Part shown: positions 1-64,000 of the stretch, one piece after another
Position numbering within the stretch: position 1 is the first letter of the stretch
How the letters are laid out: each line of letters opens with the position of its first letter
Assembly: GCF_012910805.1 (NCBI RefSeq)
Contig: NZ_WTVK01000033.1
Location: 1-64,000, forward strand
DNA: 64,000 bases
Origin: Aromatoleum evansii
GTDB lineage: Bacteria; Pseudomonadota; Gammaproteobacteria; Burkholderiales; Rhodocyclaceae
Direction: 5' to 3'
Notes under the pieces: model-generated
Database searches by the model: none
Seen by the model: only the letters and a program-made list of their open reading frames with translations
Told to the model about the DNA's origin: nothing
Position numbers and translations under genes: made by a program

Positions 1-19
1 AGATGTGTATAAGAGACAG
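1..19 (+). other. Tn5 mosaic end (Nextera adapter) at contig edge
   Basis: The first 19 bases are exactly AGATGTGTATAAGAGACAG, the hyperactive Tn5 mosaic end used in Nextera libraries. Translated, they give the well-known artefact peptide MCIRDR. This is residual library sequence, so the window begins at an untrimmed contig end and any start codon inside these bases is not real. Confidence 0.97.
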
Positions 20-20
20 G

Positions 21-293
21 GATTTCTACCGCTGGCGTCGCGCTCAGACACTCAACATCGAGCCGGCCGGCGCGGACTTCATCGTGAGCGGCGGTGCGCA
101 GCCGCACCGGGTCGCAGGCGACGGGGCGCACTGTGACTGCGCCGACTTCGCCAAGGGGCATCTCTGCAAGCACCTCATCGCCATGCGCCACCACCGGGGC
201 GATGCCGCCGTACCGCGCTTCGATCAGACCTTTCCGAGTGCCGAACCGGTTTCGCTTGCCGACCTCTGGCGCCAATCGAGGAGTTTTCGCTAA
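21..293 (+). CDS. SWIM zinc-finger protein, 5'-truncated
   Basis: This is the C-terminal part of a protein entering from the left contig edge; the true start lies outside the window because everything before base 20 is adapter. A SWIM-type zinc motif is visible: C-D-C followed by about eight residues and then C-K-H (CxCx(n)CxH). SWIM fingers bind DNA or proteins in very varied settings, so the specific role is unknown. The stop TAA overlaps the ATG of the next gene by one base (TAATG), which suggests translational coupling with the transglycosylase-like protein. What is seen is the zinc motif and the coupling; a DNA-related role is inferred. Confidence 0.75.
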   Translation, partial: DFYRWRRAQTLNIEPAGADFIVSGGAQPHRVAGDGAHCDCADFAKGHLCKHLIAMRHHRGDAAVPRFDQTFPSAEPVSLADLWRQSRSFR

Positions 294-1261
294 TGCACGC
301 CCTTCCACGCGGCTTCCTGCCGGTCACGACCTTCGGTAACGCCTACCCCTTGGATCGGCTCATACAGCCCTTCCTGCCGCGTCTGGTGCCCGCCGTGATG
401 GTGAGCTACCACTTCGCTCGGAATATGCCCGAAGGCTTTCCGCTTCCGGCTTTCATCGACTCGGGCGGATTCTCAGCCCTTCTCCCCGGTGCGCGCGTGC
501 TGGAAACCCCCGAAGGGCTGGGCGTCATCGAGCGCGAGGATCAGGAGCCCACCGAACTCATTCATCCCGACGACGTGCATGCGCTGCAGTCGCGCCTCGC
601 GCATTGGGGCTGCCCGCTCGACTTCCCGATCCCGCCCGCGATCACCGATTCCGACGAGCGCGCCCGCCGGCTGCGGCTCACGCTCGCCAACGCCCGCTAT
701 GCGCTGACGCTGCCGCGCCCCGAGCGGCTCACACTCTTTGGCGTCGTGGTCGGATGGGATGCGCCGAGCTACACGCAGTGCGCCCGCGAGCTGCTCGCCA
801 TGGGATACCGGCATCTGGCGATCGGCGGGCTCGTGCCACGCCTGAGCGACCTCGTTCTGCTCGAGCGCATCGTGCGTGGCGTGCGCGCGCTCCAGTCCAA
901 TACGGATGCCCTCCATCTCTTTGGCCTGGGACATCCCGAGCGGGTGGCGCAGGCAATGGCGTTGGGTGCGACCTCGACCGACAGCAGCAGCTATGTCCAG
1001 AACGCAGCGCGCGGCATCAGCTGGGAGGGCGCCATGCCGGAAGACCCCTCGCCGCTGGAGCGCGCGCAGAGCGCCTTGCGCAATCTACGGGCCTGCGTGC
1101 GTGCGTGCCGTGTCCGCGCCGGCAACGGTCTCAACGCGCTAGCGTTCCCGCGGATCCACTGTATCCTCGCCGCGTGCCGAAAGTCTCCGACCCCTCCGAT
1201 CCGCTGCGCTTCCTCTCCCGCGTCGAATTGCCGAACTCACCGGGCTGGGTTCTGCGCCTGA
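293..1261 (+). CDS. TGT/DpdA-like transglycosylase-family protein
   Basis: The protein resembles the TIM-barrel tRNA-guanine transglycosylase superfamily, especially compact DpdA-like members that act on DNA or are uncharacterised. Features seen: an FIDSGGFS segment near residues 56-63, matching the TGT active-site Asp (DSGGFQ); a later IGGLVPR loop; and LFGLGHPER...STDSSSY, equivalent to the region of the second catalytic Asp. The usual C-terminal TGT zinc site is not evident. The last 60 or so residues (after ACVRACR) are Cys/Arg/Pro-rich and overlap the next gene, so the real C-terminus may be shorter or frameshifted. The established family role is base exchange of guanine for a 7-deazaguanine. 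No preQ0 biosynthesis genes and no other dpd genes are in the window, so the substrate is open. Confidence 0.6.
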   Translation: MHALPRGFLPVTTFGNAYPLDRLIQPFLPRLVPAVMVSYHFARNMPEGFPLPAFIDSGGFSALLPGARVLETPEGLGVIEREDQEPTELIHPDDVHALQSRLAHWGCPLDFPIPPAITDSDERARRLRLTLANARYALTLPRPERLTLFGVVVGWDAPSYTQCARELLAMGYRHLAIGGLVPRLSDLVLLERIVRGVRALQSNTDALHLFGLGHPERVAQAMALGATSTDSSSYVQNAARGISWEGAMPEDPSPLERAQSALRNLRACVRACRVRAGNGLNALAFPRIHCILAACRKSPTPPIRCASSPASNCRTHRAGFCA

Positions 1262-1713
1262 CCACCTCTGCCGCCGCAAGCGGCGAACCATTCGAGATGT
1301 CATTTGCGGACAGCCTGTTCGCCGGCCGCGACGGCAGCCTGCGCGCGGCCAAGGCTCAACGGGATGCGCTGGCATCGAAGACACGGCGCGGCGCGCATGT
1401 GCGCGCCACCACCGCGAGCCGCGGACGAGGACTCCCATCCGGTGTGCGACTGGTCCTCCACATGCGTCCGAGCGGGCCGTATCTGCTCTGGGACGTCCTC
1501 TGGATGGAGAACGAGAAGGAGAGGCGCAAGCGCTTCAGCGTGGCGGCGCACGGCTACCGCGGAGGATTTGCCAAGGCGATCGCGTTGCGCGAACAAATGA
1601 GTGGGCTCGATCTGTCGGGGTGGGCGTGCCCGCGCATCGAGGACGTGCTGGGCAAAAGCCAGCTAGCCAATATTCTCTGCAACCAACACATTGGAAGCAG
1701 TCTCTGTCGCTGA
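1174..1713 (+). CDS. AP2-like domain protein
   Basis: This 179-aa protein starts at GTG 1174, chosen because sequence that reads as native protein begins there (VPKVSDPSDPLRFLSRVELP). Two segments with the pattern of AP2/ERF-like beta-sheet domains are visible: a strand pattern followed by an Ala-rich helix (SLRAAKAQRDALA and later GFAKAIALREQM). AP2-like domains in bacteria are found in mobile-element proteins and bind DNA. The start overlaps the end of the transglycosylase reading frame. Two further proteins of this type occur at 10555-10899 and 18393-18842. The AP2 assignment is by pattern only. Confidence 0.55.
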   Translation: MPKVSDPSDPLRFLSRVELPNSPGWVLRLTTSAAASGEPFEMSFADSLFAGRDGSLRAAKAQRDALASKTRRGAHVRATTASRGRGLPSGVRLVLHMRPSGPYLLWDVLWMENEKERRKRFSVAAHGYRGGFAKAIALREQMSGLDLSGWACPRIEDVLGKSQLANILCNQHIGSSLCR

Positions 1714-1770
1714 CGGGCGACGCCAGGCCGAAGCATTCGCGCCATCTTGTCGTATTGCTTAGCGAGCGAC

Positions 1771-2451
1771 AGGTGCGGTTTTTCAGGACGACAAGCCTGT
1801 AGAAGCACACCTAACGGTTTCCGTACGGTGTGGTCTTTCAGGGGAGACGACCGAAAAAGCGCACCGGCGGATGCCGAGACAGAGCCATAGGTGTGGTGTT
1901 ACAGGAAAGTGCGACAGTGGCCGCGTCAGGCCAGGCGGCCAAAGGTGTGTTCTTACAGGCGTGGTTTCCCGAAAAGCCACACCCCAACCCGCTCGACGTG
2001 CTTTCCGGTGTGTATTTTCGGGCGATCATTCCTGAATATACACACCCAGGGAGTGGGCAGACGCACGTCAGGCGCCCCGCGGGCAGCTTCAGGTGTGGTT
2101 TTACAGTCGCGCCCCCGATCCCTGCTGGAGCGAACACGGCGAACGGTGTGTATTTCCGGGCGCGGCTCCCGGAAAACCGCACCTCAGGCACGGACAGACC
2201 CTTCGGGTGTGCTTATTCAGGTATCTCCCCTGCCATACCACACCGAGATGCCTGCATTTGCGCCTCGGGTTTCCTGAATCCACGCCACTCAACTCCTGAA
2301 TCACCACACCTGTCGAGCCGGCTCGCCTGTAAAGACGCCCCTCACGCCTGCTCGATTGCACCGGCACGCCCGAATCGCCACACCTGACCCCCTGAATCCA
2401 CTCACCTCAGAAGCCTGACAAAGAGCACTTGCTCGCCCGAATTTCCACACC
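1771..2451. repeat. Iteron array / plasmid origin (oriV)
   Basis: About twenty degenerate copies of a 16-bp unit, consensus GGTGTGNNNTTNCAGG, occupy the gap between the AP2-like gene and rep. Direct copies include positions 1772, 1828, 1890, 1944, 2007, 2092, 2145 and 2206. Inverted copies (CCTGAANNNNCACACC) include 1796, 1851, 1969, 2031, 2168, 2229, 2295, 2367, 2391 and 2436. The left two thirds alternates direct and inverted copies head to head; from about 2229 on all copies are inverted. An array like this upstream of a Rep_3 initiator is the classic iteron-controlled origin, where Rep monomers bind iterons to open the origin and also limit copy number. Confidence 0.88.
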
Positions 2452-2633
2452 TGACACTAAGTGTCTGATTTTCCGATATCTCCATCGCGTCTACGTACGT
2501 TAACGTCGTAGTAGTCCGTTTTTATATAAGAAGATTCGACACAGCCGATGGGACGCATAGGTGCGCAACATGTTCAAGTTGACTCGCACCTGAGAAGCAC
2601 CTACTGTGCTTCCGACTATTAGGGACCGTATCT
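2452..2633 (+). promoter_or_regulatory. rep promoter/operator region
   Basis: This is the AT-rich stretch between the last iteron and the rep ATG. It holds an imperfect dyad at 2491-2511 with the 10-bp perfect core ACGTTAACGT, flanked by CTACG and CGTAG arms, and a TATATAAG box at 2523-2530 that could be a -10 element. An AGGGA ribosome-binding site lies at about 2620. In iteron plasmids the initiator usually represses its own gene from such a dyad; that role is inferred. Confidence 0.5.
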
Positions 2634-3968
2634 ATGTCGGAGAGCAAGCCAGAGAAGAACCGCGTCATCATCGCCACGGCATCCGAGGCACGGCCGACCC
2701 TACACAAAGCCCGCGAGGTGATTTACACCTACCCGAAAAAGGGCAAAATCACCCTCGTCATGAGAAAGGCATTCAACCGAATGCTCCAGAACGCGCATCA
2801 GCAGGGCATTGACGTTGAATGGTATCGGCTCCCCATTCGTCGCTTGGCGAACAATATCGACTACGACAGCAACGACATGAAGGCGTTGGTGAGCACGGTC
2901 GAGGCGATGCAGACCACGCTCATCCGATGGGGCGAGATCGACGAAAAGGGTCGCACCACACTCAATTCCGTGCAGTTGATCGGAGCGGTGAAGTTCGTCG
3001 GCGAGTTGCGCAGTGATGGCCGGCGGCTACAGACCGATCTGCTCTACAAATTCGACGATGGCGTCAAGGAACGTGTCTTCAACAGCAGCTCACGAGCGCT
3101 CCTGAATCTCGATCTACAGAACCAGTTCAAGTCGAGCTACACGGCAGCCCTCTACGAACAGCTGATGGAGGTTGTCGCAGCAGTCGAGATCGACGACGAC
3201 GGGTGGTGGCGCTCCTCTCGCTTGCCCTGGCAGGAGTGGCGCGACCTCATCATGTCTGCGGACACGTCGGCGTACTACGACAACATCAAGTATTTCAACC
3301 GCGACGTGCTGCGTAAGGCGCTCGCCGAACTGGAAGCGTTCCTTGACGAATACGAGGTCGTGGCGGTGCTTGAGAAGGAGGGGCGCGAGTACAAGCACCT
3401 CAGTTTCCAGATCCGTCTGCGCGCGCAATCCGCACTGCCGCTCGACCATTCGGTGCCGCTGATCGACACGAGCCGTGCCGAGAAGGCGATGGCCGAGTTC
3501 GGGATGAATGAAGTCGAGATCCAGGAAGTACTCGAAGCGAAAGACCTCGAGGAGATCGAAGGGGCAATTGCCTACACACGCCGCCGGATGGAAAAGCCGG
3601 GGGCCGAAAAACTCACCAAGCCCGCCGCCTACTTCATCTCAGCGCTTGCAGGAAAGTACAGCGAGCGAGCGGGCAGCATCGCCGCGAAGCTCAAGAAGCC
3701 GGCACGGTCGGATAAGGCCCCGACCTCTGGAAGCGGTCCCAGTCGCACAACGTCCGAGAGCGACATCACTCTGCGCGTCCAAATCAAGGAAGGACAGACC
3801 TATTTTTCGAGCCTCGATCCCGGCGTTCAGCAGCAGAAACTCGAGGAGTGGGTGAGGCACGAGGCAAACACGTACCAGAAATCGATGTTCGCCAAGGATG
3901 GCTTGAAGTCGACCAGTGTCACGAATGGCTTCTTCACCTGGCTCGCCAGAGCCGCGGGGGCACCGTAG
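2634..3968 (+). CDS. Plasmid replication initiator, Rep_3 (RepB) family
   Basis: This 444-aa protein has the layout of Rep_3 initiators. An N-terminal winged-helix domain contains KITLVMRKAFNRML and WYRLPIRRLANNIDYDS. The second winged helix contains TAALYEQLMEV, LPWQEWRDLIM and YFNRDVLRKALAELE. The C-terminal 140 residues are a charged extension of unknown function (EVLEAKDLEEIEGAIAYTRR). Such proteins bind the adjacent iterons, melt the origin and load the host helicase. The ATG follows an AGGGA site. The location immediately downstream of the iteron array makes the function secure. Copy control through iteron handcuffing and autoregulation is expected from the family. Confidence 0.92.
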   Translation: MSESKPEKNRVIIATASEARPTLHKAREVIYTYPKKGKITLVMRKAFNRMLQNAHQQGIDVEWYRLPIRRLANNIDYDSNDMKALVSTVEAMQTTLIRWGEIDEKGRTTLNSVQLIGAVKFVGELRSDGRRLQTDLLYKFDDGVKERVFNSSSRALLNLDLQNQFKSSYTAALYEQLMEVVAAVEIDDDGWWRSSRLPWQEWRDLIMSADTSAYYDNIKYFNRDVLRKALAELEAFLDEYEVVAVLEKEGREYKHLSFQIRLRAQSALPLDHSVPLIDTSRAEKAMAEFGMNEVEIQEVLEAKDLEEIEGAIAYTRRRMEKPGAEKLTKPAAYFISALAGKYSERAGSIAAKLKKPARSDKAPTSGSGPSRTTSESDITLRVQIKEGQTYFSSLDPGVQQQKLEEWVRHEANTYQKSMFAKDGLKSTSVTNGFFTWLARAAGAP

Positions 3969-4163
3969 GGTACCTGCGACCTCGCTCACACGAATCTCTA
4001 GATACCGTTCGTTTAGGCGCACCGCGCAAGATACTCGCTCAGGCGGGACGAATACAGTGGCTCAGCGCCCACCTTAATCGACAAGTCGTCGGCGCTCTCA
4101 ATAACATAGTCATACAGCGCTAACATATAGTCATCTCCCAAGATCGTACTAGCGGGGTATTCC

Positions 4164-7100
4164 GTGGATTTCCGAGTTAATCGTCTTATTCTCATTGGGT
4201 CATATTGCCGGAGCCGTATCGCGGAAGTGGACTTGTCTGGGCATATCACGATCAACGGCGAGAACGGCGCGGGGAAGACGACCCTATTGCGTCTTCTGCC
4301 GCTCTTCTTTGGGGAGAGCCCGTCGAAGATTCTGCGCGGCGACGAGAACAACGTGAAAATGGCCCGGTACTACTTCCCGACGACGGCCAGTTACGTGGTC
4401 TTCGAGTACGTGCGCCGGGATCAGAAGGTCATGGCAGTGATCCACGCCGAGAGCCAGACGGACAAGCTGGTGTATCGGCTGATCGACAGCGCGTACAGGC
4501 CAGAACTTTTCATGGACGGCGAAGAAGTCGTTCAGACCGGAGCACTGCATCGCCACCTGGAAAAGCAGGGGGTCTTCGACTCGAAGGCGCTCGGACTACA
4601 CGCCTATCGCAGCGTCATCCAGAACACGGCCGGACGTGAATACAAGCATCTGGCGAGCCGCTTTGCCTTCACCGCCTCGACTGGAAGGCTCACCAACATT
4701 GAGCGCGTCGTGACCGCAATCCTGCAACGGGTGACGACGTTCCACGACCTCAAGCGCATGATCGTTTCGTCCATTCTAGATGAGCAGGATGTGTTCTCCC
4801 TGCGCACAAGCCGGAAGGATCTGCTGCACTGGGCCAGCGAGTACGAAGCTCACTATGCGGTAATGGGCAAGGCCGGGGTGATGGCCGACCTCGACCGGCT
4901 CGATCACCAGCGCCTCACGATCGAAATCGATTTCGGTCGCCTCCATGCATGCTTCCGCGTGCTGCGCGAATATCACCGTGAGCAGGTCGCGCTAGCCGAG
5001 AACGACGAGCGCCAGGCGAAAGCGGCCAAGACTGTCGAGGAGAACAGCTTCTCCGCACAGCTGATTGACGTCAATACGCGCAAGAGCACTGCGGAGAGCG
5101 CGGCCGGACGTGCCAAGTCAGATATTGAATCGCTCGACAAACGGAAGGCGCATTTCGACCGCGAAAATGCCGAGCAGAAGATGCTCGAGGTCGATTGCGT
5201 CCCGGCCCTCACGACGCAACTGGGTCCCCTAACGACCCGATTCGACGAACTCAAGCGGCAGGTGAAGTCCTTGACACAGGTCTTCGACGAACTCGAATCG
5301 GACGCCCAAAAGGAAGCTCATTCGCAACGGGAGGTGCTCCAGGCGGCCCAGACCGACGCCTATCGTGAGACCGCTGAACTCAAGGACCGCGCCGCGAGTA
5401 TCCAGCGCGAGCACCTGCAAGCCATCCGGGAAAGGCACGATACCGAGCGCGCCGAGGCTGAAAGTGTCGTGTCAGCTCTGCGTGTCCGCGAAGCTGGCTT
5501 GGCGGCGGAAGTGCGCGCTGCGCAGGCAGAGCCTGAAACAGTTGCAGCACTAGAAAAGGCGCGTGAGATCGAGCGTGCTGCTGTCGCCAATCTTGAAGCG
5601 TTGCACGAAGGGAGTGGGGCGGTTAGCCGAGCCTATGACACGGCCTTGAATGCCTTTTCAGAGCTGGATGCACTGATCACCAACGGATCTGTCTCGATCG
5701 ACAAACTGCAAGACGAGCTCGATCACCTGCTTCTCGCGGACAGTGCAGGCGAGGATACGCTGCTCGGATTCTTGCGCCGGAACAGGTCTGGGTGGGTCGG
5801 CAACATCGGCCGCATCATTCCTGAAGAGTCACTGTTGCGCACCGACCTGTCGCCGTCCTTGAGTGGAGGTGACGATTTCTACGGGGTCACCCTTGACCTC
5901 GAACGCCTCGACGTGGGTCGGTTCGCTTCCGAGGAAATGCTGCAGGACGAGATCGCCGCGGCTCGCATCCGACTTGACCGCAAGCGCGAGGAAGTCGAAA
6001 CGGCACGAAAGGATCTGGCCGCGAAGCATGACGGACTCAACGTAGCGAGAGCAGCACGCGACACTCATCATCGCTGCCTCGACCGGGCGAAAGCGGACAA
6101 GGCCAATGCCATGTCCGTCGTCGCAGACGCACAACGCCGAGTGGCGGACAGCCAGAAGGCCGCCACACGGACAGCGAAGGCGGCGCTTGATCAATGCTCG
6201 CGTGAGCGTGCCGAGGCCCAGCAGCGGGCCGAACGGCTCAAACATTCGCATCGTGAGGAGATCGCGCGCATCGAGGACGTCCATCGGAACGAACTGAGGG
6301 CCGTCGACCATTCTTTGCGTGATGCGCTTGCTTCGATCCAGTCTCGGCAGACGGCATTCGATAAGGACCTACAGGACCGGCTCAAGCAGATCGCCAAGGA
6401 CCGAGACCAGTGCCTGCGCGACCACTCTGTTTCACCCGATGTCCTCAATGGCCTGTCGAAACAGATTGCGGGTCTGACAGGGCGAATTGAAGCGGCTGAA
6501 AAGCATCGCCCGTTTGTCGCAGAGTATCGGGATTGGTTGGCGCATACTTGGCCGAAACGGGCCAAGTACGTGCTCGACTATGAAACTGAGCGGGCCAGCG
6601 CCGAGACGTTCAAGCAAGAGCACATTGATCTGCAGCGAAAACGCACTGAAGTGCTGACGGCGATGGACCGTGCCATCGACGCGGCGGGCCGTCGCGCCGA
6701 GGGGCACCACCAGATCGAGACCAGGGCCCTGCATCAGATGGAGTCCTTGGCAGCGTGGTCGGTCGATTCCGAAGTGCTCGCTGCCGGCTACACCGACGAC
6801 CTGACCCTCGACCGGCTCAGCAGCGACCGAGCGCGCCTGCAGAAGAGCTACAGCGAGTGTCGTGATCGCATTCGTGAAGGCGTCGAAGACATCCGGCGCG
6901 AAATGTGTCGGGAGCAGGGCACCGGACCGGAGCGCTTCCATGCCCACGCCGTTCAAGAGCTGGGATCTTTGCGCCACGGCAGCGAGTACGAGTGGATCAA
7001 GGTCTTCCGTACGTGGTTCAACGAGCGCCACGGCGAGAACCGAGACTCCCTGGTACAGCTCGGCCGTACGATGGCGCAGAACGTGAGCTACTTTTGGAAA

Positions 7101-7790
7101 AGCTTGCGCAACTTCAAGCAAAACGTCGCAAATTTCTCGACAGATCTGCGTGCGAACTTGGAGCAGGGACGTATTTTCGCCAGCATCTCGGATGTTTCGA
7201 CCGATATCCGCACCCACGTCGACACCCAAAACTACTGGGAGGCCGTAGAGGAGCTACACCACGAGTATGACGCATGGCACACGCAAGGCGACGCGCTGCC
7301 ACCGGCGAGCTTCGTCGCCGCCGCACGAAAGGTCGCCGAGGTATTGAGTGAGGACAAGGGCCTTATTGCCGATCCGGTGGATCTCATTAGCCTCAAGATC
7401 AGCGCGAACGTGAACAACGAAGGCATGAAGACGGCCAGCAACGAAGTAGCGCTCGCCAACATGAGCAGCAATGGCCTCTCCTACATCATCCTTTGCGTAG
7501 TGCTCATCGGCTTCGTTAATCGAATCCGGCGCAAGGAGCAGGTCGTAATCCCTTTCGTGATCGACGAGCTCAAGGATCTGAGCTACCCGAACGCGAAGAC
7601 CCTGTTGGAGCTTCTGACGCGCAACAACATCACGATGGTGTCGGCATTCCCGGACCTCGATCTGGACCTCGCTGAGCTGTTCCACCTCAACTACAAAATC
7701 CAGCCCGGACGCGAGGTTGCCCTGATCGACAAGGATGCGCTGCTTTCCGACGCGGACGACGAGATCGACGAGGAAGCCGCCTATGTTTGA
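4164..7790 (+). CDS. jetC: Wadjet-like SMC ATPase (JetC/MksB type)
   Basis: This 1208-aa MukB-like SMC protein is the motor of a plasmid-defence complex. Walker A is at residues 32-39 (GENGAGKT). Long Glu/Arg/Ala-rich coiled coils fill roughly residues 250-1000, with a likely hinge-type interruption around 530-590. The C-terminal head carries a signature-like SSNGLS at about 1101 and Walker B IPFVIDEL at about 1129-1136. Wadjet SMC subunits extrude DNA loops and sense small circular plasmids, which the nuclease subunit then cuts. The start is GTG; about 195 bp separate it from rep, so it probably has its own promoter. It overlaps jetB by 8 bp. It could also be called MksB; the toprim partner downstream favours Wadjet. 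Confidence 0.85.
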   Translation: MDFRVNRLILIGSYCRSRIAEVDLSGHITINGENGAGKTTLLRLLPLFFGESPSKILRGDENNVKMARYYFPTTASYVVFEYVRRDQKVMAVIHAESQTDKLVYRLIDSAYRPELFMDGEEVVQTGALHRHLEKQGVFDSKALGLHAYRSVIQNTAGREYKHLASRFAFTASTGRLTNIERVVTAILQRVTTFHDLKRMIVSSILDEQDVFSLRTSRKDLLHWASEYEAHYAVMGKAGVMADLDRLDHQRLTIEIDFGRLHACFRVLREYHREQVALAENDERQAKAAKTVEENSFSAQLIDVNTRKSTAESAAGRAKSDIESLDKRKAHFDRENAEQKMLEVDCVPALTTQLGPLTTRFDELKRQVKSLTQVFDELESDAQKEAHSQREVLQAAQTDAYRETAELKDRAASIQREHLQAIRERHDTERAEAESVVSALRVREAGLAAEVRAAQAEPETVAALEKAREIERAAVANLEALHEGSGAVSRAYDTALNAFSELDALITNGSVSIDKLQDELDHLLLADSAGEDTLLGFLRRNRSGWVGNIGRIIPEESLLRTDLSPSLSGGDDFYGVTLDLERLDVGRFASEEMLQDEIAAARIRLDRKREEVETARKDLAAKHDGLNVARAARDTHHRCLDRAKADKANAMSVVADAQRRVADSQKAATRTAKAALDQCSRERAEAQQRAERLKHSHREEIARIEDVHRNELRAVDHSLRDALASIQSRQTAFDKDLQDRLKQIAKDRDQCLRDHSVSPDVLNGLSKQIAGLTGRIEAAEKHRPFVAEYRDWLAHTWPKRAKYVLDYETERASAETFKQEHIDLQRKRTEVLTAMDRAIDAAGRRAEGHHQIETRALHQMESLAAWSVDSEVLAAGYTDDLTLDRLSSDRARLQKSYSECRDRIREGVEDIRREMCREQGTGPERFHAHAVQELGSLRHGSEYEWIKVFRTWFNERHGENRDSLVQLGRTMAQNVSYFWKSLRNFKQNVANFSTDLRANLEQGRIFASISDVSTDIRTHVDTQNYWEAVEELHHEYDAWHTQGDALPPASFVAAARKVAEVLSEDKGLIADPVDLISLKISANVNNEGMKTASNEVALANMSSNGLSYIILCVVLIGFVNRIRRKEQVVIPFVIDELKDLSYPNAKTLLELLTRNNITMVSAFPDLDLDLAELFHLNYKIQPGREVALIDKDALLSDADDEIDEEAAYV

Positions 7791-8421
7791 GCAGACCGCC
7801 ATCCGGCTCCTCGAAGGGGCCTTCATTTGCGAATCGACGGCACCTGAAGCCTTCCGTTGGCTCAATTCCGAGCACGCGCAGGCCGAAGTCGGCGAGTATC
7901 TAGGCAAGCTGGGCCGCAAGCTGACGATGACGCCGAACCGCCTCGCGTACTACGCGACGTGGGCTCGTGTCGGCAAGGGCGAGCAAACCGAAATCAAGAA
8001 GGTCTTCGCGCACATCAAGCAGACGATTCGCCCGGTCATGCACTTTCTGTCGCTTTGCATGGAATCGGGGCGCCAGGATAGCGCGCCTTCACCGGGTGAT
8101 CTGCTCGACTATGCGACCCTGCTGTCTCAGGTCACCTCAAACCAGCATTTCGGGGAAATGCTGCGGGCTTTCGGAACGATGGGCAAAGAGTTCGCCGTCA
8201 GTGACGCCTCCACGATGAATGGGATGCTCAACAAGGTTATCGTGCAGATGGAGCGTTGGGGCTACCTAATAGCGGTCAATCGCGAACATGAGACGTATCG
8301 CTTCACGGGCAAGCTCGACTACTACTATCAGGTCATCGATTTCCTGCTGGAGAACGAGCCAATTACCGATAGCGCTGCACTCAATCAGGAGCCAGAACCC
8401 GATCAGGGGAGGTTGTTGTGA
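7783..8421 (+). CDS. jetB: Wadjet-like kleisin-associated (KITE) subunit
   Basis: This 212-aa protein starts at ATG 7783, inside the last codons of jetC. It is predicted to be the winged-helix KITE subunit (JetB/MksE class) that bridges the kleisin and the SMC heads. The evidence is mainly position and size: small, helix-rich, with winged-helix-like ends (EVGEYLGKLGRKLTMTPNRL and ERWGYLIAV...YRFTGKLDYY). It is translationally coupled to jetA through a GTGA overlap at 8418-8421. No catalytic motif is expected or seen. Confidence 0.75.
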   Translation: MFEQTAIRLLEGAFICESTAPEAFRWLNSEHAQAEVGEYLGKLGRKLTMTPNRLAYYATWARVGKGEQTEIKKVFAHIKQTIRPVMHFLSLCMESGRQDSAPSPGDLLDYATLLSQVTSNQHFGEMLRAFGTMGKEFAVSDASTMNGMLNKVIVQMERWGYLIAVNREHETYRFTGKLDYYYQVIDFLLENEPITDSAALNQEPEPDQGRLL

Positions 8422-9635
8422 GCGACTCCGATCCTGTCCGGATTCTGCTATCGAAGCTGAACGCGTGCAGCGACACGATTGCGGAGGCCTACTACCAGAA
8501 CCGGATTCACAAGACCGACGGTAACGCCCGCAGTATCGAGGCGTTGCGCCAACTGCGAATTATGTCTCCCGACATTCGGGACGCCTTCCAGTTGCGCTCC
8601 AACCTGCGTCAGTTCCTCAACACGACGCTCAACACTAACCGCCTGTTCTCGATCGGCGCCGATATAGGCGGCTACTTTTCTCGGCTCGCGCTCCTAGTCG
8701 ACGAGCACTCTGTTGCCTTTCAGCAGGGGCGTGACGACGATTGTCAGCGGTACGAGGACGAAACCCGCGAGGTCATCAGCGATATTGCAGACGCGATCGA
8801 GGACGAACTGATCGTGCTTTCCATGCAGGTGAGCACTCGTTTTGCCGCGGTGTCGACCGTCGAAGAAAAGATCAGGCAGAACCGGTACTACTACGGGCGC
8901 ACCAACAAGCTCGTGACGCTGCTCGAGAGCTTTCACTTCTCGGACATCGACGAGCAACTCGCGGGTCACGAAGATCTCGCCCTCTCATTCCGGTCGCTGC
9001 TTGCCGATCGTATCCCGGCCTTCCGCGAATCGCTCCTGTCCATACTCCAAACTCTCGACCAGTATCTCTTCGAGTACCGTGAGATCAAGGAACGGACACG
9101 CCGTGTGCGCGCCGTCGCCCTGCATCTGGCCCGCAATCCCGACTGGGAACCGAAGGCTTGGGACGAGGCTGCCCAACCTGCGGGGTGGCTTCAGTGCGCT
9201 TCTCCTCTTGCGCTGGAATGCCATCCGCAAATCGACGATCCGCAAGCCGAGGATTTCCTCGCGGAGCTCGCCCGGACGATCCCGGCCAGCGCCAACACGC
9301 GAACCCGTTCCGTTCGTCCGCCCGGCAGGATCGATCTGACCGCAGGCAATGTCGTGATTGCGCCCCCGGAGTTGCCGATCCGGAGAGCCGTGCGGCTGTA
9401 CTTCAAGCAAGCCAGGGCCTCGGCTACAGGGGTCTCAGCTCGAAGGTGGTGGGCCGAGAATCCCTCGGTCGTGGGCGACACGAAGGAGCACATGTGGCTG
9501 TTGCGGGTCCTGGCCGAACACGACAACAAGGGCAAGGCTGGGATGTGGAGCCTGAAGCTGGACTTCCATCGTCACCCTCATTTCGACGGCAATATTCTGA
9601 TCCGCGACGTTATCGTCTTGAAGAGGCTCGGCTGA
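8418..9635 (+). CDS. jetA: Wadjet-like kleisin subunit
   Basis: This 405-aa protein has a GTG start overlapping the jetB stop. It is predicted to be the kleisin (JetA/MksF class) that closes the SMC ring. The N-terminal 260 residues are almost entirely helical (SIEALRQLRIMSPDIRDAFQ, YEDETREVISDIADAIEDEL). The C-terminal quarter is a compact, probably winged-helix-like domain. Gene order here is C-B-A-D, while the commonly described type I order is A-B-C-D, so the subunit letters rest on size and fold. It overlaps jetD by one base. Confidence 0.72.
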   Translation: MSDSDPVRILLSKLNACSDTIAEAYYQNRIHKTDGNARSIEALRQLRIMSPDIRDAFQLRSNLRQFLNTTLNTNRLFSIGADIGGYFSRLALLVDEHSVAFQQGRDDDCQRYEDETREVISDIADAIEDELIVLSMQVSTRFAAVSTVEEKIRQNRYYYGRTNKLVTLLESFHFSDIDEQLAGHEDLALSFRSLLADRIPAFRESLLSILQTLDQYLFEYREIKERTRRVRAVALHLARNPDWEPKAWDEAAQPAGWLQCASPLALECHPQIDDPQAEDFLAELARTIPASANTRTRSVRPPGRIDLTAGNVVIAPPELPIRRAVRLYFKQARASATGVSARRWWAENPSVVGDTKEHMWLLRVLAEHDNKGKAGMWSLKLDFHRHPHFDGNILIRDVIVLKRLG

Positions 9636-10516
9636 TGCTCGACCAAAGACTTGCCGAAGCCGTGCAACGGGTGTTGGCGAAGCGGGATGAGCGGGCGAGT
9701 CTCAGCGCGACGTTGCAGCGCCTTGTGAACGACTTCGATATCGGTACGGTGCGCGGGAAATCTGTCTATTTCACCGCGAAGGACCGCGACGAGATGCGTG
9801 CCTTGCTAGAGGCGCGAGGGTATTCGACGGAGCGGGTGAGTCTCGCCGATCTCGCACGCGGGGAACGGCTGGCACTGACGCCCAACGAAAAGGCGGGAGG
9901 AGGGGCCGTCAAGCGGAACCGGATATCGATCAAGGCGCTGCCGGGTCGCACGCTGCGGATCGGGGGAGAGGCGCTTTCTCTCCCCTCCGAGTGCCACCTG
10001 GACGCCAACTGGACGTTGATCGAGCAAAGCATTGCACACCCGTGCGTGATCGTGGTCGAGAACTACGAGAACTTCAATCGTGTTCACGAGATTGTTTTCG
10101 ACCTTCCGGCACCCTACACGGACGCCCTCGTGATCTACCGCGGCGACCCACTGGAAAGCCGTCTAGACAACGTGCAGGCGTTGCTCGAACGTTTGGCGCT
10201 TCCGGTGCTCGCATTCCCGGATGCTGACCCGGCGGGACTTGCGCAAGCGGCCTCACTACCCCGACTGGAAGGCATCGTCTTGCCGCGCATCGACGTGCTG
10301 GCGACTCAACTCCGAAATCCGAAGATGGCGCGTTCTGATCTCTTTTACGACCAGTTCCCCGTGTATTCATCGGTGCTTGATGCGCTGGCGTGCAGCCACC
10401 CATGCCGGAATGTATGGAGACTGCTGACAGAGACGAAGAGCGGGATCACGCAGGAACGCTGGATAGGCAACGGTACGTGCGTCGTGCTCCATCCCAGTGG
10501 CGCCCAGGGTGTTTGA
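9635..10516 (+). CDS. jetD: Wadjet-like toprim nuclease (JetD/MksG)
   Basis: This 293-aa protein starts at ATG 9635, overlapping the jetA stop (TGATG). A longer upstream extension in the same frame exists but lies inside jetA and is not native. The C-terminal half is a toprim fold: Glu142 in IVVEN, then DALVIYRGDP, then the metal-binding DADPAG motif at 196-201. The N-terminal half is a DNA-binding arm typical of DUF3322/DUF2220 proteins (YFTAKDRDEMRALLEARG). This subunit cleaves the plasmid DNA trapped by the SMC complex. Its presence distinguishes a defence system from a housekeeping MksBEF condensin. The key acidic residues appear intact. Confidence 0.85.
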   Translation: MLDQRLAEAVQRVLAKRDERASLSATLQRLVNDFDIGTVRGKSVYFTAKDRDEMRALLEARGYSTERVSLADLARGERLALTPNEKAGGGAVKRNRISIKALPGRTLRIGGEALSLPSECHLDANWTLIEQSIAHPCVIVVENYENFNRVHEIVFDLPAPYTDALVIYRGDPLESRLDNVQALLERLALPVLAFPDADPAGLAQAASLPRLEGIVLPRIDVLATQLRNPKMARSDLFYDQFPVYSSVLDALACSHPCRNVWRLLTETKSGITQERWIGNGTCVVLHPSGAQGV

Positions 10517-10554
10517 GGGCGCTTCGGACCAACGCGACGCGCGTTTCCGCAGTT

Positions 10555-10899
10555 TTAGCGCGAGCGAGCAATCTCCGCGGCGCTGCACACCGGTCGGCCA
10601 GTGCGCTCCCGGCCAAGACGGGCAGAGAGCCTGCGCACGTGCGCCGGTTCATACATCTGCGCGAGGATCATCCGCGCTTCCGTGAGCGAAAGCCGCGGCG
10701 AGCGCCGACGTCCATCTTTCGTGTCAGGAACGAAGATGTAGGGCTTTTCATAGCGTACTTGCCAGCCGTGAGTGCCGCTCTTCTCATCCTTTCCCGTGTC
10801 GACGCGCAAGATGTACTGAGGTACTTCGAGAGGCGCTGCCAGTCCGGGAACCTGACACAAGCGGGTTGGAATGCGGCGAGGTAAGCGTTTCGTTGCCAT
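10555..10899 (-). CDS. AP2-like small protein
   Basis: This 114-aa basic protein is convergent with jetD and about 38 bp from it. The start is the ATG at 10899, which begins the basic segment MATKRLPRRIPTRLCQ; the longer reading frame extends into the divergent promoter region. The centre (HGWQVRYEKPYIFV...SLTEARMILAQMYE) follows the strand-plus-helix pattern of AP2-like DNA-binding domains seen in mobile elements. The function is unknown. It may share a divergent intergenic region with the 11050-11301 gene. Confidence 0.5.
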   Translation of the reverse strand: MATKRLPRRIPTRLCQVPGLAAPLEVPQYILRVDTGKDEKSGTHGWQVRYEKPYIFVPDTKDGRRRSPRLSLTEARMILAQMYEPAHVRRLSARLGRERTGRPVCSAAEIARSR

Positions 10900-11049
10900 C
10901 AGAAAAGTTGCTCTATAACTTTCGTTGTAACTTTGAGAAAGTCGCGCATTCTCATAGGATGCGGCAGCGCAAACAAGCAGTTGGCAATAATGCTTGGTGT
11001 CCGGGTTGGACAACAAATTGTTACTTCACGTCCAAGGAGGACGCTGACC

Positions 11050-11301
11050 ATGCAGATACAGATCGATCCCGCTGTCCTCGCGGAACTCAACTACATCGTC
11101 AAGCTTCACGTGCGACATGGCGCCCCGAACCCAATGTCGAGTGTCGAGGAATTGGTGGGGTACGTCTTATCCAGTGTTGCGGATGGATCCCGACGACCTG
11201 GATCGTGGGAGCGCGAGTTTGTCGAGCGGATGGGGCTGATCGCCGATACGCCCGCGCACGAGCTTTATCGCGCCCAGCCTGGCGAACCGCCTGCGGCGTG
11301 A
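11050..11301 (+). CDS. Small hypothetical protein
   Basis: This 83-aa protein begins at ATG 11050, preceded by a strong AAGGAGG site at about 11034, which decides the start. It is mostly helical (IDPAVLAELNYIVKLHVRHG, SVEELVGYVLSSVADGSRRP). I do not recognise the family. The pattern of a short strand followed by amphipathic helices would fit a small DNA-binding or antitoxin-like protein, but no partner toxin gene is beside it. Confidence 0.6.
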   Translation: MQIQIDPAVLAELNYIVKLHVRHGAPNPMSSVEELVGYVLSSVADGSRRPGSWEREFVERMGLIADTPAHELYRAQPGEPPAA

Positions 11302-11389
11302 GCAGTCACGCCGATGGAGTAGTGCCGCGGCCGGCGCAATCGCGCAGCCGCGGCCTTATCATCGATCAGACGGGGGCGAGATCGTCATC

Positions 11390-11740
11390 CTAGTCGTCCG
11401 CATTTGGATCAGACAGATCGAGCCACCGGTCGCCGCGCCCGACCCGGCCTGAGTTCGCGTCCGGGTTGTATTGCGAGACGCCGAAATCAGCGTCCAGACC
11501 GTTCTTGCGAGCCTGATTCAGCCCGCGCCGGTCGGCCTCCTCGCCCCAATCCCCCTGCCGGATCACGAGATCGCGCGCGCGCTCCTCGATTTCATCGACG
11601 ATCCGCTGCCCCTCGGGCGGCAGGTTCGGGTAGATCGAAGGCCCGTTCCACGGGTCGCCCTCGTTGTCGCCATCTGGGCGCTCGAAGGCTTCCAGGGCAT
11701 CGAAAAGGTCGCTGAGGTTTTGGGCGCGCGATTTAGCCAT
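11390..11740 (-). CDS. Hypothetical acidic protein
   Basis: This 116-aa protein begins MAKSRAQNLSDLFDALEAFE at ATG 11740. It is acidic, with a Pro/Gly-rich middle (GDPWNGPSIYPNLPPEG), a helix (QRIVDEIEERARDLVIRQ) and an Asp-rich tail. It overlaps the stop of the upstream 11733-11972 gene by 8 bp, which indicates an operon. I recognise no domain. Confidence 0.55.
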   Translation of the reverse strand: MAKSRAQNLSDLFDALEAFERPDGDNEGDPWNGPSIYPNLPPEGQRIVDEIEERARDLVIRQGDWGEEADRRGLNQARKNGLDADFGVSQYNPDANSGRVGRGDRWLDLSDPNADD

Positions 11741-11972
11741 TCTGCCGCCCTCCGCTGCGAAGGTCTGCAAGGAAGGCGTCGCGCATCGCAACGATTTCGG
11801 GGCGTGCGGTGGGCGAGAGGGCGCGGCCAAACTCACGATCGAGCGCGGCATCGAGCTGCGCGGGGGCCGGGTGAGAGGCGACGAGAGCTCGAAGGGTAGC
11901 GTTGACGAGCGCAAGATTGACGAGCGTGTGCCCGAAAGTGGGCAGGGCAAAACCGTTGATTTCATTCGACAT
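11733..11972 (-). CDS. Small hypothetical protein
   Basis: This 79-aa protein (MSNEINGFALPTFGHTLVNL...) is first of a two-gene leftward unit with 11390-11740. It is helical, with a conserved-looking AVxALVASHPAPAQLDAAL-type segment. Such short alpha-helical proteins of unknown function are common in plasmid and ICE accessory regions. No catalytic motif is visible. Confidence 0.55.
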   Translation of the reverse strand: MSNEINGFALPTFGHTLVNLALVNATLRALVASHPAPAQLDAALDREFGRALSPTARPEIVAMRDAFLADLRSGGRQNG

Positions 11973-12289
11973 GATGGATCCTTCCGAAAAAATGGAATGT
12001 CTGAACGTATGGACTCGGAATATTTGTTACCGTGGCGGCGCTGCTGCCAGCGGACTTCGTTATTTCGCGACGGCTTGACGGGCCGTGGATTTTTATAAGG
12101 CAGCACAGGGCGCTGCGCATTTTTTCGTCACGGCTTGAGGAGCCGCGGTCTTCGTCGTGGCAGCGGGCGCTGCACGTATATCGCGCATCTCGAGAAGCAG
12201 CGCGCACATAAGTTCCGCGAGGAACGGCAAAATCGTACGCCGATTAACCGGCCAGTGGAACCCCTGAAGCGCGAGTGAGGGCCGAAAGG
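11973..12289. other. Gap with tandem imperfect repeat
   Basis: No convincing gene. Two imperfect copies of a unit lie 59 bp apart: ACGGCTTGA at 12071 and 12130, each followed about 20-30 bp later by a GGCAGC...GGCGCTGC block (12100-12117 and 12159-12173), with T-rich runs between them. On the minus strand a short Ala/Thr/Pro-rich frame crosses it without a good start. It may be leader or terminator sequence between the genes on either side. Confidence 0.4.
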
Positions 12290-13117
12290 CTAGGCGGTGG
12301 CGTCCGGGTCGGGCAGTGGCGAAGCTGAGGCCACGAGCTTGCGCTGCAGCGCCAGAAAGCGACGATACTCGATGAAATCCGCCCAGCCCCCGGTGTTGCG
12401 CCGATCGCCCTGGCGCATGCGTTCGATCTGCTCGCCGAGCTCGACGGAGAGCGCCCTGACATTGGCCGGGATCGGCGCCTTGCGGCAGGCGGCAAGCGCC
12501 CGCAGGATCGCATCGCCCTGGTAGATCGCCACCGATGCACGCTGCGGTGTGTCGCCCGGCTCGGCGGGCGTACTGCACCAGTTGCGGCTGAAGTCGCGCA
12601 GATCGTCAACCATATCCATCACCGCGTCAGGCGCGGCGTCCTGCAGCGCTTCGGCCACCAACCGCAGCATCTCCTCCTCGTGCCTGGTCTGCCACGCCTT
12701 CTGGTGATCTTCCCTGTACCGCTCTCCCATCTTCGCGGCACGGGTGAGGTCGGGCGCAAGCCCATCGAGGGCGGCGATCGCGGCCCGGAAGTGCTCGAGC
12801 TCGGCCGCCGTGAGGTACTGGCCGAGCGCCGCCTCGGCGGTGAGATTGCGCAGCGTGGTTGCTGTTCGTTTCACTTGCAGCGCGTCGCGCTTCATCGCCT
12901 CGCCGCCGGCGAAGGTCGATTTGCGGCGCAAGAAGATCAGCTCGGGGCGCGAGGCCTCGCTGTAGTCGCTACACGACTTCCGGTACAGCAGGTAGTCGTG
13001 CTCGGGGTCCTTGTCGGTGTGCCCCTTGGCACAGGCGAACTTGAGCCAGAAGGCCTGCCCGGTGAAGTGGCGGCAGCGCTCACAGTCGATCCTCACCGGC
13101 GTTTTCGCCTTGGCCAT
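12290..13117 (-). CDS. Hypothetical protein with N-terminal zinc-ribbon-like Cys
   Basis: This 275-aa protein opens with a cysteine cluster (DCERCRHFTG, then FACAKGH and later KSCSDY) that could bind zinc. The rest is helical and charged, with a region around residues 95-180 rich in Glu/Ala/Leu. I do not recognise a family. It lies in a leftward set of accessory genes of unknown function. The start ATG 13117 precedes the basic leader MAKAKTPVRI. Confidence 0.55.
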   Translation of the reverse strand: MAKAKTPVRIDCERCRHFTGQAFWLKFACAKGHTDKDPEHDYLLYRKSCSDYSEASRPELIFLRRKSTFAGGEAMKRDALQVKRTATTLRNLTAEAALGQYLTAAELEHFRAAIAALDGLAPDLTRAAKMGERYREDHQKAWQTRHEEEMLRLVAEALQDAAPDAVMDMVDDLRDFSRNWCSTPAEPGDTPQRASVAIYQGDAILRALAACRKAPIPANVRALSVELGEQIERMRQGDRRNTGGWADFIEYRRFLALQRKLVASASPLPDPDATA

Positions 13118-13196
13118 GGCTCTCTATCCTGTCGCGACAAGCAACTCGCGGGAGTTTACCGCGCTTTGCGCGCGATCCCGAGGCGCTCGTACTGTC

Positions 13197-14240
13197 CTAT
13201 GGAAGTTCGCTGAAGCGATACGACGAACCATGCTTTCGGTACAGGACGACGGAGATCCCCACTTTGTTTCCGATGTGTTGCCGGTGCTCCTCGTTCGGAT
13301 TGGCGGGAAGCACCAGGAACCGATGCACAGGCATCTTGAGGCGGCTGTTGATGCACTCGCCGTGAATCAGAAGCTGACCGACGCCAGTGTAAATGTCCGA
13401 GGTTCGAGCAGACGTCTTGACCTCGTAGAGGTCTACCCGATTCTCATCCTCTTTGACGATGGCAAGGTCAATGGCCTGAGCTTTCTGGCTCTTCCCGGTC
13501 TCACGCAACTGCGCTTCGAGCGCCTTGACGATATCGCCATGTTCCACGGTCCTGGTGCCGCCGCCATGGCCCTTGCTGTTGCTCTCGCCGGCGTACTCGT
13601 CGAAGTAGGCGCGAAGCTTCAACATGGGGCTGGAACTCGTCGGCGGCGCGTCAGCGTCGTCGATGGTCGAAGGGTCGTACTCAGCTTCCGCGAGCCTAGT
13701 CGCCACTTCGCGCGCTTCCACACCAAACGTCCATAAGCGATCCGCCAGGTCGGGGTCATCCAGTGCGCTGATGAGGATGAGCTTGGAGGTCTTCTCCCTG
13801 TCGGTAGCTTCAATGGTTCTGGAAGCGAATTCGCGGAAAACTTTTTCCTTCTCGAGACCGGCGTGCCCCTTGGTCAGCTTTCCTCGGTGAGCGATGAAGA
13901 CGTCGCCGTTCTCGTCCGTGATGAAGGCGCCCGCTTTTCGGCGGTCGTATACTCCGGCCGGGAAGTTTAGTTGTACGGTGATCTCCATCCACTCCGTGCT
14001 TTGCGGATCACCCGACAGGATGAAGTTGCAGAGCTTGATGTCGCCCTCGTGAGGGGACCATGCCCGTACCGAGTTGCCGTGGGACGATTCGAAGTAGACG
14101 GTGCCGTTGTGGTGCCCTGACGGGTAGGTGATCTCGCGACTCTTCTTGATGCTGAAGATCTTGCGTAGACGTTGCGACAGCTGCTGGTTCAGCCTCGCAA
14201 TCTCCTTGATGTTGGTGACGACTTGGAACGAACTGCTCAA
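13197..14240 (-). CDS. Predicted PD-(D/E)XK-fold nuclease-like protein
   Basis: This 347-aa protein has a C-terminal segment AIDLAIVKEDENRVDLYEVK, in which Asp followed after some 14 residues by E-V-K fits the PD-(D/E)XK nuclease core. The strands and helix after it (YTGVGQLLIHGE) are also typical of that fold. The N-terminal 180 residues have beta-rich sequence (HHNGTVYFESSHG, ITVQLNFPAG) of unknown type. A role as a DNA-cleaving or repair enzyme is inferred from the motif. The 14319-15185 gene lies 79 bp upstream on the same strand and may be a partner. Confidence 0.55.
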   Translation of the reverse strand: MSSSFQVVTNIKEIARLNQQLSQRLRKIFSIKKSREITYPSGHHNGTVYFESSHGNSVRAWSPHEGDIKLCNFILSGDPQSTEWMEITVQLNFPAGVYDRRKAGAFITDENGDVFIAHRGKLTKGHAGLEKEKVFREFASRTIEATDREKTSKLILISALDDPDLADRLWTFGVEAREVATRLAEAEYDPSTIDDADAPPTSSSPMLKLRAYFDEYAGESNSKGHGGGTRTVEHGDIVKALEAQLRETGKSQKAQAIDLAIVKEDENRVDLYEVKTSARTSDIYTGVGQLLIHGECINSRLKMPVHRFLVLPANPNEEHRQHIGNKVGISVVLYRKHGSSYRFSELP

Positions 14241-14318
14241 TGTGCTTCTCCTCTGGAATAGTGTCCCGGCGCTGACTCGTGATCGCAGTCCGCCAACGAT
14301 TTGCGGTATGCAGACGCT

Positions 14319-15185
14319 CTATCGCCGTGCCAGCAACTGCTTGAGGTGTTCGCCGAGGTCTATAAACCCGGCACTGCGAAGAGCTGTCGCCACCTTGGCC
14401 GATCGGGGTTCAGCCTTGGGCAGAAGAATCGCGCGGCGATCGTCGAACGGCCGTGGAAGTGGCGTCGAGATGTAAGTCGCGCGAAAGCGTCGCATCGCCT
14501 CCAAGAAGGCATTTGAGGCCGCTGGGGTACGCGAGAGCGCGAATATGTCGAACTCCGCTCTCAAAGCGGCGATCTTGGGCCCGTTCACGCGGTACGTGCG
14601 CAAGCTGCCGAGCAAGGGGACCGGCACGCCAAGGCGTGCGGCGATGTAGCGGGCGGCGGCGAAGTGATGCGAACCCCCATCATTCATGAGGAAGAGCCGG
14701 TTATCCCAACGGTAACGAGCGAAATAATCCGAACTGTTGTCGCCGTGCAGGATGCGTATCTCCTTCCAGGCGAGGTTTTCCCCAAGCTTGTCCCTACTCA
14801 TCGGGGTAATCATCCGTTGTGCATTAGTCTCGACCATTGCATCGAGCGTTGAGAAGCTCTTGAGGTCGGACTTCGAGCTTGCAAGCCCGCTCACGTCCTG
14901 TATGTCGCATTCCCATCCTTCGGTGATATCGCACGTCGTGAAGTCGGAGAACAGAGCACCGTTTACGGGGAAAGCGCTGTAGGAGATGCCGTCATATCGC
15001 CACCCGCGTAGCTCCCAACGTACCAGGTCGGCCCAGGTATGCCACTGCACCACACTCGAAGCGGCGATATCGACCGGAGGCGCGTCCAATCCAACTCGCA
15101 ACTCCGGGTGAATCTGCAGCACATGATGCAGGGTGGCGGGGATACCGACGTCTTCCTTAATCGAGCGGACGAGTGATGTGATCAT
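14319..15185 (-). CDS. Hypothetical protein beside nuclease-like gene
   Basis: This 288-aa protein has no motif I can name. Notable segments are WDNRLFLMNDGGSHHFAAAR, which looks like a conserved core, and TYRVNGPKIAALRAEFDIFA. The Gly/His-rich stretch could be an active site, but this is a guess. It is transcribed leftwards ahead of the PD-(D/E)XK-like protein, so the two may form a functional pair. Confidence 0.5.
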   Translation of the reverse strand: MITSLVRSIKEDVGIPATLHHVLQIHPELRVGLDAPPVDIAASSVVQWHTWADLVRWELRGWRYDGISYSAFPVNGALFSDFTTCDITEGWECDIQDVSGLASSKSDLKSFSTLDAMVETNAQRMITPMSRDKLGENLAWKEIRILHGDNSSDYFARYRWDNRLFLMNDGGSHHFAAARYIAARLGVPVPLLGSLRTYRVNGPKIAALRAEFDIFALSRTPAASNAFLEAMRRFRATYISTPLPRPFDDRRAILLPKAEPRSAKVATALRSAGFIDLGEHLKQLLARR

Positions 15186-15334
15186 GCGCGAGAGTACGTG
15201 GGTTCAGGGGAGGGAATACGTTCATCATAAGCGCACCCACGACCGGTTCGAAAATTTGGCGGCAACGCGGTTGGCAACTTGAATGGCCGTTGGCGTTCGG
15301 TAGTCTGGGGTGGACCTCCCTTGGACCCGCCACC

Positions 15335-15931
15335 ATGTGTGACACAGATTCCTCCTGCGACATCACGCGCCGCGCGGCCCCGCCGCCGGCCTTCACGCCG
15401 TCCGATTTCGGCCCGGTCTATCGCATCCTGCGAAGCGATGAGGGTGGGGCGCCGGCCCACTGCCTTGCCGAGGGACTGACATGGACGGTGGCGCAGCGCG
15501 AGTGTGGCGCGCTCAACGCCCAGATCAGCGCCCAATATCCTGGGCGAACGATGGCTCGCCCGGTTGTCTGGATCGATCGCGCTCTGCCGACGATCCACCA
15601 CAAGGGTATGCCCGTCGTTGGCGATCTGGTGGTGGTGCGTTTCGCGTCCGAGCGTCAGCGTGGCGCGGGCGGCACGGGGACGTGGAGCGAATGGCTCGAA
15701 CTCGGGCCGGTCGTCGCTGTGAGCACGCTTCGCGTCCGAACACGAAACGGAGAAGTGGTCGAACCGAGCAAGCCCGTGGGCTTCGTCCGTGCGGCAGAGA
15801 TCGATACGGAGCAGGCGATCCCGCTGCTTGAGCGGCATGACTTCCGGCGAGGCACCTGGCTGTGGGGGCACTACGAAACCACGGTCCAGATCGCCCACGC
15901 GCTTGCGCCGGCGTTGCGGCCGGGGAGGTAG
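15335..15931 (+). CDS. Hypothetical protein
   Basis: This 198-aa protein runs rightwards, against most of its neighbours. The start chosen is ATG 15335 (MCDTDSSCDITRRA). The sequence has a beta-rich middle (GMPVVGDLVVVRFASERQRG, LGPVVAVSTLRVRTRNGEVV) and a helical end (LLERHDFRRGTWLWGHYETT). An opposite-strand frame of similar length also exists (15182-15898), but it is Arg/Pro-rich and less protein-like. The function is unknown. Confidence 0.5.
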   Translation: MCDTDSSCDITRRAAPPPAFTPSDFGPVYRILRSDEGGAPAHCLAEGLTWTVAQRECGALNAQISAQYPGRTMARPVVWIDRALPTIHHKGMPVVGDLVVVRFASERQRGAGGTGTWSEWLELGPVVAVSTLRVRTRNGEVVEPSKPVGFVRAAEIDTEQAIPLLERHDFRRGTWLWGHYETTVQIAHALAPALRPGR

Positions 15932-15937
15932 CCGCGT

Positions 15938-16195
15938 TTACTCGATTGTCGGAGCACCGAGCTTGCGCTGGATGTCGTTGAAGCGCTCCACGTAGGCGTT
16001 GAACTCGTCGAGCGCGGTGAATACCGCCTTGCACTCGGGCGGGGCGTTCATGATGCGACGCTCGATGGTGACCGTCTTGCCTGCACTGAGGGCCTCCCGG
16101 GCGAGACGGAATACTTCTGCGACTAGCCCCGGCTGGTTCGAGGCGATAGGGTCATGGATGTTGCCGTCGATGTCGATGATGAGGTTATGTTGCAT
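15938..16195 (-). CDS. Small hypothetical protein
   Basis: This 85-aa protein (MQHNLIIDIDGNIHDPIASN...) contains a short Asp-rich opening and two helices (AEVFRLAREALSAGKTV and AVFTALDEFNAYVERFN). No family is recognised. It is convergent with the 15335-15931 gene, with a 6-bp gap. Confidence 0.5.
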   Translation of the reverse strand: MQHNLIIDIDGNIHDPIASNQPGLVAEVFRLAREALSAGKTVTIERRIMNAPPECKAVFTALDEFNAYVERFNDIQRKLGAPTIE

Positions 16196-16269
16196 GGGTG
16201 GCTCCTGCCGGTGGTTATTCCCTATCGGATTGTTGCTGGGTATTCGCGGCTAACCGGGACGTTTTCCGC

Positions 16270-16977
16270 TTACCCGGCCAACGCCGCTCCCATGGTCGAC
16301 CGAAACGCCGTTGGGCGCGCGTGCAGCGCGTCGAGAATCCCGCGCGCCGTCTTGGCGCCGATGCCTCGCACCGCGCAGAGATCGGTCTCGCTAGCGGCGA
16401 AGACCGCTGCGGCCGAGCCAAAGTGCGCGATCAGTTTGCGAGCCGTCTCCGCACCCACTCCGGGCAGTCCTTCGACGAGGAACTGCGCACGCCCGCCGTC
16501 CGTCTTGGGCTTGGCCGCTCGCAGCGCAATCTCGTACCCTAGACCTTCGGTGGCGTGGCGGGCGAGCCGCCCGATGAGGCGCGCAGTGTGCTCCGCGCTG
16601 GGCGTTGGGATCACCGGCAAGCCGTAGTAGAGCGTGAGCGTCGAGAGCGCCCCGGCCACCGCCTCCGGGTCGATGGCAGAGTAGAGGTCGCCCAGCGACC
16701 CTTCGATCACCACGCAGGACACCTTGGCGTCGGCGGAGGCGAGCAGCTCGGCCTGGCCGAAGAGACGTCCATCCAGAATGCTCGCTACGAGGTCGTTGGC
16801 TGCTTTGCGTTCCACGAGCAGCTTGTCGGCGATCGCGTAATCGCCCACGGTAAGTTCCGCGGTCGTGGTCGTGTAGCCCAGCCGGGTGAGCCAGCGTGGG
16901 ACATCAGAGCGGCTCTCGCGGCTGTCTACGCAAATCTCCATGTCCAGATCTCCTGTTATATCCATGGTGCCATGCAC
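16270..16977 (-). CDS. ERCC4-type (XPF/Mus81-like) nuclease
   Basis: This 235-aa protein is a compact ERCC4-family structure-specific nuclease. The catalytic signature GDY...VERKAAND is at residues 45-62, with ERK at 56-58 and an upstream Asp in VDSRES. Two helix-hairpin-helix motifs follow in the C-terminal half (LPGVGAETARKLIAHFG and VRGIGAKTARGILDALH). Members cut branched DNA such as flaps and forks during repair or recombination. The single-chain arrangement of nuclease plus (HhH)2 is as in archaeal and phage homologues. The start may instead be the Met at residue 13 (MEICVDSRES), since the first residues overlap the next gene. Confidence 0.85.
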   Translation of the reverse strand: MHGTMDITGDLDMEICVDSRESRSDVPRWLTRLGYTTTTAELTVGDYAIADKLLVERKAANDLVASILDGRLFGQAELLASADAKVSCVVIEGSLGDLYSAIDPEAVAGALSTLTLYYGLPVIPTPSAEHTARLIGRLARHATEGLGYEIALRAAKPKTDGGRAQFLVEGLPGVGAETARKLIAHFGSAAAVFAASETDLCAVRGIGAKTARGILDALHARPTAFRSTMGAALAG

Positions 16978-17369
16978 GGCAGGGCACCCACCCGCCGATA
17001 TCGGGCCGGGAACTGCAGCACTTGCCCGTTACGAGTCAGGACGTGAAAATCCAGTCCGTCGGCGATCACCATCTCTGTGGGTAGGCGATCGGTTTGCTCC
17101 ATCGTGAGGCGGATCGCAAAGGGTGCGTCCGAACCGTCCTCGAACATCAATTCCAGCGCATCTCGGCCTCGGGCGGCGGACCACGGGCCGCGCGAGATGA
17201 TCACCTCGCTCGCCGTGGCCATCTCATTGAGCCAGCCGTGCCGATTGTCCGGCAGCAGCAGTCTGGCCGCGCCCACGTTCCAGGAGAGGTACAGGTAGCC
17301 CGCCTTTGCCGGGGGCGAGTCGAAGTAGTCCGTTCCGGACACGGCAGGGCCGTCGTTGACGATCAGCAT
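16956..17369 (-). CDS. Hypothetical protein overlapping ERCC4 gene
   Basis: This 137-aa, beta-rich protein (YLYLSWNVGAARLLLPDNRH, EMVIADGLDFHVLTRNGQVL) overlaps the ERCC4-type nuclease start by about 22 bp, indicating co-transcription. No domain is recognised. A link to the nuclease is suggested by the overlap only. Confidence 0.5.
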   Translation of the reverse strand: MLIVNDGPAVSGTDYFDSPPAKAGYLYLSWNVGAARLLLPDNRHGWLNEMATASEVIISRGPWSAARGRDALELMFEDGSDAPFAIRLTMEQTDRLPTEMVIADGLDFHVLTRNGQVLQFPARYRRVGALPCMAPWI

Positions 17370-17384
17370 GAACGGTGGCGAAGG

Positions 17385-18284
17385 TTAGTGGATACTGGAG
17401 GGCGAAGCGTCGGCGTCATCGTCGCGGGTGTTGTCCACGTTGTCGATTAGCGCATCTTCGAGCGGGAACCGTGTGTTCGCACTGCGCAGGAGCATGTCCT
17501 GCACCAGTGGCATACGTTCGAGCAGTTCGGGCTCTTTCTCGTCGAGATCCACGAATTCCGTGACGAGCTTATCCCCTAGCAGCAGGTGCTCAATGTAGCT
17601 GCGCAGCTTTGCGATGTCGTTCGCGTTCTGCCGTAGCGAGTGAACGCGCATTGGAGGGGTAGGGCCGGAGCAGGCTTCGACGGCGACCATCAGAATGGTT
17701 GCTTGTTCGTCGCGTATGGGTGGTTCTGGGATGGTGGCCGTCGTAATCCGCAGCGGTCGCGTGCGGGGGACGGGTGCGAGTAGGCTGTCGACAAGGCCGA
17801 CCGCCTCATTCAACAACCGCTCGCCAAACAGCTCGACCGGGCTTGCGTACCAAGGGCCGGACCGATCGATCATCAGTGTGGGGCCACATATCTCCAAATC
17901 GTAGCCAATCGATGCGGAATCGCCGTCGTTGGGAACCAACTCGATGGGCGCGCGAACGCTGTAACGGAGTTCGCCGATAAACTCGGCCCTCAGTCCCTCC
18001 TCCAGCGCAGCGTAGGTGTCGGGGAAGGCAAAGCTGTGCGCGAAGAGGATTTGCTCGAGCCGGGAATGGACAATCGCCGCGCCGTACACTGACGTTTCGT
18101 TCTCGGCATCGATGACCAACTCGACCCATTCGACACGCAAGGCATTGAACCCGATTTCTGTGGCAATGCTACGACACGCGTGAACGACAGCGTCGACTCC
18201 CTCCAAATCCTGATCCGAGATCGATTCTTTTATCTTGCTGAGGCGGTCTTGCTTCATCTTGATCTGTTTGGTTGGGCGGGTCAT
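17385..18284 (-). CDS. Hypothetical protein
   Basis: This 299-aa protein has a basic leader (MTRPTKQIKMKQDRLSKIKE) and alternating strands and helices through the middle, ending in an acidic Asp-rich tail (DNTRDDDADASPSS). I recognise no motif. Its ATG overlaps the stop of the short upstream frame 18281-18418 in an ATGA arrangement. Confidence 0.5.
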   Translation of the reverse strand: MTRPTKQIKMKQDRLSKIKESISDQDLEGVDAVVHACRSIATEIGFNALRVEWVELVIDAENETSVYGAAIVHSRLEQILFAHSFAFPDTYAALEEGLRAEFIGELRYSVRAPIELVPNDGDSASIGYDLEICGPTLMIDRSGPWYASPVELFGERLLNEAVGLVDSLLAPVPRTRPLRITTATIPEPPIRDEQATILMVAVEACSGPTPPMRVHSLRQNANDIAKLRSYIEHLLLGDKLVTEFVDLDEKEPELLERMPLVQDMLLRSANTRFPLEDALIDNVDNTRDDDADASPSSIH

Positions 18285-18418
18285 GAGCGTACCTCCAAGG
18301 TGTGTTCCGCTAGATGCAGGAGCATGCTGCGCATAGGCGAAGTCCGCTCCGGACGGGGTAGCTTGCCATTCTGGTCGAAAAGGACGAAGTGGTCATCGGC
18401 TCGCAAAATCCAGCCCAA
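18281..18418 (-). CDS. Possible 45-aa peptide
   Basis: This short frame begins at TTG 18418 (no ATG is available) and reads LGWILRADDHFVLFDQNGKL then PRPERTSPMRSML. It looks protein-like and ends in an ATGA overlap with the 17385-18284 gene, which argues for translational coupling. It overlaps the end of the AP2-like gene by 26 bp. The start is uncertain and no ribosome-binding site is clear. Confidence 0.3.
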   Translation of the reverse strand: MGWILRADDHFVLFDQNGKLPRPERTSPMRSMLLHLAEHTLEVRS

Positions 18419-18842
18419 GGCGCTCGCGCACCCGATCCGCGAAGGCGTCCGCCGCCCCGCGTGCGCCTTGATCCCCGCCATGCTTGCGGCGACTAAAAAA
18501 GAGCGACACCGGCTCGTGCCCGTCCGTTACAGGCTCGCGCCAGCGCACCTGGTAGCCCTCGGCGCGCGGGCTCTGGATCGGCTGCACCGTCACGCCCGGA
18601 TTGCCGAACTGTTGCGCGAGGAGGCGCTCCATCTCGGCGCGCTTGCCTTCGGCTCGTTCGCGGGCGCCGTCCTCGCCGAAGCGACGGATCGAAAACTGCG
18701 CCCGCCGATCCCTGTTGGTCTTCGGATCCTTCCAGATAGCCAACCAGACGGCCTTACCGTCCGCCCGCACGGTGCGGAAGACGCCGATGCGTCCGGAGGT
18801 GTTGCGGTCGGTGGGATGGACCCGAAATCCGACGCGCTTCAT
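18393..18842 (-). CDS. AP2-like domain protein
   Basis: This 149-aa protein starts at ATG 18842 (MKRVGFRVHPTDRNTSGRIG). It shows an AP2-like N-terminal unit: SGRIGVFRTVRADGKAVWLA followed by an Ala/Glu-rich helix, with a second similar unit near the C-terminus (GYQVRWRE...SLFFSRRKHGG...AADAFADRV). Two tandem AP2-like units occur in DNA-binding accessory proteins of phages and plasmids. It lies 16 bp downstream of the DUF2726 gene and is probably co-transcribed. Confidence 0.6.
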   Translation of the reverse strand: MKRVGFRVHPTDRNTSGRIGVFRTVRADGKAVWLAIWKDPKTNRDRRAQFSIRRFGEDGARERAEGKRAEMERLLAQQFGNPGVTVQPIQSPRAEGYQVRWREPVTDGHEPVSLFFSRRKHGGDQGARGAADAFADRVRERLGLDFASR

Positions 18843-18858
18843 CGCGGTCCCGATCCGT

Positions 18859-19668
18859 TCAGGCAGACTGCATGCCGCGACACGCGGGAAAGCGCGTGCA
18901 ACCCCAGAAAGCCTTACCCGCGTATGTTCCGGTCTTTCCGGTGCGCTTGACCATGGGTTCCCCGCACTTCGGGCACGCGGGGACCGCGACGGCCTCGGCC
19001 TCGGGGTGTTCGCTGACTTGCGGTGCGACGCTTGCCATCGGTTCCGGTCCGATCTGCGGAGCAGGGGAGGCTTGCACAGGCTCCGCGGTAACCACGTCCT
19101 GCGCTGGCGTCTCAATCGGACGGGGAGAGGTTCGCGGGGGAAGTATGGGTACGCCGAGCGTGGTCAGCACCAGATGCCGGACCTCATCGATGGAGTAGGC
19201 GTGCTTGGCAGGCAGCATCAGCAAGGGCAGTTGCGCCTGCTTGCAGGCTTCGGCCACGAAATCGTCACGTTCACGCCGCCGGGCCTGCGCATGGGAGGTA
19301 TCGTTGAGCTCGATTGCGCACAGCACTTGAAGATCGTCGGGCGCACACACGATGAAATCGAAGTGCTTCGCGCTGATCCGGTTGAACGCGCTGCGCCGCT
19401 TGGCCGGGTCGGTATCCCGGCTCACCGACAGGACATCGGCCACTCGCACCTTGCCGAACACACGGTATTGAGATCCGATCGCTTGGTCGAGCACCCCGAT
19501 GAAGGAGCGTTCCGCGGGCGAGACGAAGGTGGCCCGTTCGTAGACGACGCCCTCCAACTCGCCATCCGCACCATCGACGCGGCGGCGCTTCGCCCGGGTG
19601 GTCAAGAAGGCAAACGCCAACGGGATCACGATCAGGGCGGCAATCGGGAGAAGTGCGAGTAACTTCAT
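18859..19668 (-). CDS. DUF2726 membrane protein with topoisomerase-type zinc ribbon
   Basis: This 269-aa protein has an N-terminal transmembrane helix (LLALLPIAALIVIPLAFAFL). Next is a DUF2726 nuclease-like domain (FDFIVCAPDDLQVLCAIELN, then FVAEACKQAQLPLLMLPAKH), a Pro/Ala-rich linker, and a C-terminal four-cysteine zinc ribbon as in topoisomerase I (CPKCGEPMVKR...FWGCTRFPACRG). DUF2726 belongs to the PD-(D/E)XK-like group. This combination is common on plasmids and islands, and the function is not known. The zinc ribbon suggests contact with single-stranded DNA. Confidence 0.8.
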   Translation of the reverse strand: MKLLALLPIAALIVIPLAFAFLTTRAKRRRVDGADGELEGVVYERATFVSPAERSFIGVLDQAIGSQYRVFGKVRVADVLSVSRDTDPAKRRSAFNRISAKHFDFIVCAPDDLQVLCAIELNDTSHAQARRRERDDFVAEACKQAQLPLLMLPAKHAYSIDEVRHLVLTTLGVPILPPRTSPRPIETPAQDVVTAEPVQASPAPQIGPEPMASVAPQVSEHPEAEAVAVPACPKCGEPMVKRTGKTGTYAGKAFWGCTRFPACRGMQSA

Positions 19669-19679
19669 ATCCAGGAACC

Positions 19680-20588
19680 TCAGCGCTCACGGTCGACGAA
19701 CTTGATCTTGCCAAGGCCCGTCACGTTTGTATCTCGCACACGGGGATTCCCGGCGATCTTGATCTTGCCCACCCCGGACACGCAGGCATGGACCGATTCT
19801 GTGACCATAGTCTTGATGGAGCCAGCACCGGAAACGTCCAGGTGAGCATGAGTCGCGGTGAGTCCGACGCCACCGATAGTCCCGGCCCCAGACACGTTGG
19901 CATGCAGAAGCCTGACTGTTCCGGTGGCCGCAATGCTTCCGGCACCGGAAATATCGAGGTTTATTGCTTCCTGATCGAGATCCAGAATGGTGAGGTTGCC
20001 GGCGCCCGAAACGCATAGATCGGTGACATGGGGGAGGGTGACTTCGACCCTGCAACCTGGGTAGTCGCCTTGAACATCCCCCACGATTTGGCCGATTGAT
20101 CCTGCCACGTGGATGAGGGTGTCACCGCGGCTTCGTTTGATGATGTCGCCACCGGCGACCATCCCAACCGGTCCATGGAAAACTTGCTTACTGCCTGACC
20201 GGTTCGATGTAACCACTATCGTCGGTTCGCTGTCGATGGTCAGGCACCCGCGTGAGATTGTGGTCAGTACCTTCTTGAGATCGTCCTGCCGGCTGGCGTA
20301 GACGGTGAGTCCGGGTTCAGCCCCGGAGCGGACGGTGACGTTGACCGCGCCGCTGACGTCGATCTGGCGCACGGAGCCCGGGATGTGGCGAGATTCACTG
20401 GCAGCCTCCCGCTCCTCGCTTGGCGATTGAAACTCAAGGGTCGTGGAAGCGTTGATGAGTTCGGTGAGCGCTTTTTCGATCCGTTGCTTCTGGGGGACCT
20501 GCAACCCGCTCGTGATCAACGGCCGGAGCGTTTCCATCGCATTGCGAATGGCGTCCAGCGCCTTCTGCACTTCAGTCATGTAGTCCAT
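19680..20588 (-). CDS. DUF2807-type beta-solenoid (head GIN) protein
   Basis: This 302-aa protein begins at MDYMTEVQKALDAI, preceded by a GGGGA ribosome site. A short helical N-terminus is followed by a long repetitive beta region with recurring VSGAG(N/S/T)I units (DLCVSGAGNLTIL, LDISGAGSIAATG, ANVSGAGTIGGVG, LDVSGAGSIKTMV), as in DUF2807 proteins. Unlike most DUF2807 proteins it lacks an obvious signal peptide, so it may act in the cytoplasm. The function is unknown. Confidence 0.7.
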   Translation of the reverse strand: MDYMTEVQKALDAIRNAMETLRPLITSGLQVPQKQRIEKALTELINASTTLEFQSPSEEREAASESRHIPGSVRQIDVSGAVNVTVRSGAEPGLTVYASRQDDLKKVLTTISRGCLTIDSEPTIVVTSNRSGSKQVFHGPVGMVAGGDIIKRSRGDTLIHVAGSIGQIVGDVQGDYPGCRVEVTLPHVTDLCVSGAGNLTILDLDQEAINLDISGAGSIAATGTVRLLHANVSGAGTIGGVGLTATHAHLDVSGAGSIKTMVTESVHACVSGVGKIKIAGNPRVRDTNVTGLGKIKFVDRER

Positions 20589-20639
20589 ATGGTCCCCTTT
20601 CCTTGTATTCCATTGTCCCATAGAGGGGTGTGAGCGCGG

Positions 20640-21866
20640 TCAAGCCGCGAGGATATGCTGGTGAAACCCAGCGGCGTCACGGAAACGGCGAGCCGCACCC
20701 ACCACATACTCGAGCATGCATTCCGTGGAAAGCCAGCGCCGGCCGAGCAGCTCGGCCGCCTTGGCAGTGGTGAAGGAGCCGGCGAAGGGATCCACAATGA
20801 GATCGCCCGGTGCGGACAGGAACTCGACCAGAAACTTCGCCAGCGCGAGCGGCATCGGAGCGCCGTGCGCGGGCAGGTCGGCGGCGCGCGCTGCGCGTTT
20901 GTAGGCGCGTTGGTCGGCGCAGCTATGGCCGAAGCTCAGCACGTTGCGGGGGATGCGACCCTCGGTCGCATTCGCGTAGCACCCCGGTCGGAGGCGATGC
21001 GCACCGTCCGAGTAGGATGCGAGCCGTGTCTCGCCGCCGCGCCGAATGAGATCGAGGTGGCGCTCGGTGTGCGCCTGCAGCACGCGCCGGTTGTCCGATC
21101 GCACCGCCCGCGGGTCGTTGGTCAGCCAGTACACCGGTTCCCATGCCGTGTTCAGCTGGGAGCGGGCGACGCTCGCCCATTGCACTGGCCCGGGTGGCTT
21201 CGACGGGTTGTGCCAGACGAGCTCGTCCATCTTGAAGAGGCCGAGGCGGTCGTGCAACGCCAGCAGGAGGCGCTCGCGGTAGAGGGAGCGCGCCGGCGTG
21301 CCCGGGATGAAGATGTCGTTCGACACATTGAGCGCGATCGAGCCCCCGCGCACGAGATTCCTCACCACCGGCTCAAGCGTGCGGCAGATCCAATCGACGT
21401 AGGCGGCTTCGCTGGGATTGCCGTAGCTGCGTGCATGGGCGAGGGGGTAGGGCGGGCTCGTGAGGCACAGCGCGATCGGGCAGTCGATGCTCGCAAATAC
21501 CGTGTCGCAACTGCCCAGGATGGCAACACCCAGTTCCGTCGAGAAGCCCACCACCGCCACCCCGGGATTGATCCTGTGCAAGTCGCCGCTCGCCGGCGTG
21601 GCAAGTTGCCACACTCCGCGCTCGCCTTCGACTCGCTCGAGGATGCCGGCGTGCTTCAAGGTCTGTTGGTGCCAACGCACCTTGCGGGCGAGCAGGCTGT
21701 GCGGCTGGCCCGAGGCGCCAATCGGTTCGCGACGCGCGAACTCTTCCGGGTCGATTCCAGCGCGCTCGGCCACCTCCTCGTAGAGAGTCGCGTTGTCGAG
21801 GCGGCCGGCCCGCTCCGCGGAGTAGGCGTGAAGCACCGCGGAGAACAGTTCCAGTTGTGCGCTCAC
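20640..21866 (-). CDS. DNA methyltransferase (N4/N6, TSPPY type)
   Basis: This 408-aa amino-methyltransferase has TSPPY at residues 136-140 (catalytic motif IV) and VDPFAGS at about 358-364 (AdoMet-binding motif I), in the order of beta-class enzymes. The N-terminal 100 residues (TLYEEVAERAGI, QTLKHAGILERVEGERGVWQ) look like a winged-helix DNA-binding region. The GTG start at 21866 is chosen because it begins native-looking sequence (VSAQLELFSAVLHAY) and overlaps the upstream gene by 4 bp. No cognate restriction gene is adjacent, so it may be an orphan or an anti-restriction methylase. Confidence 0.85.
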   Translation of the reverse strand: MSAQLELFSAVLHAYSAERAGRLDNATLYEEVAERAGIDPEEFARREPIGASGQPHSLLARKVRWHQQTLKHAGILERVEGERGVWQLATPASGDLHRINPGVAVVGFSTELGVAILGSCDTVFASIDCPIALCLTSPPYPLAHARSYGNPSEAAYVDWICRTLEPVVRNLVRGGSIALNVSNDIFIPGTPARSLYRERLLLALHDRLGLFKMDELVWHNPSKPPGPVQWASVARSQLNTAWEPVYWLTNDPRAVRSDNRRVLQAHTERHLDLIRRGGETRLASYSDGAHRLRPGCYANATEGRIPRNVLSFGHSCADQRAYKRAARAADLPAHGAPMPLALAKFLVEFLSAPGDLIVDPFAGSFTTAKAAELLGRRWLSTECMLEYVVGAARRFRDAAGFHQHILAA

Positions 21867-22291
21867 CGCGACCTCGCCCGCGTCCGTTGAGGAATCCGAA
21901 TCGCCTCGCTCACGCCCCGACAGGCCAGCACCACGCGCAGGCACATCGCCTCGTCGAACTCGCCAATGTGGCAAGACTCGACCGCGATACCCAGCTTCTT
22001 CGCGAGCCACGCATAGGCTTGCGGCCGCGTCATGCGGCCCGAGCGCCACAACGGATCGAATACCGCGTGCGCCCGGTTCTTCGCCCGACGCAGGCCTTCG
22101 TTGGCCAGTCGCCCAAGGGGTTGAGTGCCGTCGTAGCCAAAGCGCGGATTCGGGTCGTGACAGCCGACGTGCGCCTCACACGGGTCGCAGCGCCAAAATC
22201 GTTTGTGGTGCAGGTCCGGACGGTCGGGGTAGATCACCGTCCCGTCGACCAGCTCGGCCGGCTGCTGGCAGTAGTCGCAAATGACGGCCAT
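21863..22291 (-). CDS. DUF3268-like zinc-finger protein
   Basis: This 142-aa protein carries a CDYCQQPAEL and WRCDPCEAHVGCH cysteine set that matches the two CxxC pairs of small zinc-ribbon proteins of the DUF3268 type. The helical tail includes LRRAKNRAHAVFDPLW and a WLAKKLGI segment. It is coupled by a 4-bp overlap to the downstream methyltransferase and lies 6 bp from the upstream 22297-22863 gene, forming a three-gene unit. The role is unknown. Confidence 0.7.
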   Translation of the reverse strand: MAVICDYCQQPAELVDGTVIYPDRPDLHHKRFWRCDPCEAHVGCHDPNPRFGYDGTQPLGRLANEGLRRAKNRAHAVFDPLWRSGRMTRPQAYAWLAKKLGIAVESCHIGEFDEAMCLRVVLACRGVSEAIRIPQRTRARSR

Positions 22292-22296
22292 GGCGC

Positions 22297-22863
22297 TCAG
22301 CCGTAGTAGAAAATGCTCAACTGGCGAGCGGTTGCCGCGAGAATCTCCTCGCGCACGTCGTAGGCGAGCGCAACGAACTCGTTGGCCTTGTCGAGCACCT
22401 TCACGCACGCTTCGCCGCAGCCCGAATCCGTCTCCAGCCGCTGCAGCGTTGCGTCGAGTTCGATCTCGGTGAGATGGGTCAGCGTCTTCACGTAGGCAGC
22501 CAGCGTCCCAGCCAGAGGCACCGGATGCCGTTCCCACAGGCCGTGCGTCGGATCGAGCAACTCGATCCACGCTTCCTTGGCGTTGGCGGGGACCGACAGG
22601 CCGTCCTCGGTCGTGAGCCGAATCTGGTTGCCGGTGTCGAGAGTCTTGACCAGCGCGCGCCCCACCCGCCCGTCGTCGTGGATGGTGACGGTGGTCTCCG
22701 CCTCGACGAAGCCGTAATGCGCGGGCTGTACCTCGAAGCGCCCGCATTCGCTCTCGTACGGGTTGGTGATCGACGTGCCGTCGTGGAAAAAGGAGATCAT
22801 CTCGGGTGCCTCGTAAAAAAGGGGTTTCGTCTCGGTGCGCAGGGCCGCTCGGGCGGTGCGCAT
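22297..22863 (-). CDS. Hypothetical protein of methylase operon
   Basis: This 188-aa protein starts at ATG 22863 (MRTARAALRTETKPLFYEAP); the upstream extension reaches into the divergent promoter region and looks non-native. The middle is beta-rich (HYGFVEAETTVTIHDDGRVG) and the end helical (ACVKVLDKANEFVALAYDVR). It is first in a leftward operon with the zinc-finger protein and methyltransferase. No family is recognised. Confidence 0.55.
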   Translation of the reverse strand: MRTARAALRTETKPLFYEAPEMISFFHDGTSITNPYESECGRFEVQPAHYGFVEAETTVTIHDDGRVGRALVKTLDTGNQIRLTTEDGLSVPANAKEAWIELLDPTHGLWERHPVPLAGTLAAYVKTLTHLTEIELDATLQRLETDSGCGEACVKVLDKANEFVALAYDVREEILAATARQLSIFYYG

Positions 22864-23039
22864 CGAAAGCCATTCTCCAAGGGGGTCGCCCCAATTCAAG
22901 GGGTGAGATGGGGCGCGCGTTTCATGCCAAAAACACCGCGTCCGGTGCGGACATTGGGGTGCAACCCAGCCTATTTCGGGCTCGGCGGCGGATGCTGTGC
23001 TGCTATGCTTGTGCGATTGACGACTTGCACTCATCCACC

Positions 23040-25928
23040 ATGCAACAGGCTCTGACCGCCGCGCAGTTCATCAAAAAGTGGACCGACAGCCCGCTCTCCG
23101 AGCGTGCAGGCTCCCAACCGTTCTTCCTGGATCTGTGCGCCCTGCTGGGCGTGGACACCCCGAACGACCCCGAGTCGTACTGCTTCGAGCGCGGCGCGAC
23201 GCGCACCGGCGCCGGCCACGGCTGGGCCGACGTGTGGAAGCGGGGGCACTTCGGGTGGGAGAACAAAGGCCCCGGCGGCGATCTGGCGGGCGCGCTGCGT
23301 CAGCTCATGACGTACGCGCTCGCGCTCGACAACCCGCCGCTCCTGGTGGTCAGCAATCGCGCCGTGACGATGATCCACACCCACTTCACCGGCACCCCGA
23401 GCGTGACCTACACCATCCGCCTGGAGGACATCGGCACGCCGGAGAACCTCGAGCGTCTGCGCTGGGTGTTCACGGACCCCGAGAGATTCCGACCGGGACG
23501 CACAGTTCTCGACGTCACGGCCGATGCCGCCGGGCGCTTCGCCGATATCGCCAAGTCAATGACCGATCGGGGGCACGACCCGCAGAAGGTTGCGCACTTC
23601 CTGATCCAGTGCCTATTCGCGATGTTCGCCGAGGACATTGGCCTTCTGCCGAAGAAGCTCTTCGAGCGCGTGATTACGAAGCGGCAGAGCGACCCCCTGA
23701 AACTCGCCGTTTCGATGAGGGAGATGTTCGAGTCCATGCGGACCGGGGGAGATTTTCTTCTGGAGGATATCGCTTACTTCAACGGTGGCCTGTTTGAGCA
23801 GATCGATGTCGTCGAGCTCGAACCGAACGAAATCGACGCACTGCTGCAGGCCTGCCGGATGGACTGGAGCGCAATCGAGCCCTCCATCCTCGGCACGATG
23901 TTCGAGCGCGGCCTCGATCCGAAGGTGCGCGCCCCGCTGGGTGCGAACTACACCGACCCAGCCACCATCATGAAGCTGGTGCAGCCGGTCGTCATCGAGC
24001 CCTTGTCGCGCGAGTGGGAGGCTGCCAAGGCGAAGATCGGCCCGCTGGTGGCGAAGTACCACGCCGGCGGCAAAGGTTCGCAGAAGTCCGGTCAGGACGC
24101 ACAGGCGCTGTTTCTCGGGTATCTGGAGCGGCTGAAGAACTTCCGCGTCCTCGATCCGGCGTGCGGTTCGGGCAACTTCCTGTACCTCTCGCTGAGGGCG
24201 CTCAAGGATCTCGAGCATCGTGCGAACCTGGACGCGGAAGCGCTCGGACTGCACCGGCAACTGACCATCGAGACCTGTCCGGACAACGTGTGCGGCATCG
24301 AGATCAACGCATATGCCGCGGAGCTCGCCCGGGTGACGGTCTGGATCGGGGAAATCCAGTGGATGCTCAAGCACGGTTACGACTGCCGGCGAAACCCGAT
24401 CCTCGCGCGTCTCGATCACATCGAGAACCGCGATGCGTTGCTCAACGAGGACGGCAGTGAAGCATCGTGGCCCACGGTCGACGCGATCGTCGGCAATCCG
24501 CCGTTTGTCGGGAACAAAAAGATGCTCGGCGAGCTTGGCGCCGAATATACCGCTCGCCTGCGCGGGCTGTTCGATGGTCGCCTTCCGGGAGGGGTCGATC
24601 TGGTCACGTACTGGTTCGAGCGCTCAAGGGCACAGATCGCAGCGGGCCGCTGCAAAAAGGCTGGCCTTGTCGCAACACAGGCCATCCGCAAGGGTACTAA
24701 CCGGACGGCTCTTGATCGCATTGTCACATCGACGCGGATTTTCGAGGCTTGGAGTGACGAGGAGTGGGTCAATGACGGTGCGGCTGTCCGCGTTTCGCTG
24801 GTCGCCTTTGGCGAGGAGGAGCGCGTACGCCTGGATGGTATCGACGTTGGGAAGATCAACGCCGATCTCACCTCAGCGGACGGAGGCATCGACGTCACCA
24901 CCGCTTCGCCACTTCGAGAGAATGCGGGCGTGGCCTTTCAGGGGCCTGTCAAGGTTGGCTCATTCGACATTCCCGGAGAGATCGCACGAGCTTGGCTTAC
25001 TCACCCGAATCCGAACGGCCGCTCCAACACCGACGTGCTGCGCCCTTGGGCCAACGGGCAAGATGTGAGCAAAAGGCATTCCGACACATGGATCATCGAC
25101 TTCGGGGCCGACATGTCCGAGCAGGACGCGCTACTTTATGAGACACCGATAGCCCACGTGATCGAGCATGTGAAGCCCATGCGCGAAGCCGGAAACCGCG
25201 AGGGGCGTAAACGCTATTGGTGGCGCCATGGGGAGACCGTTCCAGCGTTCCGGCGGGCGACCGCACGTATCACACGGTACTTGGTGACGATACGCGTAGC
25301 CAAGCACCGTTTTTTCGTCTGGACCCCTACCGCCGTTCTACCGGACTCCCGTCTTTACGCAATTTGCCGCGACGACGACATTACGTTCGGCGTGCTTCAC
25401 TCACGAATGCATGAGGTCTGGGCGCTCGCCAACGCTTCCAGACATGGTGACGGTGACGAAGGCGGGAGACCGACATACAACGCGAAAACCTGTTTCGAGG
25501 CTTTCCCTTTCCCTGCCGGCATGACCCCCGCCGATACGGCTACAGGTGCCCCATCGGGCGTCCATGCCGAAGCAATCGCCGCCGCGGCCCGCCGACTCAA
25601 CGAGCTGCGCGAAAATTGGCTGAATCCCGCCGAGTGGGTCGACCGTGTGCCGGAAGTGGTGCCAGGCTACCCCGATCGGATCCTCCCGACGCCGGGCCAT
25701 GAGGCGGAGCTGAAGAAGCGCACGCTCACGAACCTCTACAACCAGCGCCCGGCGTGGCTCGACAAGGCACACGCGGACTTGGATGAAGCGGTAGCCGCCG
25801 CCTACGGCTGGACCGACTACACACCGTCTATGTCCGATGACGAAATCCTGCGTCGCTTACTGGCCCTGAACCTTGAACGGGCGAGTACGAGCGCGTCGAT
25901 CGCTCAAGCAGATCCCGAGGTCGTGTAG
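23040..25928 (+). CDS. MmeI-like single-chain restriction-modification enzyme
   Basis: This 962-aa protein combines nuclease and methylase. The N-terminal region has the PD-(D/E)XK-like pattern with Asp64 and E74-N-K76 (WENKGPG), as in MmeI-type type IIL enzymes. A helical spacer follows (MFAEDIGLLPKKLF, SILGTMFERGLDP). The gamma-class methylase carries DPACGSGNF at 372-380 and NPPF at 486-489 (N6-adenine type). A C-terminal target-recognition domain contains DSRLYAICRDDDITFGVLHS. The ATG at 23040 gives the usual family length. Such enzymes methylate one strand of the site and cut outside it, and need no separate R gene. The gene is divergent from the methylase operon. It may serve as host defence or plasmid addiction. 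Confidence 0.85.
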   Translation: MQQALTAAQFIKKWTDSPLSERAGSQPFFLDLCALLGVDTPNDPESYCFERGATRTGAGHGWADVWKRGHFGWENKGPGGDLAGALRQLMTYALALDNPPLLVVSNRAVTMIHTHFTGTPSVTYTIRLEDIGTPENLERLRWVFTDPERFRPGRTVLDVTADAAGRFADIAKSMTDRGHDPQKVAHFLIQCLFAMFAEDIGLLPKKLFERVITKRQSDPLKLAVSMREMFESMRTGGDFLLEDIAYFNGGLFEQIDVVELEPNEIDALLQACRMDWSAIEPSILGTMFERGLDPKVRAPLGANYTDPATIMKLVQPVVIEPLSREWEAAKAKIGPLVAKYHAGGKGSQKSGQDAQALFLGYLERLKNFRVLDPACGSGNFLYLSLRALKDLEHRANLDAEALGLHRQLTIETCPDNVCGIEINAYAAELARVTVWIGEIQWMLKHGYDCRRNPILARLDHIENRDALLNEDGSEASWPTVDAIVGNPPFVGNKKMLGELGAEYTARLRGLFDGRLPGGVDLVTYWFERSRAQIAAGRCKKAGLVATQAIRKGTNRTALDRIVTSTRIFEAWSDEEWVNDGAAVRVSLVAFGEEERVRLDGIDVGKINADLTSADGGIDVTTASPLRENAGVAFQGPVKVGSFDIPGEIARAWLTHPNPNGRSNTDVLRPWANGQDVSKRHSDTWIIDFGADMSEQDALLYETPIAHVIEHVKPMREAGNREGRKRYWWRHGETVPAFRRATARITRYLVTIRVAKHRFFVWTPTAVLPDSRLYAICRDDDITFGVLHSRMHEVWALANASRHGDGDEGGRPTYNAKTCFEAFPFPAGMTPADTATGAPSGVHAEAIAAAARRLNELRENWLNPAEWVDRVPEVVPGYPDRILPTPGHEAELKKRTLTNLYNQRPAWLDKAHADLDEAVAAAYGWTDYTPSMSDDEILRRLLALNLERASTSASIAQADPEVV

Positions 25929-26175
25929 GACATTGTGTCGTTCGAATCGGGAGGGACACCCCGAATCGCGGAACCTGCATCAGATGGCAAACGCGGCGGC
26001 TGTCGTTAGGATCGGCGCATAGGACGGCCCTCGGCTCTTTGCCGCGGTTTGTCCCGCAATATTCGACGCGGAACGGTGCCGTCGGCCGCGCGATCGCACT
26101 TTGCATGACATACAGCGCAGTCTATAAATCAGTACATACGCATGAACCGAACAAGAATATTCAGGGAGACTGAGA

Positions 26176-27399
26176 ATGAGACTGCGTGCTTTGGTTTGCC
26201 CATTGGGCCTTCTTCCCCTTCTTTCGTCATGCGCGTATGTGAATCCGTATGTCCTGCCTGAGACGCAGCAACTCTGTCCCAAGGGGAAGGAGACCAAAGG
26301 GTGCAAAGAACTTTCTACGGTGGTGTCGTCCATAGCGAAGCTTGAGACGTCGAGAAAGAGCGTTAAGGGCAAGCTCGATGACACCACATTCACCAGTCGC
26401 GGATTGGATCTCTTTACTTTCGGTTTCGTGACTGCCTTTGCGGTAAGGGGAGTGCATGAGGCGGCGATTGGCGCCGGCGCGAAGAACCTCGCCTTGGCAG
26501 GGGGAGCATCGTACACAGCGGGGAAACTGTTCGCTGCCCCGAGCACCGAGCAGCTGTATTTGGGCGCTCATTCTGCCCTGACGTGCGTGATGGACCGTGG
26601 CAACGCGGTAATCGGTGTCTATGAGCAAGCTCATATCCTGAAGGAGCGTGTCACCCAGGCCGCACCTGCTGTTAAGTCGGCGAACTGCAAACAGGTTCTC
26701 GGCGACAAGCTTGTTGGGGAGTTCAGGTCGGCTCACGCAAAGGCGATTGGATTACCGGATACGATCAAATCGCTCGATGCTGCGATCGGTTCCGACTTGC
26801 AGAAGACGGGCGGACGCATTCTGGAGGAGCTCAACAGCCAACTCAATGCGCAGCGGCCAAACTTGGATGCGATCTTAAACGCGGGCACGGGCGTGTCATC
26901 AATCGCTGGTAGCTTGGTGGCTTCGGGAAGCTCCCAGTGGGCTGGAGTCGCTGGAGACGGCGACGTACAAAAACAACAACAACAAGACTGCTCCGAAACG
27001 CCGGAAAGCGTTGGTGAGCAGATCGAGGCCGTAAAGGGAATGGATGTCCTGTGGAAATCCACAGTTAACGCGATCGGGGATCTCAAGGACGGTTGCGCGA
27101 TGGCCCCCGCATCGCTCGCACCGCTCGCGGTGGCCCAGAATGCCGTGACGCTGGTGCCGGGAACGACGTTCAACCTCGTCTACGGCGGCGGCCGTCCGCC
27201 GATTCATGCGCAGTGGGTGAATGACATACCGAGAAGCGACCAGTTATCCCTGACGCCGCACCCCGGTAGCAGCATGTTCCAGATTACCCGTCCCCCAAGC
27301 GACAGGTCAGCCACGACTTTCACACTTCGGGTCTTCGACAGCGCAGCGATCCCCTCATCAACGGAGGTGAGTGTGGCAGTGCCCGCGCCGGCGAAGTAG
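26176..27399 (+). CDS. Putative lipoprotein
   Basis: This 407-aa exported protein has a clear lipoprotein signal: basic start, hydrophobic core and lipobox LSSCA, with acylated Cys at residue 19. A possible second hydrophobic stretch covers residues 78-107. The middle is helical; a Gln-rich stretch (KQQQQ) is followed by a C-terminal region that reads like a beta-sandwich (TLVPGTTFNLVYGGGRPPIH, TFTLRVFDSAAIPSSTEVSV). The base composition looks less GC-rich than its neighbours. Ligand and function are unknown. Confidence 0.65.
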   Translation: MRLRALVCPLGLLPLLSSCAYVNPYVLPETQQLCPKGKETKGCKELSTVVSSIAKLETSRKSVKGKLDDTTFTSRGLDLFTFGFVTAFAVRGVHEAAIGAGAKNLALAGGASYTAGKLFAAPSTEQLYLGAHSALTCVMDRGNAVIGVYEQAHILKERVTQAAPAVKSANCKQVLGDKLVGEFRSAHAKAIGLPDTIKSLDAAIGSDLQKTGGRILEELNSQLNAQRPNLDAILNAGTGVSSIAGSLVASGSSQWAGVAGDGDVQKQQQQDCSETPESVGEQIEAVKGMDVLWKSTVNAIGDLKDGCAMAPASLAPLAVAQNAVTLVPGTTFNLVYGGGRPPIHAQWVNDIPRSDQLSLTPHPGSSMFQITRPPSDRSATTFTLRVFDSAAIPSSTEVSVAVPAPAK

Positions 27400-27404
27400 G
27401 GCGC

Positions 27405-28103
27405 CTAATTTCCAAATAGGCGCCAGGCCTCATCTTCCTGTGAGGCCTTGCCGTTCACATTGAGGATCTTGAGCTCGTTGCGGTCGATATTGGCCCAAAC
27501 CAATCGTGCTCCATATTCCTCGAAGCCCTTGAGGCGGCCACCGACCTTCGCCCACTGCTCTTCCAACGCGGCGTGCATCCTTGCCTGAAAAAATGCGAGG
27601 GGGTTCGCGTCGCGCTTCTCCTTGTTCGCCTTGTTGTTCGCCGGTTCTGCCAACCTGTTCACCGCGTGCCAGGGCCAACCCTTGATCGCGATCGATGGCA
27701 GCGTGCTGATGATGAGCCAGAGCTTCGGTAGCGGCCACTCGCCGTCTAGCGTGTAACCCTCGGCGAATCGGGGCACGTCGCGAGTGATCAAGCGCATATC
27801 CGACGAATTCAAGCTTTCGTACTCAATCACTGCGATTTCGTTACGCCCGCTGTCGATGATCGTCATGTCCGGCCTGAATTCCCGGGACATTGCCGCCTCC
27901 ACGAGCGGGGTCAGATGTTCAGGCACGGCGCGCACGAGCGCACCGCAGATCATGGCGTGGGCCCAGCGGTTGCCGCACCAGTACGGATCGACCATCCAAT
28001 CTTCGGTCACCCCGGGCGTCGCGCGGACAATGGTCGCGAACCGATCGAGATAGTCTTCGACATCGAACTCGTGGGCAGGTGGCGTGGGTTTCGGCTTGGT
28101 CAT
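27405..28103 (-). CDS. Hypothetical protein, possible nuclease fold
   Basis: This 232-aa protein contains RPDMTIIDSGRNEIAVIEYE, an Asp...Glu-x-Glu arrangement that resembles a restriction-endonuclease-like core with the last Lys replaced. The surrounding secondary structure (strand-strand-strand, then LPKLWLIISTL) fits that fold. Function is otherwise unknown. Its start overlaps the stop of the cupin-like gene upstream (ATGA), so the two are co-translated. Confidence 0.5.
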   Translation of the reverse strand: MTKPKPTPPAHEFDVEDYLDRFATIVRATPGVTEDWMVDPYWCGNRWAHAMICGALVRAVPEHLTPLVEAAMSREFRPDMTIIDSGRNEIAVIEYESLNSSDMRLITRDVPRFAEGYTLDGEWPLPKLWLIISTLPSIAIKGWPWHAVNRLAEPANNKANKEKRDANPLAFFQARMHAALEEQWAKVGGRLKGFEEYGARLVWANIDRNELKILNVNGKASQEDEAWRLFGN

Positions 28104-28474
28104 AAGGGCCCCAGCTCAGGCTGGGTTGCGGCAAGCTCCGGCTCAAGCGTGCCCGTGGGAAGGAGCAGGAATTTCGCGCGCGGCAATGGTTCAATGTCGA
28201 GGCGCATGCCCGCTGGTATCACGATAGCCTGGTGCTCGAAGAGCAAGTGCGAGCGGCCATTCACATGTATTCCGCTGTCGCCCTGGATATTCACCAGCAC
28301 CGTCGTGCTCGCCATCACCTCGCTGAACCGCTTTCCCTGCTGGTCGAGCGCGAGCAAGGTGCCGGCCGTACCCAATGACCGAGTCGCCCAAGCGAACGGA
28401 CGCATTTCGATCAGTTCTGCGAGCGGCCGGACCTCGGGTGCCGGCAGCAGTTGATGATCCGGGTGATTGCTCAT
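28100..28474 (-). CDS. Small cupin-like protein
   Basis: This 124-aa protein has a run of short beta strands typical of a cupin barrel (STTVLVNIQGDSGIHVNG, LLFEHQAIVIPAGMRLDIEP). The HQAIVIPAG segment matches the second cupin motif, but the classical metal-binding His pair of motif 1 is not obvious. It is coupled to the 27405-28103 gene by a 4-bp overlap. It is likely a sensor or structural protein; the ligand is unknown. Confidence 0.5.
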   Translation of the reverse strand: MSNHPDHQLLPAPEVRPLAELIEMRPFAWATRSLGTAGTLLALDQQGKRFSEVMASTTVLVNIQGDSGIHVNGRSHLLFEHQAIVIPAGMRLDIEPLPRAKFLLLPTGTLEPELAATQPELGPL

Positions 28475-28492
28475 GGGGGCCGAGAAGTGCGC

Positions 28493-29503
28493 TCAGGTCC
28501 CGTGCAGTTGCGCCTGCGGGACGTTACGCAAACGCAGCTCATGGTCGAACTTTCCACGACGCGTTTCCACGATGTCACCCATCGCCTTGAGCATCTCCGA
28601 GAAGCTCGAGTAGCCGAAGTTGGATTCGTGGAACGTCGGGTCCATCCGCTGCATGTAGGGCCGCAACCCGGCCTTCTGCACCCACGGGTCGCCCCGGCTC
28701 TGCGCGAGACGCGAGATCGCCTTGCTGATAAGTTCTCGGGCATTTTTCTCGCGTGTGGCCGTATCAGCCGCAATCACCAGCAATTCGCGCAGTTCCTCAG
28801 CCTCCTCGGGCGGGCAGAACGGCCGCTCCTCGGGGTGCGGCTCCGGCTCGACAGTGGCTGGGTGACCGGCGCTTTCCACACGCGCGGGCTCGGACGCCGG
28901 GGGCAACACGGTGGGAATCCCTTCCGCCGGGGAAGTCCCAGCCGGATTGAGCAAAGTCTCGTAGAACTGGAACTGATGGCAGCTGCGCGCCCAATGCTGG
29001 TTGGTCGAGGTCATGCTACCGATGCCGATCAGCGTGCGGCCTGCCGCCTTCACCTTGTACGAGAGCGGCATGAAGTCGCTGTCGCCGCCGACCACGATGA
29101 TGGTGCCAATGTGAGGGAAGCGATTCATATCGTCCAGGACGTCGAGGCACAGCTTGATATCGGCGCCGTTCTTGGCCGCAGCTCCTGGTGGGAAGACTTG
29201 GATCAGTTCGATGGCGGACTGCAGCAGATCGTGCTTATACCGGTTGAACGACACCCAGTTTGCGAACGCGCGGTTGATGGCAAGCGGCCCGATCGACAGC
29301 GCGAACTCCATGATCGTCGCGATATCGATCAGCGGATCCTGCGGACGGTAACGACTTGCGTGATAAGAGCCCGGCCCTGTTTTCTGGTCGACCAGACTCG
29401 CGTGAAGATTTTCGAAATCCCAGTAGAGTGCGACTGATTCTGTTCCCTGTGCCACCGCAAACGCATCCCTAGTTGTTTGTGCGAAACGATACTCTACGCG
29501 CAT
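28493..29503 (-). CDS. NYN-domain protein with LOTUS/OST-HTH-like C-terminus
   Basis: This 336-aa protein starts with a NYN (PIN-like) RNase domain: VALYWDFENLHASL gives the first acidic residue, DIKLCLDVLDD the second, and GTIIVVGGDSDFMPL the third conserved Asp cluster. A Pro/Glu-rich linker precedes a C-terminal region (LISKAISRLAQSRGDPWVQK ... GYSSFSEMLKAMGDIVETRR) with the LOTUS/OST-HTH pattern. NYN-LOTUS proteins are widespread in bacteria and are thought to act on RNA. The role on this plasmid is open. Confidence 0.82.
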   Translation of the reverse strand: MRVEYRFAQTTRDAFAVAQGTESVALYWDFENLHASLVDQKTGPGSYHASRYRPQDPLIDIATIMEFALSIGPLAINRAFANWVSFNRYKHDLLQSAIELIQVFPPGAAAKNGADIKLCLDVLDDMNRFPHIGTIIVVGGDSDFMPLSYKVKAAGRTLIGIGSMTSTNQHWARSCHQFQFYETLLNPAGTSPAEGIPTVLPPASEPARVESAGHPATVEPEPHPEERPFCPPEEAEELRELLVIAADTATREKNARELISKAISRLAQSRGDPWVQKAGLRPYMQRMDPTFHESNFGYSSFSEMLKAMGDIVETRRGKFDHELRLRNVPQAQLHGT

Positions 29504-29653
29504 ACGGCCGTGTCAATTCACGAGTGCACAGAGGAAGTGACCCGCGAAGGTAGGACCGGTGATGTTGCAGTCGTTGGGGACGCTGCCGCAGCGACCCCAA
29601 TGGGCGAGGGCCCCAGTTCGACGGTCGGACTTCGCCGCGGTGCGCGCGTGATT

Positions 29654-30319
29654 CTATGGTCCGATCGAATCCGGAGGCGGTGTGGGTTCGTGCGAATCGT
29701 TGGCTGAGACGCGGCGCTCCCAGTCCCCACGTGCCTTCGCGATCTTGTCCCTTTGCGCCCTAAGCAGGTCCTCCCGGCTCGGCCCCCCGAACGTAGGGGG
29801 CTCGGTGGGCAAACGAAGCTGTTGCCGAAGCTGGCGAGCCAGCGCTGAGACTTCTAGACCGAGTTCTGCGAAACCCTGTTGCCGCGTCCAAAATGTTTCC
29901 GTGTACTCCGGGGGTTCATCGTATTCGCGTACGCCGTGTACCCGATTTATCAACTGCTCGGTCTTATACGGCAGGTTCAGGATGTGGTACATCAAATCGG
30001 CCGGCAAGACCTTCCAATCGACCTTCAGCTCCAATGGTTCAAATCGCGGCTCCATGACGGTGAACTGGTGGTAGATCCCGTCATCGCTCGCCGGCTGGCC
30101 CTGAATCGTTCCGTTGTCGTATGACACCTCGAGGCATTGGCGCGCAAAGCGGTCGAGGTGCGCGAGCACGAGGATCCCGAGATACTTGGATTCTTTCTCA
30201 CTACGCTCCCGCTCCCGCTCCGCTTCGCGCCTCGTCGTCAGCCAACCGCCCAACCACACGCCGCCGAGGCCTGACGCTGCGGAGATGACGCTCGGCAGGA
30301 AACTCAGATCGATTGCCAT
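29654..30319 (-). CDS. Membrane-anchored hypothetical protein
   Basis: This 221-aa protein has one N-terminal transmembrane helix (VISAASGLGGVWLGGWLTT) followed by a charged coiled-coil stretch (REAERERERSEKESKYLGIL) and a soluble helical domain. The C-terminus is Pro-rich. This one-helix-plus-coil layout is common in small accessory proteins of unknown function, and no enzyme motif is visible. Confidence 0.55.
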   Translation of the reverse strand: MAIDLSFLPSVISAASGLGGVWLGGWLTTRREAERERERSEKESKYLGILVLAHLDRFARQCLEVSYDNGTIQGQPASDDGIYHQFTVMEPRFEPLELKVDWKVLPADLMYHILNLPYKTEQLINRVHGVREYDEPPEYTETFWTRQQGFAELGLEVSALARQLRQQLRLPTEPPTFGGPSREDLLRAQRDKIAKARGDWERRVSANDSHEPTPPPDSIGP

Positions 30320-30394
30320 GGTTTCTCCTCCTCGCGTGATCTTACCCGAGCGCAGCTTGGCGATCTGAGGGGCTCCGCCGGCGTCTGTGCCTGC

Positions 30395-30832
30395 TCAGGA
30401 ACCCGGCGTCGCCATCGCGCTGGGCAAGTTCGGATTCGGTGACGCCAGCCCGCGCGCAGCCGCAATCGATGCGCGCAGCGCCTCGAGCTCGCGCAATGCC
30501 TGAAACGCTTCGTCTGACGTCTCGGGATTGGCGTAGGCGATCATGAAGCTGTTCACGAGACTCCTCAGTAGGCCTGCAGTGTCGTGGTTCTTCACCACCG
30601 ACATCACCGCGAACTGGTCCAGGCGCTCGACCGGCGTCTCGGCGAAACGCTCCACTCCCATACCTTTGGCGATCTCACCGAAAAGGACCGTGAGGTTGGC
30701 GCGTCGTTGTGCGGCCGATAGCGGCTGGCCGGTCTCGGCATCAGCCAGTTCGAGGCAGAAACGGTGGGCGAGGGCGACGTCGACGCGCTTGGAGATCAGT
30801 TCGGACAGGGGTTTCGTCACGGCAGGTTCCAT
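30395..30832 (-). CDS. Hypothetical helical protein
   Basis: This 145-aa, nearly all-helical protein (KPLSELISKRVDVALAHRFC, RANLTVLFGEIAKGMGVERF) is of unknown family. It lies in a run of short leftward genes with small gaps that probably forms one transcript from about 31.9 kb down to 30.4 kb. Confidence 0.5.
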   Translation of the reverse strand: MEPAVTKPLSELISKRVDVALAHRFCLELADAETGQPLSAAQRRANLTVLFGEIAKGMGVERFAETPVERLDQFAVMSVVKNHDTAGLLRSLVNSFMIAYANPETSDEAFQALRELEALRASIAAARGLASPNPNLPSAMATPGS

Positions 30833-30868
30833 CGAGAAAGAGTGCAGGGAAAGAGGAGGGAAGGGGGG

Positions 30869-31183
30869 CTACACGGCCGTTTGCGCCGGCTGTCGTCTCT
30901 TCGTCGCTTGTCCGTGCTCGTGCAGCCAGGCTGTCTGCTCGGCATCGTAAGCGGCGGTCTCCTCTTTCGTGCAGAGCGCGACGGTGACCTTCACCAGCAC
31001 GGGGTAAAGCTGCCCATCCCTCATCGGTTCGCCTTCTTCGTCGCACAGCTTCCGAATGCGCTCAATCTCCTGCTCGGCGTGAGAGCGGAAAGTGAAGAGT
31101 TGGTCGTTCCACAACATGCCCGTGAGATCGGTCGCGTCGTGAGCGATCGCCCACTGCTTCTGGGGGCTGTTCAGTTCCAGCAT
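30869..31183 (-). CDS. Hypothetical protein
   Basis: This 104-aa protein starts at ATG 31183 (MLELNSPQKQWAIAHDATDL); the longer frame upstream includes an unlikely leader. It is charged and helical, with two cysteines and a basic tail (GQATKRRQPAQT). No domain is recognised. The gene is part of the leftward small-gene run. Confidence 0.5.
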   Translation of the reverse strand: MLELNSPQKQWAIAHDATDLTGMLWNDQLFTFRSHAEQEIERIRKLCDEEGEPMRDGQLYPVLVKVTVALCTKEETAAYDAEQTAWLHEHGQATKRRQPAQTAV

Positions 31184-31240
31184 GCTTGCCTCTCGTTTGT
31201 CGATGCCACGCGCCCGTGTCGGCACGTGTTGGCACATTCT

Positions 31241-31687
31241 TCACTCACCAGCGGGCGCGCGCCGCAGTGCCCACCAGTCCTTGCGCGGAAACTCGGCGTT
31301 GTCGGTCTCGATCGCCACCATCAGCGTGATCAGCGCCTCCCGTGTGCGTGCCGATTTCCCGCCGCCGGCGCCGGGGCAGCAAAACTCCACGCTCCCGCCG
31401 CCTTCGTTGTCCCACACGGACACGTAGACATCGTTGTCCGCATCCAGCCCGACCCGCAGATGCGCGCTCGGATGCATGTCGCCCACCCGCCCGACGTCGC
31501 GTTCTTTCGGCCAGGACAACTCCCCCTTGCCCGCGCCGCGTGCTGCCGAGGCCCGGTTGTAGAGATCGACCGCCTGTTGGCCGAAGTGGAAGAACAGGCC
31601 TTCGCAGTTGTCGCGAAAGAAATCATGGAACGCCCGCAAGGCTTCCTCTTCCGTGGGCCGTCCCGATTCGATGTCTCTTTGCGTCAT
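31241..31687 (-). CDS. Hypothetical protein
   Basis: This 148-aa protein starts at ATG 31687 (MTQRDIESGRPTEEEALRAF), which overlaps the stop of the preceding gene by 4 bp. It has a helical N-terminus and a beta-rich, Gly-rich centre (LRVGLDADNDVYVSVWDNEG, CCPGAGGGKSART). The GAGGGKS stretch looks like a P-loop but has no following Walker B, so I do not call it an NTPase. Function unknown. Confidence 0.5.
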   Translation of the reverse strand: MTQRDIESGRPTEEEALRAFHDFFRDNCEGLFFHFGQQAVDLYNRASAARGAGKGELSWPKERDVGRVGDMHPSAHLRVGLDADNDVYVSVWDNEGGGSVEFCCPGAGGGKSARTREALITLMVAIETDNAEFPRKDWWALRRAPAGE

Positions 31688-31908
31688 CGACTCTTCTCCT
31701 CGTCCTCTGCCAACGCCTCGATCTGCTCGACGGTGAGGTGCGCGGTGGCGTTCAGGGCGGCGGTAATGCGTCGGGCCATGTCCACGCGCTCCTCGTTGGT
31801 GATGCCGTAGCTGTAGGCGCAGGTCGCCACGCCTTCCTCTCGCCCGTCGGCGTAACGCACCGAGTAGGCGTGCCACCCAGGCTTGCCGTACTGCTTGAAC
31901 CGGCGCAT
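31684..31908 (-). CDS. Small hypothetical protein
   Basis: This 74-aa protein (MRRFKQYGKPGWHAYSVRYA...) has a strand-rich first half and a helical end (VEQIEALAEDEEKSR). It lies between the DUF5131 gene (4-bp gap) and the 31241-31687 gene (4-bp overlap), so it is part of the same operon. I do not recognise the family. Confidence 0.55.
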   Translation of the reverse strand: MRRFKQYGKPGWHAYSVRYADGREEGVATCAYSYGITNEERVDMARRITAALNATAHLTVEQIEALAEDEEKSR

Positions 31909-31912
31909 GGCG

Positions 31913-32953
31913 TCACGACGCTCCCGCGGCAAGGCCTTGCACCGGATAGCCGTCATGCAGCGCGCCATCGAGATGCCGCCCGCTGCTGCGCTTACCCGCC
32001 CGGTAGCTCTCCGTGCCGTCCGACCAGACATGCACGCGCGTGTCGGGATACCCGGACGCAGGCGCACCGTTGGCCCGGTCGGCGACCACCTCGGGGTATT
32101 CGCGGCTGCGCTCCTGTTGCCCCATCGGCAACCACTCTCCCCATTGCTTGAAGAGGAAGGGAACGCTCGCCTCGGCGCATTGATCGCGCAGACCCCGCAC
32201 CCACTGTTCATGCATCGGACGCGCTCGGGGGCCTGACTCGCCGCCGGCGACCACCCAATGCAGCGGGGCGTCGCCACCGCACTTGCCGCACAGGCACATC
32301 AGGTAGGCCGCGAGATCGAGCGGCCCCAGGAGCGGCTCCGCTGACACCCACCGCACGGCTGCCGGGGTGTGCAGCAGCAGCGGGATGCGGTTATCGGCGG
32401 TTGCCTGATTCTCGGCGGTAACCCCCAGCCAGATGCGAGGATGCGGGCCATCGGCGAGCGCAACCTGATCGTACAGGCCATCAGGGTCGTGGCCGCCGCC
32501 GAAACGCACCGCGGCGCGTGCCCACGCTTCACGCCGATCGACGCTCAGGTAGGCGTGCATCCGCTCGGCGCGCTTGGTGAGCACCTGGAAGATATGCCCC
32601 GGCTCGCCATTGCGTCCGTACAGACAGGCCCACATGATGCCGAAAACCGTGTCGATCCACGCGTCCGGTACGGACGGGTGGAAGAGGTCGCCGTGGGCAC
32701 AGACGAAGATCATTCGACGGCGCGACCAGCGGATCGGCATGTCGAGCCACTCCGCGTTCAGGCGCACCTCGCCATTCCAGACCGGTCCCGCCGCCGTCGG
32801 GTCGGTGAGTCCCGCCCGGCTCGGGTGCATCTGCAGGCGCGTGCCGGCGAGCTTCATCGCATAGCAGTTCGTACAACCGGCGGTCAGGACGCTACAGCCG
32901 GTGATCGGATTCCAGGTCGCGTCAGTCCATTCGATGCGCGAGTTGTCAGCCAT
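31913..32953 (-). CDS. DUF5131 (phage Gp37/Gp68) family protein
   Basis: This 346-aa protein begins MADNSRIEWTDATWNPITGC and continues with GCTNCYAMK, the conserved Cys-rich opening of the phage Gp37/Gp68 (DUF5131) family. Other family features seen are IFVCAHGDLFH, HIFQVLTKR, LGVTAENQ and WVVAGGESGPRARPM. The cysteine cluster and barrel-like pattern resemble radical-SAM enzymes, but the activity is not established. The family is frequent on phages and plasmids. It heads the leftward small-gene operon. A CLCGKCGG insert may bind a second metal. Confidence 0.85.
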   Translation of the reverse strand: MADNSRIEWTDATWNPITGCSVLTAGCTNCYAMKLAGTRLQMHPSRAGLTDPTAAGPVWNGEVRLNAEWLDMPIRWSRRRMIFVCAHGDLFHPSVPDAWIDTVFGIMWACLYGRNGEPGHIFQVLTKRAERMHAYLSVDRREAWARAAVRFGGGHDPDGLYDQVALADGPHPRIWLGVTAENQATADNRIPLLLHTPAAVRWVSAEPLLGPLDLAAYLMCLCGKCGGDAPLHWVVAGGESGPRARPMHEQWVRGLRDQCAEASVPFLFKQWGEWLPMGQQERSREYPEVVADRANGAPASGYPDTRVHVWSDGTESYRAGKRSSGRHLDGALHDGYPVQGLAAGAS

Positions 32954-33169
32954 ATCCGTTGTTTCCTCGTCTTGCCGCGCCGGTCGCGGCCGCGGTGTTC
33001 GTCATCCGTCCAGACTGTCACGCCAGTCCGCCGATTCAAGGGGTGAAACGCAGCGCGTCGTGGTGTTGTCCTGTTCTCCCGCCAACCGTCGCGGGGTGGG
33101 CTACATTTCAGGTGAGTGGATTCTTCGAGCGTAGCCGCGGATCTGTGTCCATCCGATTGGAGACTGAGC

Positions 33170-33883
33170 ATGAGCTATGGGGACGCCTGTGCGTACAAAT
33201 GGGGCATCGGTCCTGCGGCCGAGCAGAACCTGCTCGTCGGTGTGTCGAAGCACCACCATATCCTCAAGGACGGGACAATTCGTTGGCAGAAAAGCCCGTT
33301 AAACCCTCGTTTGCCCGGAAAGCGGTACTTGCGCCGAATGGTGCTGTTCGATTGCGGCACGGGGGACTTCTACGGGGAGTGCTGTGCCGAGGACGAACCC
33401 AAGGACATCATCGGCTTCCTCGCTCGAGCCTGGATCGCCAAGCCGGACCATCCGATGAAGGGCGTCCCAGGCACGCTCAACGTGCCAACGGCCGTGCGCA
33501 CTGATTCCGAATACGCGGCGCAACTGCGCTGGCTCCAGTCGCGTGTGCCGTTCGCCGTCGGCGAGATCCCGTCCGGATTCGCCGCCGGCGTTCACGTGAC
33601 CAGACTCTTCGAGGGCGCGATCGGCGATCTCAGGGTGTCGGCCGACATCGAAGACGTCGTAGTAACCCTCGAGCTGGCGCAGGCCTGCTCGGCGCTCATT
33701 ACGGGTCGCATCAGCCGATCTAACCGATACCGGATCGACGATCCGTGGGCCAAGGTGATGCCGCCCCCGGCGTCTTTCATCGAGGCCGTCGACCAGCTCT
33801 ATGAGCCCCGTGGCGGATGGCGGATGGCCCCGTTCGACATGATCGTCGATGGAGCCCCACGCACCGATCGCGCAAGAGCGTGA
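33170..33883 (+). CDS. Stand-alone protein with DD35E-like pattern
   Basis: This 237-aa protein starts at ATG 33170 (MSYGDACAYKWGIGP). A run resembling an RNase H-like integrase core is visible: Asp in MVLFDCGTGDFYGE, a second Asp 51 residues later in VRTDSEY, and Glu in VTRLFEGAI, 36 residues after that. This gives the D-D-35-E spacing of retroviral-type integrases and transposases. There is no helix-turn-helix arm, no partner transposase gene and no terminal repeat around it. It may be a domesticated or unrelated protein with a coincidental pattern. The assignment is an inference from spacing and flanking strands. Confidence 0.4.
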   Translation: MSYGDACAYKWGIGPAAEQNLLVGVSKHHHILKDGTIRWQKSPLNPRLPGKRYLRRMVLFDCGTGDFYGECCAEDEPKDIIGFLARAWIAKPDHPMKGVPGTLNVPTAVRTDSEYAAQLRWLQSRVPFAVGEIPSGFAAGVHVTRLFEGAIGDLRVSADIEDVVVTLELAQACSALITGRISRSNRYRIDDPWAKVMPPPASFIEAVDQLYEPRGGWRMAPFDMIVDGAPRTDRARA

Positions 33884-33944
33884 CGGCGAACATACCCCGC
33901 GCGGGCAGGGCGGCGTTCACCGTCCTGTGCGGACGCGGTGCGCC

Positions 33945-34547
33945 TTACCGGCGGATGGGCATCAGCGCGCCAATCACGCCCGGCGCGCGCCACATCGCCA
34001 TCTCGCCCGGGTCATTGTACGGCACGCCAATCTCCGCGTCGGGATACTCCTCGGCGATGAGTCTCAGGTAGCGCAGCGCGTAGAAGCCCGCGCCGACCTC
34101 GACGCCCGTATGGCTGTCCACGCCCGATCCGGCGCACTCGCCGCACGGACGGGCCGACTCCTGCGGGTCATGCACGGGCAGCACCCCGCTTTCGTCGCAG
34201 TGCTTGCAGCCATAGGTGTGCGCCCCGTGCTCGAATTCCCCTTCGCCGTCACAGTCCGTGCAGGGCGTGACCCGTCCAGTGCCTTCGCACGTGCCGCAGC
34301 GGCGTCCTTGCGTCGGGGTGAGCGGGGGGAGGGGGTGCCAGTCGTAACGATCCGCATCGAAGCGCTCGAACAGCGGAATCAGCGGCGACCGATCGCCCTG
34401 TTCGATGCTGTCGGCACCGGACACCGTATGAACGGGCGCCCGCACCCCGATCCGACCATCCGTGGCGTACACGAATCCCTCATAACGCGAAGGCGCACGC
34501 GCATATTGCTGCGGCAGGTGCATTCCGCAGAAACGGCTTATGTCCAT
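33945..34547 (-). CDS. DnaJ-type zinc-finger protein
   Basis: This 200-aa protein has a central cysteine-rich region with CxxCxGxG-type repeats (RCGTCEGTGRVTPCTDCDGE, GCKHCDESG, CGECAGSG), as in the DnaJ zinc domain. The N-terminal part (YEGFVYATDGRIGVRAPV) resembles the beta-clamp-like region of similar plasmid and phage proteins. It lacks a J-domain, so it is not a DnaJ co-chaperone. The exact role is unknown. Confidence 0.65.
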   Translation of the reverse strand: MDISRFCGMHLPQQYARAPSRYEGFVYATDGRIGVRAPVHTVSGADSIEQGDRSPLIPLFERFDADRYDWHPLPPLTPTQGRRCGTCEGTGRVTPCTDCDGEGEFEHGAHTYGCKHCDESGVLPVHDPQESARPCGECAGSGVDSHTGVEVGAGFYALRYLRLIAEEYPDAEIGVPYNDPGEMAMWRAPGVIGALMPIRR

Positions 34548-34592
34548 GTGTTCTCCTGATCTCGATCGTCTGTGGGCGTCACGCTTTCGCGA

Positions 34593-34829
34593 TCACTGCG
34601 CCAGCACCCAGCGCAACGCCGACGCCTTGGCATCGCCTTCCGTTTCGTCATCCAGCGTGGTCGAGGCGGAGTCGCCATTCGGTCGCGCGAGCGATGCCCT
34701 CCAATCCCCGGAGAGGCTCAGCCAGACCTTGAGTATGCTGCGCCCGATGCGCCGACTCATGACCTCTCGGTGCCATTCCAACCAGGAGGGGTCCTCCGGC
34801 TGATGAACCTGCTTCCATCGCTGCGTCAT
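34593..34829 (-). CDS. Small hypothetical protein
   Basis: This 78-aa protein starts at ATG 34829 (MTQRWKQVHQPEDPSWLEWH); an alternative ATG lies 12 bases upstream. The sequence includes WLSLSGDWRASLARPNGDS and ends in a helix. Small Trp-rich helical protein with no family recognised. Confidence 0.45.
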   Translation of the reverse strand: MTQRWKQVHQPEDPSWLEWHREVMSRRIGRSILKVWLSLSGDWRASLARPNGDSASTTLDDETEGDAKASALRWVLAQ

Positions 34830-34950
34830 CCTGCTCCCCATAGGTGGTCCGAGATTCAGAGTGCCATATGGCCCTCTCGCCGCAAGAGACGATTTCCTTG
34901 CCTGCCATACCATATCTGTTGCGGACGCCAGCGGTGGGTGAGGCGCGTGA

Positions 34951-36543
34951 TCACAGCTGCGCGTATTGCGCCCGTTTCATCACCTCGAACACAAAGAGCA
35001 GGTTCTCCTCGGTGGGTGCCTTGTCGCGCAGCCAGCGCACAGGCTGGCCGAGGTAGTTCGCCCATTCGACCCCCTTCTTGAAGCTCCCCCAGCGATCCAC
35101 CTTGGCCGCGAGCTCGATGTACTGATTCACCAGCTTGTACTGATTCTTTCCCGCGCTGTACTTGGCCCGCTCGAAGGCTTGCTCGAAGTAGGGGAAGGCT
35201 GCGCGGTACTCGGCCCGTCGATAGCGCACGACGCCTCGCAGCCACGGCACCATCCACGCGAGACGCGCGGCAAGGTCGTCGTGCATCAGGGGCGCCTCGT
35301 AGCGATCGATCTCCGCATCGCTGCTGTCCGGCCGGGCCTTGAGTTCAAACCCTTCCAGCAACGCCTCCACGACTCCCGGGGGCGGTTTGACCTCGCCGCA
35401 GATCGCGAGGCCTTCGACAAAGGAGCGGACGGGGTACTCACGATAGCGCGCGATGAACGCCTCGATCGTATCCTCTGCCAGCGGGGCGCCCCCATGCTGG
35501 GTGAGCAGGTACTGCATTTCTGTTCCGCAGGCCACCGAGCGCTCGGCAAACCATCGCCAGTAGTGCTCGGAGATCTCGTCCCACGCCTCGTCGGCCGTGA
35601 GCCCCGTTCCGAGCATCTCGACGCGGTAGCGATCCACCTCCTGTCGAAAGACTGCGAGGTCGGGTTCCAGCCAGGATTCATGGCGCCGGTACTGTGCCAC
35701 GAGTTGCGCGAGGTAGTCGGCGCCGTGCGCCTCGGCAATGGCCTTGCCCACGTACGTGCTCAGGCGCGCAACGAAAAGCACCAGGTGAATGTTCTCGCGC
35801 AGCGCCGCGGGGATGTCGCGCCGGTACTTGCTGTCCTCCACCGACGCGAGCCGCTCGAGCGAACGCGAGACATTCCAGTGCAGGCTGTTCCACGAAGGCG
35901 TGCCTCGGCCCTTGCACCATTCCCTCGCGTTCTCCAGATTCTGTGTCTGCTCGGGACAGGCACGGCGGGCGCTCATGCCGGGGAAGTGAAAATGGGTCTG
36001 ATTGGTGTCGCACACCCCGTAGGTCCAATGCAAGGCCTTCGCCAGCGGCCACTGGATGCCCTTGTCGGTGACGGTCGGCAGATACCAATCCGGTTCGGAC
36101 GGTGTGCGCAGGCCTTCGCCGGCAACGTTCAGACGCAGGAGGTGCTTTCTGACCGAGGCGGCCAGGCGGGGGATCGCGTACGCACGGCAAAACCAGCCGA
36201 TGGTGTCGCGCTCGGTCAGGAAGGTGCCCTCGGAGCGCACCACTGCGTTGTAGACGTCGAACAGGTCGAGCAGAACACCGTCGAGTGCGGTCTTCGCTTT
36301 CGCAGGGGCGACCGTGCCGGCCAGAAGCGCGTCGAGTTCCTCAATCGCGGCATGGCCATTCTCGAGCAGATCGCCGTCTTCGGCGGCCAAGCGCTGCAGC
36401 CGCTTCTGGATGCCCTTCTTGTCCTGTTCGGTCAGCCCATCACGGTCACCCCGCTTGCGTGGCAACACGCCGCACGCCGCGAACGCGAAGCGGATCACTC
36501 GGCCAAGGGAGGGGAAGGCGTAGTTCGTCGCAGATGTCTTCAT
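34951..36543 (-). CDS. Large hypothetical protein with TPR-like C-terminus
   Basis: This 530-aa, almost all-helical protein starts at ATG 36543 (MKTSATNYAFPSLGRVIRFA). The C-terminal 120 residues (YRRAEYRAAFPYFEQAFERA, YKLVNQYIELAAKVDRWGSF) have the pattern of tetratricopeptide-like helical repeats, suggesting protein-protein interaction. An N-terminal coiled segment (KKGIQKRLQRLAAEDGDLLE) is present. No catalytic motif is visible. The function and partners are unknown. Confidence 0.6.
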   Translation of the reverse strand: MKTSATNYAFPSLGRVIRFAFAACGVLPRKRGDRDGLTEQDKKGIQKRLQRLAAEDGDLLENGHAAIEELDALLAGTVAPAKAKTALDGVLLDLFDVYNAVVRSEGTFLTERDTIGWFCRAYAIPRLAASVRKHLLRLNVAGEGLRTPSEPDWYLPTVTDKGIQWPLAKALHWTYGVCDTNQTHFHFPGMSARRACPEQTQNLENAREWCKGRGTPSWNSLHWNVSRSLERLASVEDSKYRRDIPAALRENIHLVLFVARLSTYVGKAIAEAHGADYLAQLVAQYRRHESWLEPDLAVFRQEVDRYRVEMLGTGLTADEAWDEISEHYWRWFAERSVACGTEMQYLLTQHGGAPLAEDTIEAFIARYREYPVRSFVEGLAICGEVKPPPGVVEALLEGFELKARPDSSDAEIDRYEAPLMHDDLAARLAWMVPWLRGVVRYRRAEYRAAFPYFEQAFERAKYSAGKNQYKLVNQYIELAAKVDRWGSFKKGVEWANYLGQPVRWLRDKAPTEENLLFVFEVMKRAQYAQL

Positions 36544-36586
36544 GGGAAAAGGGCCGCCCCGAGGCTCACCCAGGGCGGCAGGGGCC

Positions 36587-36742
36587 TTACTTCTGGTTCG
36601 GGTTGAGCTGCTTGCCCCGGTTGCCATTCACCTTGGCGTTTGCGGGGTTGGTGCCCGTGGTCCCGTAGTTCGGATTGCGCTGATTGTTCCGATGGTCGAG
36701 CTGCTGCTGGGTGTGCGTGGTCTTTTGCGTGGCCTTGGACAT
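36587..36742 (-). CDS. Conserved-looking Asn/Gln-rich small peptide
   Basis: This 51-aa peptide (MSKATQKTTHTQQQLDHRNN then QRNPNYGTTGTNPANAKVNG) is rich in Asn, Gln and Thr, and is probably disordered. It resembles a class of short Asn/Gln-rich proteins sometimes mislabelled as alpha-amylase in databases. The function is not known. The start ATG 36742 is the first Met that gives this composition. Confidence 0.55.
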   Translation of the reverse strand: MSKATQKTTHTQQQLDHRNNQRNPNYGTTGTNPANAKVNGNRGKQLNPNQK

Positions 36743-36891
36743 GATGTGCTCCATGAGCGGGTTAAAGGAGCCCACAGCGTACGGATCGGACATCATGCAG
36801 TAACCGGGGATTTTGGCGACGTGTTTTGGGGCGCCTCGACGCGCGGGATCGGTTGAGCCGCGCGAAGGGAATGAAGAGGAATGTGTGTTGC

Positions 36892-37092
36892 TCAACTACC
36901 CCGGATCTCGCTCACGTGCGTGAGGATGTGCCGATGCCCGTGCAGTGCCCAGCAGTTCCATTCCGCGTTCCAGGCAACCTCGAAGGTGCCCGGCTCGAAG
37001 ACGCTGCGCGCCACGCACTTCGCGCGCTGTTTGTCCGCTGCGGTCGGCTTGCGCCAGTTCTCTTGCTTCGCGCCTTGTGCTCTCGTCGTCAT
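36892..37092 (-). CDS. Small basic hypothetical protein
   Basis: This 66-aa basic protein (MTTRAQGAKQENWRKPTAAD...) starts at ATG 37092. It has a mixed strand-helix pattern around VFEPGTFEVAWNAEWNCWAL. No family is recognised. A GGAGGAAAG sequence precedes the start on the minus strand and is a good ribosome-binding site. Confidence 0.55.
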   Translation of the reverse strand: MTTRAQGAKQENWRKPTAADKQRAKCVARSVFEPGTFEVAWNAEWNCWALHGHRHILTHVSEIRGS

Positions 37093-37228
37093 CTTTCCTC
37101 CTGTCTTGGTTGCTTGCTCAATCGCCGATTCCCAAGCCAGAGGGGAGGGCGGTTGGACGTTTCTCCGGTTGCTGTATGTCCATACACCTCGCGCAGCGCG
37201 CCATCCTCGTTGTCCTGTTCGGCCGCTG

Positions 37229-37960
37229 TCATCGGCTGCAGCGCCTCCTCGCGTTCTTCGTTCGTGGCGCAATAGCGAAAGATGTCGTTGTGTACCCGAT
37301 GCACCGTACGTCTCGCCGCAACAGGTGCTCCAGATAGACGAGCGCCGCGTCGGCGAACTCCGCACGTACGACCATGTGGTTCTTGGCGAGCATGAGTTCG
37401 TCGTCTTCTAGCTCCCCGTCGAGATAGACCGCGACACACGTCCCCGCGTCCTCATCGGCCTCGTCATCCCGCGCCACGACCGCATTGAAGTCCGTTTCCT
37501 CCGGCCAGAACCCGAGAAGGTTCAACGCCAAGGTGCCCGCCTGCGTGAGTCCGTGTCCATCGCTCACGCTGATCCGGTTCCTCGGCCCATTCAAATCCAG
37601 CCCCCTTCGCTGGCCGTCAGAAATCGGCACGATCTCGATCCCCGTTAGCATCGCCGCGGGCGCAGGGCCAAACTCTCTTCGCGGCATCAGCCACTTGTGC
37701 AGATCATCCAAGCACTCGGGCGTGGCAAGCGACGTCGCATACCGCAGTACACCGTCTTCCCCGTGTGCCACGAGCAACTCGATGCCAGATCCCAGCCCAA
37801 TCGGCAGCAAGGAGCTGCTCAACATTACACAGGTGCGCCCCTCCGCATCCGCAAGCGCCTGCAGATCCGCTTGAACCTGCTTGCGGGTGGCCGCTATCGC
37901 TTCCGGCAGGGCGGACAGGTAGGGCAGGGGGTTGGTGTCGCGTTCAGACTTTGTGTTCAT
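37229..37960 (-). CDS. Hypothetical protein
   Basis: This 243-aa protein starts at ATG 37960 (MNTKSERDTNPLPYLSALPE), preceded by GGGAGGC. The N-terminus is helical; the middle has strand-like segments (IGLGSGIELLVAHGEDGVLR, RISVSDGHGLTQAGTLALNL) and an acidic loop (RDDEADEDAGTCVAVYLDGE). I do not recognise the fold. It is followed by the recombinase gene upstream on the same strand. Confidence 0.5.
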   Translation of the reverse strand: MNTKSERDTNPLPYLSALPEAIAATRKQVQADLQALADAEGRTCVMLSSSLLPIGLGSGIELLVAHGEDGVLRYATSLATPECLDDLHKWLMPRREFGPAPAAMLTGIEIVPISDGQRRGLDLNGPRNRISVSDGHGLTQAGTLALNLLGFWPEETDFNAVVARDDEADEDAGTCVAVYLDGELEDDELMLAKNHMVVRAEFADAALVYLEHLLRRDVRCIGYTTTSFAIAPRTKNARRRCSR

Positions 37961-38001
37961 CAATGCCTCCCAAGGCACGGTGCTGCGAGTTGTCAATTGA
38001 T

Positions 38002-38019
38002 GTGGATTGCACAATCCAC
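38002..38019. promoter_or_regulatory. Palindrome copy 1 (TGGATTGYRCAATCCA)
   Basis: GTGGATTGCACAATCCAC lies just downstream of the recombinase stop and is palindromic except for its central pair. The same core occurs at 38110-38127 and 47657-47674. It could be a regulator-binding site; no regulator has been linked. Confidence 0.4.
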
Positions 38020-38025
38020 GCCGCG

Positions 38026-39285
38026 TCAGTCCTGCGCGTCCAAGGGGGAATCAGTAGAACCCTCGTCCTCCGCGTCGCAGTCGTCCTTGTCCGGATCGAA
38101 CACGTCTTCGTGGATTGCGCAATCCACGCCCGCATTGCCGGCAGCCTCGTTCAACTCGTTGAGCAGCCGCTTGCGCAGGTACTGCAGTTCCTGCTCCTCC
38201 GCCGCCGTCAGCACCGTGTAGGACTTCAGTTTCATGAACCGCATCCAGTCATCCATGCGCTTCTGCTCTTCCTGACTCAGTTCCGTCTTGCGGCCCAGTA
38301 GCCCGCCTATGTACGAACCGGAGATCGAGAGCCGTGCATGGCCCGCCGCTTCGCTCACGCGAGCCCGAGCCAGATCGATCTGGTCCCGGCCTACCGTGTC
38401 TATCGCCGCCTTGATGTCACCCTCTGTCCGGATCGGGGAGGGAACGCCGGCCACCGACTCGAACAGGTCGTTGAGGCCTTGGTGCCGCAGCCCGTGCGCT
38501 GTCACGCCAAGCCCCTTCTTGCTGATGCCGAAGCGCGCGCACACGTTCGAGAAGCGATCCAGCGCCTGCTTCAAGCTCAGACTAGGGTCCGCTACGCTCG
38601 AGCGCACGCCGCGAACCATCGCCTTGGCCTCGTCGAGAACCTTGCGCTGGTACTCCGTCTCCACAGGCACCACACGCTCGCGCCCGCCCTTGGTGCCGTC
38701 GCGCACGACAATGTGTGTCCCTTGGTCGGCCTGGTGCGGACGGAACATCACCGCTTCCTGACGCCGTAGGTAGAACGCCTGGCACAGCCGCAACTGCATC
38801 CCCACGCGGGCGTCGTAAGCGGACACCAAACCAATGAGCCGCTCCGCATCTACCCCGGCCGCGCTCCAGGAGTGGTCGTACTGCGCGTTGGTCGTGCGCT
38901 GCACAAACCTCCGGTCCGGTACGAACTCCTCGCTCGCCCCAATCATCCCCGGCTTACCGATCCAGTCGCCTAGCGTCCGAAGCAGCGATATCCGGTTCTG
39001 GATCGTCGATGCGGAGAGCCCATCCTCGGCCCACTTCGTCCCAAGCGCGCGCACATGCCGCTGCTTGAGCGCCTTCAGACTCTTGATCCGGTACCCAAGC
39101 CCATGCAGTTCGTTGATGCACTGGAAGAGCACCTTGCGGCGCTTCTCCAGCGTCGCGTTGCTCACCGGCTTCGGCAAACCATTACGGTCGCGAGCCGTCA
39201 CCCGCCCCTTCGTCGAGAGCAGGTAGGTCAACTCATCCTTCCAGCCACGGAAATGCTCCCGGCCCAACTCGCGCTCCAACTCCAT
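38026..39285 (-). CDS. Tyrosine recombinase / integrase-domain protein
   Basis: This 419-aa protein shows the tyrosine recombinase catalytic set: Arg in LRRQEAVMF, Lys in RDGTKGGRERVVPV, HGLRH (His-x-x-Arg), His in AGHARLS and Tyr in GSYIGG. The N-terminal core-binding region includes ERRKVLFQCINELHGLGYRI-like helices and STIQNRISLLRTLGDWIG. It belongs to the integrase-domain group found on ICEs and plasmids, distinct from the recombinase at 50589-51794. The C-terminal tail (residues 360-419) is an acidic extension beyond the nucleophile, and its coding sequence contains a perfect 18-bp palindrome. A role in dimer resolution or integration is inferred. Confidence 0.8.
   Translation of the reverse strand: MELERELGREHFRGWKDELTYLLSTKGRVTARDRNGLPKPVSNATLEKRRKVLFQCINELHGLGYRIKSLKALKQRHVRALGTKWAEDGLSASTIQNRISLLRTLGDWIGKPGMIGASEEFVPDRRFVQRTTNAQYDHSWSAAGVDAERLIGLVSAYDARVGMQLRLCQAFYLRRQEAVMFRPHQADQGTHIVVRDGTKGGRERVVPVETEYQRKVLDEAKAMVRGVRSSVADPSLSLKQALDRFSNVCARFGISKKGLGVTAHGLRHQGLNDLFESVAGVPSPIRTEGDIKAAIDTVGRDQIDLARARVSEAAGHARLSISGSYIGGLLGRKTELSQEEQKRMDDWMRFMKLKSYTVLTAAEEQELQYLRKRLLNELNEAAGNAGVDCAIHEDVFDPDKDDCDAEDEGSTDSPLDAQD
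38110..38127. promoter_or_regulatory. Palindrome copy 2, perfect 18 bp
   Basis: GTGGATTGCGCAATCCAC is a perfect 18-bp palindrome inside the 3' coding region of the 38026-39285 recombinase, 108 bp from copy 1 on the same sequence. Confidence 0.45.
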
Positions 39286-40595
39286 TCTTCACCTCGCTAC
39301 AAACCCTTCCTCCCGCTGCCCACTCCTCTCTGTCCTCTCAGAAGACACACAGGCCTGAGCAGCGGCTCGATCGTTCGCGGCTACCACCGCCCGGAGATCC
39401 TCCGGTACTGCATCGACATAGGCATTACGTAAGCGTCTGCGTGCTTGCCGGTTGCGTCGTTTCCGTCACATCCCGACCCGAGAGCCCAAACAGGCTTCTC
39501 GCGCCCTGCCGTTGATCACGACAGGAAGAGCCAAGCGGGGAGGCTCGATGGTCCAATCCCCTGAAATTCATTTCACACCCACCCGAGTCGTCGTTCCCTG
39601 CTGCCACCACAGGGGATCTCGTTTGCGACGGTCGCCGTACAGTCCGGCTGATCGCGTGGTCAGCCCAAACTCCCATGTTGCCGCGGTAGATGTATCGGAT
39701 TTCTCAATCGTCGCCGCCTGGTAGGTGCGGTGACGCTGCCGGTGCAGAGTGTCCGGCGATGCAGTTGCGAGCCGTAGCTCCAACCGTGTGGGAGGGGGTG
39801 CCAGCCTGTACTGGCGACTCAGTGCAGTGTCCCGTTCTGCCGCGCTATCGGCTCCGGAGAGTCCGATCTCGACGTGGCCGCCTTGTGAGGGATCCCATCG
39901 AGTCCTGCTGCGCGGTAGAGCAGGGCCGTGGCCTGCGCTGGTCCCTATCGTCCTGTCCTGCCCATGAGCGTGAGACGTTGCCGCCTCGGACGCTCCGCAT
40001 CGATGTCCCGCTCTCCTGCTGCGAGATGGATGCGCGCTCGTTCGGACACCACTGCCGTGTCGCGGTCCGTTGCCCGGTTGGCGATGCGGTCGGCGGTGTG
40101 CGCGGCCATGAGCGAGGCCTGCGCCAGTTCGATCCGGCTGCACAAGCGGATGCCTGCGAACCGAGTCCTGATACGACGGGGGAGAGGGTGCCTCCGGGGA
40201 GGCTTTGTCGCGGTTGTCCGCTTGGGATTGCGCGACTACTACGGGTGCCGGACGTTGTGCCGGGCTTTGTTCGGCTGCCTTGCGGTCGCAGCTGACCGGT
40301 CTATGACGGTGCAAATGCTGCTCGCGCCCTGAACGGATGTCAACCGCGCCTCTCCGTAATATTTCCTGTCACCCCTACGATTCGCTTCCTGCACCTCCCG
40401 GCAAAGCCGCGCAGGGCCGTGCTTCTGCGATCACTCTCCTTGTAGCCGTATTTCATTAGCCCCTTGCATAGCGCCCCCCCAAAGGGCATTCCACCCCACC
40501 AACTGGCTAGGGAAAACCAGCTCCGATTACGTCGACCGTCCCGTTTGCATGGCCACGCCGAGCGGCGGGGCGTTCCACCAGACTGTGGGGGCTCT
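39286..40595. other. Long gap, no convincing gene
   Basis: About 1.3 kb between the recombinase and the centromere-like repeats. Reading frames on both strands are Arg/Pro/Ser-rich and poorly protein-like. On the minus strand between about 39945 and 40314 two adjacent frames look more native (a Gln/Pro-rich stretch followed in another frame by IELAQASLMAAHTADRIANR), so this may be a frameshifted remnant of a plasmid gene. I see no relaxase and no clear oriT. Confidence 0.4.
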
Positions 40596-40774
40596 GCGAG
40601 CTTTCGCGTCAAATGGCGCGAGCTTTCGCGACGCTGCAAAAGCGGATCGACTTCCGCGCTGGGCGCTGCGAGCTTTCGCGGCGCTTGGCGTGAGCTTTCG
40701 CGTCGCCGTTAGCGGGTGGCGCATCTCGGCACCGCCGCTGCGAGCTTTCGCGTCGCTTGGCGCGAGCTTGCGCG
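40596..40774 (+). repeat. Centromere-like repeat array (parC)
   Basis: Six copies of GCGAGCTTTCGCG (one with GTGAG, one with CTTGCG) start at 40596, 40618, 40668, 40690, 40740 and 40762. They form three pairs: 22 bp within a pair, exactly 72 bp between pairs. The array lies about 110 bp upstream of parM. In ParMRC systems such repeats are the centromere bound by ParR, and also repress the par promoter. Confidence 0.88.
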
Positions 40775-40884
40775 ACGGTGATCGGCAAATGGCGGCTTAT
40801 CGCGCTTTTAAGTGCCGGAAAGATCCGCGACGGCGCGCTATCGTTGGTCGCACTGAAACCCGCAACCCGAGGCATAGCGAAACC

Positions 40885-41931
40885 ATGAACAAGAAGACTG
40901 TCCGCGCAATCGATGTCGGTTACGGCAATACCAAATACACCATGTTCCACAACACCGGCGACGAGGTGGTGTCCGCCTCGTTTCCATCAATCGCGCCACA
41001 AGCATCGGCGGGGCCGGATTTGTCCGGCGGCGTTTTTCAGCGTCGCAACACGCACGTAATCGAGATCGGCAGCGTCCGCTACGAGGTTGGCAAGGATGCC
41101 CGGCTGGCCCAGGACGCAAGCTATGGGCGGATTCTCGATCCGGCCTACTCGCTCACTGACACCTATCTCGCGCTTGTTCGCGGCGCGATCGCCTATATGG
41201 AAGTCCCGCACATCGATGTCCTTGTCGTCGGCCTGCCGGTGAATACATTTGAGGCCAACCAAGCCGCACTGACGGCTCGTGTGCTCGGGCAGCACCGCAT
41301 TCCGAACGGCAACGACGGATGGCGCAACGTCGAAGTGGCCGACGTCAAAGTGCTGCCGCAGCCTATCGGCGGATTGTTCGATCACGCGGTGCGCAACAAC
41401 CTCTACGGGCGCATGAAGAGTCAAATGAACCTGCTGATCGATCCGGGCTACTACACCCTCGATTGGGTGGTCGCGCAGGGACTGAAGATGATCAATGCAC
41501 GCAGTGGCGCCCACTCGGGCGGGATGTCGGCTGTCCTGTCTGCGATGGGGGAGGCGATCAGCCGCAAGCTGGGCGAGCAACTCACGGACTACTCAGCGAT
41601 CGATGATGCTTTGCGCAACGGGACCAATCCCCGCTTCTTCGGGCGCGAATTTCCGATTGCCGAGTTCATCGAGCTCGGTAAGGCGAAGGCTCGCCAGTTC
41701 GTGGCGGTCCTTGCCAACAAGGTCGGCAGCGGCGCAGACATCGACAACATTGTGTTGGTCGGTGGCGGCGCGAGCTTTTTCCGAGACGTGCTGCAGGAGA
41801 AGTTCCCTAATCACCAGATCATCATTGCGAGCGATCCCATGTTTGCGAATGTTCGCGGCTTCCAGTACGCGGGTGAGCAGATGGCGAACGCAGCGGCCTT
41901 TGCTGCGCAGCGTGCCGGATTGCCGGCATGA
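40885..41931 (+). CDS. parM: ParM-like actin-fold segregation ATPase
   Basis: This 348-aa actin-like ATPase has the phosphate-1 motif AIDVGYGNTKY (residues 8-18), the phosphate-2-like segment LLIDPGYYTLDWV and the adenosine motif NIVLVGGGASFF near the C-terminus. ATG 40885 is chosen as the first Met before the actin fold; upstream sequence in frame is the centromere array. ParM filaments push plasmid copies to opposite cell halves, linked through ParR bound to parC. The protein is similar to the ParM/StbA group. The gene overlaps parR by an ATGA. Confidence 0.9.
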   Translation: MNKKTVRAIDVGYGNTKYTMFHNTGDEVVSASFPSIAPQASAGPDLSGGVFQRRNTHVIEIGSVRYEVGKDARLAQDASYGRILDPAYSLTDTYLALVRGAIAYMEVPHIDVLVVGLPVNTFEANQAALTARVLGQHRIPNGNDGWRNVEVADVKVLPQPIGGLFDHAVRNNLYGRMKSQMNLLIDPGYYTLDWVVAQGLKMINARSGAHSGGMSAVLSAMGEAISRKLGEQLTDYSAIDDALRNGTNPRFFGREFPIAEFIELGKAKARQFVAVLANKVGSGADIDNIVLVGGGASFFRDVLQEKFPNHQIIIASDPMFANVRGFQYAGEQMANAAAFAAQRAGLPA

Positions 41932-42281
41932 GCGAAGAGCGTGTTATCCGACTCTCCCTGCGCGTGCCGCAGGAAGAGGATCCGGCTCTGTATGCCATCT
42001 TGAGCCAGCTCTCATCGAACCACATGCGGCGGCGCGGCCAGATCCTTCAGATGCTCCGCAGTGGGGCAGGGTTGTTGGGGGAGGGCATGGCCGCAGTGCT
42101 CGAATCCCAGGTCGATGAGGGCAAGGCGACCGGCGCTATGTCACCGCACGGCGGGCGCATATCGGTACCGAATCCTGAGATCGAATCACGCCCGGCGCAC
42201 GAGTCCGTTCAGTTGGACGCCGATGATTTGTCGGCTTTGTTGGCCCTGAGTACGGCCGCTCCCGCGCCGAATGGGGCTTGA
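41928..42281 (+). CDS. parR: ParR-like centromere-binding protein
   Basis: This 117-aa basic-to-acidic protein is coupled to parM (4-bp overlap). The N-terminal half (ERVIRLSLRVPQEEDPALYA, HMRRRGQILQMLRSG) has the short strand plus helices expected of a ribbon-helix-helix DNA-binding protein such as ParR. The C-terminal half is flexible and acidic, like the ParM-contacting tail. Gene order parC-parM-parR supports the call. Sequence identity to known ParR proteins cannot be judged here. Confidence 0.75.
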   Translation: MSEERVIRLSLRVPQEEDPALYAILSQLSSNHMRRRGQILQMLRSGAGLLGEGMAAVLESQVDEGKATGAMSPHGGRISVPNPEIESRPAHESVQLDADDLSALLALSTAAPAPNGA

Positions 42282-42333
42282 AGTGACGGCGAGGTGCGGT
42301 ATTTCTGTCTCTATGCCTTACAAGGAGACTGAC

Positions 42334-42555
42334 ATGAACACCGAACCTCGCCAAAACCTCATCATGGTCGACTTCGCCCGACACGACGAACGCAGCGCCG
42401 CGGTGCGCACGCTCGGCCGGCGCGTTGTCCCCTTCTCTAAAGACTTGCCGGCCCACGCCCCCCAGGACGCGGCAGGGCGTTTCGCTCGCGTCGCAACCGC
42501 TGTGGTCGGGCTCGCGCTGGGAATTGCCCTCGTGCTCGTTCTGAGCGCAGGCTAA
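42334..42555 (+). CDS. Small membrane protein
   Basis: This 73-aa protein (MNTEPRQNLIMVDFARHDER) has a soluble N-terminus and one C-terminal transmembrane helix (VATAVVGLALGIALVLVLSA). An AAGGAGA site precedes ATG 42334. It is probably a tail-anchored membrane protein; its position before a lytic transglycosylase suggests a link to a transfer or envelope function. Confidence 0.6.
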   Translation: MNTEPRQNLIMVDFARHDERSAAVRTLGRRVVPFSKDLPAHAPQDAAGRFARVATAVVGLALGIALVLVLSAG

Positions 42556-42585
42556 GCCGCACCCCTCAAGGGATATGAAAACGCT

Positions 42586-43071
42586 ATGCGAATGATGCTC
42601 TGCGCGATGATCTTGGCGACGCCGCTTCTCGTTCACGCCAATGGTGCAGAGTTGCCGCCGAAGCACCAGCTCGGTGAAGCCGCTTGCACATGGGAAACGG
42701 CGGCGCGGAAGTGGAAGGTCAATCCGTACATGCTGTATGCAATCGCCAAGACCGAATCGAACCTCAACCCGCGCGCCATCAACCGCAGCAACAGTAATGG
42801 CTCGGAAGACGTCGGAATGATGCAGATCAACTCGTTCTGGTATCCCAAGCTCGCCAAGTTCGGCATTACGCGAGAGCACCTGTTCGATCCATGCGTGAGC
42901 CTCGACGTGGCGGGCTGGATCCTGTCGCAGAACATGCAGCGCCACGGCAACACGTGGACGGCGGTTGGCGCGTACAACGCCGCATCGTCGGACAAGCGTA
43001 TTGCCTACGCGAAGAAGGTTCTCAAGAACCTTCCCCAACAGGCCTTTGACCGTGGAAACACTGCCGAATAA
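42586..43071 (+). CDS. Lytic transglycosylase (VirB1/PilT-like)
   Basis: This 161-aa secreted SLT-type enzyme has a signal peptide (MRMMLCAMILATPLLVHANG). The catalytic region ESNLNPRAINRSNSNGSEDV contains the Glu acid, followed by GMMQINSFWYPKL and the typical AVGAYNAAS. Such enzymes open gaps in peptidoglycan for conjugative or pilus machinery. It lies downstream of the par genes and overlaps the next gene by 20 bp. This supports a transfer-related block even though the main T4SS genes are not in the window. Confidence 0.88.
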   Translation: MRMMLCAMILATPLLVHANGAELPPKHQLGEAACTWETAARKWKVNPYMLYAIAKTESNLNPRAINRSNSNGSEDVGMMQINSFWYPKLAKFGITREHLFDPCVSLDVAGWILSQNMQRHGNTWTAVGAYNAASSDKRIAYAKKVLKNLPQQAFDRGNTAE

Positions 43072-43360
43072 TCCCTCGACCTTCGCGTACCTCTCGCTGC
43101 TGCTCATGCACGAAGCGATGGCGTTGCGCGTGGCTGTCCTCATGATCCCGCTTGCCGCCGCATGGTTGCTGCAACGTCAGGCAGTGCAGCGGGCGATGAC
43201 GGATGTCTGGTATGTGCTGGCCGGTTTCTATCTCGGCCTCATCCTCATTCCGCCACGCCTCGAGGTGTTCTGGTTCGACACCCTATGGGTGTTGCTGGCC
43301 TACGCTGCGGCCTCGATCGCGATCCTCAATTGGCGCGATCCGCAAAATCCTCGGGCTTGA
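43052..43360 (+). CDS. Small polytopic membrane protein
   Basis: This 102-aa protein starts at GTG 43052 inside the end of the transglycosylase gene. Three hydrophobic helices are visible (ALRVAVLMIPLAAAWLLQ, VWYVLAGFYLGLILIP, TLWVLLAYAAASIAIL). It is convergent with and overlaps the RecG-like gene end. Its place after the lytic transglycosylase suggests an envelope or transfer function; no family is recognised. Confidence 0.6.
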   Translation: METLPNNPSTFAYLSLLLMHEAMALRVAVLMIPLAAAWLLQRQAVQRAMTDVWYVLAGFYLGLILIPPRLEVFWFDTLWVLLAYAAASIAILNWRDPQNPRA

Positions 43361-45302
43361 GGTCGATTCCCCTGAAGAGCGTGCGTGTGGTGCCACTCTC
43401 GGTGGCTCCGCCGATCTCATCGGAAAGTGTTCCGAATCCGCGCAGTTCCATGTCGTATTCGGCCAGCGCGAAGCCGTTGGTCGTGCGCTCGAGCAGCCCC
43501 ACGCGCGCCTGAGTCTCTTCCTCGACCTCATCGGGCAGGTAGAGCCAGCAATATCCGTCGCCACCATGCCGCGCCAGTCGGCCGCGCATTTGGTGCAAGG
43601 TGCTGACCCCATAGCGATCTGCATTGACGACCATCAGGCCGCGCAACTTCGGTATCGTCACGCCGATCTCGACGATGGAGGAGGCGACGATCAGTTGGCG
43701 TTCGCACGCCTTTGCCTGACGCATGGCTTCGAGCTTTTCGGCGTCGGCCATGCGGCCATGAATGGTGACTACGTTGCCGGGGAAATGTCGCTCCCACATT
43801 TGTGCTGCGGCCACGACCGATTTCGAGTCCGACTCCTTCGAGGCCTGGACGCGCGGATAGATGATGGCAACCTGCTCGCCTCGTGCGATCAAGTCGCGCA
43901 TGCAGCCGAAGACCATCGCCCGTTCCTCAGCGGCAACGATTGTGGTAACGATGTTCTTTTTCGCGTGAGCGACGTCGACCTCGATCTGCGCCTTGTTGCC
44001 GTAGCGCAGCAAGGCAAGGGTGCGCGGCATGGGCGTGGCCGAGGCTTCGAGCACGTTGGTGTCGCGTACGCAGAGCTTCTCACGCTGCTCCGCGGACAGC
44101 TTCTGTTGCTCGTCGATCACCAGTAAGTCGGGATGCCAGCGCTGCTTTGCGGTGACCGTAAAGAGCCGCGTGGTGCCGATCAGGATGGGGTTGTCGTGCC
44201 AGGCGATAGCAGCCTTCTTATGGGCGTCCGTCACGAGCGCGATCGGCTCATTGGGGAAGCAGTGCCGGAACTCTCCGGCGATGTTGTCGGCGAGAAGCGT
44301 GTTTGGAACGAGGATTGCCACTTTGGCCCCACGGCGGCGAGCCAGTACGGCCGGGATCATGTAGCAGAGCGTCTTGCCCACCCCTACGTCGGCTGTGAGG
44401 ATTGCGTCCATCGGGCGCGGCTCGGCCAGCAGAAGCGCGATCTCCCGCATCGCAGCTTCCTGCGAGCGTTTGCCGCGTGTAGGCGAGAAGGGCAGGGCGC
44501 GAATCGCCAGGTCGATCTCCGAGTCCTCGATCCGAATCGAAGACTGGATGCGCATTGGGCGTTCGCTCATCTGCGCCGCGCAATGGTGAATGCTTGCAAC
44601 GGCCAGCGACTTCGCTGCTGCCTGCGCCCAATCAGCCGCCTCCATCGAAACCGGTCGATGCAGTTGGTAGAGCAACATTTCTAGGGTGCCCCCTATACCT
44701 GCAGCGGCCAGAATCGACTCTTCGCTGTCAGCTCCGAACGCCTGACGGATGGCGATACAGGCATCGGCCACATCGCGGGGACTGCCGATGGCAAACGTGG
44801 CGGCCCGCCCGACCGCTTCGGCGCCGATGATGCCGGCCTTTCCCGAGTAGATCGGAACGAGCCGCCCGACGTGTTCGGGCGGGATCACTTCCGGGCCGTT
44901 CAGGTAGCACTGCCCGTTGAATTCCGTCACCTTGGCTTCGATGTGCACTTCGGCGCCGACAGGGAAGCGATTCCACGGCGAAAAGCGAAGCGCGCCGAAC
45001 ACGGTGAGCTTGTGCTCCCGGCCAGTGTCATCGACCACCCATGCCCGAAATCGCCCCTTCATGGTCTTCAAGGTTTGGGGGTCGGTAATGGTCGTCGCGG
45101 GCCGGGAGATGTGCAGCCGCAAAAGCACCTTGCGTTCGATGTGTGCGTGCAGTTCGGTCGCGGAGTGGATGGTCGTGAAATCCCGGTACTTACGCGGAAC
45201 CCACAAGAGCACTTGGTACGGGCGAACAATGCCTGCGCGCGCGAGCGCCTTGGCCGGGTAGAGGTCCTCGGTGTCGGCGGCGGCGTCAGTCGTGGCGTGC
45301 AT
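43326..45302 (-). CDS. RecG-like superfamily 2 helicase
   Basis: This 658-aa protein has an OB-fold/wedge-like N-terminal region (FRAWVVDDTGREHKLTVFGA, GQCYLNGPEVIPPEHVGRL) and then helicase motifs: DAILTADVGVGKTLCYM (Walker A), LLVIDEQQKLSAEQR (motif II DEQQ, where canonical RecG has DEQH), SATPMPRTLALL (motif III), VAIIYPRVQASK, RQLIVASSIVEIGVTIPKLR and VSTLHQMRGRLARHGG (motif VI). RecG remodels forks and R-loops. A plasmid-borne copy may assist replication or transfer. The start ATG 45302 (MHATTDAAADTEDL) overlaps the upstream gene by 17 bp; DEQQ is unusual. Confidence 0.85.
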   Translation of the reverse strand: MHATTDAAADTEDLYPAKALARAGIVRPYQVLLWVPRKYRDFTTIHSATELHAHIERKVLLRLHISRPATTITDPQTLKTMKGRFRAWVVDDTGREHKLTVFGALRFSPWNRFPVGAEVHIEAKVTEFNGQCYLNGPEVIPPEHVGRLVPIYSGKAGIIGAEAVGRAATFAIGSPRDVADACIAIRQAFGADSEESILAAAGIGGTLEMLLYQLHRPVSMEAADWAQAAAKSLAVASIHHCAAQMSERPMRIQSSIRIEDSEIDLAIRALPFSPTRGKRSQEAAMREIALLLAEPRPMDAILTADVGVGKTLCYMIPAVLARRRGAKVAILVPNTLLADNIAGEFRHCFPNEPIALVTDAHKKAAIAWHDNPILIGTTRLFTVTAKQRWHPDLLVIDEQQKLSAEQREKLCVRDTNVLEASATPMPRTLALLRYGNKAQIEVDVAHAKKNIVTTIVAAEERAMVFGCMRDLIARGEQVAIIYPRVQASKESDSKSVVAAAQMWERHFPGNVVTIHGRMADAEKLEAMRQAKACERQLIVASSIVEIGVTIPKLRGLMVVNADRYGVSTLHQMRGRLARHGGDGYCWLYLPDEVEEETQARVGLLERTTNGFALAEYDMELRGFGTLSDEIGGATESGTTRTLFRGIDLKPEDFADRAN

Positions 45303-45834
45303 TGGTTTTGACCTCGGGCTGTACGCGCAGAACGTTGCGCACATCGATGCGTTGATCGTCGGGGAGTTCGCGGTACAGGCGCAGCACCTTTTCGACGCGC
45401 TGCTCGCGCCGCTTGCCCGTGGGCTGGCGATCCATCTGCGCCTCAATGGCCTCGAGCTCAGTGCGCGCGTCGCGCTCGCTGAGAGTGGTCATGATGGCCA
45501 GGATCTCCTCGAGGTTGTCGGGTGTGGCGACCCGCGCGGCGAGATCGAGCGTTGTCATGTTCACCATCGCCAGTTCCGCCAAGGTGCCGTCATCGACGGC
45601 AAGTTCCAGCGCGAAGCGCCGCGCCACCCGCATGTACTGATAGGCTGCCTTATCGTTGATGCGCTCCTCTTCCAAAAAGGAGGCGAACGATTCATTCCGC
45701 AGCCGCCATGCCTCTGTGCTGCGAACATGCTCCAGAAAAATGCCGAGTTCCAACCGCGCTTGGCCGTAGCGCCTCCGGGCGGCACCGATGGCACGAAAGG
45801 CAGCGAGGGCGTGGTTCACGCGTTTGGTATCCAT
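45286..45834 (-). CDS. Hypothetical plasmid protein
   Basis: This 182-aa, helix-rich protein starts at ATG 45834 (MDTKRVNHALAAFRAIGAAR). It contains FLEEERINDKAAYQYMRVAR and EEILAIMTTLSERDARTELE. The first half resembles a helical DNA-binding or replication-accessory protein, but I see no named domain. It overlaps the start of the RecG-like helicase gene and is likely co-expressed with it. Confidence 0.55.
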   Translation of the reverse strand: MDTKRVNHALAAFRAIGAARRRYGQARLELGIFLEHVRSTEAWRLRNESFASFLEEERINDKAAYQYMRVARRFALELAVDDGTLAELAMVNMTTLDLAARVATPDNLEEILAIMTTLSERDARTELEAIEAQMDRQPTGKRREQRVEKVLRLYRELPDDQRIDVRNVLRVQPEVKTNARHD

Positions 45835-45864
45835 GCACCTAGAGTGCCGCACTTCGGCGGTGTT

Positions 45865-47076
45865 TCAAGGGGCGTTTAGCGCCCTGACGAGCGGGACATT
45901 GAAAATGCGCGCCCACGCCTCGATGTGTTCGCGCTGAATGTCCAGGATGGCGGGCCCGCCACCCGCCCACCAGGCGTTCGCCATCGACACGATGAGGTCC
46001 GGCTTGTGAGCGAAGCTGACGAGCGTGGTCCAGACGAGTAGATCCTCGTAGCAGAGACTGAGCATGACTCGTTGGCCGCCGACTTCGTAGATGCCGCTGG
46101 TGAGCCATTCGACCTCGGTCGAGTCGTGTCGCCACGGTTTCCACATCGACACGGGAATGGCGAACCGGGCATTGGCTTGCGCCCACGACTGCCCGTCGAA
46201 GGTGAGCATCGCGTTGAATGTGCGCGCTTCCTGTCCGGTCGGGACAGCAGCGCCCACCACAAGCGTCGCGCTTGAGTCACGCAAGGCTGGCCCGATGGTG
46301 GCATCCAGGAAGTAGCGCCATGTGTCCGACCATGTGCCAAGGATTTGTTCTGGCAGCACGATGACTTGCTTGCCTTGTGCGAGCGCAGCATCGACGGCCT
46401 GCACAACGGCGAGTTGTCGGGCCAGTTGCTCAGGGGCACTCTCCGGAGCCTTGCCGGCGTGCATCTCCACCCCAATCCATTGGCTCGGGGGCGACGGTAG
46501 ATCCCGCTTCGCCCCGACTGCCGAGGCGAGAATGACCACCGCGAACGCGCCGGCCAGATTGCGCAGTGGGCGTCCGCGCGGCACATAGGCACACAGGGCG
46601 AGCAAGGCAAAGCCAAGGATCAAAGACCACCATCCGAGTCCTGGCACGATCAGCGCCGCACCGAGCCACGGGTTGGTCCAACCGATGAGGCCGAGAGGTG
46701 GAAGGACTGAGAGGGCGATCGCCACGATCAAGTGGGCGATCCGGCCAGCGAGGGGGGCGCGCGGTCGGAACAAGGCCCAAGGCGCGGCAAGCAGTGCGGC
46801 GCTGAGGCACCATAGGAGCAGCCCGAAGCCGATGTTGGTGCCTTGCTCGAAGAAGACGGCGCTACTGAGCGGGATCGTGCGCGAACCGGCCATGAAATAG
46901 GCGAGCATGATCAGCCACGCCTGCAAGCGAGAGGCACTCAGGAACCAGAGTGGCACGACAAGGGCGGCAAACGGGGTGAGTCCGTAACCCCACGCAAAAA
47001 AGCCGCACAAGGCGGCGGCAAAAACGAGCAGGGGCGGCCTGAGCCGCCCCGAAAGGGTTAGCGGAGTCTTGATCAT
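45865..47076 (-). CDS. traB: TraB-like conjugal transfer nitrilase
   Basis: This 403-aa membrane protein has several N-terminal transmembrane helices (residues 12-190) and a C-terminal carbon-nitrogen hydrolase domain. The Glu-Lys-Cys triad is visible: Glu in VIVLPEQILG, Lys in VSMWKPWR and Cys in LSLCYEDLL. This layout matches TraB of Ti-type transfer systems and is also found in the apolipoprotein N-acyltransferase group. In conjugation, TraB-type proteins are needed for full transfer efficiency, possibly by acylation or envelope modification. The start (MIKTPLTL) overlaps the upstream gene by 4 bp. Confidence 0.75.
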   Translation of the reverse strand: MIKTPLTLSGRLRPPLLVFAAALCGFFAWGYGLTPFAALVVPLWFLSASRLQAWLIMLAYFMAGSRTIPLSSAVFFEQGTNIGFGLLLWCLSAALLAAPWALFRPRAPLAGRIAHLIVAIALSVLPPLGLIGWTNPWLGAALIVPGLGWWSLILGFALLALCAYVPRGRPLRNLAGAFAVVILASAVGAKRDLPSPPSQWIGVEMHAGKAPESAPEQLARQLAVVQAVDAALAQGKQVIVLPEQILGTWSDTWRYFLDATIGPALRDSSATLVVGAAVPTGQEARTFNAMLTFDGQSWAQANARFAIPVSMWKPWRHDSTEVEWLTSGIYEVGGQRVMLSLCYEDLLVWTTLVSFAHKPDLIVSMANAWWAGGGPAILDIQREHIEAWARIFNVPLVRALNAP

Positions 47077-48155
47077 CCGTTGGCTGCGCGAGCGGGCGCT
47101 TGCGCCGGCGTCGCTGTCTTCTCGCACACACGCCGCGCGAGCATCATCAGCTGCGTGTCGCTCAACTCGGGGTTGTTCGCCTTCATCTGCCCGAAAATCA
47201 TGGCCATGATCGCATAGGTGTCCTTCGGCAGCACGGGCAGTGCGAACGTGCCCCCGCCACGCACGCGCATCGACATGAAGAACTTGTTGCCTTGATCCTC
47301 GATGATGAGGGCCTTGTCGTTGGTCGCGCCATGCCCGGACAGCTCAATGCGCGACGAGAAGCCGAAAAGTACCCCAAACACGAGCGGCAACTCGGCAATG
47401 GTCAGTTGAAAACTGATTTTCTTGTCCCAGTCATAGACCTTCTCGCCTTTGGCAGCCGCAGCTTCAATCTGGACCGTGGGGAAGTTGCCCTTGCGCGTTG
47501 TGTTGAGCGAGAAGCACATCGCGGCCTTGCCCCCATACAGGTGGAAGCTGACAAACTTGCGACCATTACCTTCTGCTTCGCCGGTGGCTGCTGGCGCATT
47601 GCTCGGCTCACGACGGGGCAATTGCGCCACGTTATCCGGGGGCGGCGTTGGAGCGCCTGGATTGTGCAATCCAGAAGACGCGGGTTGTGCAGGGCGATGT
47701 TCGGCCTGCGGTGCGCGAGCGGGCGCCTCGTTGCCGGCCGGCAGCGGTTCGCAGATCGTGCGAAGCGTTCGCTTGAGGTAGTTTCGCGCCGCCTCAAGGC
47801 TGGCCGGATCGGCGTTCTCGGTTCTCATGCCACGCACGGCGCCGGCGAACAGATGCCCCTCTTGCTTCGAGAGATCAATCAAGGCCCCCAAATCCGGCAT
47901 GGCAAAGCCAAGGGCGCCAATCGTGTCTCGCGTGAGTGGTGCGCAGGCCGTGAGCAGCGCCTTGAGGTACTTCATTCGGGCTTCGGCGTTGGGGGCCTGA
48001 TTTGCCGCATCGACGAGCGCCTGCTTGAACTCCATGCCCTCCTTTTGCCCGATGGCCCGAATCGTATTCGCATCAAGCGTGGGCAGCTGCAAGACGCTCA
48101 GCAACTCCTGGGCGGCGAGCGTCGACGTGGGGATGCTGTAGTTCGAGGTGGTCAT
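47073..48155 (-). CDS. Hypothetical, possible nucleic-acid-binding domain
   Basis: This 360-aa protein has a helical N-terminal domain (1-130), an Ala/Pro linker (140-190), and a C-terminal beta-rich domain: KFVSFHLYGGKAAMCFSLNT, YDWDKKISFQLTIAELPLVF and KALIIEDQGNKFFMSMRVRG. The strand pattern with a curved sheet resembles small single-stranded nucleic acid-binding folds (Whirly/PC4-like), but this is by eye only. A palindrome copy lies in the linker code at 47657. It is coupled to traB by a 4-bp overlap. Confidence 0.5.
   Translation of the reverse strand: MTTSNYSIPTSTLAAQELLSVLQLPTLDANTIRAIGQKEGMEFKQALVDAANQAPNAEARMKYLKALLTACAPLTRDTIGALGFAMPDLGALIDLSKQEGHLFAGAVRGMRTENADPASLEAARNYLKRTLRTICEPLPAGNEAPARAPQAEHRPAQPASSGLHNPGAPTPPPDNVAQLPRREPSNAPAATGEAEGNGRKFVSFHLYGGKAAMCFSLNTTRKGNFPTVQIEAAAAKGEKVYDWDKKISFQLTIAELPLVFGVLFGFSSRIELSGHGATNDKALIIEDQGNKFFMSMRVRGGGTFALPVLPKDTYAIMAMIFGQMKANNPELSDTQLMMLARRVCEKTATPAQAPARAANG
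47657..47674. promoter_or_regulatory. Palindrome copy 3
   Basis: CTGGATTGTGCAATCCAG has the same 16-bp core TGGATTGYRCAATCCA as the copies at 38002 and 38110, here within the linker coding region of the 47073-48155 gene. Confidence 0.4.
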
Positions 48156-48169
48156 GGGAAGCCTCCACA

Positions 48170-48260
48170 GGGAATGCTACATTACTGTATATAATGCCAT
48201 ATTATAAAGCACTATTAGCCGCAATCCAGCCCTATTTCACGCCAGTGCTTATAATGCGGA
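48170..48260. promoter_or_regulatory. AT-rich divergent promoter region
   Basis: Between divergent genes. It contains TATAAT on the plus strand (48189, and CTTATAATG near 48248) and ATTATAAAG (TATAAT read on the minus strand, near 48203), plus a small dyad around TATAATGCCATATTATAA. AT content is well above the surroundings. Divergent transcription of the 47073-48155 and 48301-48636 genes is expected. Confidence 0.55.
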
Positions 48261-48300
48261 GCCACGCTCGGCGACGTACTCGCACGCTCTCGACGCCTCT

Positions 48301-48636
48301 ATGCCACGAACAAAATCCATCCCGTCCGATGCTTCATCCATGTCTGCAGCGGACGTCAGACGGGGAGAGCATGTCATTTCAGCGATCGGTGCGTTCGATT
48401 GGGATGTGCCGCGCGAAAAGCCGACCCCCAAACTGCTCCAGGTGGACCCATTGGACGCTGCGATCCTGAAGTTTTTGGCGGGCACAACCTTTCGTGACAC
48501 CGAAACCTCGATCATCAAGAGAGCCCTTCGCCGCGAGATGGCGGCGATGCTGCGCTCGCGCGGCTACTCAGTCGTGGAGACGGATGCGCAGACGGGAGGC
48601 TTCGAGGTCCGCGCTCCGACGTCCGAAGACCGGTAG
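48301..48636 (+). CDS. Small hypothetical regulator-like protein
   Basis: This 111-aa protein (MPRTKSIPSDASSMSAADVR) has a helical core (LDAAILKFLAGTTFRDTETS, IIKRALRREMAAMLRSRGYS) that would fit a small DNA-binding protein, ending in a strand (VVETDAQTGGFEVRAP). It is expressed divergently from the TraB unit across an AT-rich promoter. The function is inferred only from context. Confidence 0.45.
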   Translation: MPRTKSIPSDASSMSAADVRRGEHVISAIGAFDWDVPREKPTPKLLQVDPLDAAILKFLAGTTFRDTETSIIKRALRREMAAMLRSRGYSVVETDAQTGGFEVRAPTSEDR

Positions 48637-48752
48637 CACGAGAATCGGCAGTGTTTCTGCACTCAAATGAGCGGTTATCGGCCTTTTAACGCCGCCATCG
48701 CTTGACTTGGTTTCCGTAGACTTTCAGCAGACTCAACGCTGGAGGCGAGTAC

Positions 48753-49763
48753 GTGAATCAGGCATTCGATCCCATCAATGCATCAATCATTCAAGACAAT
48801 CTTGGCGAACCCTATGGTGGGGAAGCGACCATCAGCCTCGCACCCGAGGACGTGATTGACGGCCACGCTGCAGCAGTGCAACCCGCTCGCCGCAGTCTTC
48901 TACTGCCCACGGTCGCAGCGAGCTTGGTGCTTCTTGCCGGGATCGGCGGGGGCGCCTACTACGTCATGGGCACAGCGGACCCGGAGCCCGAAGGGTTCTC
49001 TCCTGCCGCGACCGAGACCGCGCTGCCGGGCCCACAGAATCCCGACGCCGCCCAGGGTGCGTTGGCAGCGGCGCCGACTGATGCGCTGGCGCCGGCCAAT
49101 CCGTTTGAGCCTACCGCTGCGAGCGCACCTATGGCCGCGGCTGCGATGCCAGCGTTGGCGGCCAATGCGCCCGTGGTGGCGGGGCAGGGGCAGACGCCGG
49201 CGCCGGTTGAAACTCACGAACCAACCCTCCCCCCGGCATCGCCCTTGCCCGCCGAACTTGCCGCAATTGCTTCAGGCGCCGCACCGATTGTTCCAGCCGC
49301 CGCGCCGGCCGCCGCGCCGCAAACTGCTCCTGTACCCCAGGCAGCCAGTGTAGTTGAACCGCCCCCCAAGGCTGCCCCTGTGGACGCTCCCGCGCCCGTG
49401 AAAAAGCCGGCGCCGAAACCGACTCCGACGCGTGAAGCAGCACCAGTGGCCAAGGCCGCAGCCGCAAAACCTGCTCCGGCCAAGGCAGAGGCTACTCGCA
49501 AGATCGTCACCAAGCCGGTCGAGCAAGCGCCGGTCGCGGCCAGTGCCGGCGAGGCCGTGAAGCCGCTGATCGTAATGACAGCGCAGCAAATCGGGCTCAA
49601 AGCACTGACGCGCGACGGATTGGTTGTGGCGTCTGCGGCAGGGACGGACACCAAGACATATCGTCAGGGCAGTGTGTTGCCATCGGGCGAGCGCGTCGAA
49701 CTGCTGGATGCCGCCGCGATGGTAATCGTGACCGATCGCAACGTGATTCGTATCAAACCCTAA
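48753..49763 (+). CDS. Membrane-anchored Ala/Pro-rich protein
   Basis: This 336-aa protein starts at GTG 48753 after a GGAGG site. A short cytoplasmic N-terminus precedes one transmembrane helix (residues 48-71, LLLPTVAASLVLLAGIGGGA). Next is a very long Ala/Pro-rich periplasmic linker (72-265), then a small C-terminal domain (QIGLKALTRDGLVVASAAGT, SVLPSGERVELLDAAAMVIV). The linker-plus-small-domain layout resembles PilP/TraP-type proteins of pilus or transfer machines. It precedes a bactofilin gene by 13 bp, so the two probably work together at the envelope. Confidence 0.6.
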   Translation: MNQAFDPINASIIQDNLGEPYGGEATISLAPEDVIDGHAAAVQPARRSLLLPTVAASLVLLAGIGGGAYYVMGTADPEPEGFSPAATETALPGPQNPDAAQGALAAAPTDALAPANPFEPTAASAPMAAAAMPALAANAPVVAGQGQTPAPVETHEPTLPPASPLPAELAAIASGAAPIVPAAAPAAAPQTAPVPQAASVVEPPPKAAPVDAPAPVKKPAPKPTPTREAAPVAKAAAAKPAPAKAEATRKIVTKPVEQAPVAASAGEAVKPLIVMTAQQIGLKALTRDGLVVASAAGTDTKTYRQGSVLPSGERVELLDAAAMVIVTDRNVIRIKP

Positions 49764-49776
49764 CCGAGAAACGACT

Positions 49777-50304
49777 ATGACTGCATTGATGCGACGTGAG
49801 GATACTTCGGCAGGGTTTGCTGCGATTCGTCAGGATTCCGCTCCGAGCAAACTCAAGATCAACCCTCAACAGGAGCGCATAACGACGGTGCTTGCGGCGT
49901 CGACTTGCCTGGAAGGCACCTTGCGCTTCGAGGAGGGAGTAAAGATCGATGGCAGGGTTAAAGGCGACGTGATCTTTGGCATCGAGGACGGGCTTTGCAT
50001 CGTGTCGGCCGGGGCTGTTGTCGAAGGGAACCTGCGCGGGCCGAAGGCACTGATCATGGGTGAGGTCCAGGGCAACGTGGAAGTCGACACAACGTTGGTG
50101 CTGGCACCGTCGGCTGTAGTCGTAGGCTCAGTCAAATGCGGGCGCTTTGTGGTGTATGACGGCGCATCGGTGACGGGATCGATCGAAACCATTCGCCAAC
50201 TGCCGCCCAGAATGGACCCCCAACTGGAAATTCGTACCAGTCAACCGCCCGCAGAAAGTGACGTTGTTCCGTTCCGTCGGCGTTTGTTTGGCGCGCGCCG
50301 GTGA
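49777..50304 (+). CDS. Bactofilin-family polymer-forming protein
   Basis: This 175-aa protein has a central beta-helix domain of the bactofilin (DUF583) family: TLRFEEGVKIDGRVKGDVIF, VVEGNLRGPKALIMGEVQGN, TLVLAPSAVVVGSVKCGRFV and YDGASVTGSIETI, flanked by flexible tails. Bactofilins assemble without nucleotide into filaments that scaffold envelope enzymes. On a plasmid and next to a membrane-anchored protein, it may position a transfer or pilus complex. The end overlaps the leader region of the next gene. Confidence 0.85.
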   Translation: MTALMRREDTSAGFAAIRQDSAPSKLKINPQQERITTVLAASTCLEGTLRFEEGVKIDGRVKGDVIFGIEDGLCIVSAGAVVEGNLRGPKALIMGEVQGNVEVDTTLVLAPSAVVVGSVKCGRFVVYDGASVTGSIETIRQLPPRMDPQLEIRTSQPPAESDVVPFRRRLFGARR

Positions 50305-50314
50305 CGAGGCACCC

Positions 50315-50599
50315 ATGATCCGCGAACTCCTAAAATCGCTGCGGCAAGAGGGAACGACGAACGCCGAAGCATCCCCCGCTGCAGCGGAGCGTCGATTGGC
50401 CACGCAGCAGGAAGAGAAACGGGCGCGCGTCGAGGCCGTCGAAAGAACGCTGCGTCTTTATGATCGTCGTGAGGTTACGGTGCGCGAACTCAGCAATGCC
50501 GCGCAGGTGAACGAGAGGCATGTGCGCCGAATCCTCATTCACCTTACGGCGGACGGCAAAGTTGCATTTGACGGCCACCGGGTGCGACTCATTTCTTGA
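50315..50599 (+). CDS. Small winged-helix-like regulator
   Basis: This 94-aa protein starts at ATG 50315 (MIRELLKSLRQEGTTNAEAS). After a charged N-terminus comes a helix-turn-helix/winged-helix pattern: LYDRRE, VTVRELSNAAQVNERHVRRI, LIHLTADGKVAFDGHRVRL. The start lies 8 bp after the bactofilin stop, so the two genes form one unit. It is likely a DNA-binding regulator of that operon. Its end overlaps the convergent recombinase gene. Confidence 0.6.
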   Translation: MIRELLKSLRQEGTTNAEASPAAAERRLATQQEEKRARVEAVERTLRLYDRREVTVRELSNAAQVNERHVRRILIHLTADGKVAFDGHRVRLIS

Positions 50600-51794
50600 G
50601 TGACGCGATCATCGAGTCAAAGACCGGCGTGACCTGATCGTGCAATTCGTCGCTCTCGGTGTTCAGATAACCGAGCGTCGTGTCCGCGGATGAGTGCCGT
50701 CCAAACCCTTTGGTCATCCGCACGTTACCCGAGGTATCGGCAATCTTGCTGATTGATGTGTGACGCAGCCAGTGGGTCGAGGCTTGCTCCAACTGGTTCT
50801 TGGCATTGTCAGCGCCGTGCTTGCCTGCGAGCTTCGCGGCATCGCCCATCACGCGCTTGACGATGCGATATAGCATATTGTCGGAGATGCCCTGCTTCGG
50901 ATTGCCGATTTGCGCGATGACGGGATGGTTGTCGCGCATGTGAGGCAATTCGGGAAGCCCGCGGCACGTGTTGTACGTCTTGAGTGCCTGAATGACGGCA
51001 TCTCCGATCTGCAACGTTCCTACGTCCCCGCCCTTGGCGATCACGTGAAGACGCCAGCGGTTGTTCTCGCACACGAGGTTATTGACCGTTGCATTGGCCA
51101 GCTCTGATCGGCGAGCCCCAGTCGTGAGCAAAATTTGTATCACCAGTTCGGCGCGTGCCGCGGTTTCATTCTCCTCTGCCGTAGCCCGCGGCAACATTGC
51201 AAGGTGCTGGAAAATGAAGGAGATCGCTTCGAGGGTCAGGCCGTGCCGGGAGACCGTCGCAGGGCGCACCTTGTCCCCTTTTTCTGCCCGGGCCTTGCGC
51301 CGCTTCTGTCGGACCAGCCCCATGGGGTTAGCGTTCAAATAACCGGCTTGTACCAGCCAATCAAGAAAGGCAGCGACTACACGCAGCGCCTGATGGCACG
51401 AGTCATGACTCAAGGGTGCGCGGAAGGGGCGCCATTCCTCATGCCCGTATGGAGCCCGTGTATCGCCGATCAGATGATCGGGGGGGCTGCGCATCCAAGT
51501 CTCAAAATCGCGAAGATCGTCGCGCATCAGGTGCGCAAATCGGCGGTGCGCGAAGTCTCGCGTCCAGATCAGGAATCGACGCAGCTCTTTGGCGTAGAGA
51601 CGTCGAGTATTGGGAGACTCCCGATACTCGGCGAGGTAAGCGTCGATCGCCTCTTCGTCGTTGGTGACCCGAATTGCGAGGCTGACGCGACGGTGCGTCG
51701 TATCAAGCTCCAGTCGGTTACGAGTAGCCTCCTCCTGGTCGACTGCGTCGTAGACTACGGTAGGCAGTTGGTCTGTTCCCTTAAACGCAGGCAT
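50589..51794 (-). CDS. Active-type tyrosine recombinase related to TnsF
   Basis: This 401-aa tyrosine recombinase has all catalytic positions: Arg in TTGARRSELA, Lys in LHVIAKGGDVG, HWLRH (His-x-x-Arg), His in GRHSSADTT and Tyr in LGYLNT. Its core-binding region has a signature also seen in the TnsF-like protein at 60444-61667: ETWMRSPP, then W-R-P-F...APLS, then FLDWLVQAGYLNANP. In the other protein these read YFLLRPHPP, W-L-P-F...GPL and LTDWLREVGY. Known relatives of TnsF with an active domain move non-Tn7 elements (Tsy). This may be the recombinase of such an element or a plasmid resolvase. It is convergent with the winged-helix gene. Confidence 0.85.
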   Translation of the reverse strand: MPAFKGTDQLPTVVYDAVDQEEATRNRLELDTTHRRVSLAIRVTNDEEAIDAYLAEYRESPNTRRLYAKELRRFLIWTRDFAHRRFAHLMRDDLRDFETWMRSPPDHLIGDTRAPYGHEEWRPFRAPLSHDSCHQALRVVAAFLDWLVQAGYLNANPMGLVRQKRRKARAEKGDKVRPATVSRHGLTLEAISFIFQHLAMLPRATAEENETAARAELVIQILLTTGARRSELANATVNNLVCENNRWRLHVIAKGGDVGTLQIGDAVIQALKTYNTCRGLPELPHMRDNHPVIAQIGNPKQGISDNMLYRIVKRVMGDAAKLAGKHGADNAKNQLEQASTHWLRHTSISKIADTSGNVRMTKGFGRHSSADTTLGYLNTESDELHDQVTPVFDSMIASLKK

Positions 51795-51812
51795 AGCGAC
51801 TCTCCTTCCGTC

Positions 51813-52022
51813 TTACCACGTCGATTGTCGAATAAGGGCGGGGCTCTCCGGACCGTCGGCAAGCAGGTGCGGCGGCGGGATCTCCGCGCCATCGGGCACG
51901 GTGATGAACTGGTTGCCCAGGTGCTTCTGAGCCATCAGATCAGTGAATGGACAGGTAAAGCCAAAGCCGGCACTTGTTGCGATCAACCCTCGCTCCTCTT
52001 CTTTTCCGGTCAGGACGTGCAC
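51813..52022 (-). CDS. Small hypothetical protein
   Basis: This 69-aa frame (MHVLTGKEEERGLIATSAGF then GFTCPFTDLMAQKHLGNQFI) lies 18 bp upstream of the recombinase on the same strand, and the ATG at 52022 is followed by good-looking protein sequence. No family is recognised. It may be co-transcribed with the recombinase. Confidence 0.45.
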   Translation of the reverse strand: MHVLTGKEEERGLIATSAGFGFTCPFTDLMAQKHLGNQFITVPDGAEIPPPHLLADGPESPALIRQSTW

Positions 52023-52134
52023 AATCTTCGCACCCGCCTACATGTCGACGAAAGTCGTTACAGGTGCACCCATCCTCGCCCATCTGGGAGGGCGGCGACG
52101 CTAATCGAAAGCGCATGGACGGTATTGGTCAGCA

Positions 52135-52419
52135 TCACCAAGGTGCTGACCGAGCGGCGTTCGATTGAAAGGCGCAACCGGTTTCCATTGTTGAAGGGCA
52201 GGGCGCGCAGATCGCGATTGTGACTTGCCGCGTCCGAATCCAGCCCTTTGCCGAGAGAACAACCGTCACTGCTGCGTCTAGGACAGTCGGTGCGGCGCTG
52301 CGTGCCGTAGCGGCAGGTGCCGTCTCAACCACCGTGCGGCGATCGTCGCCGAAACGTGCGGCATCCGCTTTGATTTCATGGATGACGGCATCCCGGAGCA
52401 GGGACCGGTCTTTCAACAA
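52135..52419 (-). CDS. Doubtful small ORF
   Basis: This 94-aa frame starts at 52419. The first half (MLKDRSLLRDAVIHEIKADA) reads like a real protein, but the second half is Cys/Pro-rich and less convincing, so it could be a degraded or frameshifted gene. It lies in a poorly coding stretch between recombinase-side genes. Confidence 0.25.
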   Translation of the reverse strand: MLKDRSLLRDAVIHEIKADAARFGDDRRTVVETAPAATARSAAPTVLDAAVTVVLSAKGWIRTRQVTIAICAPCPSTMETGCAFQSNAARSAPW

Positions 52420-52465
52420 AGCGTCGCGTTACTATTGTTCGTCTAACAGTTTAGCAAGTTCCTGT

Positions 52466-52774
52466 TCAACCTTGATGCCTTCCATCCTCGTGAGTTGTCG
52501 AAGTTTCGTTTGACGGCAGGCCCAATGCGCGCGGTCTTGCGCCGGGAAAGGCGGCTTCGTATTTCGCATCAGGCTCGCCAAGCTCATACAGCGACCCCGA
52601 CGCTGTGACGATCTGCCCGTCTTGCACGCCGCAAATGGCCGACGTTGTTATTTCGTGCCCGTCCTCAAACCTCGGGTGGCCGAATACCTTTCCGTGCAGG
52701 CTTCTCGTCCGCAACTCGGGCGGGACATAGGCGTGCGCAGAGTTAGCGCAAATGCTCCATTCGTCGATTCTCAT
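52466..52774 (-). CDS. Hypothetical protein
   Basis: This 102-aa protein starts at ATG 52774 (MRIDEWSICANSAHAYVPPE). It has short strands (HGKVFGHPRFEDGHEITTSA, ICGVQDGQIVTASGSLYELG) and resembles a small beta-barrel, with no named family. The longer frame starting at 52816 is possible. It lies between the recombinase and the kfrA remnant. Confidence 0.45.
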   Translation of the reverse strand: MRIDEWSICANSAHAYVPPELRTRSLHGKVFGHPRFEDGHEITTSAICGVQDGQIVTASGSLYELGEPDAKYEAAFPGARPRALGLPSNETSTTHEDGRHQG

Positions 52775-52875
52775 CCTCGCTTCCTTCTCCGAAAGGCCTT
52801 CCAATATCCTGACCAAGGCCGACAGTGCGCCTTCGGCGGCCTGCCGCTGACCTTAGCCGTTCGGTACAGTCTTTC

Positions 52876-53169
52876 TTAGAACGCGCTGGATTCAAGCCCC
52901 GAGTTCTCGTCTGCTGCTTCGGACTCGAGCTTGAAGAAGTCGAGTCCGGCCGGTGTACAGATCAGCCGGCTATGGTTTTCCGAGTACCGAGCCAGGCCTC
53001 GATACACGAGGGCCTTGGCGCTGGTCATGAAGCCGGCCTGCGCGCCGTTATTGCGCGTGATCTTGAAAGCGGCCTGAATGCGCAGCTCCCCGTCGAGATT
53101 GAGCAGCGACAGCATGTAGCGCTGCGGGGCTGTCAGGTTGCGCCCAGGCTTTGCGGTGTGCGTGGCCAT
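52876..53169 (-). CDS. Hypothetical winged-helix-like protein
   Basis: This 97-aa protein (MATHTAKPGRNLTAPQRYML) has an AAGGAGAA ribosome site before ATG 53169. The segment PQRYMLSLLNLDGELRIQAA, then TSAKALVYRGLARYSENHSR and a short wing (LICTPAGLDFF) fits a small winged helix. It may regulate genes here; its promoter lies in the region just left of the kfrA remnant. Confidence 0.5.
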   Translation of the reverse strand: MATHTAKPGRNLTAPQRYMLSLLNLDGELRIQAAFKITRNNGAQAGFMTSAKALVYRGLARYSENHSRLICTPAGLDFFKLESEAADENSGLESSAF

Positions 53170-53303
53170 GTAATTCTCCTTGGATGGTCTATAGTGTTTT
53201 TACGGTGTTCATCCATCCGACGTGCTCATGCAAAAGGTCGATAAGTCGCAATTTGAGCGACCCTGCACGCAGCACCGATTTTTCGCGGATTCCCCATCCG
53301 TGA

Positions 53304-54296
53304 TGCGCGCAGCCCGGCGCCATTCCGGGACTACCGTATTTTGTTGACACGCGCGCGGCGGAAGCCCTGGCGCGCTTCTGGGCGGAACTGCGAGAGAAGA
53401 GCCGCGTCCGCATCGAACACCCTGACCTTCCCGATACGCTGAAAGTGGCGGCAGGGGAACTTGTGGGGCGGCTATGGAGCGAGGCCCAAGCGGCAGCACA
53501 AGAGAATCTGAATGTCTTCCGGGAGGAGGCCACCGCTCGCGTCACCGCTGCCGACGTCGCAAAGCAGCGCGCTGAACAGGACCGGCAGGCTGCTAACCAA
53601 GAACTCGAGCATCTGCACGAGGCACTCAATGACTCCTCGGAGCGCATCCTTTCGCTGGAACGCGTTTTGGCGGCGGAGCGCGCGGAAAAGGAGGGGCTTG
53701 CCGGACAGCTGTCGACAGCAAGGAGACAGCATCAGGCACTCGAAGCGGAACTATCGGCTGCGCGCAAGGACTTCGCGTCCGAGCTCGAAAAGCAGCGCGA
53801 TGCCTTGCGGCGGGCGGAGGATCGCCATGAAGCGGCCGAGAAGCGTGCGTTGCTGGAAATCGATCGCGAACGCACGACCACTGCGAAAGCGCAGAAGGAA
53901 CTGGTGCAAATCCGGCAATCAACTGCGGATCTTGTTCAACGGCAGCGGGACGAACTCGGTGCTCTTCAACAGGAGCTAGGAGACGTCCGCCAAGCCCTGG
54001 GAGCCGCAGAAGGCAGCCTCATCAAGATGAGGGAGGACGCGGAACAGCACATCGCGCAGATGAACGTGATGCGCGAGCAACTTTCTCAACGGACGACCGA
54101 GGCTGCGCTCCTGCAGCGCGAGTTGGAACTCCGTGACGAGAAGATCAAGACTATGGTGCAGGAATTGCAGCGGGCCCGAGAATCCGCCGATCCAGGCTAT
54201 AGCGCAGCAAAACTCAAGCCGCGAAAGCGGAAAGCTTTCCTACCGGTCACGACGGAGAACCCCGGATCGGCAACGCCCCCCGCGAAAGCGCGCTAG
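53304..54296 (+). pseudogene. kfrA: kfrA-like gene lacking its N-terminal DNA-binding domain
   Basis: The frame from 53304 (after a TGA) codes for a KfrA-type protein. It has the conserved segment RFWAELREKSRVRIEHPDLP then GELVGRLWSEAQ, followed by a long Glu/Gln/Ala-rich coiled coil (about 53500-54200) and a basic tail. KfrA proteins normally carry an N-terminal helix-turn-helix of about 60-90 residues; here only unrelated sequence precedes VDTRAAEAL. The first usable start in frame is GTG 53445, inside the conserved region, so a shortened coiled-coil protein could still be made. KfrA binds its own promoter and supports stable plasmid maintenance. I infer truncation by insertion or rearrangement. 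Confidence 0.65.
53338..53351 (-). repeat. Inverted copy of Tn-end-like motif
   Basis: ATTTTGTTGACACG is the exact reverse complement of 14 bp in the repeat at 54373-54386 (CGTGTCAACAAAAT). It lies precisely where the kfrA reading frame loses its N-terminal domain. It reads TGTCAACA leftwards, as an element end whose interior is to the left. Confidence 0.45.
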
Positions 54297-54341
54297 ATCT
54301 GGATCGCTGCGCGATCGATCGCCGATTGGCTGTTGCGCGCA

Positions 54342-54436
54342 TGTCAACAAGTTGTGGTGCTGCGATGTGGCTCGTGTCAACAAAATGTAGTATCAAAAGT
54401 CAAGAGATGTGGTCCAGCGAGTCAGCAACTTTTGAG
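54342..54436 (+). repeat. Putative transposon left end with TnsB-type repeats
   Basis: Related repeats start at 54342 (TGTCAACAAGTTGTGG) and 54375 (TGTCAACAAAATGTAG), with a weaker copy at 54421 (GTCAGCAACTTTTGAG). Spacing is 33 and about 46 bp. The first begins with TGT, as do Tn7-like ends. They lie after the kfrA stop and about 780 bp before tnsA, where the left end with several TnsB sites would be expected. Confidence 0.55.
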
Positions 54437-55216
54437 CGGGTGGACACAAAAGCGCGCATCAGACTCGAACGGAAAACTTTCATCTGCGGGGTCTTCTCCA
54501 TAAGTTTGCGGAAATTTGCGTCAAAAATTTGAGACGGAATAACCCGAATTTTCGAATAAGGACAGATTTTTACTTACTATCCTGATGCCGCATCACAATG
54601 GACCCAATGTCCCGAAAGCGGATGCAACGTGCCGAACCGAAGAGTGGTCCTGAGACACTCCACGTGTCACTGATGCGGTGTCGGTGCAAAGAAATGCCGT
54701 CGATCCCAGGTGAACAGGGGATTCTGAATTATCGAGCGCAAGCATCGCAGTGCAGGTGAAGTGAGACCGCGCGACCGCATGGTCGGAGTACCGTTACCGC
54801 TTCACGAACTGCGCCGAATGCGACCGCGCGCTCGTCGCTAGCAGCAGCCGCACGGCGCGGTTCAAGAACGGTTTATCGCCTTCGGACCTGCCTGACGATC
54901 AACCTTGTTCCGCTGACACGGCTGGCCGTTCCGTGTCGCCGAGGGGCTCATGAACTCGCTAGTGCAACTCAATGGGCCTTAATCTTCAGGTGCCCAGCCA
55001 CACCCACGTGTCGCGCCGATTGGCGCGACTTCAGGTAACGATTGCCGATCCCCGAGAAAGCGCCAGGCACACACGCGGTGGACGACCCGACGGAGCTAAA
55101 TGTCGTCTGCGAGACGAAGTGGAAAGTGCAACAGCGCGGAGTGGGAGATGCACTTGGCTCAAGATTTTTCTCGCGTCGGATCAAGACCAAAAGCCCGACA
55201 AAAAAAGTCAACTATA
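54437..55216. other. Transposon left leader, no gene
   Basis: About 780 bp without a convincing gene between the end repeats and tnsA. It contains AT-rich stretches (about 54500-54600) and scattered GTC/GTG-rich sequence. It probably serves as subterminal and promoter sequence for the tns operon. I see no CRISPR array or other structured RNA feature in it. Confidence 0.5.
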
Positions 55217-55990
55217 ATGAAACCGGTGGTGGATCTCGGAGGCACCCATATGGCGCCGGGGCCGCGGCTTGGTACACGGTTGAGAGGAAGGTTGGCGCCT
55301 GCCTACTCGGCCCGTGGACGACAGCGCAGTACATTATTCTCGGTTTATAGCCCACGCACTGATCGCGACTGGATTCTTCGGGGCGAGGTGGCGTGGATGC
55401 ATTTTCTGCTTGTGGAGAGCGATCCGCGCGTCAAGGCAGTCGATTACGCCCCGTCCACACATGTCGTCCGCGCGGGCGATGTGGAATTTGCCACCGATTT
55501 CGCGGCCCTTGTAACGTATCACGACGGCAAGTCCGAATATCGCCAATTAGTGACGACGTCCGCTCTGCGGAACCTCGACAGGCAATCCGTGCGCGAGTGG
55601 GAAACGAAGGTTGCGATTGCTGATCGAGAGGGGATTCATTATGTCCAGTACACCGAAGCGGAAATTCTTGCAAATCCGCTGCGAATAGTGAACTGGCAAC
55701 GCGTGATTGCATGGTTGAGTGCGGCTCGCTGTTATCCCCTTCGTCCTCTTCAGGTTGAGATCAGCGCATTGCTGCATGCTCGCGATTGCGCGTCGGTGAA
55801 AGATATTCAATCGCTTGGCGCCGGTGCTCTGGGTTCTTGCTATGTCGCGGCTGCGTTTAAGGGTGTCCAGGATGGACTTTACTGGGCTGATCTTGACGAC
55901 AGACCATTGAACAAGAACACGTCCGTCAGGATTCTACGGAGTACGGACCATGAAGAGGGAACGCTACACGAGGCGAAACCTTCCACCTGA
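55217..55990 (+). CDS. tnsA: TnsA-like transposase endonuclease subunit
   Basis: This 257-aa protein is placed as TnsA, which cuts the 5' ends of Tn7-like transposons. The fold pattern is seen: Glu57 in RGEVAWMHFLLVE, DPRVKAVDYAPS, then TDFAALV with Asp94, and YRQLVTT with Gln110. In characterised TnsA the last motif is Q-x-K; here the Lys position (112) is Val, so cleavage may be impaired or the alignment shifted. The C-terminal third is a winged-helix-like domain (EISALLHARDCASVKDIQSL). The start ATG 55217 begins MKPVVDLGGTHMAPG; a longer frame upstream seems non-native. It overlaps tnsB by 41 bp. Confidence 0.72.
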   Translation: MKPVVDLGGTHMAPGPRLGTRLRGRLAPAYSARGRQRSTLFSVYSPRTDRDWILRGEVAWMHFLLVESDPRVKAVDYAPSTHVVRAGDVEFATDFAALVTYHDGKSEYRQLVTTSALRNLDRQSVREWETKVAIADREGIHYVQYTEAEILANPLRIVNWQRVIAWLSAARCYPLRPLQVEISALLHARDCASVKDIQSLGAGALGSCYVAAAFKGVQDGLYWADLDDRPLNKNTSVRILRSTDHEEGTLHEAKPST

Positions 55991-57920
55991 GTTTGCCGAT
56001 ACGAGTCGATGGCGGCGAGTCGATGTAGAGGCGCTACCAGAAGAGCAACAAACGCGGTTCTGTCGCCTGCAGTTGGCAATTCAGACCTATTTACAGAGCG
56101 GAAGCCTGAAGACGGCAAGCGCCCTGAGTCACGTCCCCAAGAGTTCAATCCTCGATCAACTCAATCGTTGTGTGTCGATTGCTGCAGACGGTCAATTGTG
56201 GGGATGGGCGGGACTTCTTCGGAGCGTTCCGGTCAAGGCATACGAACGCCGGATAGGCGTGCCGCGAGGGGCCCCGGGAGCAGCGAGGGGTTTTGCGGGC
56301 GCATTTTCGAAGTTCCTTGAGGAACACCAGGCGATCCGTGACGAACTTGACGCGATAATTCTCGGAAATGCGCGGCGAGGCAAGATTCGTGAGGCAGGCA
56401 TTTCAATTAAATCCGTCGCAAAGACGTTTAGAGAACTATGTGTTACCCAAGGCATTCACGAGGACGAGTATCCGCTGAATTCCAAATCGTGCGGAAGAAA
56501 ATCGATTGAACGATATATGAAAAATCTCGTCGAAGAGGAGCTAATTGCGGGCACCCGTGCCCGTTATGGTGACGAAGCGGCGCGCCGATTGTCGATTGGA
56601 ACGGGGATGTCTCGTGCGCCGTTGAACGTCGCACCCTATGACGCGGGCGGCATGGATGCCCATAAAATTGACTGCATCGGCTGTGTAGTAATTCCCGGGC
56701 CTGCGGGTCATCAGTCAGTTGCGATTGACCGTCTTTGGCTCGTCGTTCACGTGGAAGAGGTGTCAAAAGCTATTATTGGATATTCTGTTGCTATAAGAAA
56801 AGAGCCCTCTTCGGCTACGATTGAACAGACTCTGATTTGCACCGGGGAGCAGTGGCGCCCGAGAGCGTTGAGCATTCCAGGGCTTCGCTATGCCGAAGGG
56901 AGCGGTCTGCCTTCAGGGGTTATCCCGGAGTTGATGGGATGTTTTCCCGCAGTCATCAAACTTGACAACGCAGCACCGCATTTCGCTGTTCGCATTGCGG
57001 AAAATGCTAGACGACGTACTGGGTGCGTGTTGGCTTGGGGGGGTATCGGCCGTTGGGAGCACAACAAGGTCGTTGAACGACTCTTCAGGACCTTGGAATC
57101 ATATGGATTTCACCGACTTCCGTCGACCACCGGATCAAACCCCAACGATCCATTGAAGGCCAACGCGATCGAGGAGGCGATCGAGCACGCTATTACCTGG
57201 GAGGCGCTATTGGATCTGACCGATGTAATTGTCGCCGAGTACAACGCAACGAAAAGCCGCGGATTGGGCGGTCGGTCGCCGCTGGAGGTCCTGCGCGACC
57301 ACCTCCATGCATTGGAGCCTTCGTTCCTTCCTCGCTGTCTTCCGCCGCCGACAAGTAGTCAGCCAGAATTGGGGATTGTGGTGGAAACACGAACGGTCCG
57401 TGGAAACCAGAGCCAAGGCCGCAGGCCGTACGTCGAGTTGGACCGTTGTCACTATACCAGTCCGCTTCTTGCCCGCTCTTTTGGTTTGATCGGTACGCAG
57501 ATTCGAGTCCATGTTCGCGAATCGGACATGCGGATCGTGGTTGCTTTCTTCGCGTCGGGCGGGGAATTGGGAACGCTGCGCGCTCAAGGGGCTTGGGGGA
57601 ATATTCCGCATACCCGCGAAATGCGCAAGCAGATCAACGCGCTTTGCGACGCGGGTGAACTGTGTTGGGGGCCAGGCGACGATCCTGTCCGGAAGCTGCT
57701 GCAGTACCTCGCCGACAAAGCGTATCGGGATGCGCAGCGCCGACCGCGGAAGATCTCCCGCACGGCGACGCAACTCGCTGAGGCGGCACATTCTTCCGGT
57801 CTTGCCGTGCCAGCCGCCTCGGCGCCGGGCCTGACTCCCGCGACGGCCCAGGAGCCCCTTCCCCGTCCACGGCCGATGCCGACAACGCTTAAGAAGCCAA
57901 CATGGAAGTCGGTGACGTGA
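55950..57920 (+). CDS. tnsB: TnsB-like DDE transposase
   Basis: This 656-aa Mu/TniA-type transposase is the catalytic core that joins the 3' ends to the target. The DDE triad is intact: Asp241 in AHKIDCIG, Asp339 in VIKLDNAAPH and Glu376 in NKVVERLFRTLE, all inside an RNase H-like domain. The N-terminal 200 residues contain helix-turn-helix-like segments for end binding (SGSLKTASALSHVPKSSILD). The C-terminal Mu-type beta-barrel (RRPYVELDRCHYTSPLLARS) and a Pro/Thr tail complete the layout. ATG 55950 lies inside the end of tnsA. The family length of about 600-700 aa is matched. Confidence 0.92.
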   Translation: MKRERYTRRNLPPEFADTSRWRRVDVEALPEEQQTRFCRLQLAIQTYLQSGSLKTASALSHVPKSSILDQLNRCVSIAADGQLWGWAGLLRSVPVKAYERRIGVPRGAPGAARGFAGAFSKFLEEHQAIRDELDAIILGNARRGKIREAGISIKSVAKTFRELCVTQGIHEDEYPLNSKSCGRKSIERYMKNLVEEELIAGTRARYGDEAARRLSIGTGMSRAPLNVAPYDAGGMDAHKIDCIGCVVIPGPAGHQSVAIDRLWLVVHVEEVSKAIIGYSVAIRKEPSSATIEQTLICTGEQWRPRALSIPGLRYAEGSGLPSGVIPELMGCFPAVIKLDNAAPHFAVRIAENARRRTGCVLAWGGIGRWEHNKVVERLFRTLESYGFHRLPSTTGSNPNDPLKANAIEEAIEHAITWEALLDLTDVIVAEYNATKSRGLGGRSPLEVLRDHLHALEPSFLPRCLPPPTSSQPELGIVVETRTVRGNQSQGRRPYVELDRCHYTSPLLARSFGLIGTQIRVHVRESDMRIVVAFFASGGELGTLRAQGAWGNIPHTREMRKQINALCDAGELCWGPGDDPVRKLLQYLADKAYRDAQRRPRKISRTATQLAEAAHSSGLAVPAASAPGLTPATAQEPLPRPRPMPTTLKKPTWKSVT

Positions 57921-57930
57921 GGGTAAGGTA

Positions 57931-58974
57931 ATGACCCTGCAAACATTTGAAAATTCAGTGCGCGACGGGCCCGCTGAAAGCAGGGGGGCAACGTCGTCGA
58001 TTCTCATGCCTGGTGCCGAGCGCGAGGCGGCCTTTCAAGCGCATCCGGTGGTTGGTGATTTGGCAAAGGTACCGACTCCCGCCGTGAGAGGCGCATTCGA
58101 CGTCGTTTGTCGCGCGGTTGTCCACCGCGAACCTGGCGTCTGTTTTACCGCCAATTCCAGGTTCGGAAAGACCTATGGAATGGAGGTGGTGCGAAGAACC
58201 TTGCCACAGACCTTTCCAGCCCTAGGGATTATTTCAATCGTGGCGAAGGACCATCCTCGCTCGTCGGAGGCGACATTTTTTTCCGATTTGTTACTCGACT
58301 GTGGACATCACGCAGCGGATGTCGGTACCGGGACAAGCAGGCGAAATCGCCTCATTAGCCTGTGGCTGGCTACGGCGCAAGCCTCCTCCGGCGATCGCCT
58401 CTTACTATCTATTGATGAAGCGCAGAACTGGCACGAGGAAGACTATACGTATTTACGTGATATTTCCAACTACCTTGCCGAGCGTGGTGTGAGGCTAATT
58501 ACCGTCTTGATTGGCCATCCATTGCTGCTCGCACTTCGTGGGACCCTCTTGCTTGCCAAGCGGACGGATCTGATCGGCCGATTCATGCTTCATCCATATC
58601 CGTTTAGGGGGCTGACTTCGCTCGATGACGCTTCCGCGGTATTGGCGGCCTATGATAATCCCGAGATTTCCGAGTTTCCTGAGGGCAGTGGAATCAGCTA
58701 CAGCGAGTTCTTCCGTCCGGAAGCGTTTCGGTCAGGATGGCGCCTCGCCAGAGAGGCGGAGGCCTGTTGGGCTGCGTTCGCTTCTGCCGCGGGGAAGCAT
58801 GCCGGCAGGTATGAAGTGGGTATGCACTGGATGGCTACCGCGATCCGAGAGGTTCTCTACCAATACTGGGAAGAGGACCGGGGCGCCCCCGCCACCGACG
58901 GCGGCAGGTGGGACGTAGCAGTGAGTGAGTCCGGCTTCGAATGGAGTCTTGGGGTCACGCAAGATCCGTCATGA
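57931..58974 (+). CDS. tnsC: TnsC/TniB-like AAA+ ATPase
   Basis: This 347-aa AAA+ regulator has Walker A at residues 74-81 (ANSRFGKT, with Ala in the first Gly position) and Walker B LLLSIDEAQNW with Asp162-Glu163. A sensor-like LIGHPLL follows at about 201. A C-terminal helical region (FRSGWRLAREAEACWAAFAS) contacts partners in homologues. TnsC filaments on target DNA bridge the target selector (TniQ/TnsF) and the transposase. It lies 10 bp after tnsB. The Ala in Walker A is unusual but the essential Gly-Lys-Thr is kept. Confidence 0.9.
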   Translation: MTLQTFENSVRDGPAESRGATSSILMPGAEREAAFQAHPVVGDLAKVPTPAVRGAFDVVCRAVVHREPGVCFTANSRFGKTYGMEVVRRTLPQTFPALGIISIVAKDHPRSSEATFFSDLLLDCGHHAADVGTGTSRRNRLISLWLATAQASSGDRLLLSIDEAQNWHEEDYTYLRDISNYLAERGVRLITVLIGHPLLLALRGTLLLAKRTDLIGRFMLHPYPFRGLTSLDDASAVLAAYDNPEISEFPEGSGISYSEFFRPEAFRSGWRLAREAEACWAAFASAAGKHAGRYEVGMHWMATAIREVLYQYWEEDRGAPATDGGRWDVAVSESGFEWSLGVTQDPS

Positions 58975-58984
58975 GAGGCAGGGT

Positions 58985-60520
58985 ATGACTCACGCACCAG
59001 GTACCATCCCGCAGCGCGGAATGGCTCAAGACTTCGGGCAGACCGCTGTTACGCCCGTGCTGGTCGGAGGGTTCATCTGGCGAGACGTGTGGGCGAGCCC
59101 ATTTGAGGGCCCGCTGACACGGTTGTGGAAGTTGCTCGTACTGAACGCGTCTGGCCCGGCGTATGTTTCACGAATCCTGTTTGGACGGAATCTGGTAGGC
59201 AGTGCTGCTGCAAAGACCCATGGCCGCAGCTTACTGCTGACACAGTGGATGGCGCCGGAGGGAAAACTGACCAACGCCTTGGCGGATTCGATCTATCGGG
59301 CTGGCTTGGGAACGTTTTCGAGCCAGTGGGCGAATGCCATTGCATCGGATCACCAGATACGATTCTGCAATAGCTGCCTTTCAGCCGGCTATCAATCGAT
59401 TTTTTGTCAGATCGACGCATTGCTGCAATGCCCAGTCCATGGTGATCCGATTATCGACTATTGTATGCGTTGCGGAGCGCCCACGCCGCGGTACGCGCTA
59501 ACGGCTGAAACCATGGCAATGCCGTTTTGTTGTCCGCGATGCGGTGGCGGCTTGAGTCTGCCGACGGCCGCGACCGCGTCCCTTTCGTGTTATGAGAGAT
59601 CACGCCAAGAATTTGGAGATAAGGAAGTCAGTCAATATGGGATTATCGCTGACTGGCTGCGCAGGTTGGACGAGACCGAGATCTATTGGCCATCGGCGGC
59701 GGAGTGGCGGCCCGGATCCGATGCCGAACCGCCCGACAAGGCAAGGAGAGCGGCCGTCTTTTCCGTTCTGTCGAATATTGTGCCTTTCAAGTGTGGTGCC
59801 GGCGATACGGCAATCCCTCAGCTTCGGGTCGCAACTGTGCGCCATGACAAGAGCTCAGTAACCGTGAGCGCGCCGCGGAGCAGAAAGCGGGAGAACGCGG
59901 AGCGGATAGCCGTCTATTCAGCCATCTGTAAATCGGTCAGACGCGTGCTCCAGAAATACCATCGGCGCTGCCTCAAACAAGCGGAGGCGATTCTCCATGT
60001 CGAATGGGGGAACGACATTCTGTGGCCATCGAGTTCCGTATGTCCGTTTGCATTCGGATTCCAACTATGGAGACATCATTTTGAGGAGCGGCGCCAGTAT
60101 GGAAAGACAGGGCGTACAGGCAAGTTACGCTTGCGCAAGAGGGTGTTGGCGTGGCCGGGTGACCGGGGGATTGACTCCGCGATGTGGGGAGAATTTGTCC
60201 TAATGTCGCTCCTCGCAAACCTTCAAGTGGCGATCGAGTGGTGTGAGCGGGCGTCGAGCCTCCCTGCGGATTACGGTCGACCGCTCACGCCCGACGTTCT
60301 TGAAATGATTCAAGACTTTCGTGCCGAGTTAAGTCCTCAATTCAGGGCGTGGTCGCCACGCGTAACGTACTTCGAATTCTCTCGGCATGGGGAGGACGGA
60401 TTATGGTGGGCCGGGATCGCCGGCCCTCAGGTGAGGGTTGCTGGTGATCGCAGTGCCAGCCCTTTGTGCATTGGCAACGAATACGGTGAGACACGTGAAC
60501 GGGCGCATCGCACCGCTTGA
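58985..60520 (+). CDS. tniQ: TniQ-family target-site protein
   Basis: This 511-aa protein begins at ATG 58985 (MTHAPGTIPQRGMAQDFGQT), 10 bp after tnsC, behind a GAGAGGCAGG site. A TniQ domain has two zinc-binding clusters: CNSC at about residue 128 and a following CPVHG ... YCMRCG; a further CCPRCGG lies near 182. The C-terminal 300 residues are helical with basic patches. TniQ/TnsD proteins connect TnsC to the target recogniser. The overlap with tnsF implies the two are made together, as in TnsF-guided elements. Confidence 0.88.
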   Translation: MTHAPGTIPQRGMAQDFGQTAVTPVLVGGFIWRDVWASPFEGPLTRLWKLLVLNASGPAYVSRILFGRNLVGSAAAKTHGRSLLLTQWMAPEGKLTNALADSIYRAGLGTFSSQWANAIASDHQIRFCNSCLSAGYQSIFCQIDALLQCPVHGDPIIDYCMRCGAPTPRYALTAETMAMPFCCPRCGGGLSLPTAATASLSCYERSRQEFGDKEVSQYGIIADWLRRLDETEIYWPSAAEWRPGSDAEPPDKARRAAVFSVLSNIVPFKCGAGDTAIPQLRVATVRHDKSSVTVSAPRSRKRENAERIAVYSAICKSVRRVLQKYHRRCLKQAEAILHVEWGNDILWPSSSVCPFAFGFQLWRHHFEERRQYGKTGRTGKLRLRKRVLAWPGDRGIDSAMWGEFVLMSLLANLQVAIEWCERASSLPADYGRPLTPDVLEMIQDFRAELSPQFRAWSPRVTYFEFSRHGEDGLWWAGIAGPQVRVAGDRSASPLCIGNEYGETRERAHRTA

Positions 60521-61667
60521 GCGCCTTGTGGTTCCAGAGCTGCTCGACGGACATGACGGAAAATTCCGATTGCCGCGCAAGATGTGTAGGATCGCCGCCG
60601 ACAGTGATCTGGGCGCGGTCATGCTTTGGCTCGCGCGATACGAGGACCGTCCTTCGACTTATCGCTGTTATCGGCGCGAAGTTGAGCGTTTGCTGAATTG
60701 GGCATTGGTCGAAAGGAAGCTCGCAATGTCATCTCTAACCGAGGAGGATTTTGCTGCATATGAATACTTTCTTTTGCGTCCGCATCCGCCGGAGCGATGG
60801 ATCACGACGTCGAAGCGTGAGCGTAGCGACGCTGCGTGGCTCCCATTTGCGGGCCCCTTGTGCGCGCGATCACGGCGCATAGCAATCAGCGTGTTGAGTC
60901 AACTGACAGACTGGCTGCGAGAGGTTGGTTACTGCAATATCGGACAGTCCCTCGCGCGCCATCGCTTGCTGACTCACCAGTCGGCCAGCACACTGGCCCT
61001 GGAATGGGATCGTGATCCTTCCGGGAAGGTGCTCGCATTTTCCGATTGGCGCGTGTTGCGGCGTAGCCTTTATGCGAGTCCATGCGATGAGAAACAGCTT
61101 CGTCGGCGTTTGGCGGTCGAACTGCTCTACTTTGCATCCCTGAGCATCAGGGAGGCCGTGCATGTGAAGGCTGACGATTTTGTCTTGGAAGATGGGTTCG
61201 TGCTTCTTCGGGTGCCATCGCGGGGACGTGAATTCTTCCCAATCTACGTGGTCCCGCCGCTCAAACAGACCATCGAAGCGTTGTTTTCCGTTCGCGCGGA
61301 AGAAATCGGGGACCTCTCGAGTCCAACATGGCGGGGTGCTGCCACGGCCTATTGTTCAATCTTGCACTCCGAGAACGTCGTCGGCTATGACGTTAAAGTC
61401 GCATTGCACGACGCAGCCGACTGGGCCCGCCGACAAGGCGACCACGGCGCCGCGGTACGGCTGTCACGTTCAACTCCGCACTGCCTGCGACATGCATTCG
61501 AGACCCATGCGGATGAACTTGGCGTTTCAGGATGGGCAACGCGTCTTATTGGGACGGGACAGCTTAGCGATTGGTGGGCGAAGCAGTATATGAGTCCGCG
61601 GTCCCGGCTCGCCCCAGTGGATATCGAACGTGGCTTTGCCGCCTTGGCGCGGTGCTGGAGCGAGTAG
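60444..61667 (+). CDS. tnsF: TnsF-like protein: inactivated tyrosine recombinase domain
   Basis: This 407-aa protein is the proposed target selector. The fold of a tyrosine recombinase is kept: core-binding helices, then SLSIREAVHV, PSRGREFFPIYVV, PHCLRHAF and LSDWWAKQYMS. The catalytic set is not: the first Arg (GLR in active enzymes) is Ser, the hairpin Lys is Arg, and the His before Tyr is replaced by Thr or Gly. His-x-x-Arg and the Tyr remain. This fits TnsF of Tn6022-like transposons, known to hold an inactivated recombinase domain and direct insertion to comM. GTG 60444 is chosen because GAGGG precedes it; it overlaps tniQ by 77 bp. The target for this copy is not shown. Confidence 0.8.
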   Translation: MIAVPALCALATNTVRHVNGRIAPLERLVVPELLDGHDGKFRLPRKMCRIAADSDLGAVMLWLARYEDRPSTYRCYRREVERLLNWALVERKLAMSSLTEEDFAAYEYFLLRPHPPERWITTSKRERSDAAWLPFAGPLCARSRRIAISVLSQLTDWLREVGYCNIGQSLARHRLLTHQSASTLALEWDRDPSGKVLAFSDWRVLRRSLYASPCDEKQLRRRLAVELLYFASLSIREAVHVKADDFVLEDGFVLLRVPSRGREFFPIYVVPPLKQTIEALFSVRAEEIGDLSSPTWRGAATAYCSILHSENVVGYDVKVALHDAADWARRQGDHGAAVRLSRSTPHCLRHAFETHADELGVSGWATRLIGTGQLSDWWAKQYMSPRSRLAPVDIERGFAALARCWSE

Positions 61668-61814
61668 GGGCACGCAAGACGTCGGTCGAGTCGTTTGCGC
61701 AATAATGTCAAGTCTCCGGGTGTCCACACGCCGTAGTCGAACGATGTTCGCAGCGCCCAGCCATTGAACGATAATGATCGACTGCGGCGGGCGACGGTCC
61801 CGCGAGGGCGATTC

Positions 61815-62273
61815 ATGCACATGACAATGTTTCTCGGTGAAACGGCGGCCTGTACCGCGTCGGCGGGATCCACGTCCATCTTCGTGATTTCAAACCAGGC
61901 GTCCGATGCGACCGCGGCTGCGCCGATGCGGCCCGGTTGGCGCGAGGTTCGCGACGTCCTGCAGGAACGGGAAGCCGATCCGGCGCGTCGCCAGCAACTG
62001 GCCAACGCACGCAAGCGCTTGGCGCACGTGTTGTCGGAGCGCGGCAGCGTGACCTTTCTGCGGCTGGAGATGGGCTTGTCGAGGCGAGCGCTGGCCGCAT
62101 TGAGTTCGATTCCTGAAGCCGAACTGTCGCGCCTCGAGGGCGGGGCCGAGACGGATCCGCGGCTGTCGGTGTGTTGCAGGCTTGCGCAGGCTTTGGACCG
62201 ATCGCTCGCGGAGATCGCGGCGGCGATTGAGGTCAGTGGCCGCAACAGTCGCGACTTGATGCGTACCTGGTAG
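61815..62273 (+). CDS. Xre-like DNA-binding protein
   Basis: This 152-aa protein starts at ATG 61815 (MHMTMFLGETAACTASAGST). The core (LANARKRLAHVLSERGSVTF ... LRLEMGLSRRALAALSSIPE) is helical and has a helix-turn-helix pattern with an acidic tail resembling Xre/Cro regulators (SRLEGGAETDPRLSVCCRLA). It may regulate genes near the transposon right side, or be cargo. A long opposite-strand frame (61385-62245) is Arg/Pro-rich and rejected. Confidence 0.6.
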   Translation: MHMTMFLGETAACTASAGSTSIFVISNQASDATAAAPMRPGWREVRDVLQEREADPARRQQLANARKRLAHVLSERGSVTFLRLEMGLSRRALAALSSIPEAELSRLEGGAETDPRLSVCCRLAQALDRSLAEIAAAIEVSGRNSRDLMRTW

Positions 62274-62745
62274 GTGGGAGCCCGCGACGAACGCCAAGCC
62301 GCAGCGCGCGGACGTGCCGCTGGAGAGGCTCACACGGCTCGCACGCGAGGCGACACCAAAGGCGGCGCGTGATGCCGTCGCAGCGGGGCGCGCAGTGGCC
62401 GGATGGAAGGGCGGTCGCATGGAGGGGTTCGGTGCTGGGGGGTATCCGTTGTGCGCCGTGCGGCCCGATCCGGGTGCGCCCGCCGAAGGTTAAGGGCGCT
62501 CGGCGCGGCTATTGTATGGTTCGTTGTGCCACACGCGCCGTTTGCGACGCGCAAGGCTTGCTTGGGCGTGCCTGGGAGATCCGGTCATGTAGTGAAACTG
62601 GCTTGAAACCAATACGTTACGATAACTTCAGGGCAAGAATGCGGCGCGCGCTGCTGCAGAGGCCTGCACCGCGGGCACAACGAACCAGACAATAGGTCGT
62701 AACGGAGCGAGTCCGGAGCGCCACGCCGCGATCGTCGGTCGCACA
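62274..62745. other. Gap with inverted repeat pair, no gene
   Basis: No convincing coding frame in about 470 bp. It holds the 20-bp inverted repeat described at 62511-62693. The remaining sequence is GC-rich without protein-like frames. It lies downstream (in the direction of the antitoxin gene) where a RES-type toxin would normally follow, and no such gene is present. Confidence 0.5.
62511..62693. repeat. Inverted repeat pair, 183 bp apart outer ends
   Basis: ATTGTATGGTTCGTTGTGCC at 62511-62530 pairs with GGCACAACGAACCAGACAAT at 62674-62693: 19 of 20 bases match in inverted orientation around a 143-bp centre. The outer CT/AG also match. Such a short-ended 183-bp unit could be a miniature inverted-repeat element or a recombination/regulatory site. 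No coding frame lies in it. Confidence 0.6.
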
Positions 62746-63231
62746 CTAGGCGTAGGCACCGGACTGCATCTGCGCCAACAGCTGCTCGAGCACCCTGAAT
62801 CCCTCGAGCGTGTCGGTGAAGCCGGCAGGACGTCGCCCGCCCAAGGCCGGACAGGGACTGGCGAGCCAGTCCCCGACCCAATGTGGCGCATCAAAGGGCG
62901 TGTGCTGACTGGTGGTCCTCACCATGTCGTCCGCGATCTCGATCAGTCGCAGGAAGGCAAGGACGCGCTCGCTCTGTTCGGTCGTGAGCCGCTTGCCCTT
63001 CAGCGGCGCGGCGACGGGTGAGTGGGCGGCCAGTTGTAGCAGTTCGATCAATTCGGCCATCGAGCGACCGACGGCCGTCGCGATCTCGACGAGCGCGACA
63101 GACTCGATTCCGGCACGCAAGACGTTGATCCTGTCCATGGGATCGAGACGAATCAGCGCCCGCAGGTCAAGCACGGGGCGCTTCTGACTTCCCGCTTTGT
63201 GTCGCGGCCGGATCGCGGACATCGGGTGCAT
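62746..63231 (-). CDS. Xre/MbcA/ParS-type antitoxin
   Basis: This 161-aa protein (start ATG 63231; 63222 is also possible) ends in a DUF2384 toxin-binding region: WLASPCPALGGRRPAGFTDT followed by EGFRVLEQLLAQMQSGAYA, the hallmark of RES-Xre and ParST antitoxins. The N-terminal part contains helical Xre-like segments (LIRLDPMDRINVLRAGIESV, EIATAVGRSMAELIELLQLA). The partner toxin with a RES domain would be expected immediately downstream on the minus strand, but that stretch is non-coding, so this looks like an orphan antitoxin. Confidence 0.8.
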   Translation of the reverse strand: MHPMSAIRPRHKAGSQKRPVLDLRALIRLDPMDRINVLRAGIESVALVEIATAVGRSMAELIELLQLAAHSPVAAPLKGKRLTTEQSERVLAFLRLIEIADDMVRTTSQHTPFDAPHWVGDWLASPCPALGGRRPAGFTDTLEGFRVLEQLLAQMQSGAYA

Positions 63232-63411
63232 GGCGGACTTGGGCTGAAAGGAGCAGTCTAACCGAATCGCGCTGCCGCCGATCCCGGGGCAGTGCGCTGC
63301 GGGCGAGCAAACCCACCGGGCGCTCGTGGGGCAGATCGTTGCAGGCCCCGCTTCAGGCATGGGACTGCCGACGGTGGCAAAGGCACCCCGATGGGGATCC
63401 GAGAAAGCGAG

Positions 63412-63630
63412 TCAGCCCTCGTGAAAAATCGGGTACTTTCCCCTGTCGTTGCGCCGTTTCGCAGCCGCCTCCCTCCGTCCTCGATCCTCGGCCGTCAGCA
63501 CCGCCACCGGTTTGCCCGAAAGTGCGAACAGCCGCCCGTTCAGCGCGTCGGGGGCAACCCGCTTAACGCGTTTGCCGATGCTGAGTTTCATCAACGTATC
63601 CAGCGCGGGATCGGTTACGGAGAAGAGCAT
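63412..63630 (-). CDS. Small hypothetical protein
   Basis: This 72-aa protein from ATG 63630 reads MLFSVTDPALDTLMKLSIGK and ends with a basic segment (TAEDRGRREAAAKRRNDRGK). It is likely a small basic protein, perhaps a remnant. The longer upstream frame is Arg/Ser-rich and rejected. Unknown function. Confidence 0.45.
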   Translation of the reverse strand: MLFSVTDPALDTLMKLSIGKRVKRVAPDALNGRLFALSGKPVAVLTAEDRGRREAAAKRRNDRGKYPIFHEG

Positions 63631-64000
63631 ACGCGTCTGAGGTGCCGGAAAGCGGCCAGCAACGCCTGCGGCGCGCCTCGGTAACGATTGCCTAAGTGTA
63701 GCGATCGTTGAAGATGGTACAGGCGAGCGCGAGAATCGCCGGACAACAGCCGGCACTTACACACTACCAGCCTCGCGCGCCGGTGTCCGGTTGGCGCGCT
63801 GAGTCGGTGAATGGGGGGCTTCCTTGTGCCATTGTGTGGTCGCGTGTGCCAGGTCGGGGGTATCGATCCCCCTGAAGACCTCGATCTCGCGGGTGTGCCT
63901 TCCGGGCCACTCCCACGGGAGGAGCGAGACGTGTCCATGATTTTTCGATTAAACGGCCACTTACGATCGCTTCCGGCAGAGGTGGCGCGCGCACGGTCAA
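63631..64000. other. Window right edge, no supported gene
   Basis: Only partial frames are visible. A minus-strand stretch from about 63945 to 63764 reads protein-like in one frame (GRHTREIEVFRGIDTPDLAH) but has no start codon inside the window, so it could be the frameshifted or degenerate end of a gene. No transposon right end was recognised. Confidence 0.3.

Follow-up and report, generated by a model that had tools for sequence, protein, structure and literature searches.

A divergent Tn7-like transposon whose tns operon may have recruited an inactivated tyrosine recombinase as target selector

Introduction

How does a Tn7-like element choose its landing site when the gene behind tniQ encodes a protein that resembles a recombinase? 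The question is raised by the window analysed here, a stretch of 64,000 nucleotides of Aromatoleum evansii DNA (genome G000), in which five tns-like genes lie beside kfrA. A preliminary description had taken this locus for a Tn6022-like transposon guided by TnsF, placed on a plasmid and away from comM. We compared the operon, its fifth gene (Y5) and the putative element ends with those of relatives, which are referred to by genome number.

Results

The contig and the tns operon

The contig (64,612 bases, not closed) is plasmid-like, with a Rep3 initiator and a ParM-like protein, and comM is present at full length on a different contig of the same genome, so that the earlier placement away from comM, on what looks like a plasmid, stands. 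The replication gene and the operon are as follows.

2634 to 3968, + strand: Rep3 replication initiator (Pfam Rep3_N, Rep3_C), indicating a plasmid-like replicon
55217 to 55990, + strand: tnsA-like gene, 44.5% and 40% identity to the G009 and G002 genes
55950 to 57920, + strand: tnsB, DDE transposase, 55% (G009) and 53% (G002)
57931 to 58974, + strand: tnsC, AAA ATPase (Pfam AAA_22, 2.6e-9), 50% (G009) and 48% (G002)
58985 to 60520, + strand: tniQ, 511 aa with CxxC motifs, 40% (G009) and 37% (G002)
60495 to 61667, + strand: Y5, inactivated tyrosine-recombinase-like protein of 390 aa, overlapping tniQ, with weak XerC/XerD matches far under the cut-off

Thus 55217–61667 holds five open genes on one strand, in the order tnsA, tnsB, tnsC, tniQ and Y5; neighbouring genes overlap (tnsA/tnsB and tniQ/Y5) or lie at most 10 bases apart, the starts of tnsA, tniQ and Y5 being those we picked. 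All five proteins are highly divergent, and TnsC alone reached a Pfam cut-off; TniQ gave weak matches to the PADLOC TniQ models (E 0.04–0.06). Residues D236, D339 and E376 of TnsB are presumably the DDE positions. G009 and G002 have the same tnsA-tnsB-tnsC-tniQ order, and G002 also has Y5; the operon is therefore no chance run. Its complete appearance, claimed previously, is borne out. Judged from sequence, the window element is a Tn7-like transposon, with tnsB, tnsC and tniQ homologs together, an assignment that stands on relatives and motifs, the family-model support for TnsB and TniQ being weak. TnsA looks inactive in the alignment: the PD...ExK signature is present in four Tn6022-type TnsA proteins and absent from those of the window, G009, G002, G314 and G400. 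Scans of 84,980 named genomes, and of viral contigs, returned no close relatives, and a near-DNA search of window positions 40000–64000 against plasmids gave no match.

Y5 is distinct from TnsF, and the element from Tn6022

The TnsF reference consisted of four genes recovered from comM-splitting elements of the same bacterial family. When Y5 was aligned with these by hhalign, the probability was 1.7%, on shallow profiles of 2, 4 and 6 sequences; BLASTP against one TnsF gave an E value of 0.5, and Y5 has no CxxC motif, while the TnsF of G187, the one counted, has 12. The identification of the fifth gene as TnsF was rejected on these grounds; a fifth gene outside the TnsF group is the outcome that the preliminary description itself had named as refuting it. 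The label Tn6022-like was also given up: four of the 27 rows in the TnsB and TnsC trees are of Tn6022 type, and these comM-inserted elements lie far from the window group, split off at 100/100. In G002, too, comM is full length. Having lost catalytic residues, Y5 resembles TnsF in kind, but its origin is apparently separate; an inactive recombinase domain, judged here by inspecting residues, is a property that the two share and is no proof of kinship.

Y5 looks like an inactivated member of a resolvase family

Alignment showed that catalytic Arg I of Y5 is replaced, by Ser in the window and by Thr in G002, which holds the sole ortholog found (35–36% identity, an intact gene behind tniQ). The last catalytic His is gone from both copies and the Tyr is retained; HxxR is kept in the window copy, and the second His is gone in that of G002. 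Y5 therefore looks like a catalytically inactivated tyrosine recombinase. The two copies formed a single clade (100/99) with long branches in a tree of 12 recombinases, and hhalign of Y5 against related tyrosine recombinases in which these residues are conserved gave a probability of 99.9%. By these comparisons Y5 belongs to a resolvase family that several relatives carry with catalytic residues intact, and the earlier view of the fifth gene as tyrosine-recombinase-like holds. An AlphaFold model made from the single sequence, with no alignment, reached a pLDDT of 35 and was unusable. The window also encodes a second protein of the tyrosine recombinase class.

50589 to 51794, − strand: distinct tyrosine recombinase (Pfam Phage_integrase, 7e-12) whose catalytic residues are conserved in the alignment

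Ends and neighbours of the window element

The following features flank the operon.

53358 to 54296, + strand: kfrA fragment, 72% to G009 KfrA and 62% to G002 KfrA
54342 to 54434, + strand: stretch with two TGTCAACAA repeats, reading uncertain
54435 to 54456, + strand: possible left end, AGCGGGTGGACACAAAAGCGCG, with the TTTTG directly ahead of it as putative target duplication
61764 to 62273, + strand: HTH regulator (Pfam HTH_3), 55% to the gene behind G009 tniQ
62746 to 63360, − strand: Xre/ParS-type antitoxin-like gene (Pfam), 69% to a gene of the G009 element

An AGC...GGACrC-like sequence is common to the ends of G002, G009 and G111. The motif first built from the G002 and G111 ends has ten matches with at most two mismatches in the window; of these, a single one lies immediately upstream of tnsA, at 54435, with two mismatches. 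A stricter motif matches the window once, but it was shaped after the 54435 site was known, and the single match is no independent test. The left end of the element is possibly at 54435. A right end was found neither in the window nor onward to the contig end.

A start of the element at 54342, as proposed previously, is doubtful. The TGTCAACAA repeats (54342, 54375 and, inverted, 53336) were tried as element ends and dropped, since none of the ends found in relatives matches them. The stretch from 54342 to 54434 may be what is left of the right end of a related element that inserted earlier, or else the end of an unrelated IS. The neighbouring gene is indeed kfrA, but only as a fragment: in tblastn with Azonexus KfrA the similarity begins at residue 58, and the 57 codons that open the Azonexus gene have no counterpart. 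We considered a circular form of the element, in which kfrA would lie beside tnsA as if both sides of the G009 island had been joined; insertion in tandem, behind an element already present, would explain the arrangement equally well.

The Y5-bearing element of G002 and its sister G009

The Y5-bearing element of G002 spans 105 kb. Its insertion duplicated 5 bp of target (CATAT), and its two ends are identical at 14 of 22 bases. Compared with G016 and G001, the insertion interrupts a host promoter. A dif half site lies 74 bases from the element. Of the two ends, the one near Y5 looks towards parD-map rather than dif, and one end is 29 bases from the parD start; in G002 the parD-map gene pair may be the target. 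Elsewhere the element carries a recombinase of the family of Y5 with catalytic residues kept. The element of G009, the sister of G002, is likewise located in a dif-map island and has no Y5, and the end search in G009 returned no end.

Relatives with one end close to dif

Five relatives have their tnsB-distal end at a nearly constant distance from dif or a degenerate dif (34 bases in G490, 36 in G111, G378 and G267, and 37 in G408); in four of them it is the XerD side of the site that faces the element. Distances between tns and dif range over 11–110 kb. No match to Y5 was found in the 20-kb tns loci of these five, with gene lists for G490, G408 and G111. Because relatives lacking Y5 hold this distance, Y5 is not needed for association with dif. 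Recombinases of the same family occur near the dif-side end or dif, at full length in G002, G009 and G408, interrupted in G378, and in G267 visible for no more than the first 45 residues.

In a control that excluded overlapping stretches of the same genome, 45 of 150 random stretches reached the end score of G408. The end search returned none in G656, G228, G400, G314 and G1144, including by dif in the first two; the two-mismatch dif of G228 sits between kfrA and its recombinase, and G228 was left out of the count. When flanks of G408, G111 and G378 were compared with congeners (eight loci), the matches fell solely at and around dif, in seven of the eight, and no empty site was seen.

Discussion

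Our reading, to which we give slightly less than an even chance, is that this is a rare divergent Tn7-like transposon whose tns operon recruited a dead tyrosine recombinase that binds an Xer/resolvase-type site and guides insertion nearby. Y5, taken from the resolvase family of the relatives and catalytically inactivated, would bind such a site, either chromosomal dif or a dif-like site on a plasmid, and would hand it to TniQ and TnsC, whereupon the element would insert close by. This role would be a second, independent invention of the TnsF function. Y5 would probably act as a target selector; its DNA binding, its contact with TniQ, target selection and movement of the window element in this way are what we infer. 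The overlaps in the operon and the persistence of Y5 behind tniQ in two genomes speak for a selector, as do the dif neighbourhood in G002 and the spacing in the five relatives; the absence of Y5 from those relatives and from G009, and the G002 end that faces parD-map, speak against it. The earlier suggestion that the element recognises a different site gains indirect support from the relatives beside dif, but the window's right end is missing. Only tentatively, and as something we think rather less likely, might the case be widened to a Tn7-like group of large elements (14–114 kb) that homes to dif at a fixed distance. In one lineage of this group, a tyrosine resolvase like those of its relatives would have become a dead, Xer-like selector encoded in the tns operon; it would parallel TnsF independently and find dif-like sites on plasmids and chromosomes.

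Other roles for Y5 have to be weighed. TniQ alone might do the targeting, by sensing XerC/XerD of the host or a different resolvase at the site it occupies, leaving Y5 as an accessory or regulator, for example in immunity. The spacing in relatives that lack Y5 speaks for this, and passages in the literature offer precedents in Tn5053, which senses res sites, and the IS1202 family; the overlap of Y5 with tniQ and its survival at about 36% identity argue against it, and we consider it unlikely. Somewhat less probable still is that Y5 takes no part in targeting and is a resolvase (TnsR) in decay or put to another use. Y5 does fall in the recombinase family of these elements, TnsA here looks inactive, and Tn7-like elements without TnsA often have tyrosine resolvases, according to passages of PMC8649781. 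Yet the Y5 frame and operon place are intact in both genomes, and the G002 element keeps another recombinase of the family with its catalytic residues.

An active Y5 with unusual catalytic residues could resolve cointegrates, which would be expected since TnsA lacks its catalytic signature, and the window copy retains Tyr and HxxR; the loss of Arg I and the last His from both copies, and of the second His in G002, makes this very unlikely. We give scarcely any more credit, indeed marginally less, to Y5 as a strongly diverged TnsF ortholog in a Tn6022 relative. It shares the operon position and general protein class described for TnsF in passages of PMC10293859, but the hhalign result (shallow profiles), the BLASTP value, the lack of CxxC, the split trees and the intact comM all weigh against it.

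The comparisons that follow draw on passages of the cited papers. In Tn6022/TnsF (Faure et al. 2023, PMC10293859), as here, a tnsA-tnsB-tnsC-tniQ operon is followed by a tyrosine-recombinase-derived protein that has lost catalysis; the window differs in that Y5 has no zinc-finger motifs and no TnsF profile match, its tns proteins fall in another clade, the TnsA signature is missing and comM is untouched. Tsy has no Tn7 components and an active TnsF-like recombinase (PMC10293859), whereas the window has tns genes and a Y5 with catalytic residues lost. The Tn5053 family of "res site hunters" is likewise Tn7-like and lands beside recombinase sites, but what it targets, by the account in PMC8649781 and PMC11406308, are plasmid-borne sites at which Tn3-type elements are resolved, in contrast to dif and an additional dead tyrosine recombinase here. 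ISAjo2 of the IS1202 family, among the "dif site hunters", shares a TnsB-like transposase, a 5-bp duplication and insertion near dif/pdif, yet is a 1.5-kb IS without tnsC or tniQ that inserts 5 bp from the XerC site (PMC10132070), compared with 34–37 bases, mostly on the XerD side, here. Some Tn7-like groups can do without TnsA, and tnsR-bearing elements resemble the present one in two respects, a TnsA that is lost or apparently inactive and the presence of a tyrosine resolvase (Benler et al. 2021, PMC8649781); they differ in that Y5 is inactivated, lies inside the tns operon and, in G002, is additional to a resolvase elsewhere.

Among the matches listed from open-licence literature, no title, abstract opening or passage reported Tn7-like transposons at dif. 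If our reading is true, transposons have made target selectors out of tyrosine recombinases on at least two occasions, and the step from hunting recombinase-occupied sites to a guide made from a dead recombinase would become testable. Insertion at a fixed distance from dif would, if true, extend the known landing sites of Tn7-like elements by one that is chromosomal, single-copy and near-universal, and dif-directed insertion would help to explain large islands near dif.

The tns operon and its fifth gene

The gene order tnsA-tnsB-tnsC-tniQ-fifth gene given in the preliminary description was borne out by five open genes on the + strand at 55217-61667, with neighbours overlapping or at most 10 bases apart. 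The fifth gene is called Y5 here.

Genes of the tns operon (all open)
55217-55990, + strand: tnsA; start chosen in the analysis
55950-57920, + strand: tnsB; weak PADLOC match
57931-58974, + strand: tnsC; reaches the Pfam cut-off
58985-60520, + strand: tniQ; start chosen in the analysis; weak PADLOC match
60495-61667, + strand: Y5; start chosen in the analysis; weak XerC/XerD matches

All five proteins are very divergent: only TnsC passes a Pfam cut-off, the PADLOC matches of TnsB and TniQ are weak, and XerC/XerD models match Y5 weakly, far under their cut-offs. The window covers positions 1-64,000 of contig C257 (64,612 bases; one of 330 in the draft assembly of the window's genome, G000), which carries Rep3, ParM-like and defence-type genes. 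On this plasmid-like contig, a DUF3584 protein and MksE form a condensin-like MksBEF/Wadjet-type set (4164-8421), and an N6/N4 methylase with an Mrr_N domain lies close to an MmeI-type restriction-modification protein (20640-25928).

The operon had been read as a Tn6022-like element with TnsF, the fifth protein of comM-inserted elements, placed away from comM. The location was confirmed, as comM is full length in G000 (contig C221); it is also full length in G002, a genome of the same genus. Six genomes were picked among those where comM matched twice or three times (G187, G092, G108, G099, G125, G226). In the first four, 23-61 kb of sequence split comM near model position 280-284; in G125 the pieces lie side by side. 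The run adjoining a comM edge was read as tnsA-tnsB-tnsC-tniQ-tnsF in all four, from order, size and mutual similarity. Their TnsF proteins have 471 to 526 aa, and that of G187 contains 12 CxxC motifs, whereas Y5 contains none. Comparison of Y5 with the four TnsF proteins gave 1.7% by hhalign, and BLASTP against one member gave E 0.5; hhalign against six recombinases with catalytic residues kept gave 99.9% at 33% identity. Because the profiles held only 2, 4 and 6 sequences, a very remote kinship between TnsF and Y5 may exist. In the TnsB and TnsC trees (27 rows each), the four Tn6022-type rows separate at 100/100, and the window groups with G009, also of this genus, and G002 (92/86 for TnsB, 99/98 for TnsC); G111 and G656 are long branches. 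Thus, neither the TnsF assignment nor the Tn6022-like label was upheld. The TnsA motif PD...ExK is kept in the four Tn6022-type proteins and missing in those of the window, G009, G002, G314 and G400, which hints at replicative transposition.

Alignment with relatives was examined at the positions taken as catalytic in the tyrosine recombinase family. For Arg I, the window Y5 has Ser and the G002 Y5 has Thr; Lys is absent from its usual position; the second His survives in the window copy and is replaced by Arg in that of G002; the last His is lost from both, and both retain the catalytic Tyr. Judged from these residues, Y5 looks inactive as a recombinase. The two Y5 proteins form one clade (100/99) with long branches among 12 recombinases.

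Relatives of the element

The TnsC search matched 10 of 61 genomes (G000 included) at E <= 1e-3; besides G000, G009 and G002 exceeded 300 bits, and G024 reached 103 bits. For TnsB, matches at E <= 1e-30 came from 16 genomes among 395 of the family and 9 among 399 of the order, and matches at 1e-40 from 4 among 369 of the class, with G000 in each count. The tnsA-B-C-tniQ order is preserved in G009 and G002, with 40-55% identity to the window for tnsA, tnsB and tnsC and 37-40% for tniQ. Y5 has a relative in G002 (35-36% identity) and no match in the G009 tns locus; in that locus, tniQ is followed by relatives of the HTH (61764) and Xre (62746) genes of the window. Both the window element (62509-62530, 62674-62695, 63826 onward) and the G009 element (near 5115.9 kb) have a recurring sequence of about 22 bases (CTATTGTRTGGT...GTGCC) around the Xre gene, in inverted and direct orientation. 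Pattern scans of 84,980-genome and viral collections, from which the records nearest G000 may be left out, confirmed no relative.

Spacing from dif

Among the 27 genomes from the TnsB searches, dif, the chromosomal XerC/XerD recombination site, was looked for in 22 (excluding G357, G409, G934, G960 and G1144). TnsB and a dif candidate (<=1 mismatch) share a contig in eight (G002, G009, G408, G111, G490, G378, G656 and, for a second copy, G548), always 11-110 kb apart. They lie on different contigs in 12 of the 22 (G000, G226, G400, G314, G024, G071, G404, G510, G693, G699, G738, G762), which carry no information on spacing; these 12 include the nearest outgroups, G400 and G314. G228 and G267 gave no site of <=1 mismatch with the patterns used. 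The second G548 TnsB of the clade is at C33:3255-4973, with a dif-like site 72 kb away (C33:77361). G738 has a dif-like site with 2 mismatches about 0.7 kb upstream of TnsB (C39:212785, C39:213520) and a perfect dif on a contig other than C39.

The 3 kb surrounding dif were compared with 3-5 kb of sequence upstream of tnsB to find inverted ends with a 5-bp duplication, and 150 random 3-kb stretches of other genomes served as control.

Element ends (duplication; end bases matching; random stretches reaching the score)
G490: ACAAG; 20/22; 0/150
G111: GCTGA; 18/22; 0/150
G378: GCAGG; 17/22; 3/150
G408: TGCAC; 16/22; 45/150, hence weak by score alone

The distance between the end and the dif 20-mer is 34 bases in G490, 36 in G111 and G378, and 37 in G408; limiting the search to the surroundings of dif biases it toward matches near dif, not toward a single spacing. 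The G267 end, located through the G378 right-end sequence without using dif (duplication TGAAC), is 36 bases from a degenerate dif; the tns genes of G267 and G378 are near-identical, so these two do not count as independent lineages. Across these five elements the nearest dif arm is XerD in four and XerC in G111. The same search found no duplication with inverted ends in G656 and G228. Within the 14-kb dif-side element of G490 (C1:2335472-2349661; L057, L144), a nucleotidyltransferase-like gene adjoins a SLATT-like gene, a pair presumably resembling CBASS-type defence cargo.

The G002 copy lies between dif and map. It spans 1856671-1961811 (105 kb), with the duplication CATAT, end bases matching 14/22 and outer junctions of CATAT joined to AGCACTCGGACACAAATTCC and its partner, and interrupts a promoter region intact in G016 and G001. 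In G000, G001 and G016, about 65-100 bases separate a dif-like site from a parD-like gene and map downstream of it; the dif-to-map distance is about 116 kb in G002 and about 111 kb in G009, with tns on the map side. On the dif side, 74 bases separate the element's end from a hybrid dif half site, the product of a separate 10.8-kb insertion, and the Y5 gene ends about 340 bases from the end facing parD, not the dif-side end. The 10.8-kb insertion (G002:C1:1845739-1856598; L092), between full and half dif and with phage-like genes at its start by eye, looks like a host XerCD-integrated element. A further insert at dif, about 11 kb long, in G003 (C62:144427-155822; L068, L145) has a half-site copy adjoining map. 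Within the genus, the dif-parD-map spot appears to be a hotspot.

kfrA and the ends of the window element

A tyrosine recombinase beside kfrA on an Azonexus plasmid served as reference. Near the dif-side end or dif, this type is full length in G002, G009 and G408 (67-79%) and interrupted in G378, with its first 45 residues in view in G267; G228 has the recombinase-kfrA pair without a located dif, and in G656 the recombinase lies behind tniQ. A dif-like inverted sequence recurs in the recombinase-kfrA gaps read by eye (G228, G408, G002, G009, Azonexus) and is probably the recombinase's own site.

The window kfrA shares 72% identity with the G009 gene and, relative to the Azonexus gene, lacks the first 57 codons. 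Given this truncation and the recombinase-kfrA pairs of relatives, the kfrA beside tnsA may tentatively be read as belonging to the right-hand side of an older, related element behind which a second one inserted, and not as a plasmid kfrA chosen as target; the 138 bases from kfrA to the possible left end contain no clear right end. Inverted TGTCAACAA repeats (53336-53349, 54342-54355, 54375-54388) flank the kfrA fragment, the inner one coinciding with the limit of similarity to intact KfrA.

An end motif from the G002 and G111 ends (<=2 mismatches, both strands) matched the window 10 times. The match at 54435, just upstream of tnsA and in the correct direction, is a possible left end, and G009 has a similar site in the equivalent place (5108399). 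A tighter motif, with 54435 as its sole window match, was designed with that site in view and is not independent. The sequence up to the contig end yielded no right end carrying TTTTG, the five bases that precede 54435.

Possible sensing of dif

TniQ of Tn7-like elements links a DNA-bound selector to TnsC (PMC10293859, PMC11406308), resolvase sites are targets of Tn5053 relatives (PMC8649781, PMC11406308), and IS1202-family elements with a TnsB-like transposase adjoin dif (PMC10132070). Among the literature matches listed, we recognised no report of Tn7-like transposons at dif. We propose that the wider Tn7-like group would sense Xer-type complexes at dif via TniQ, and that in the Y5 lineage the element's own dead Xer-like protein would serve this dif-sensing step. 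The existence of dif-adjacent relatives without Y5 counts against this proposal.
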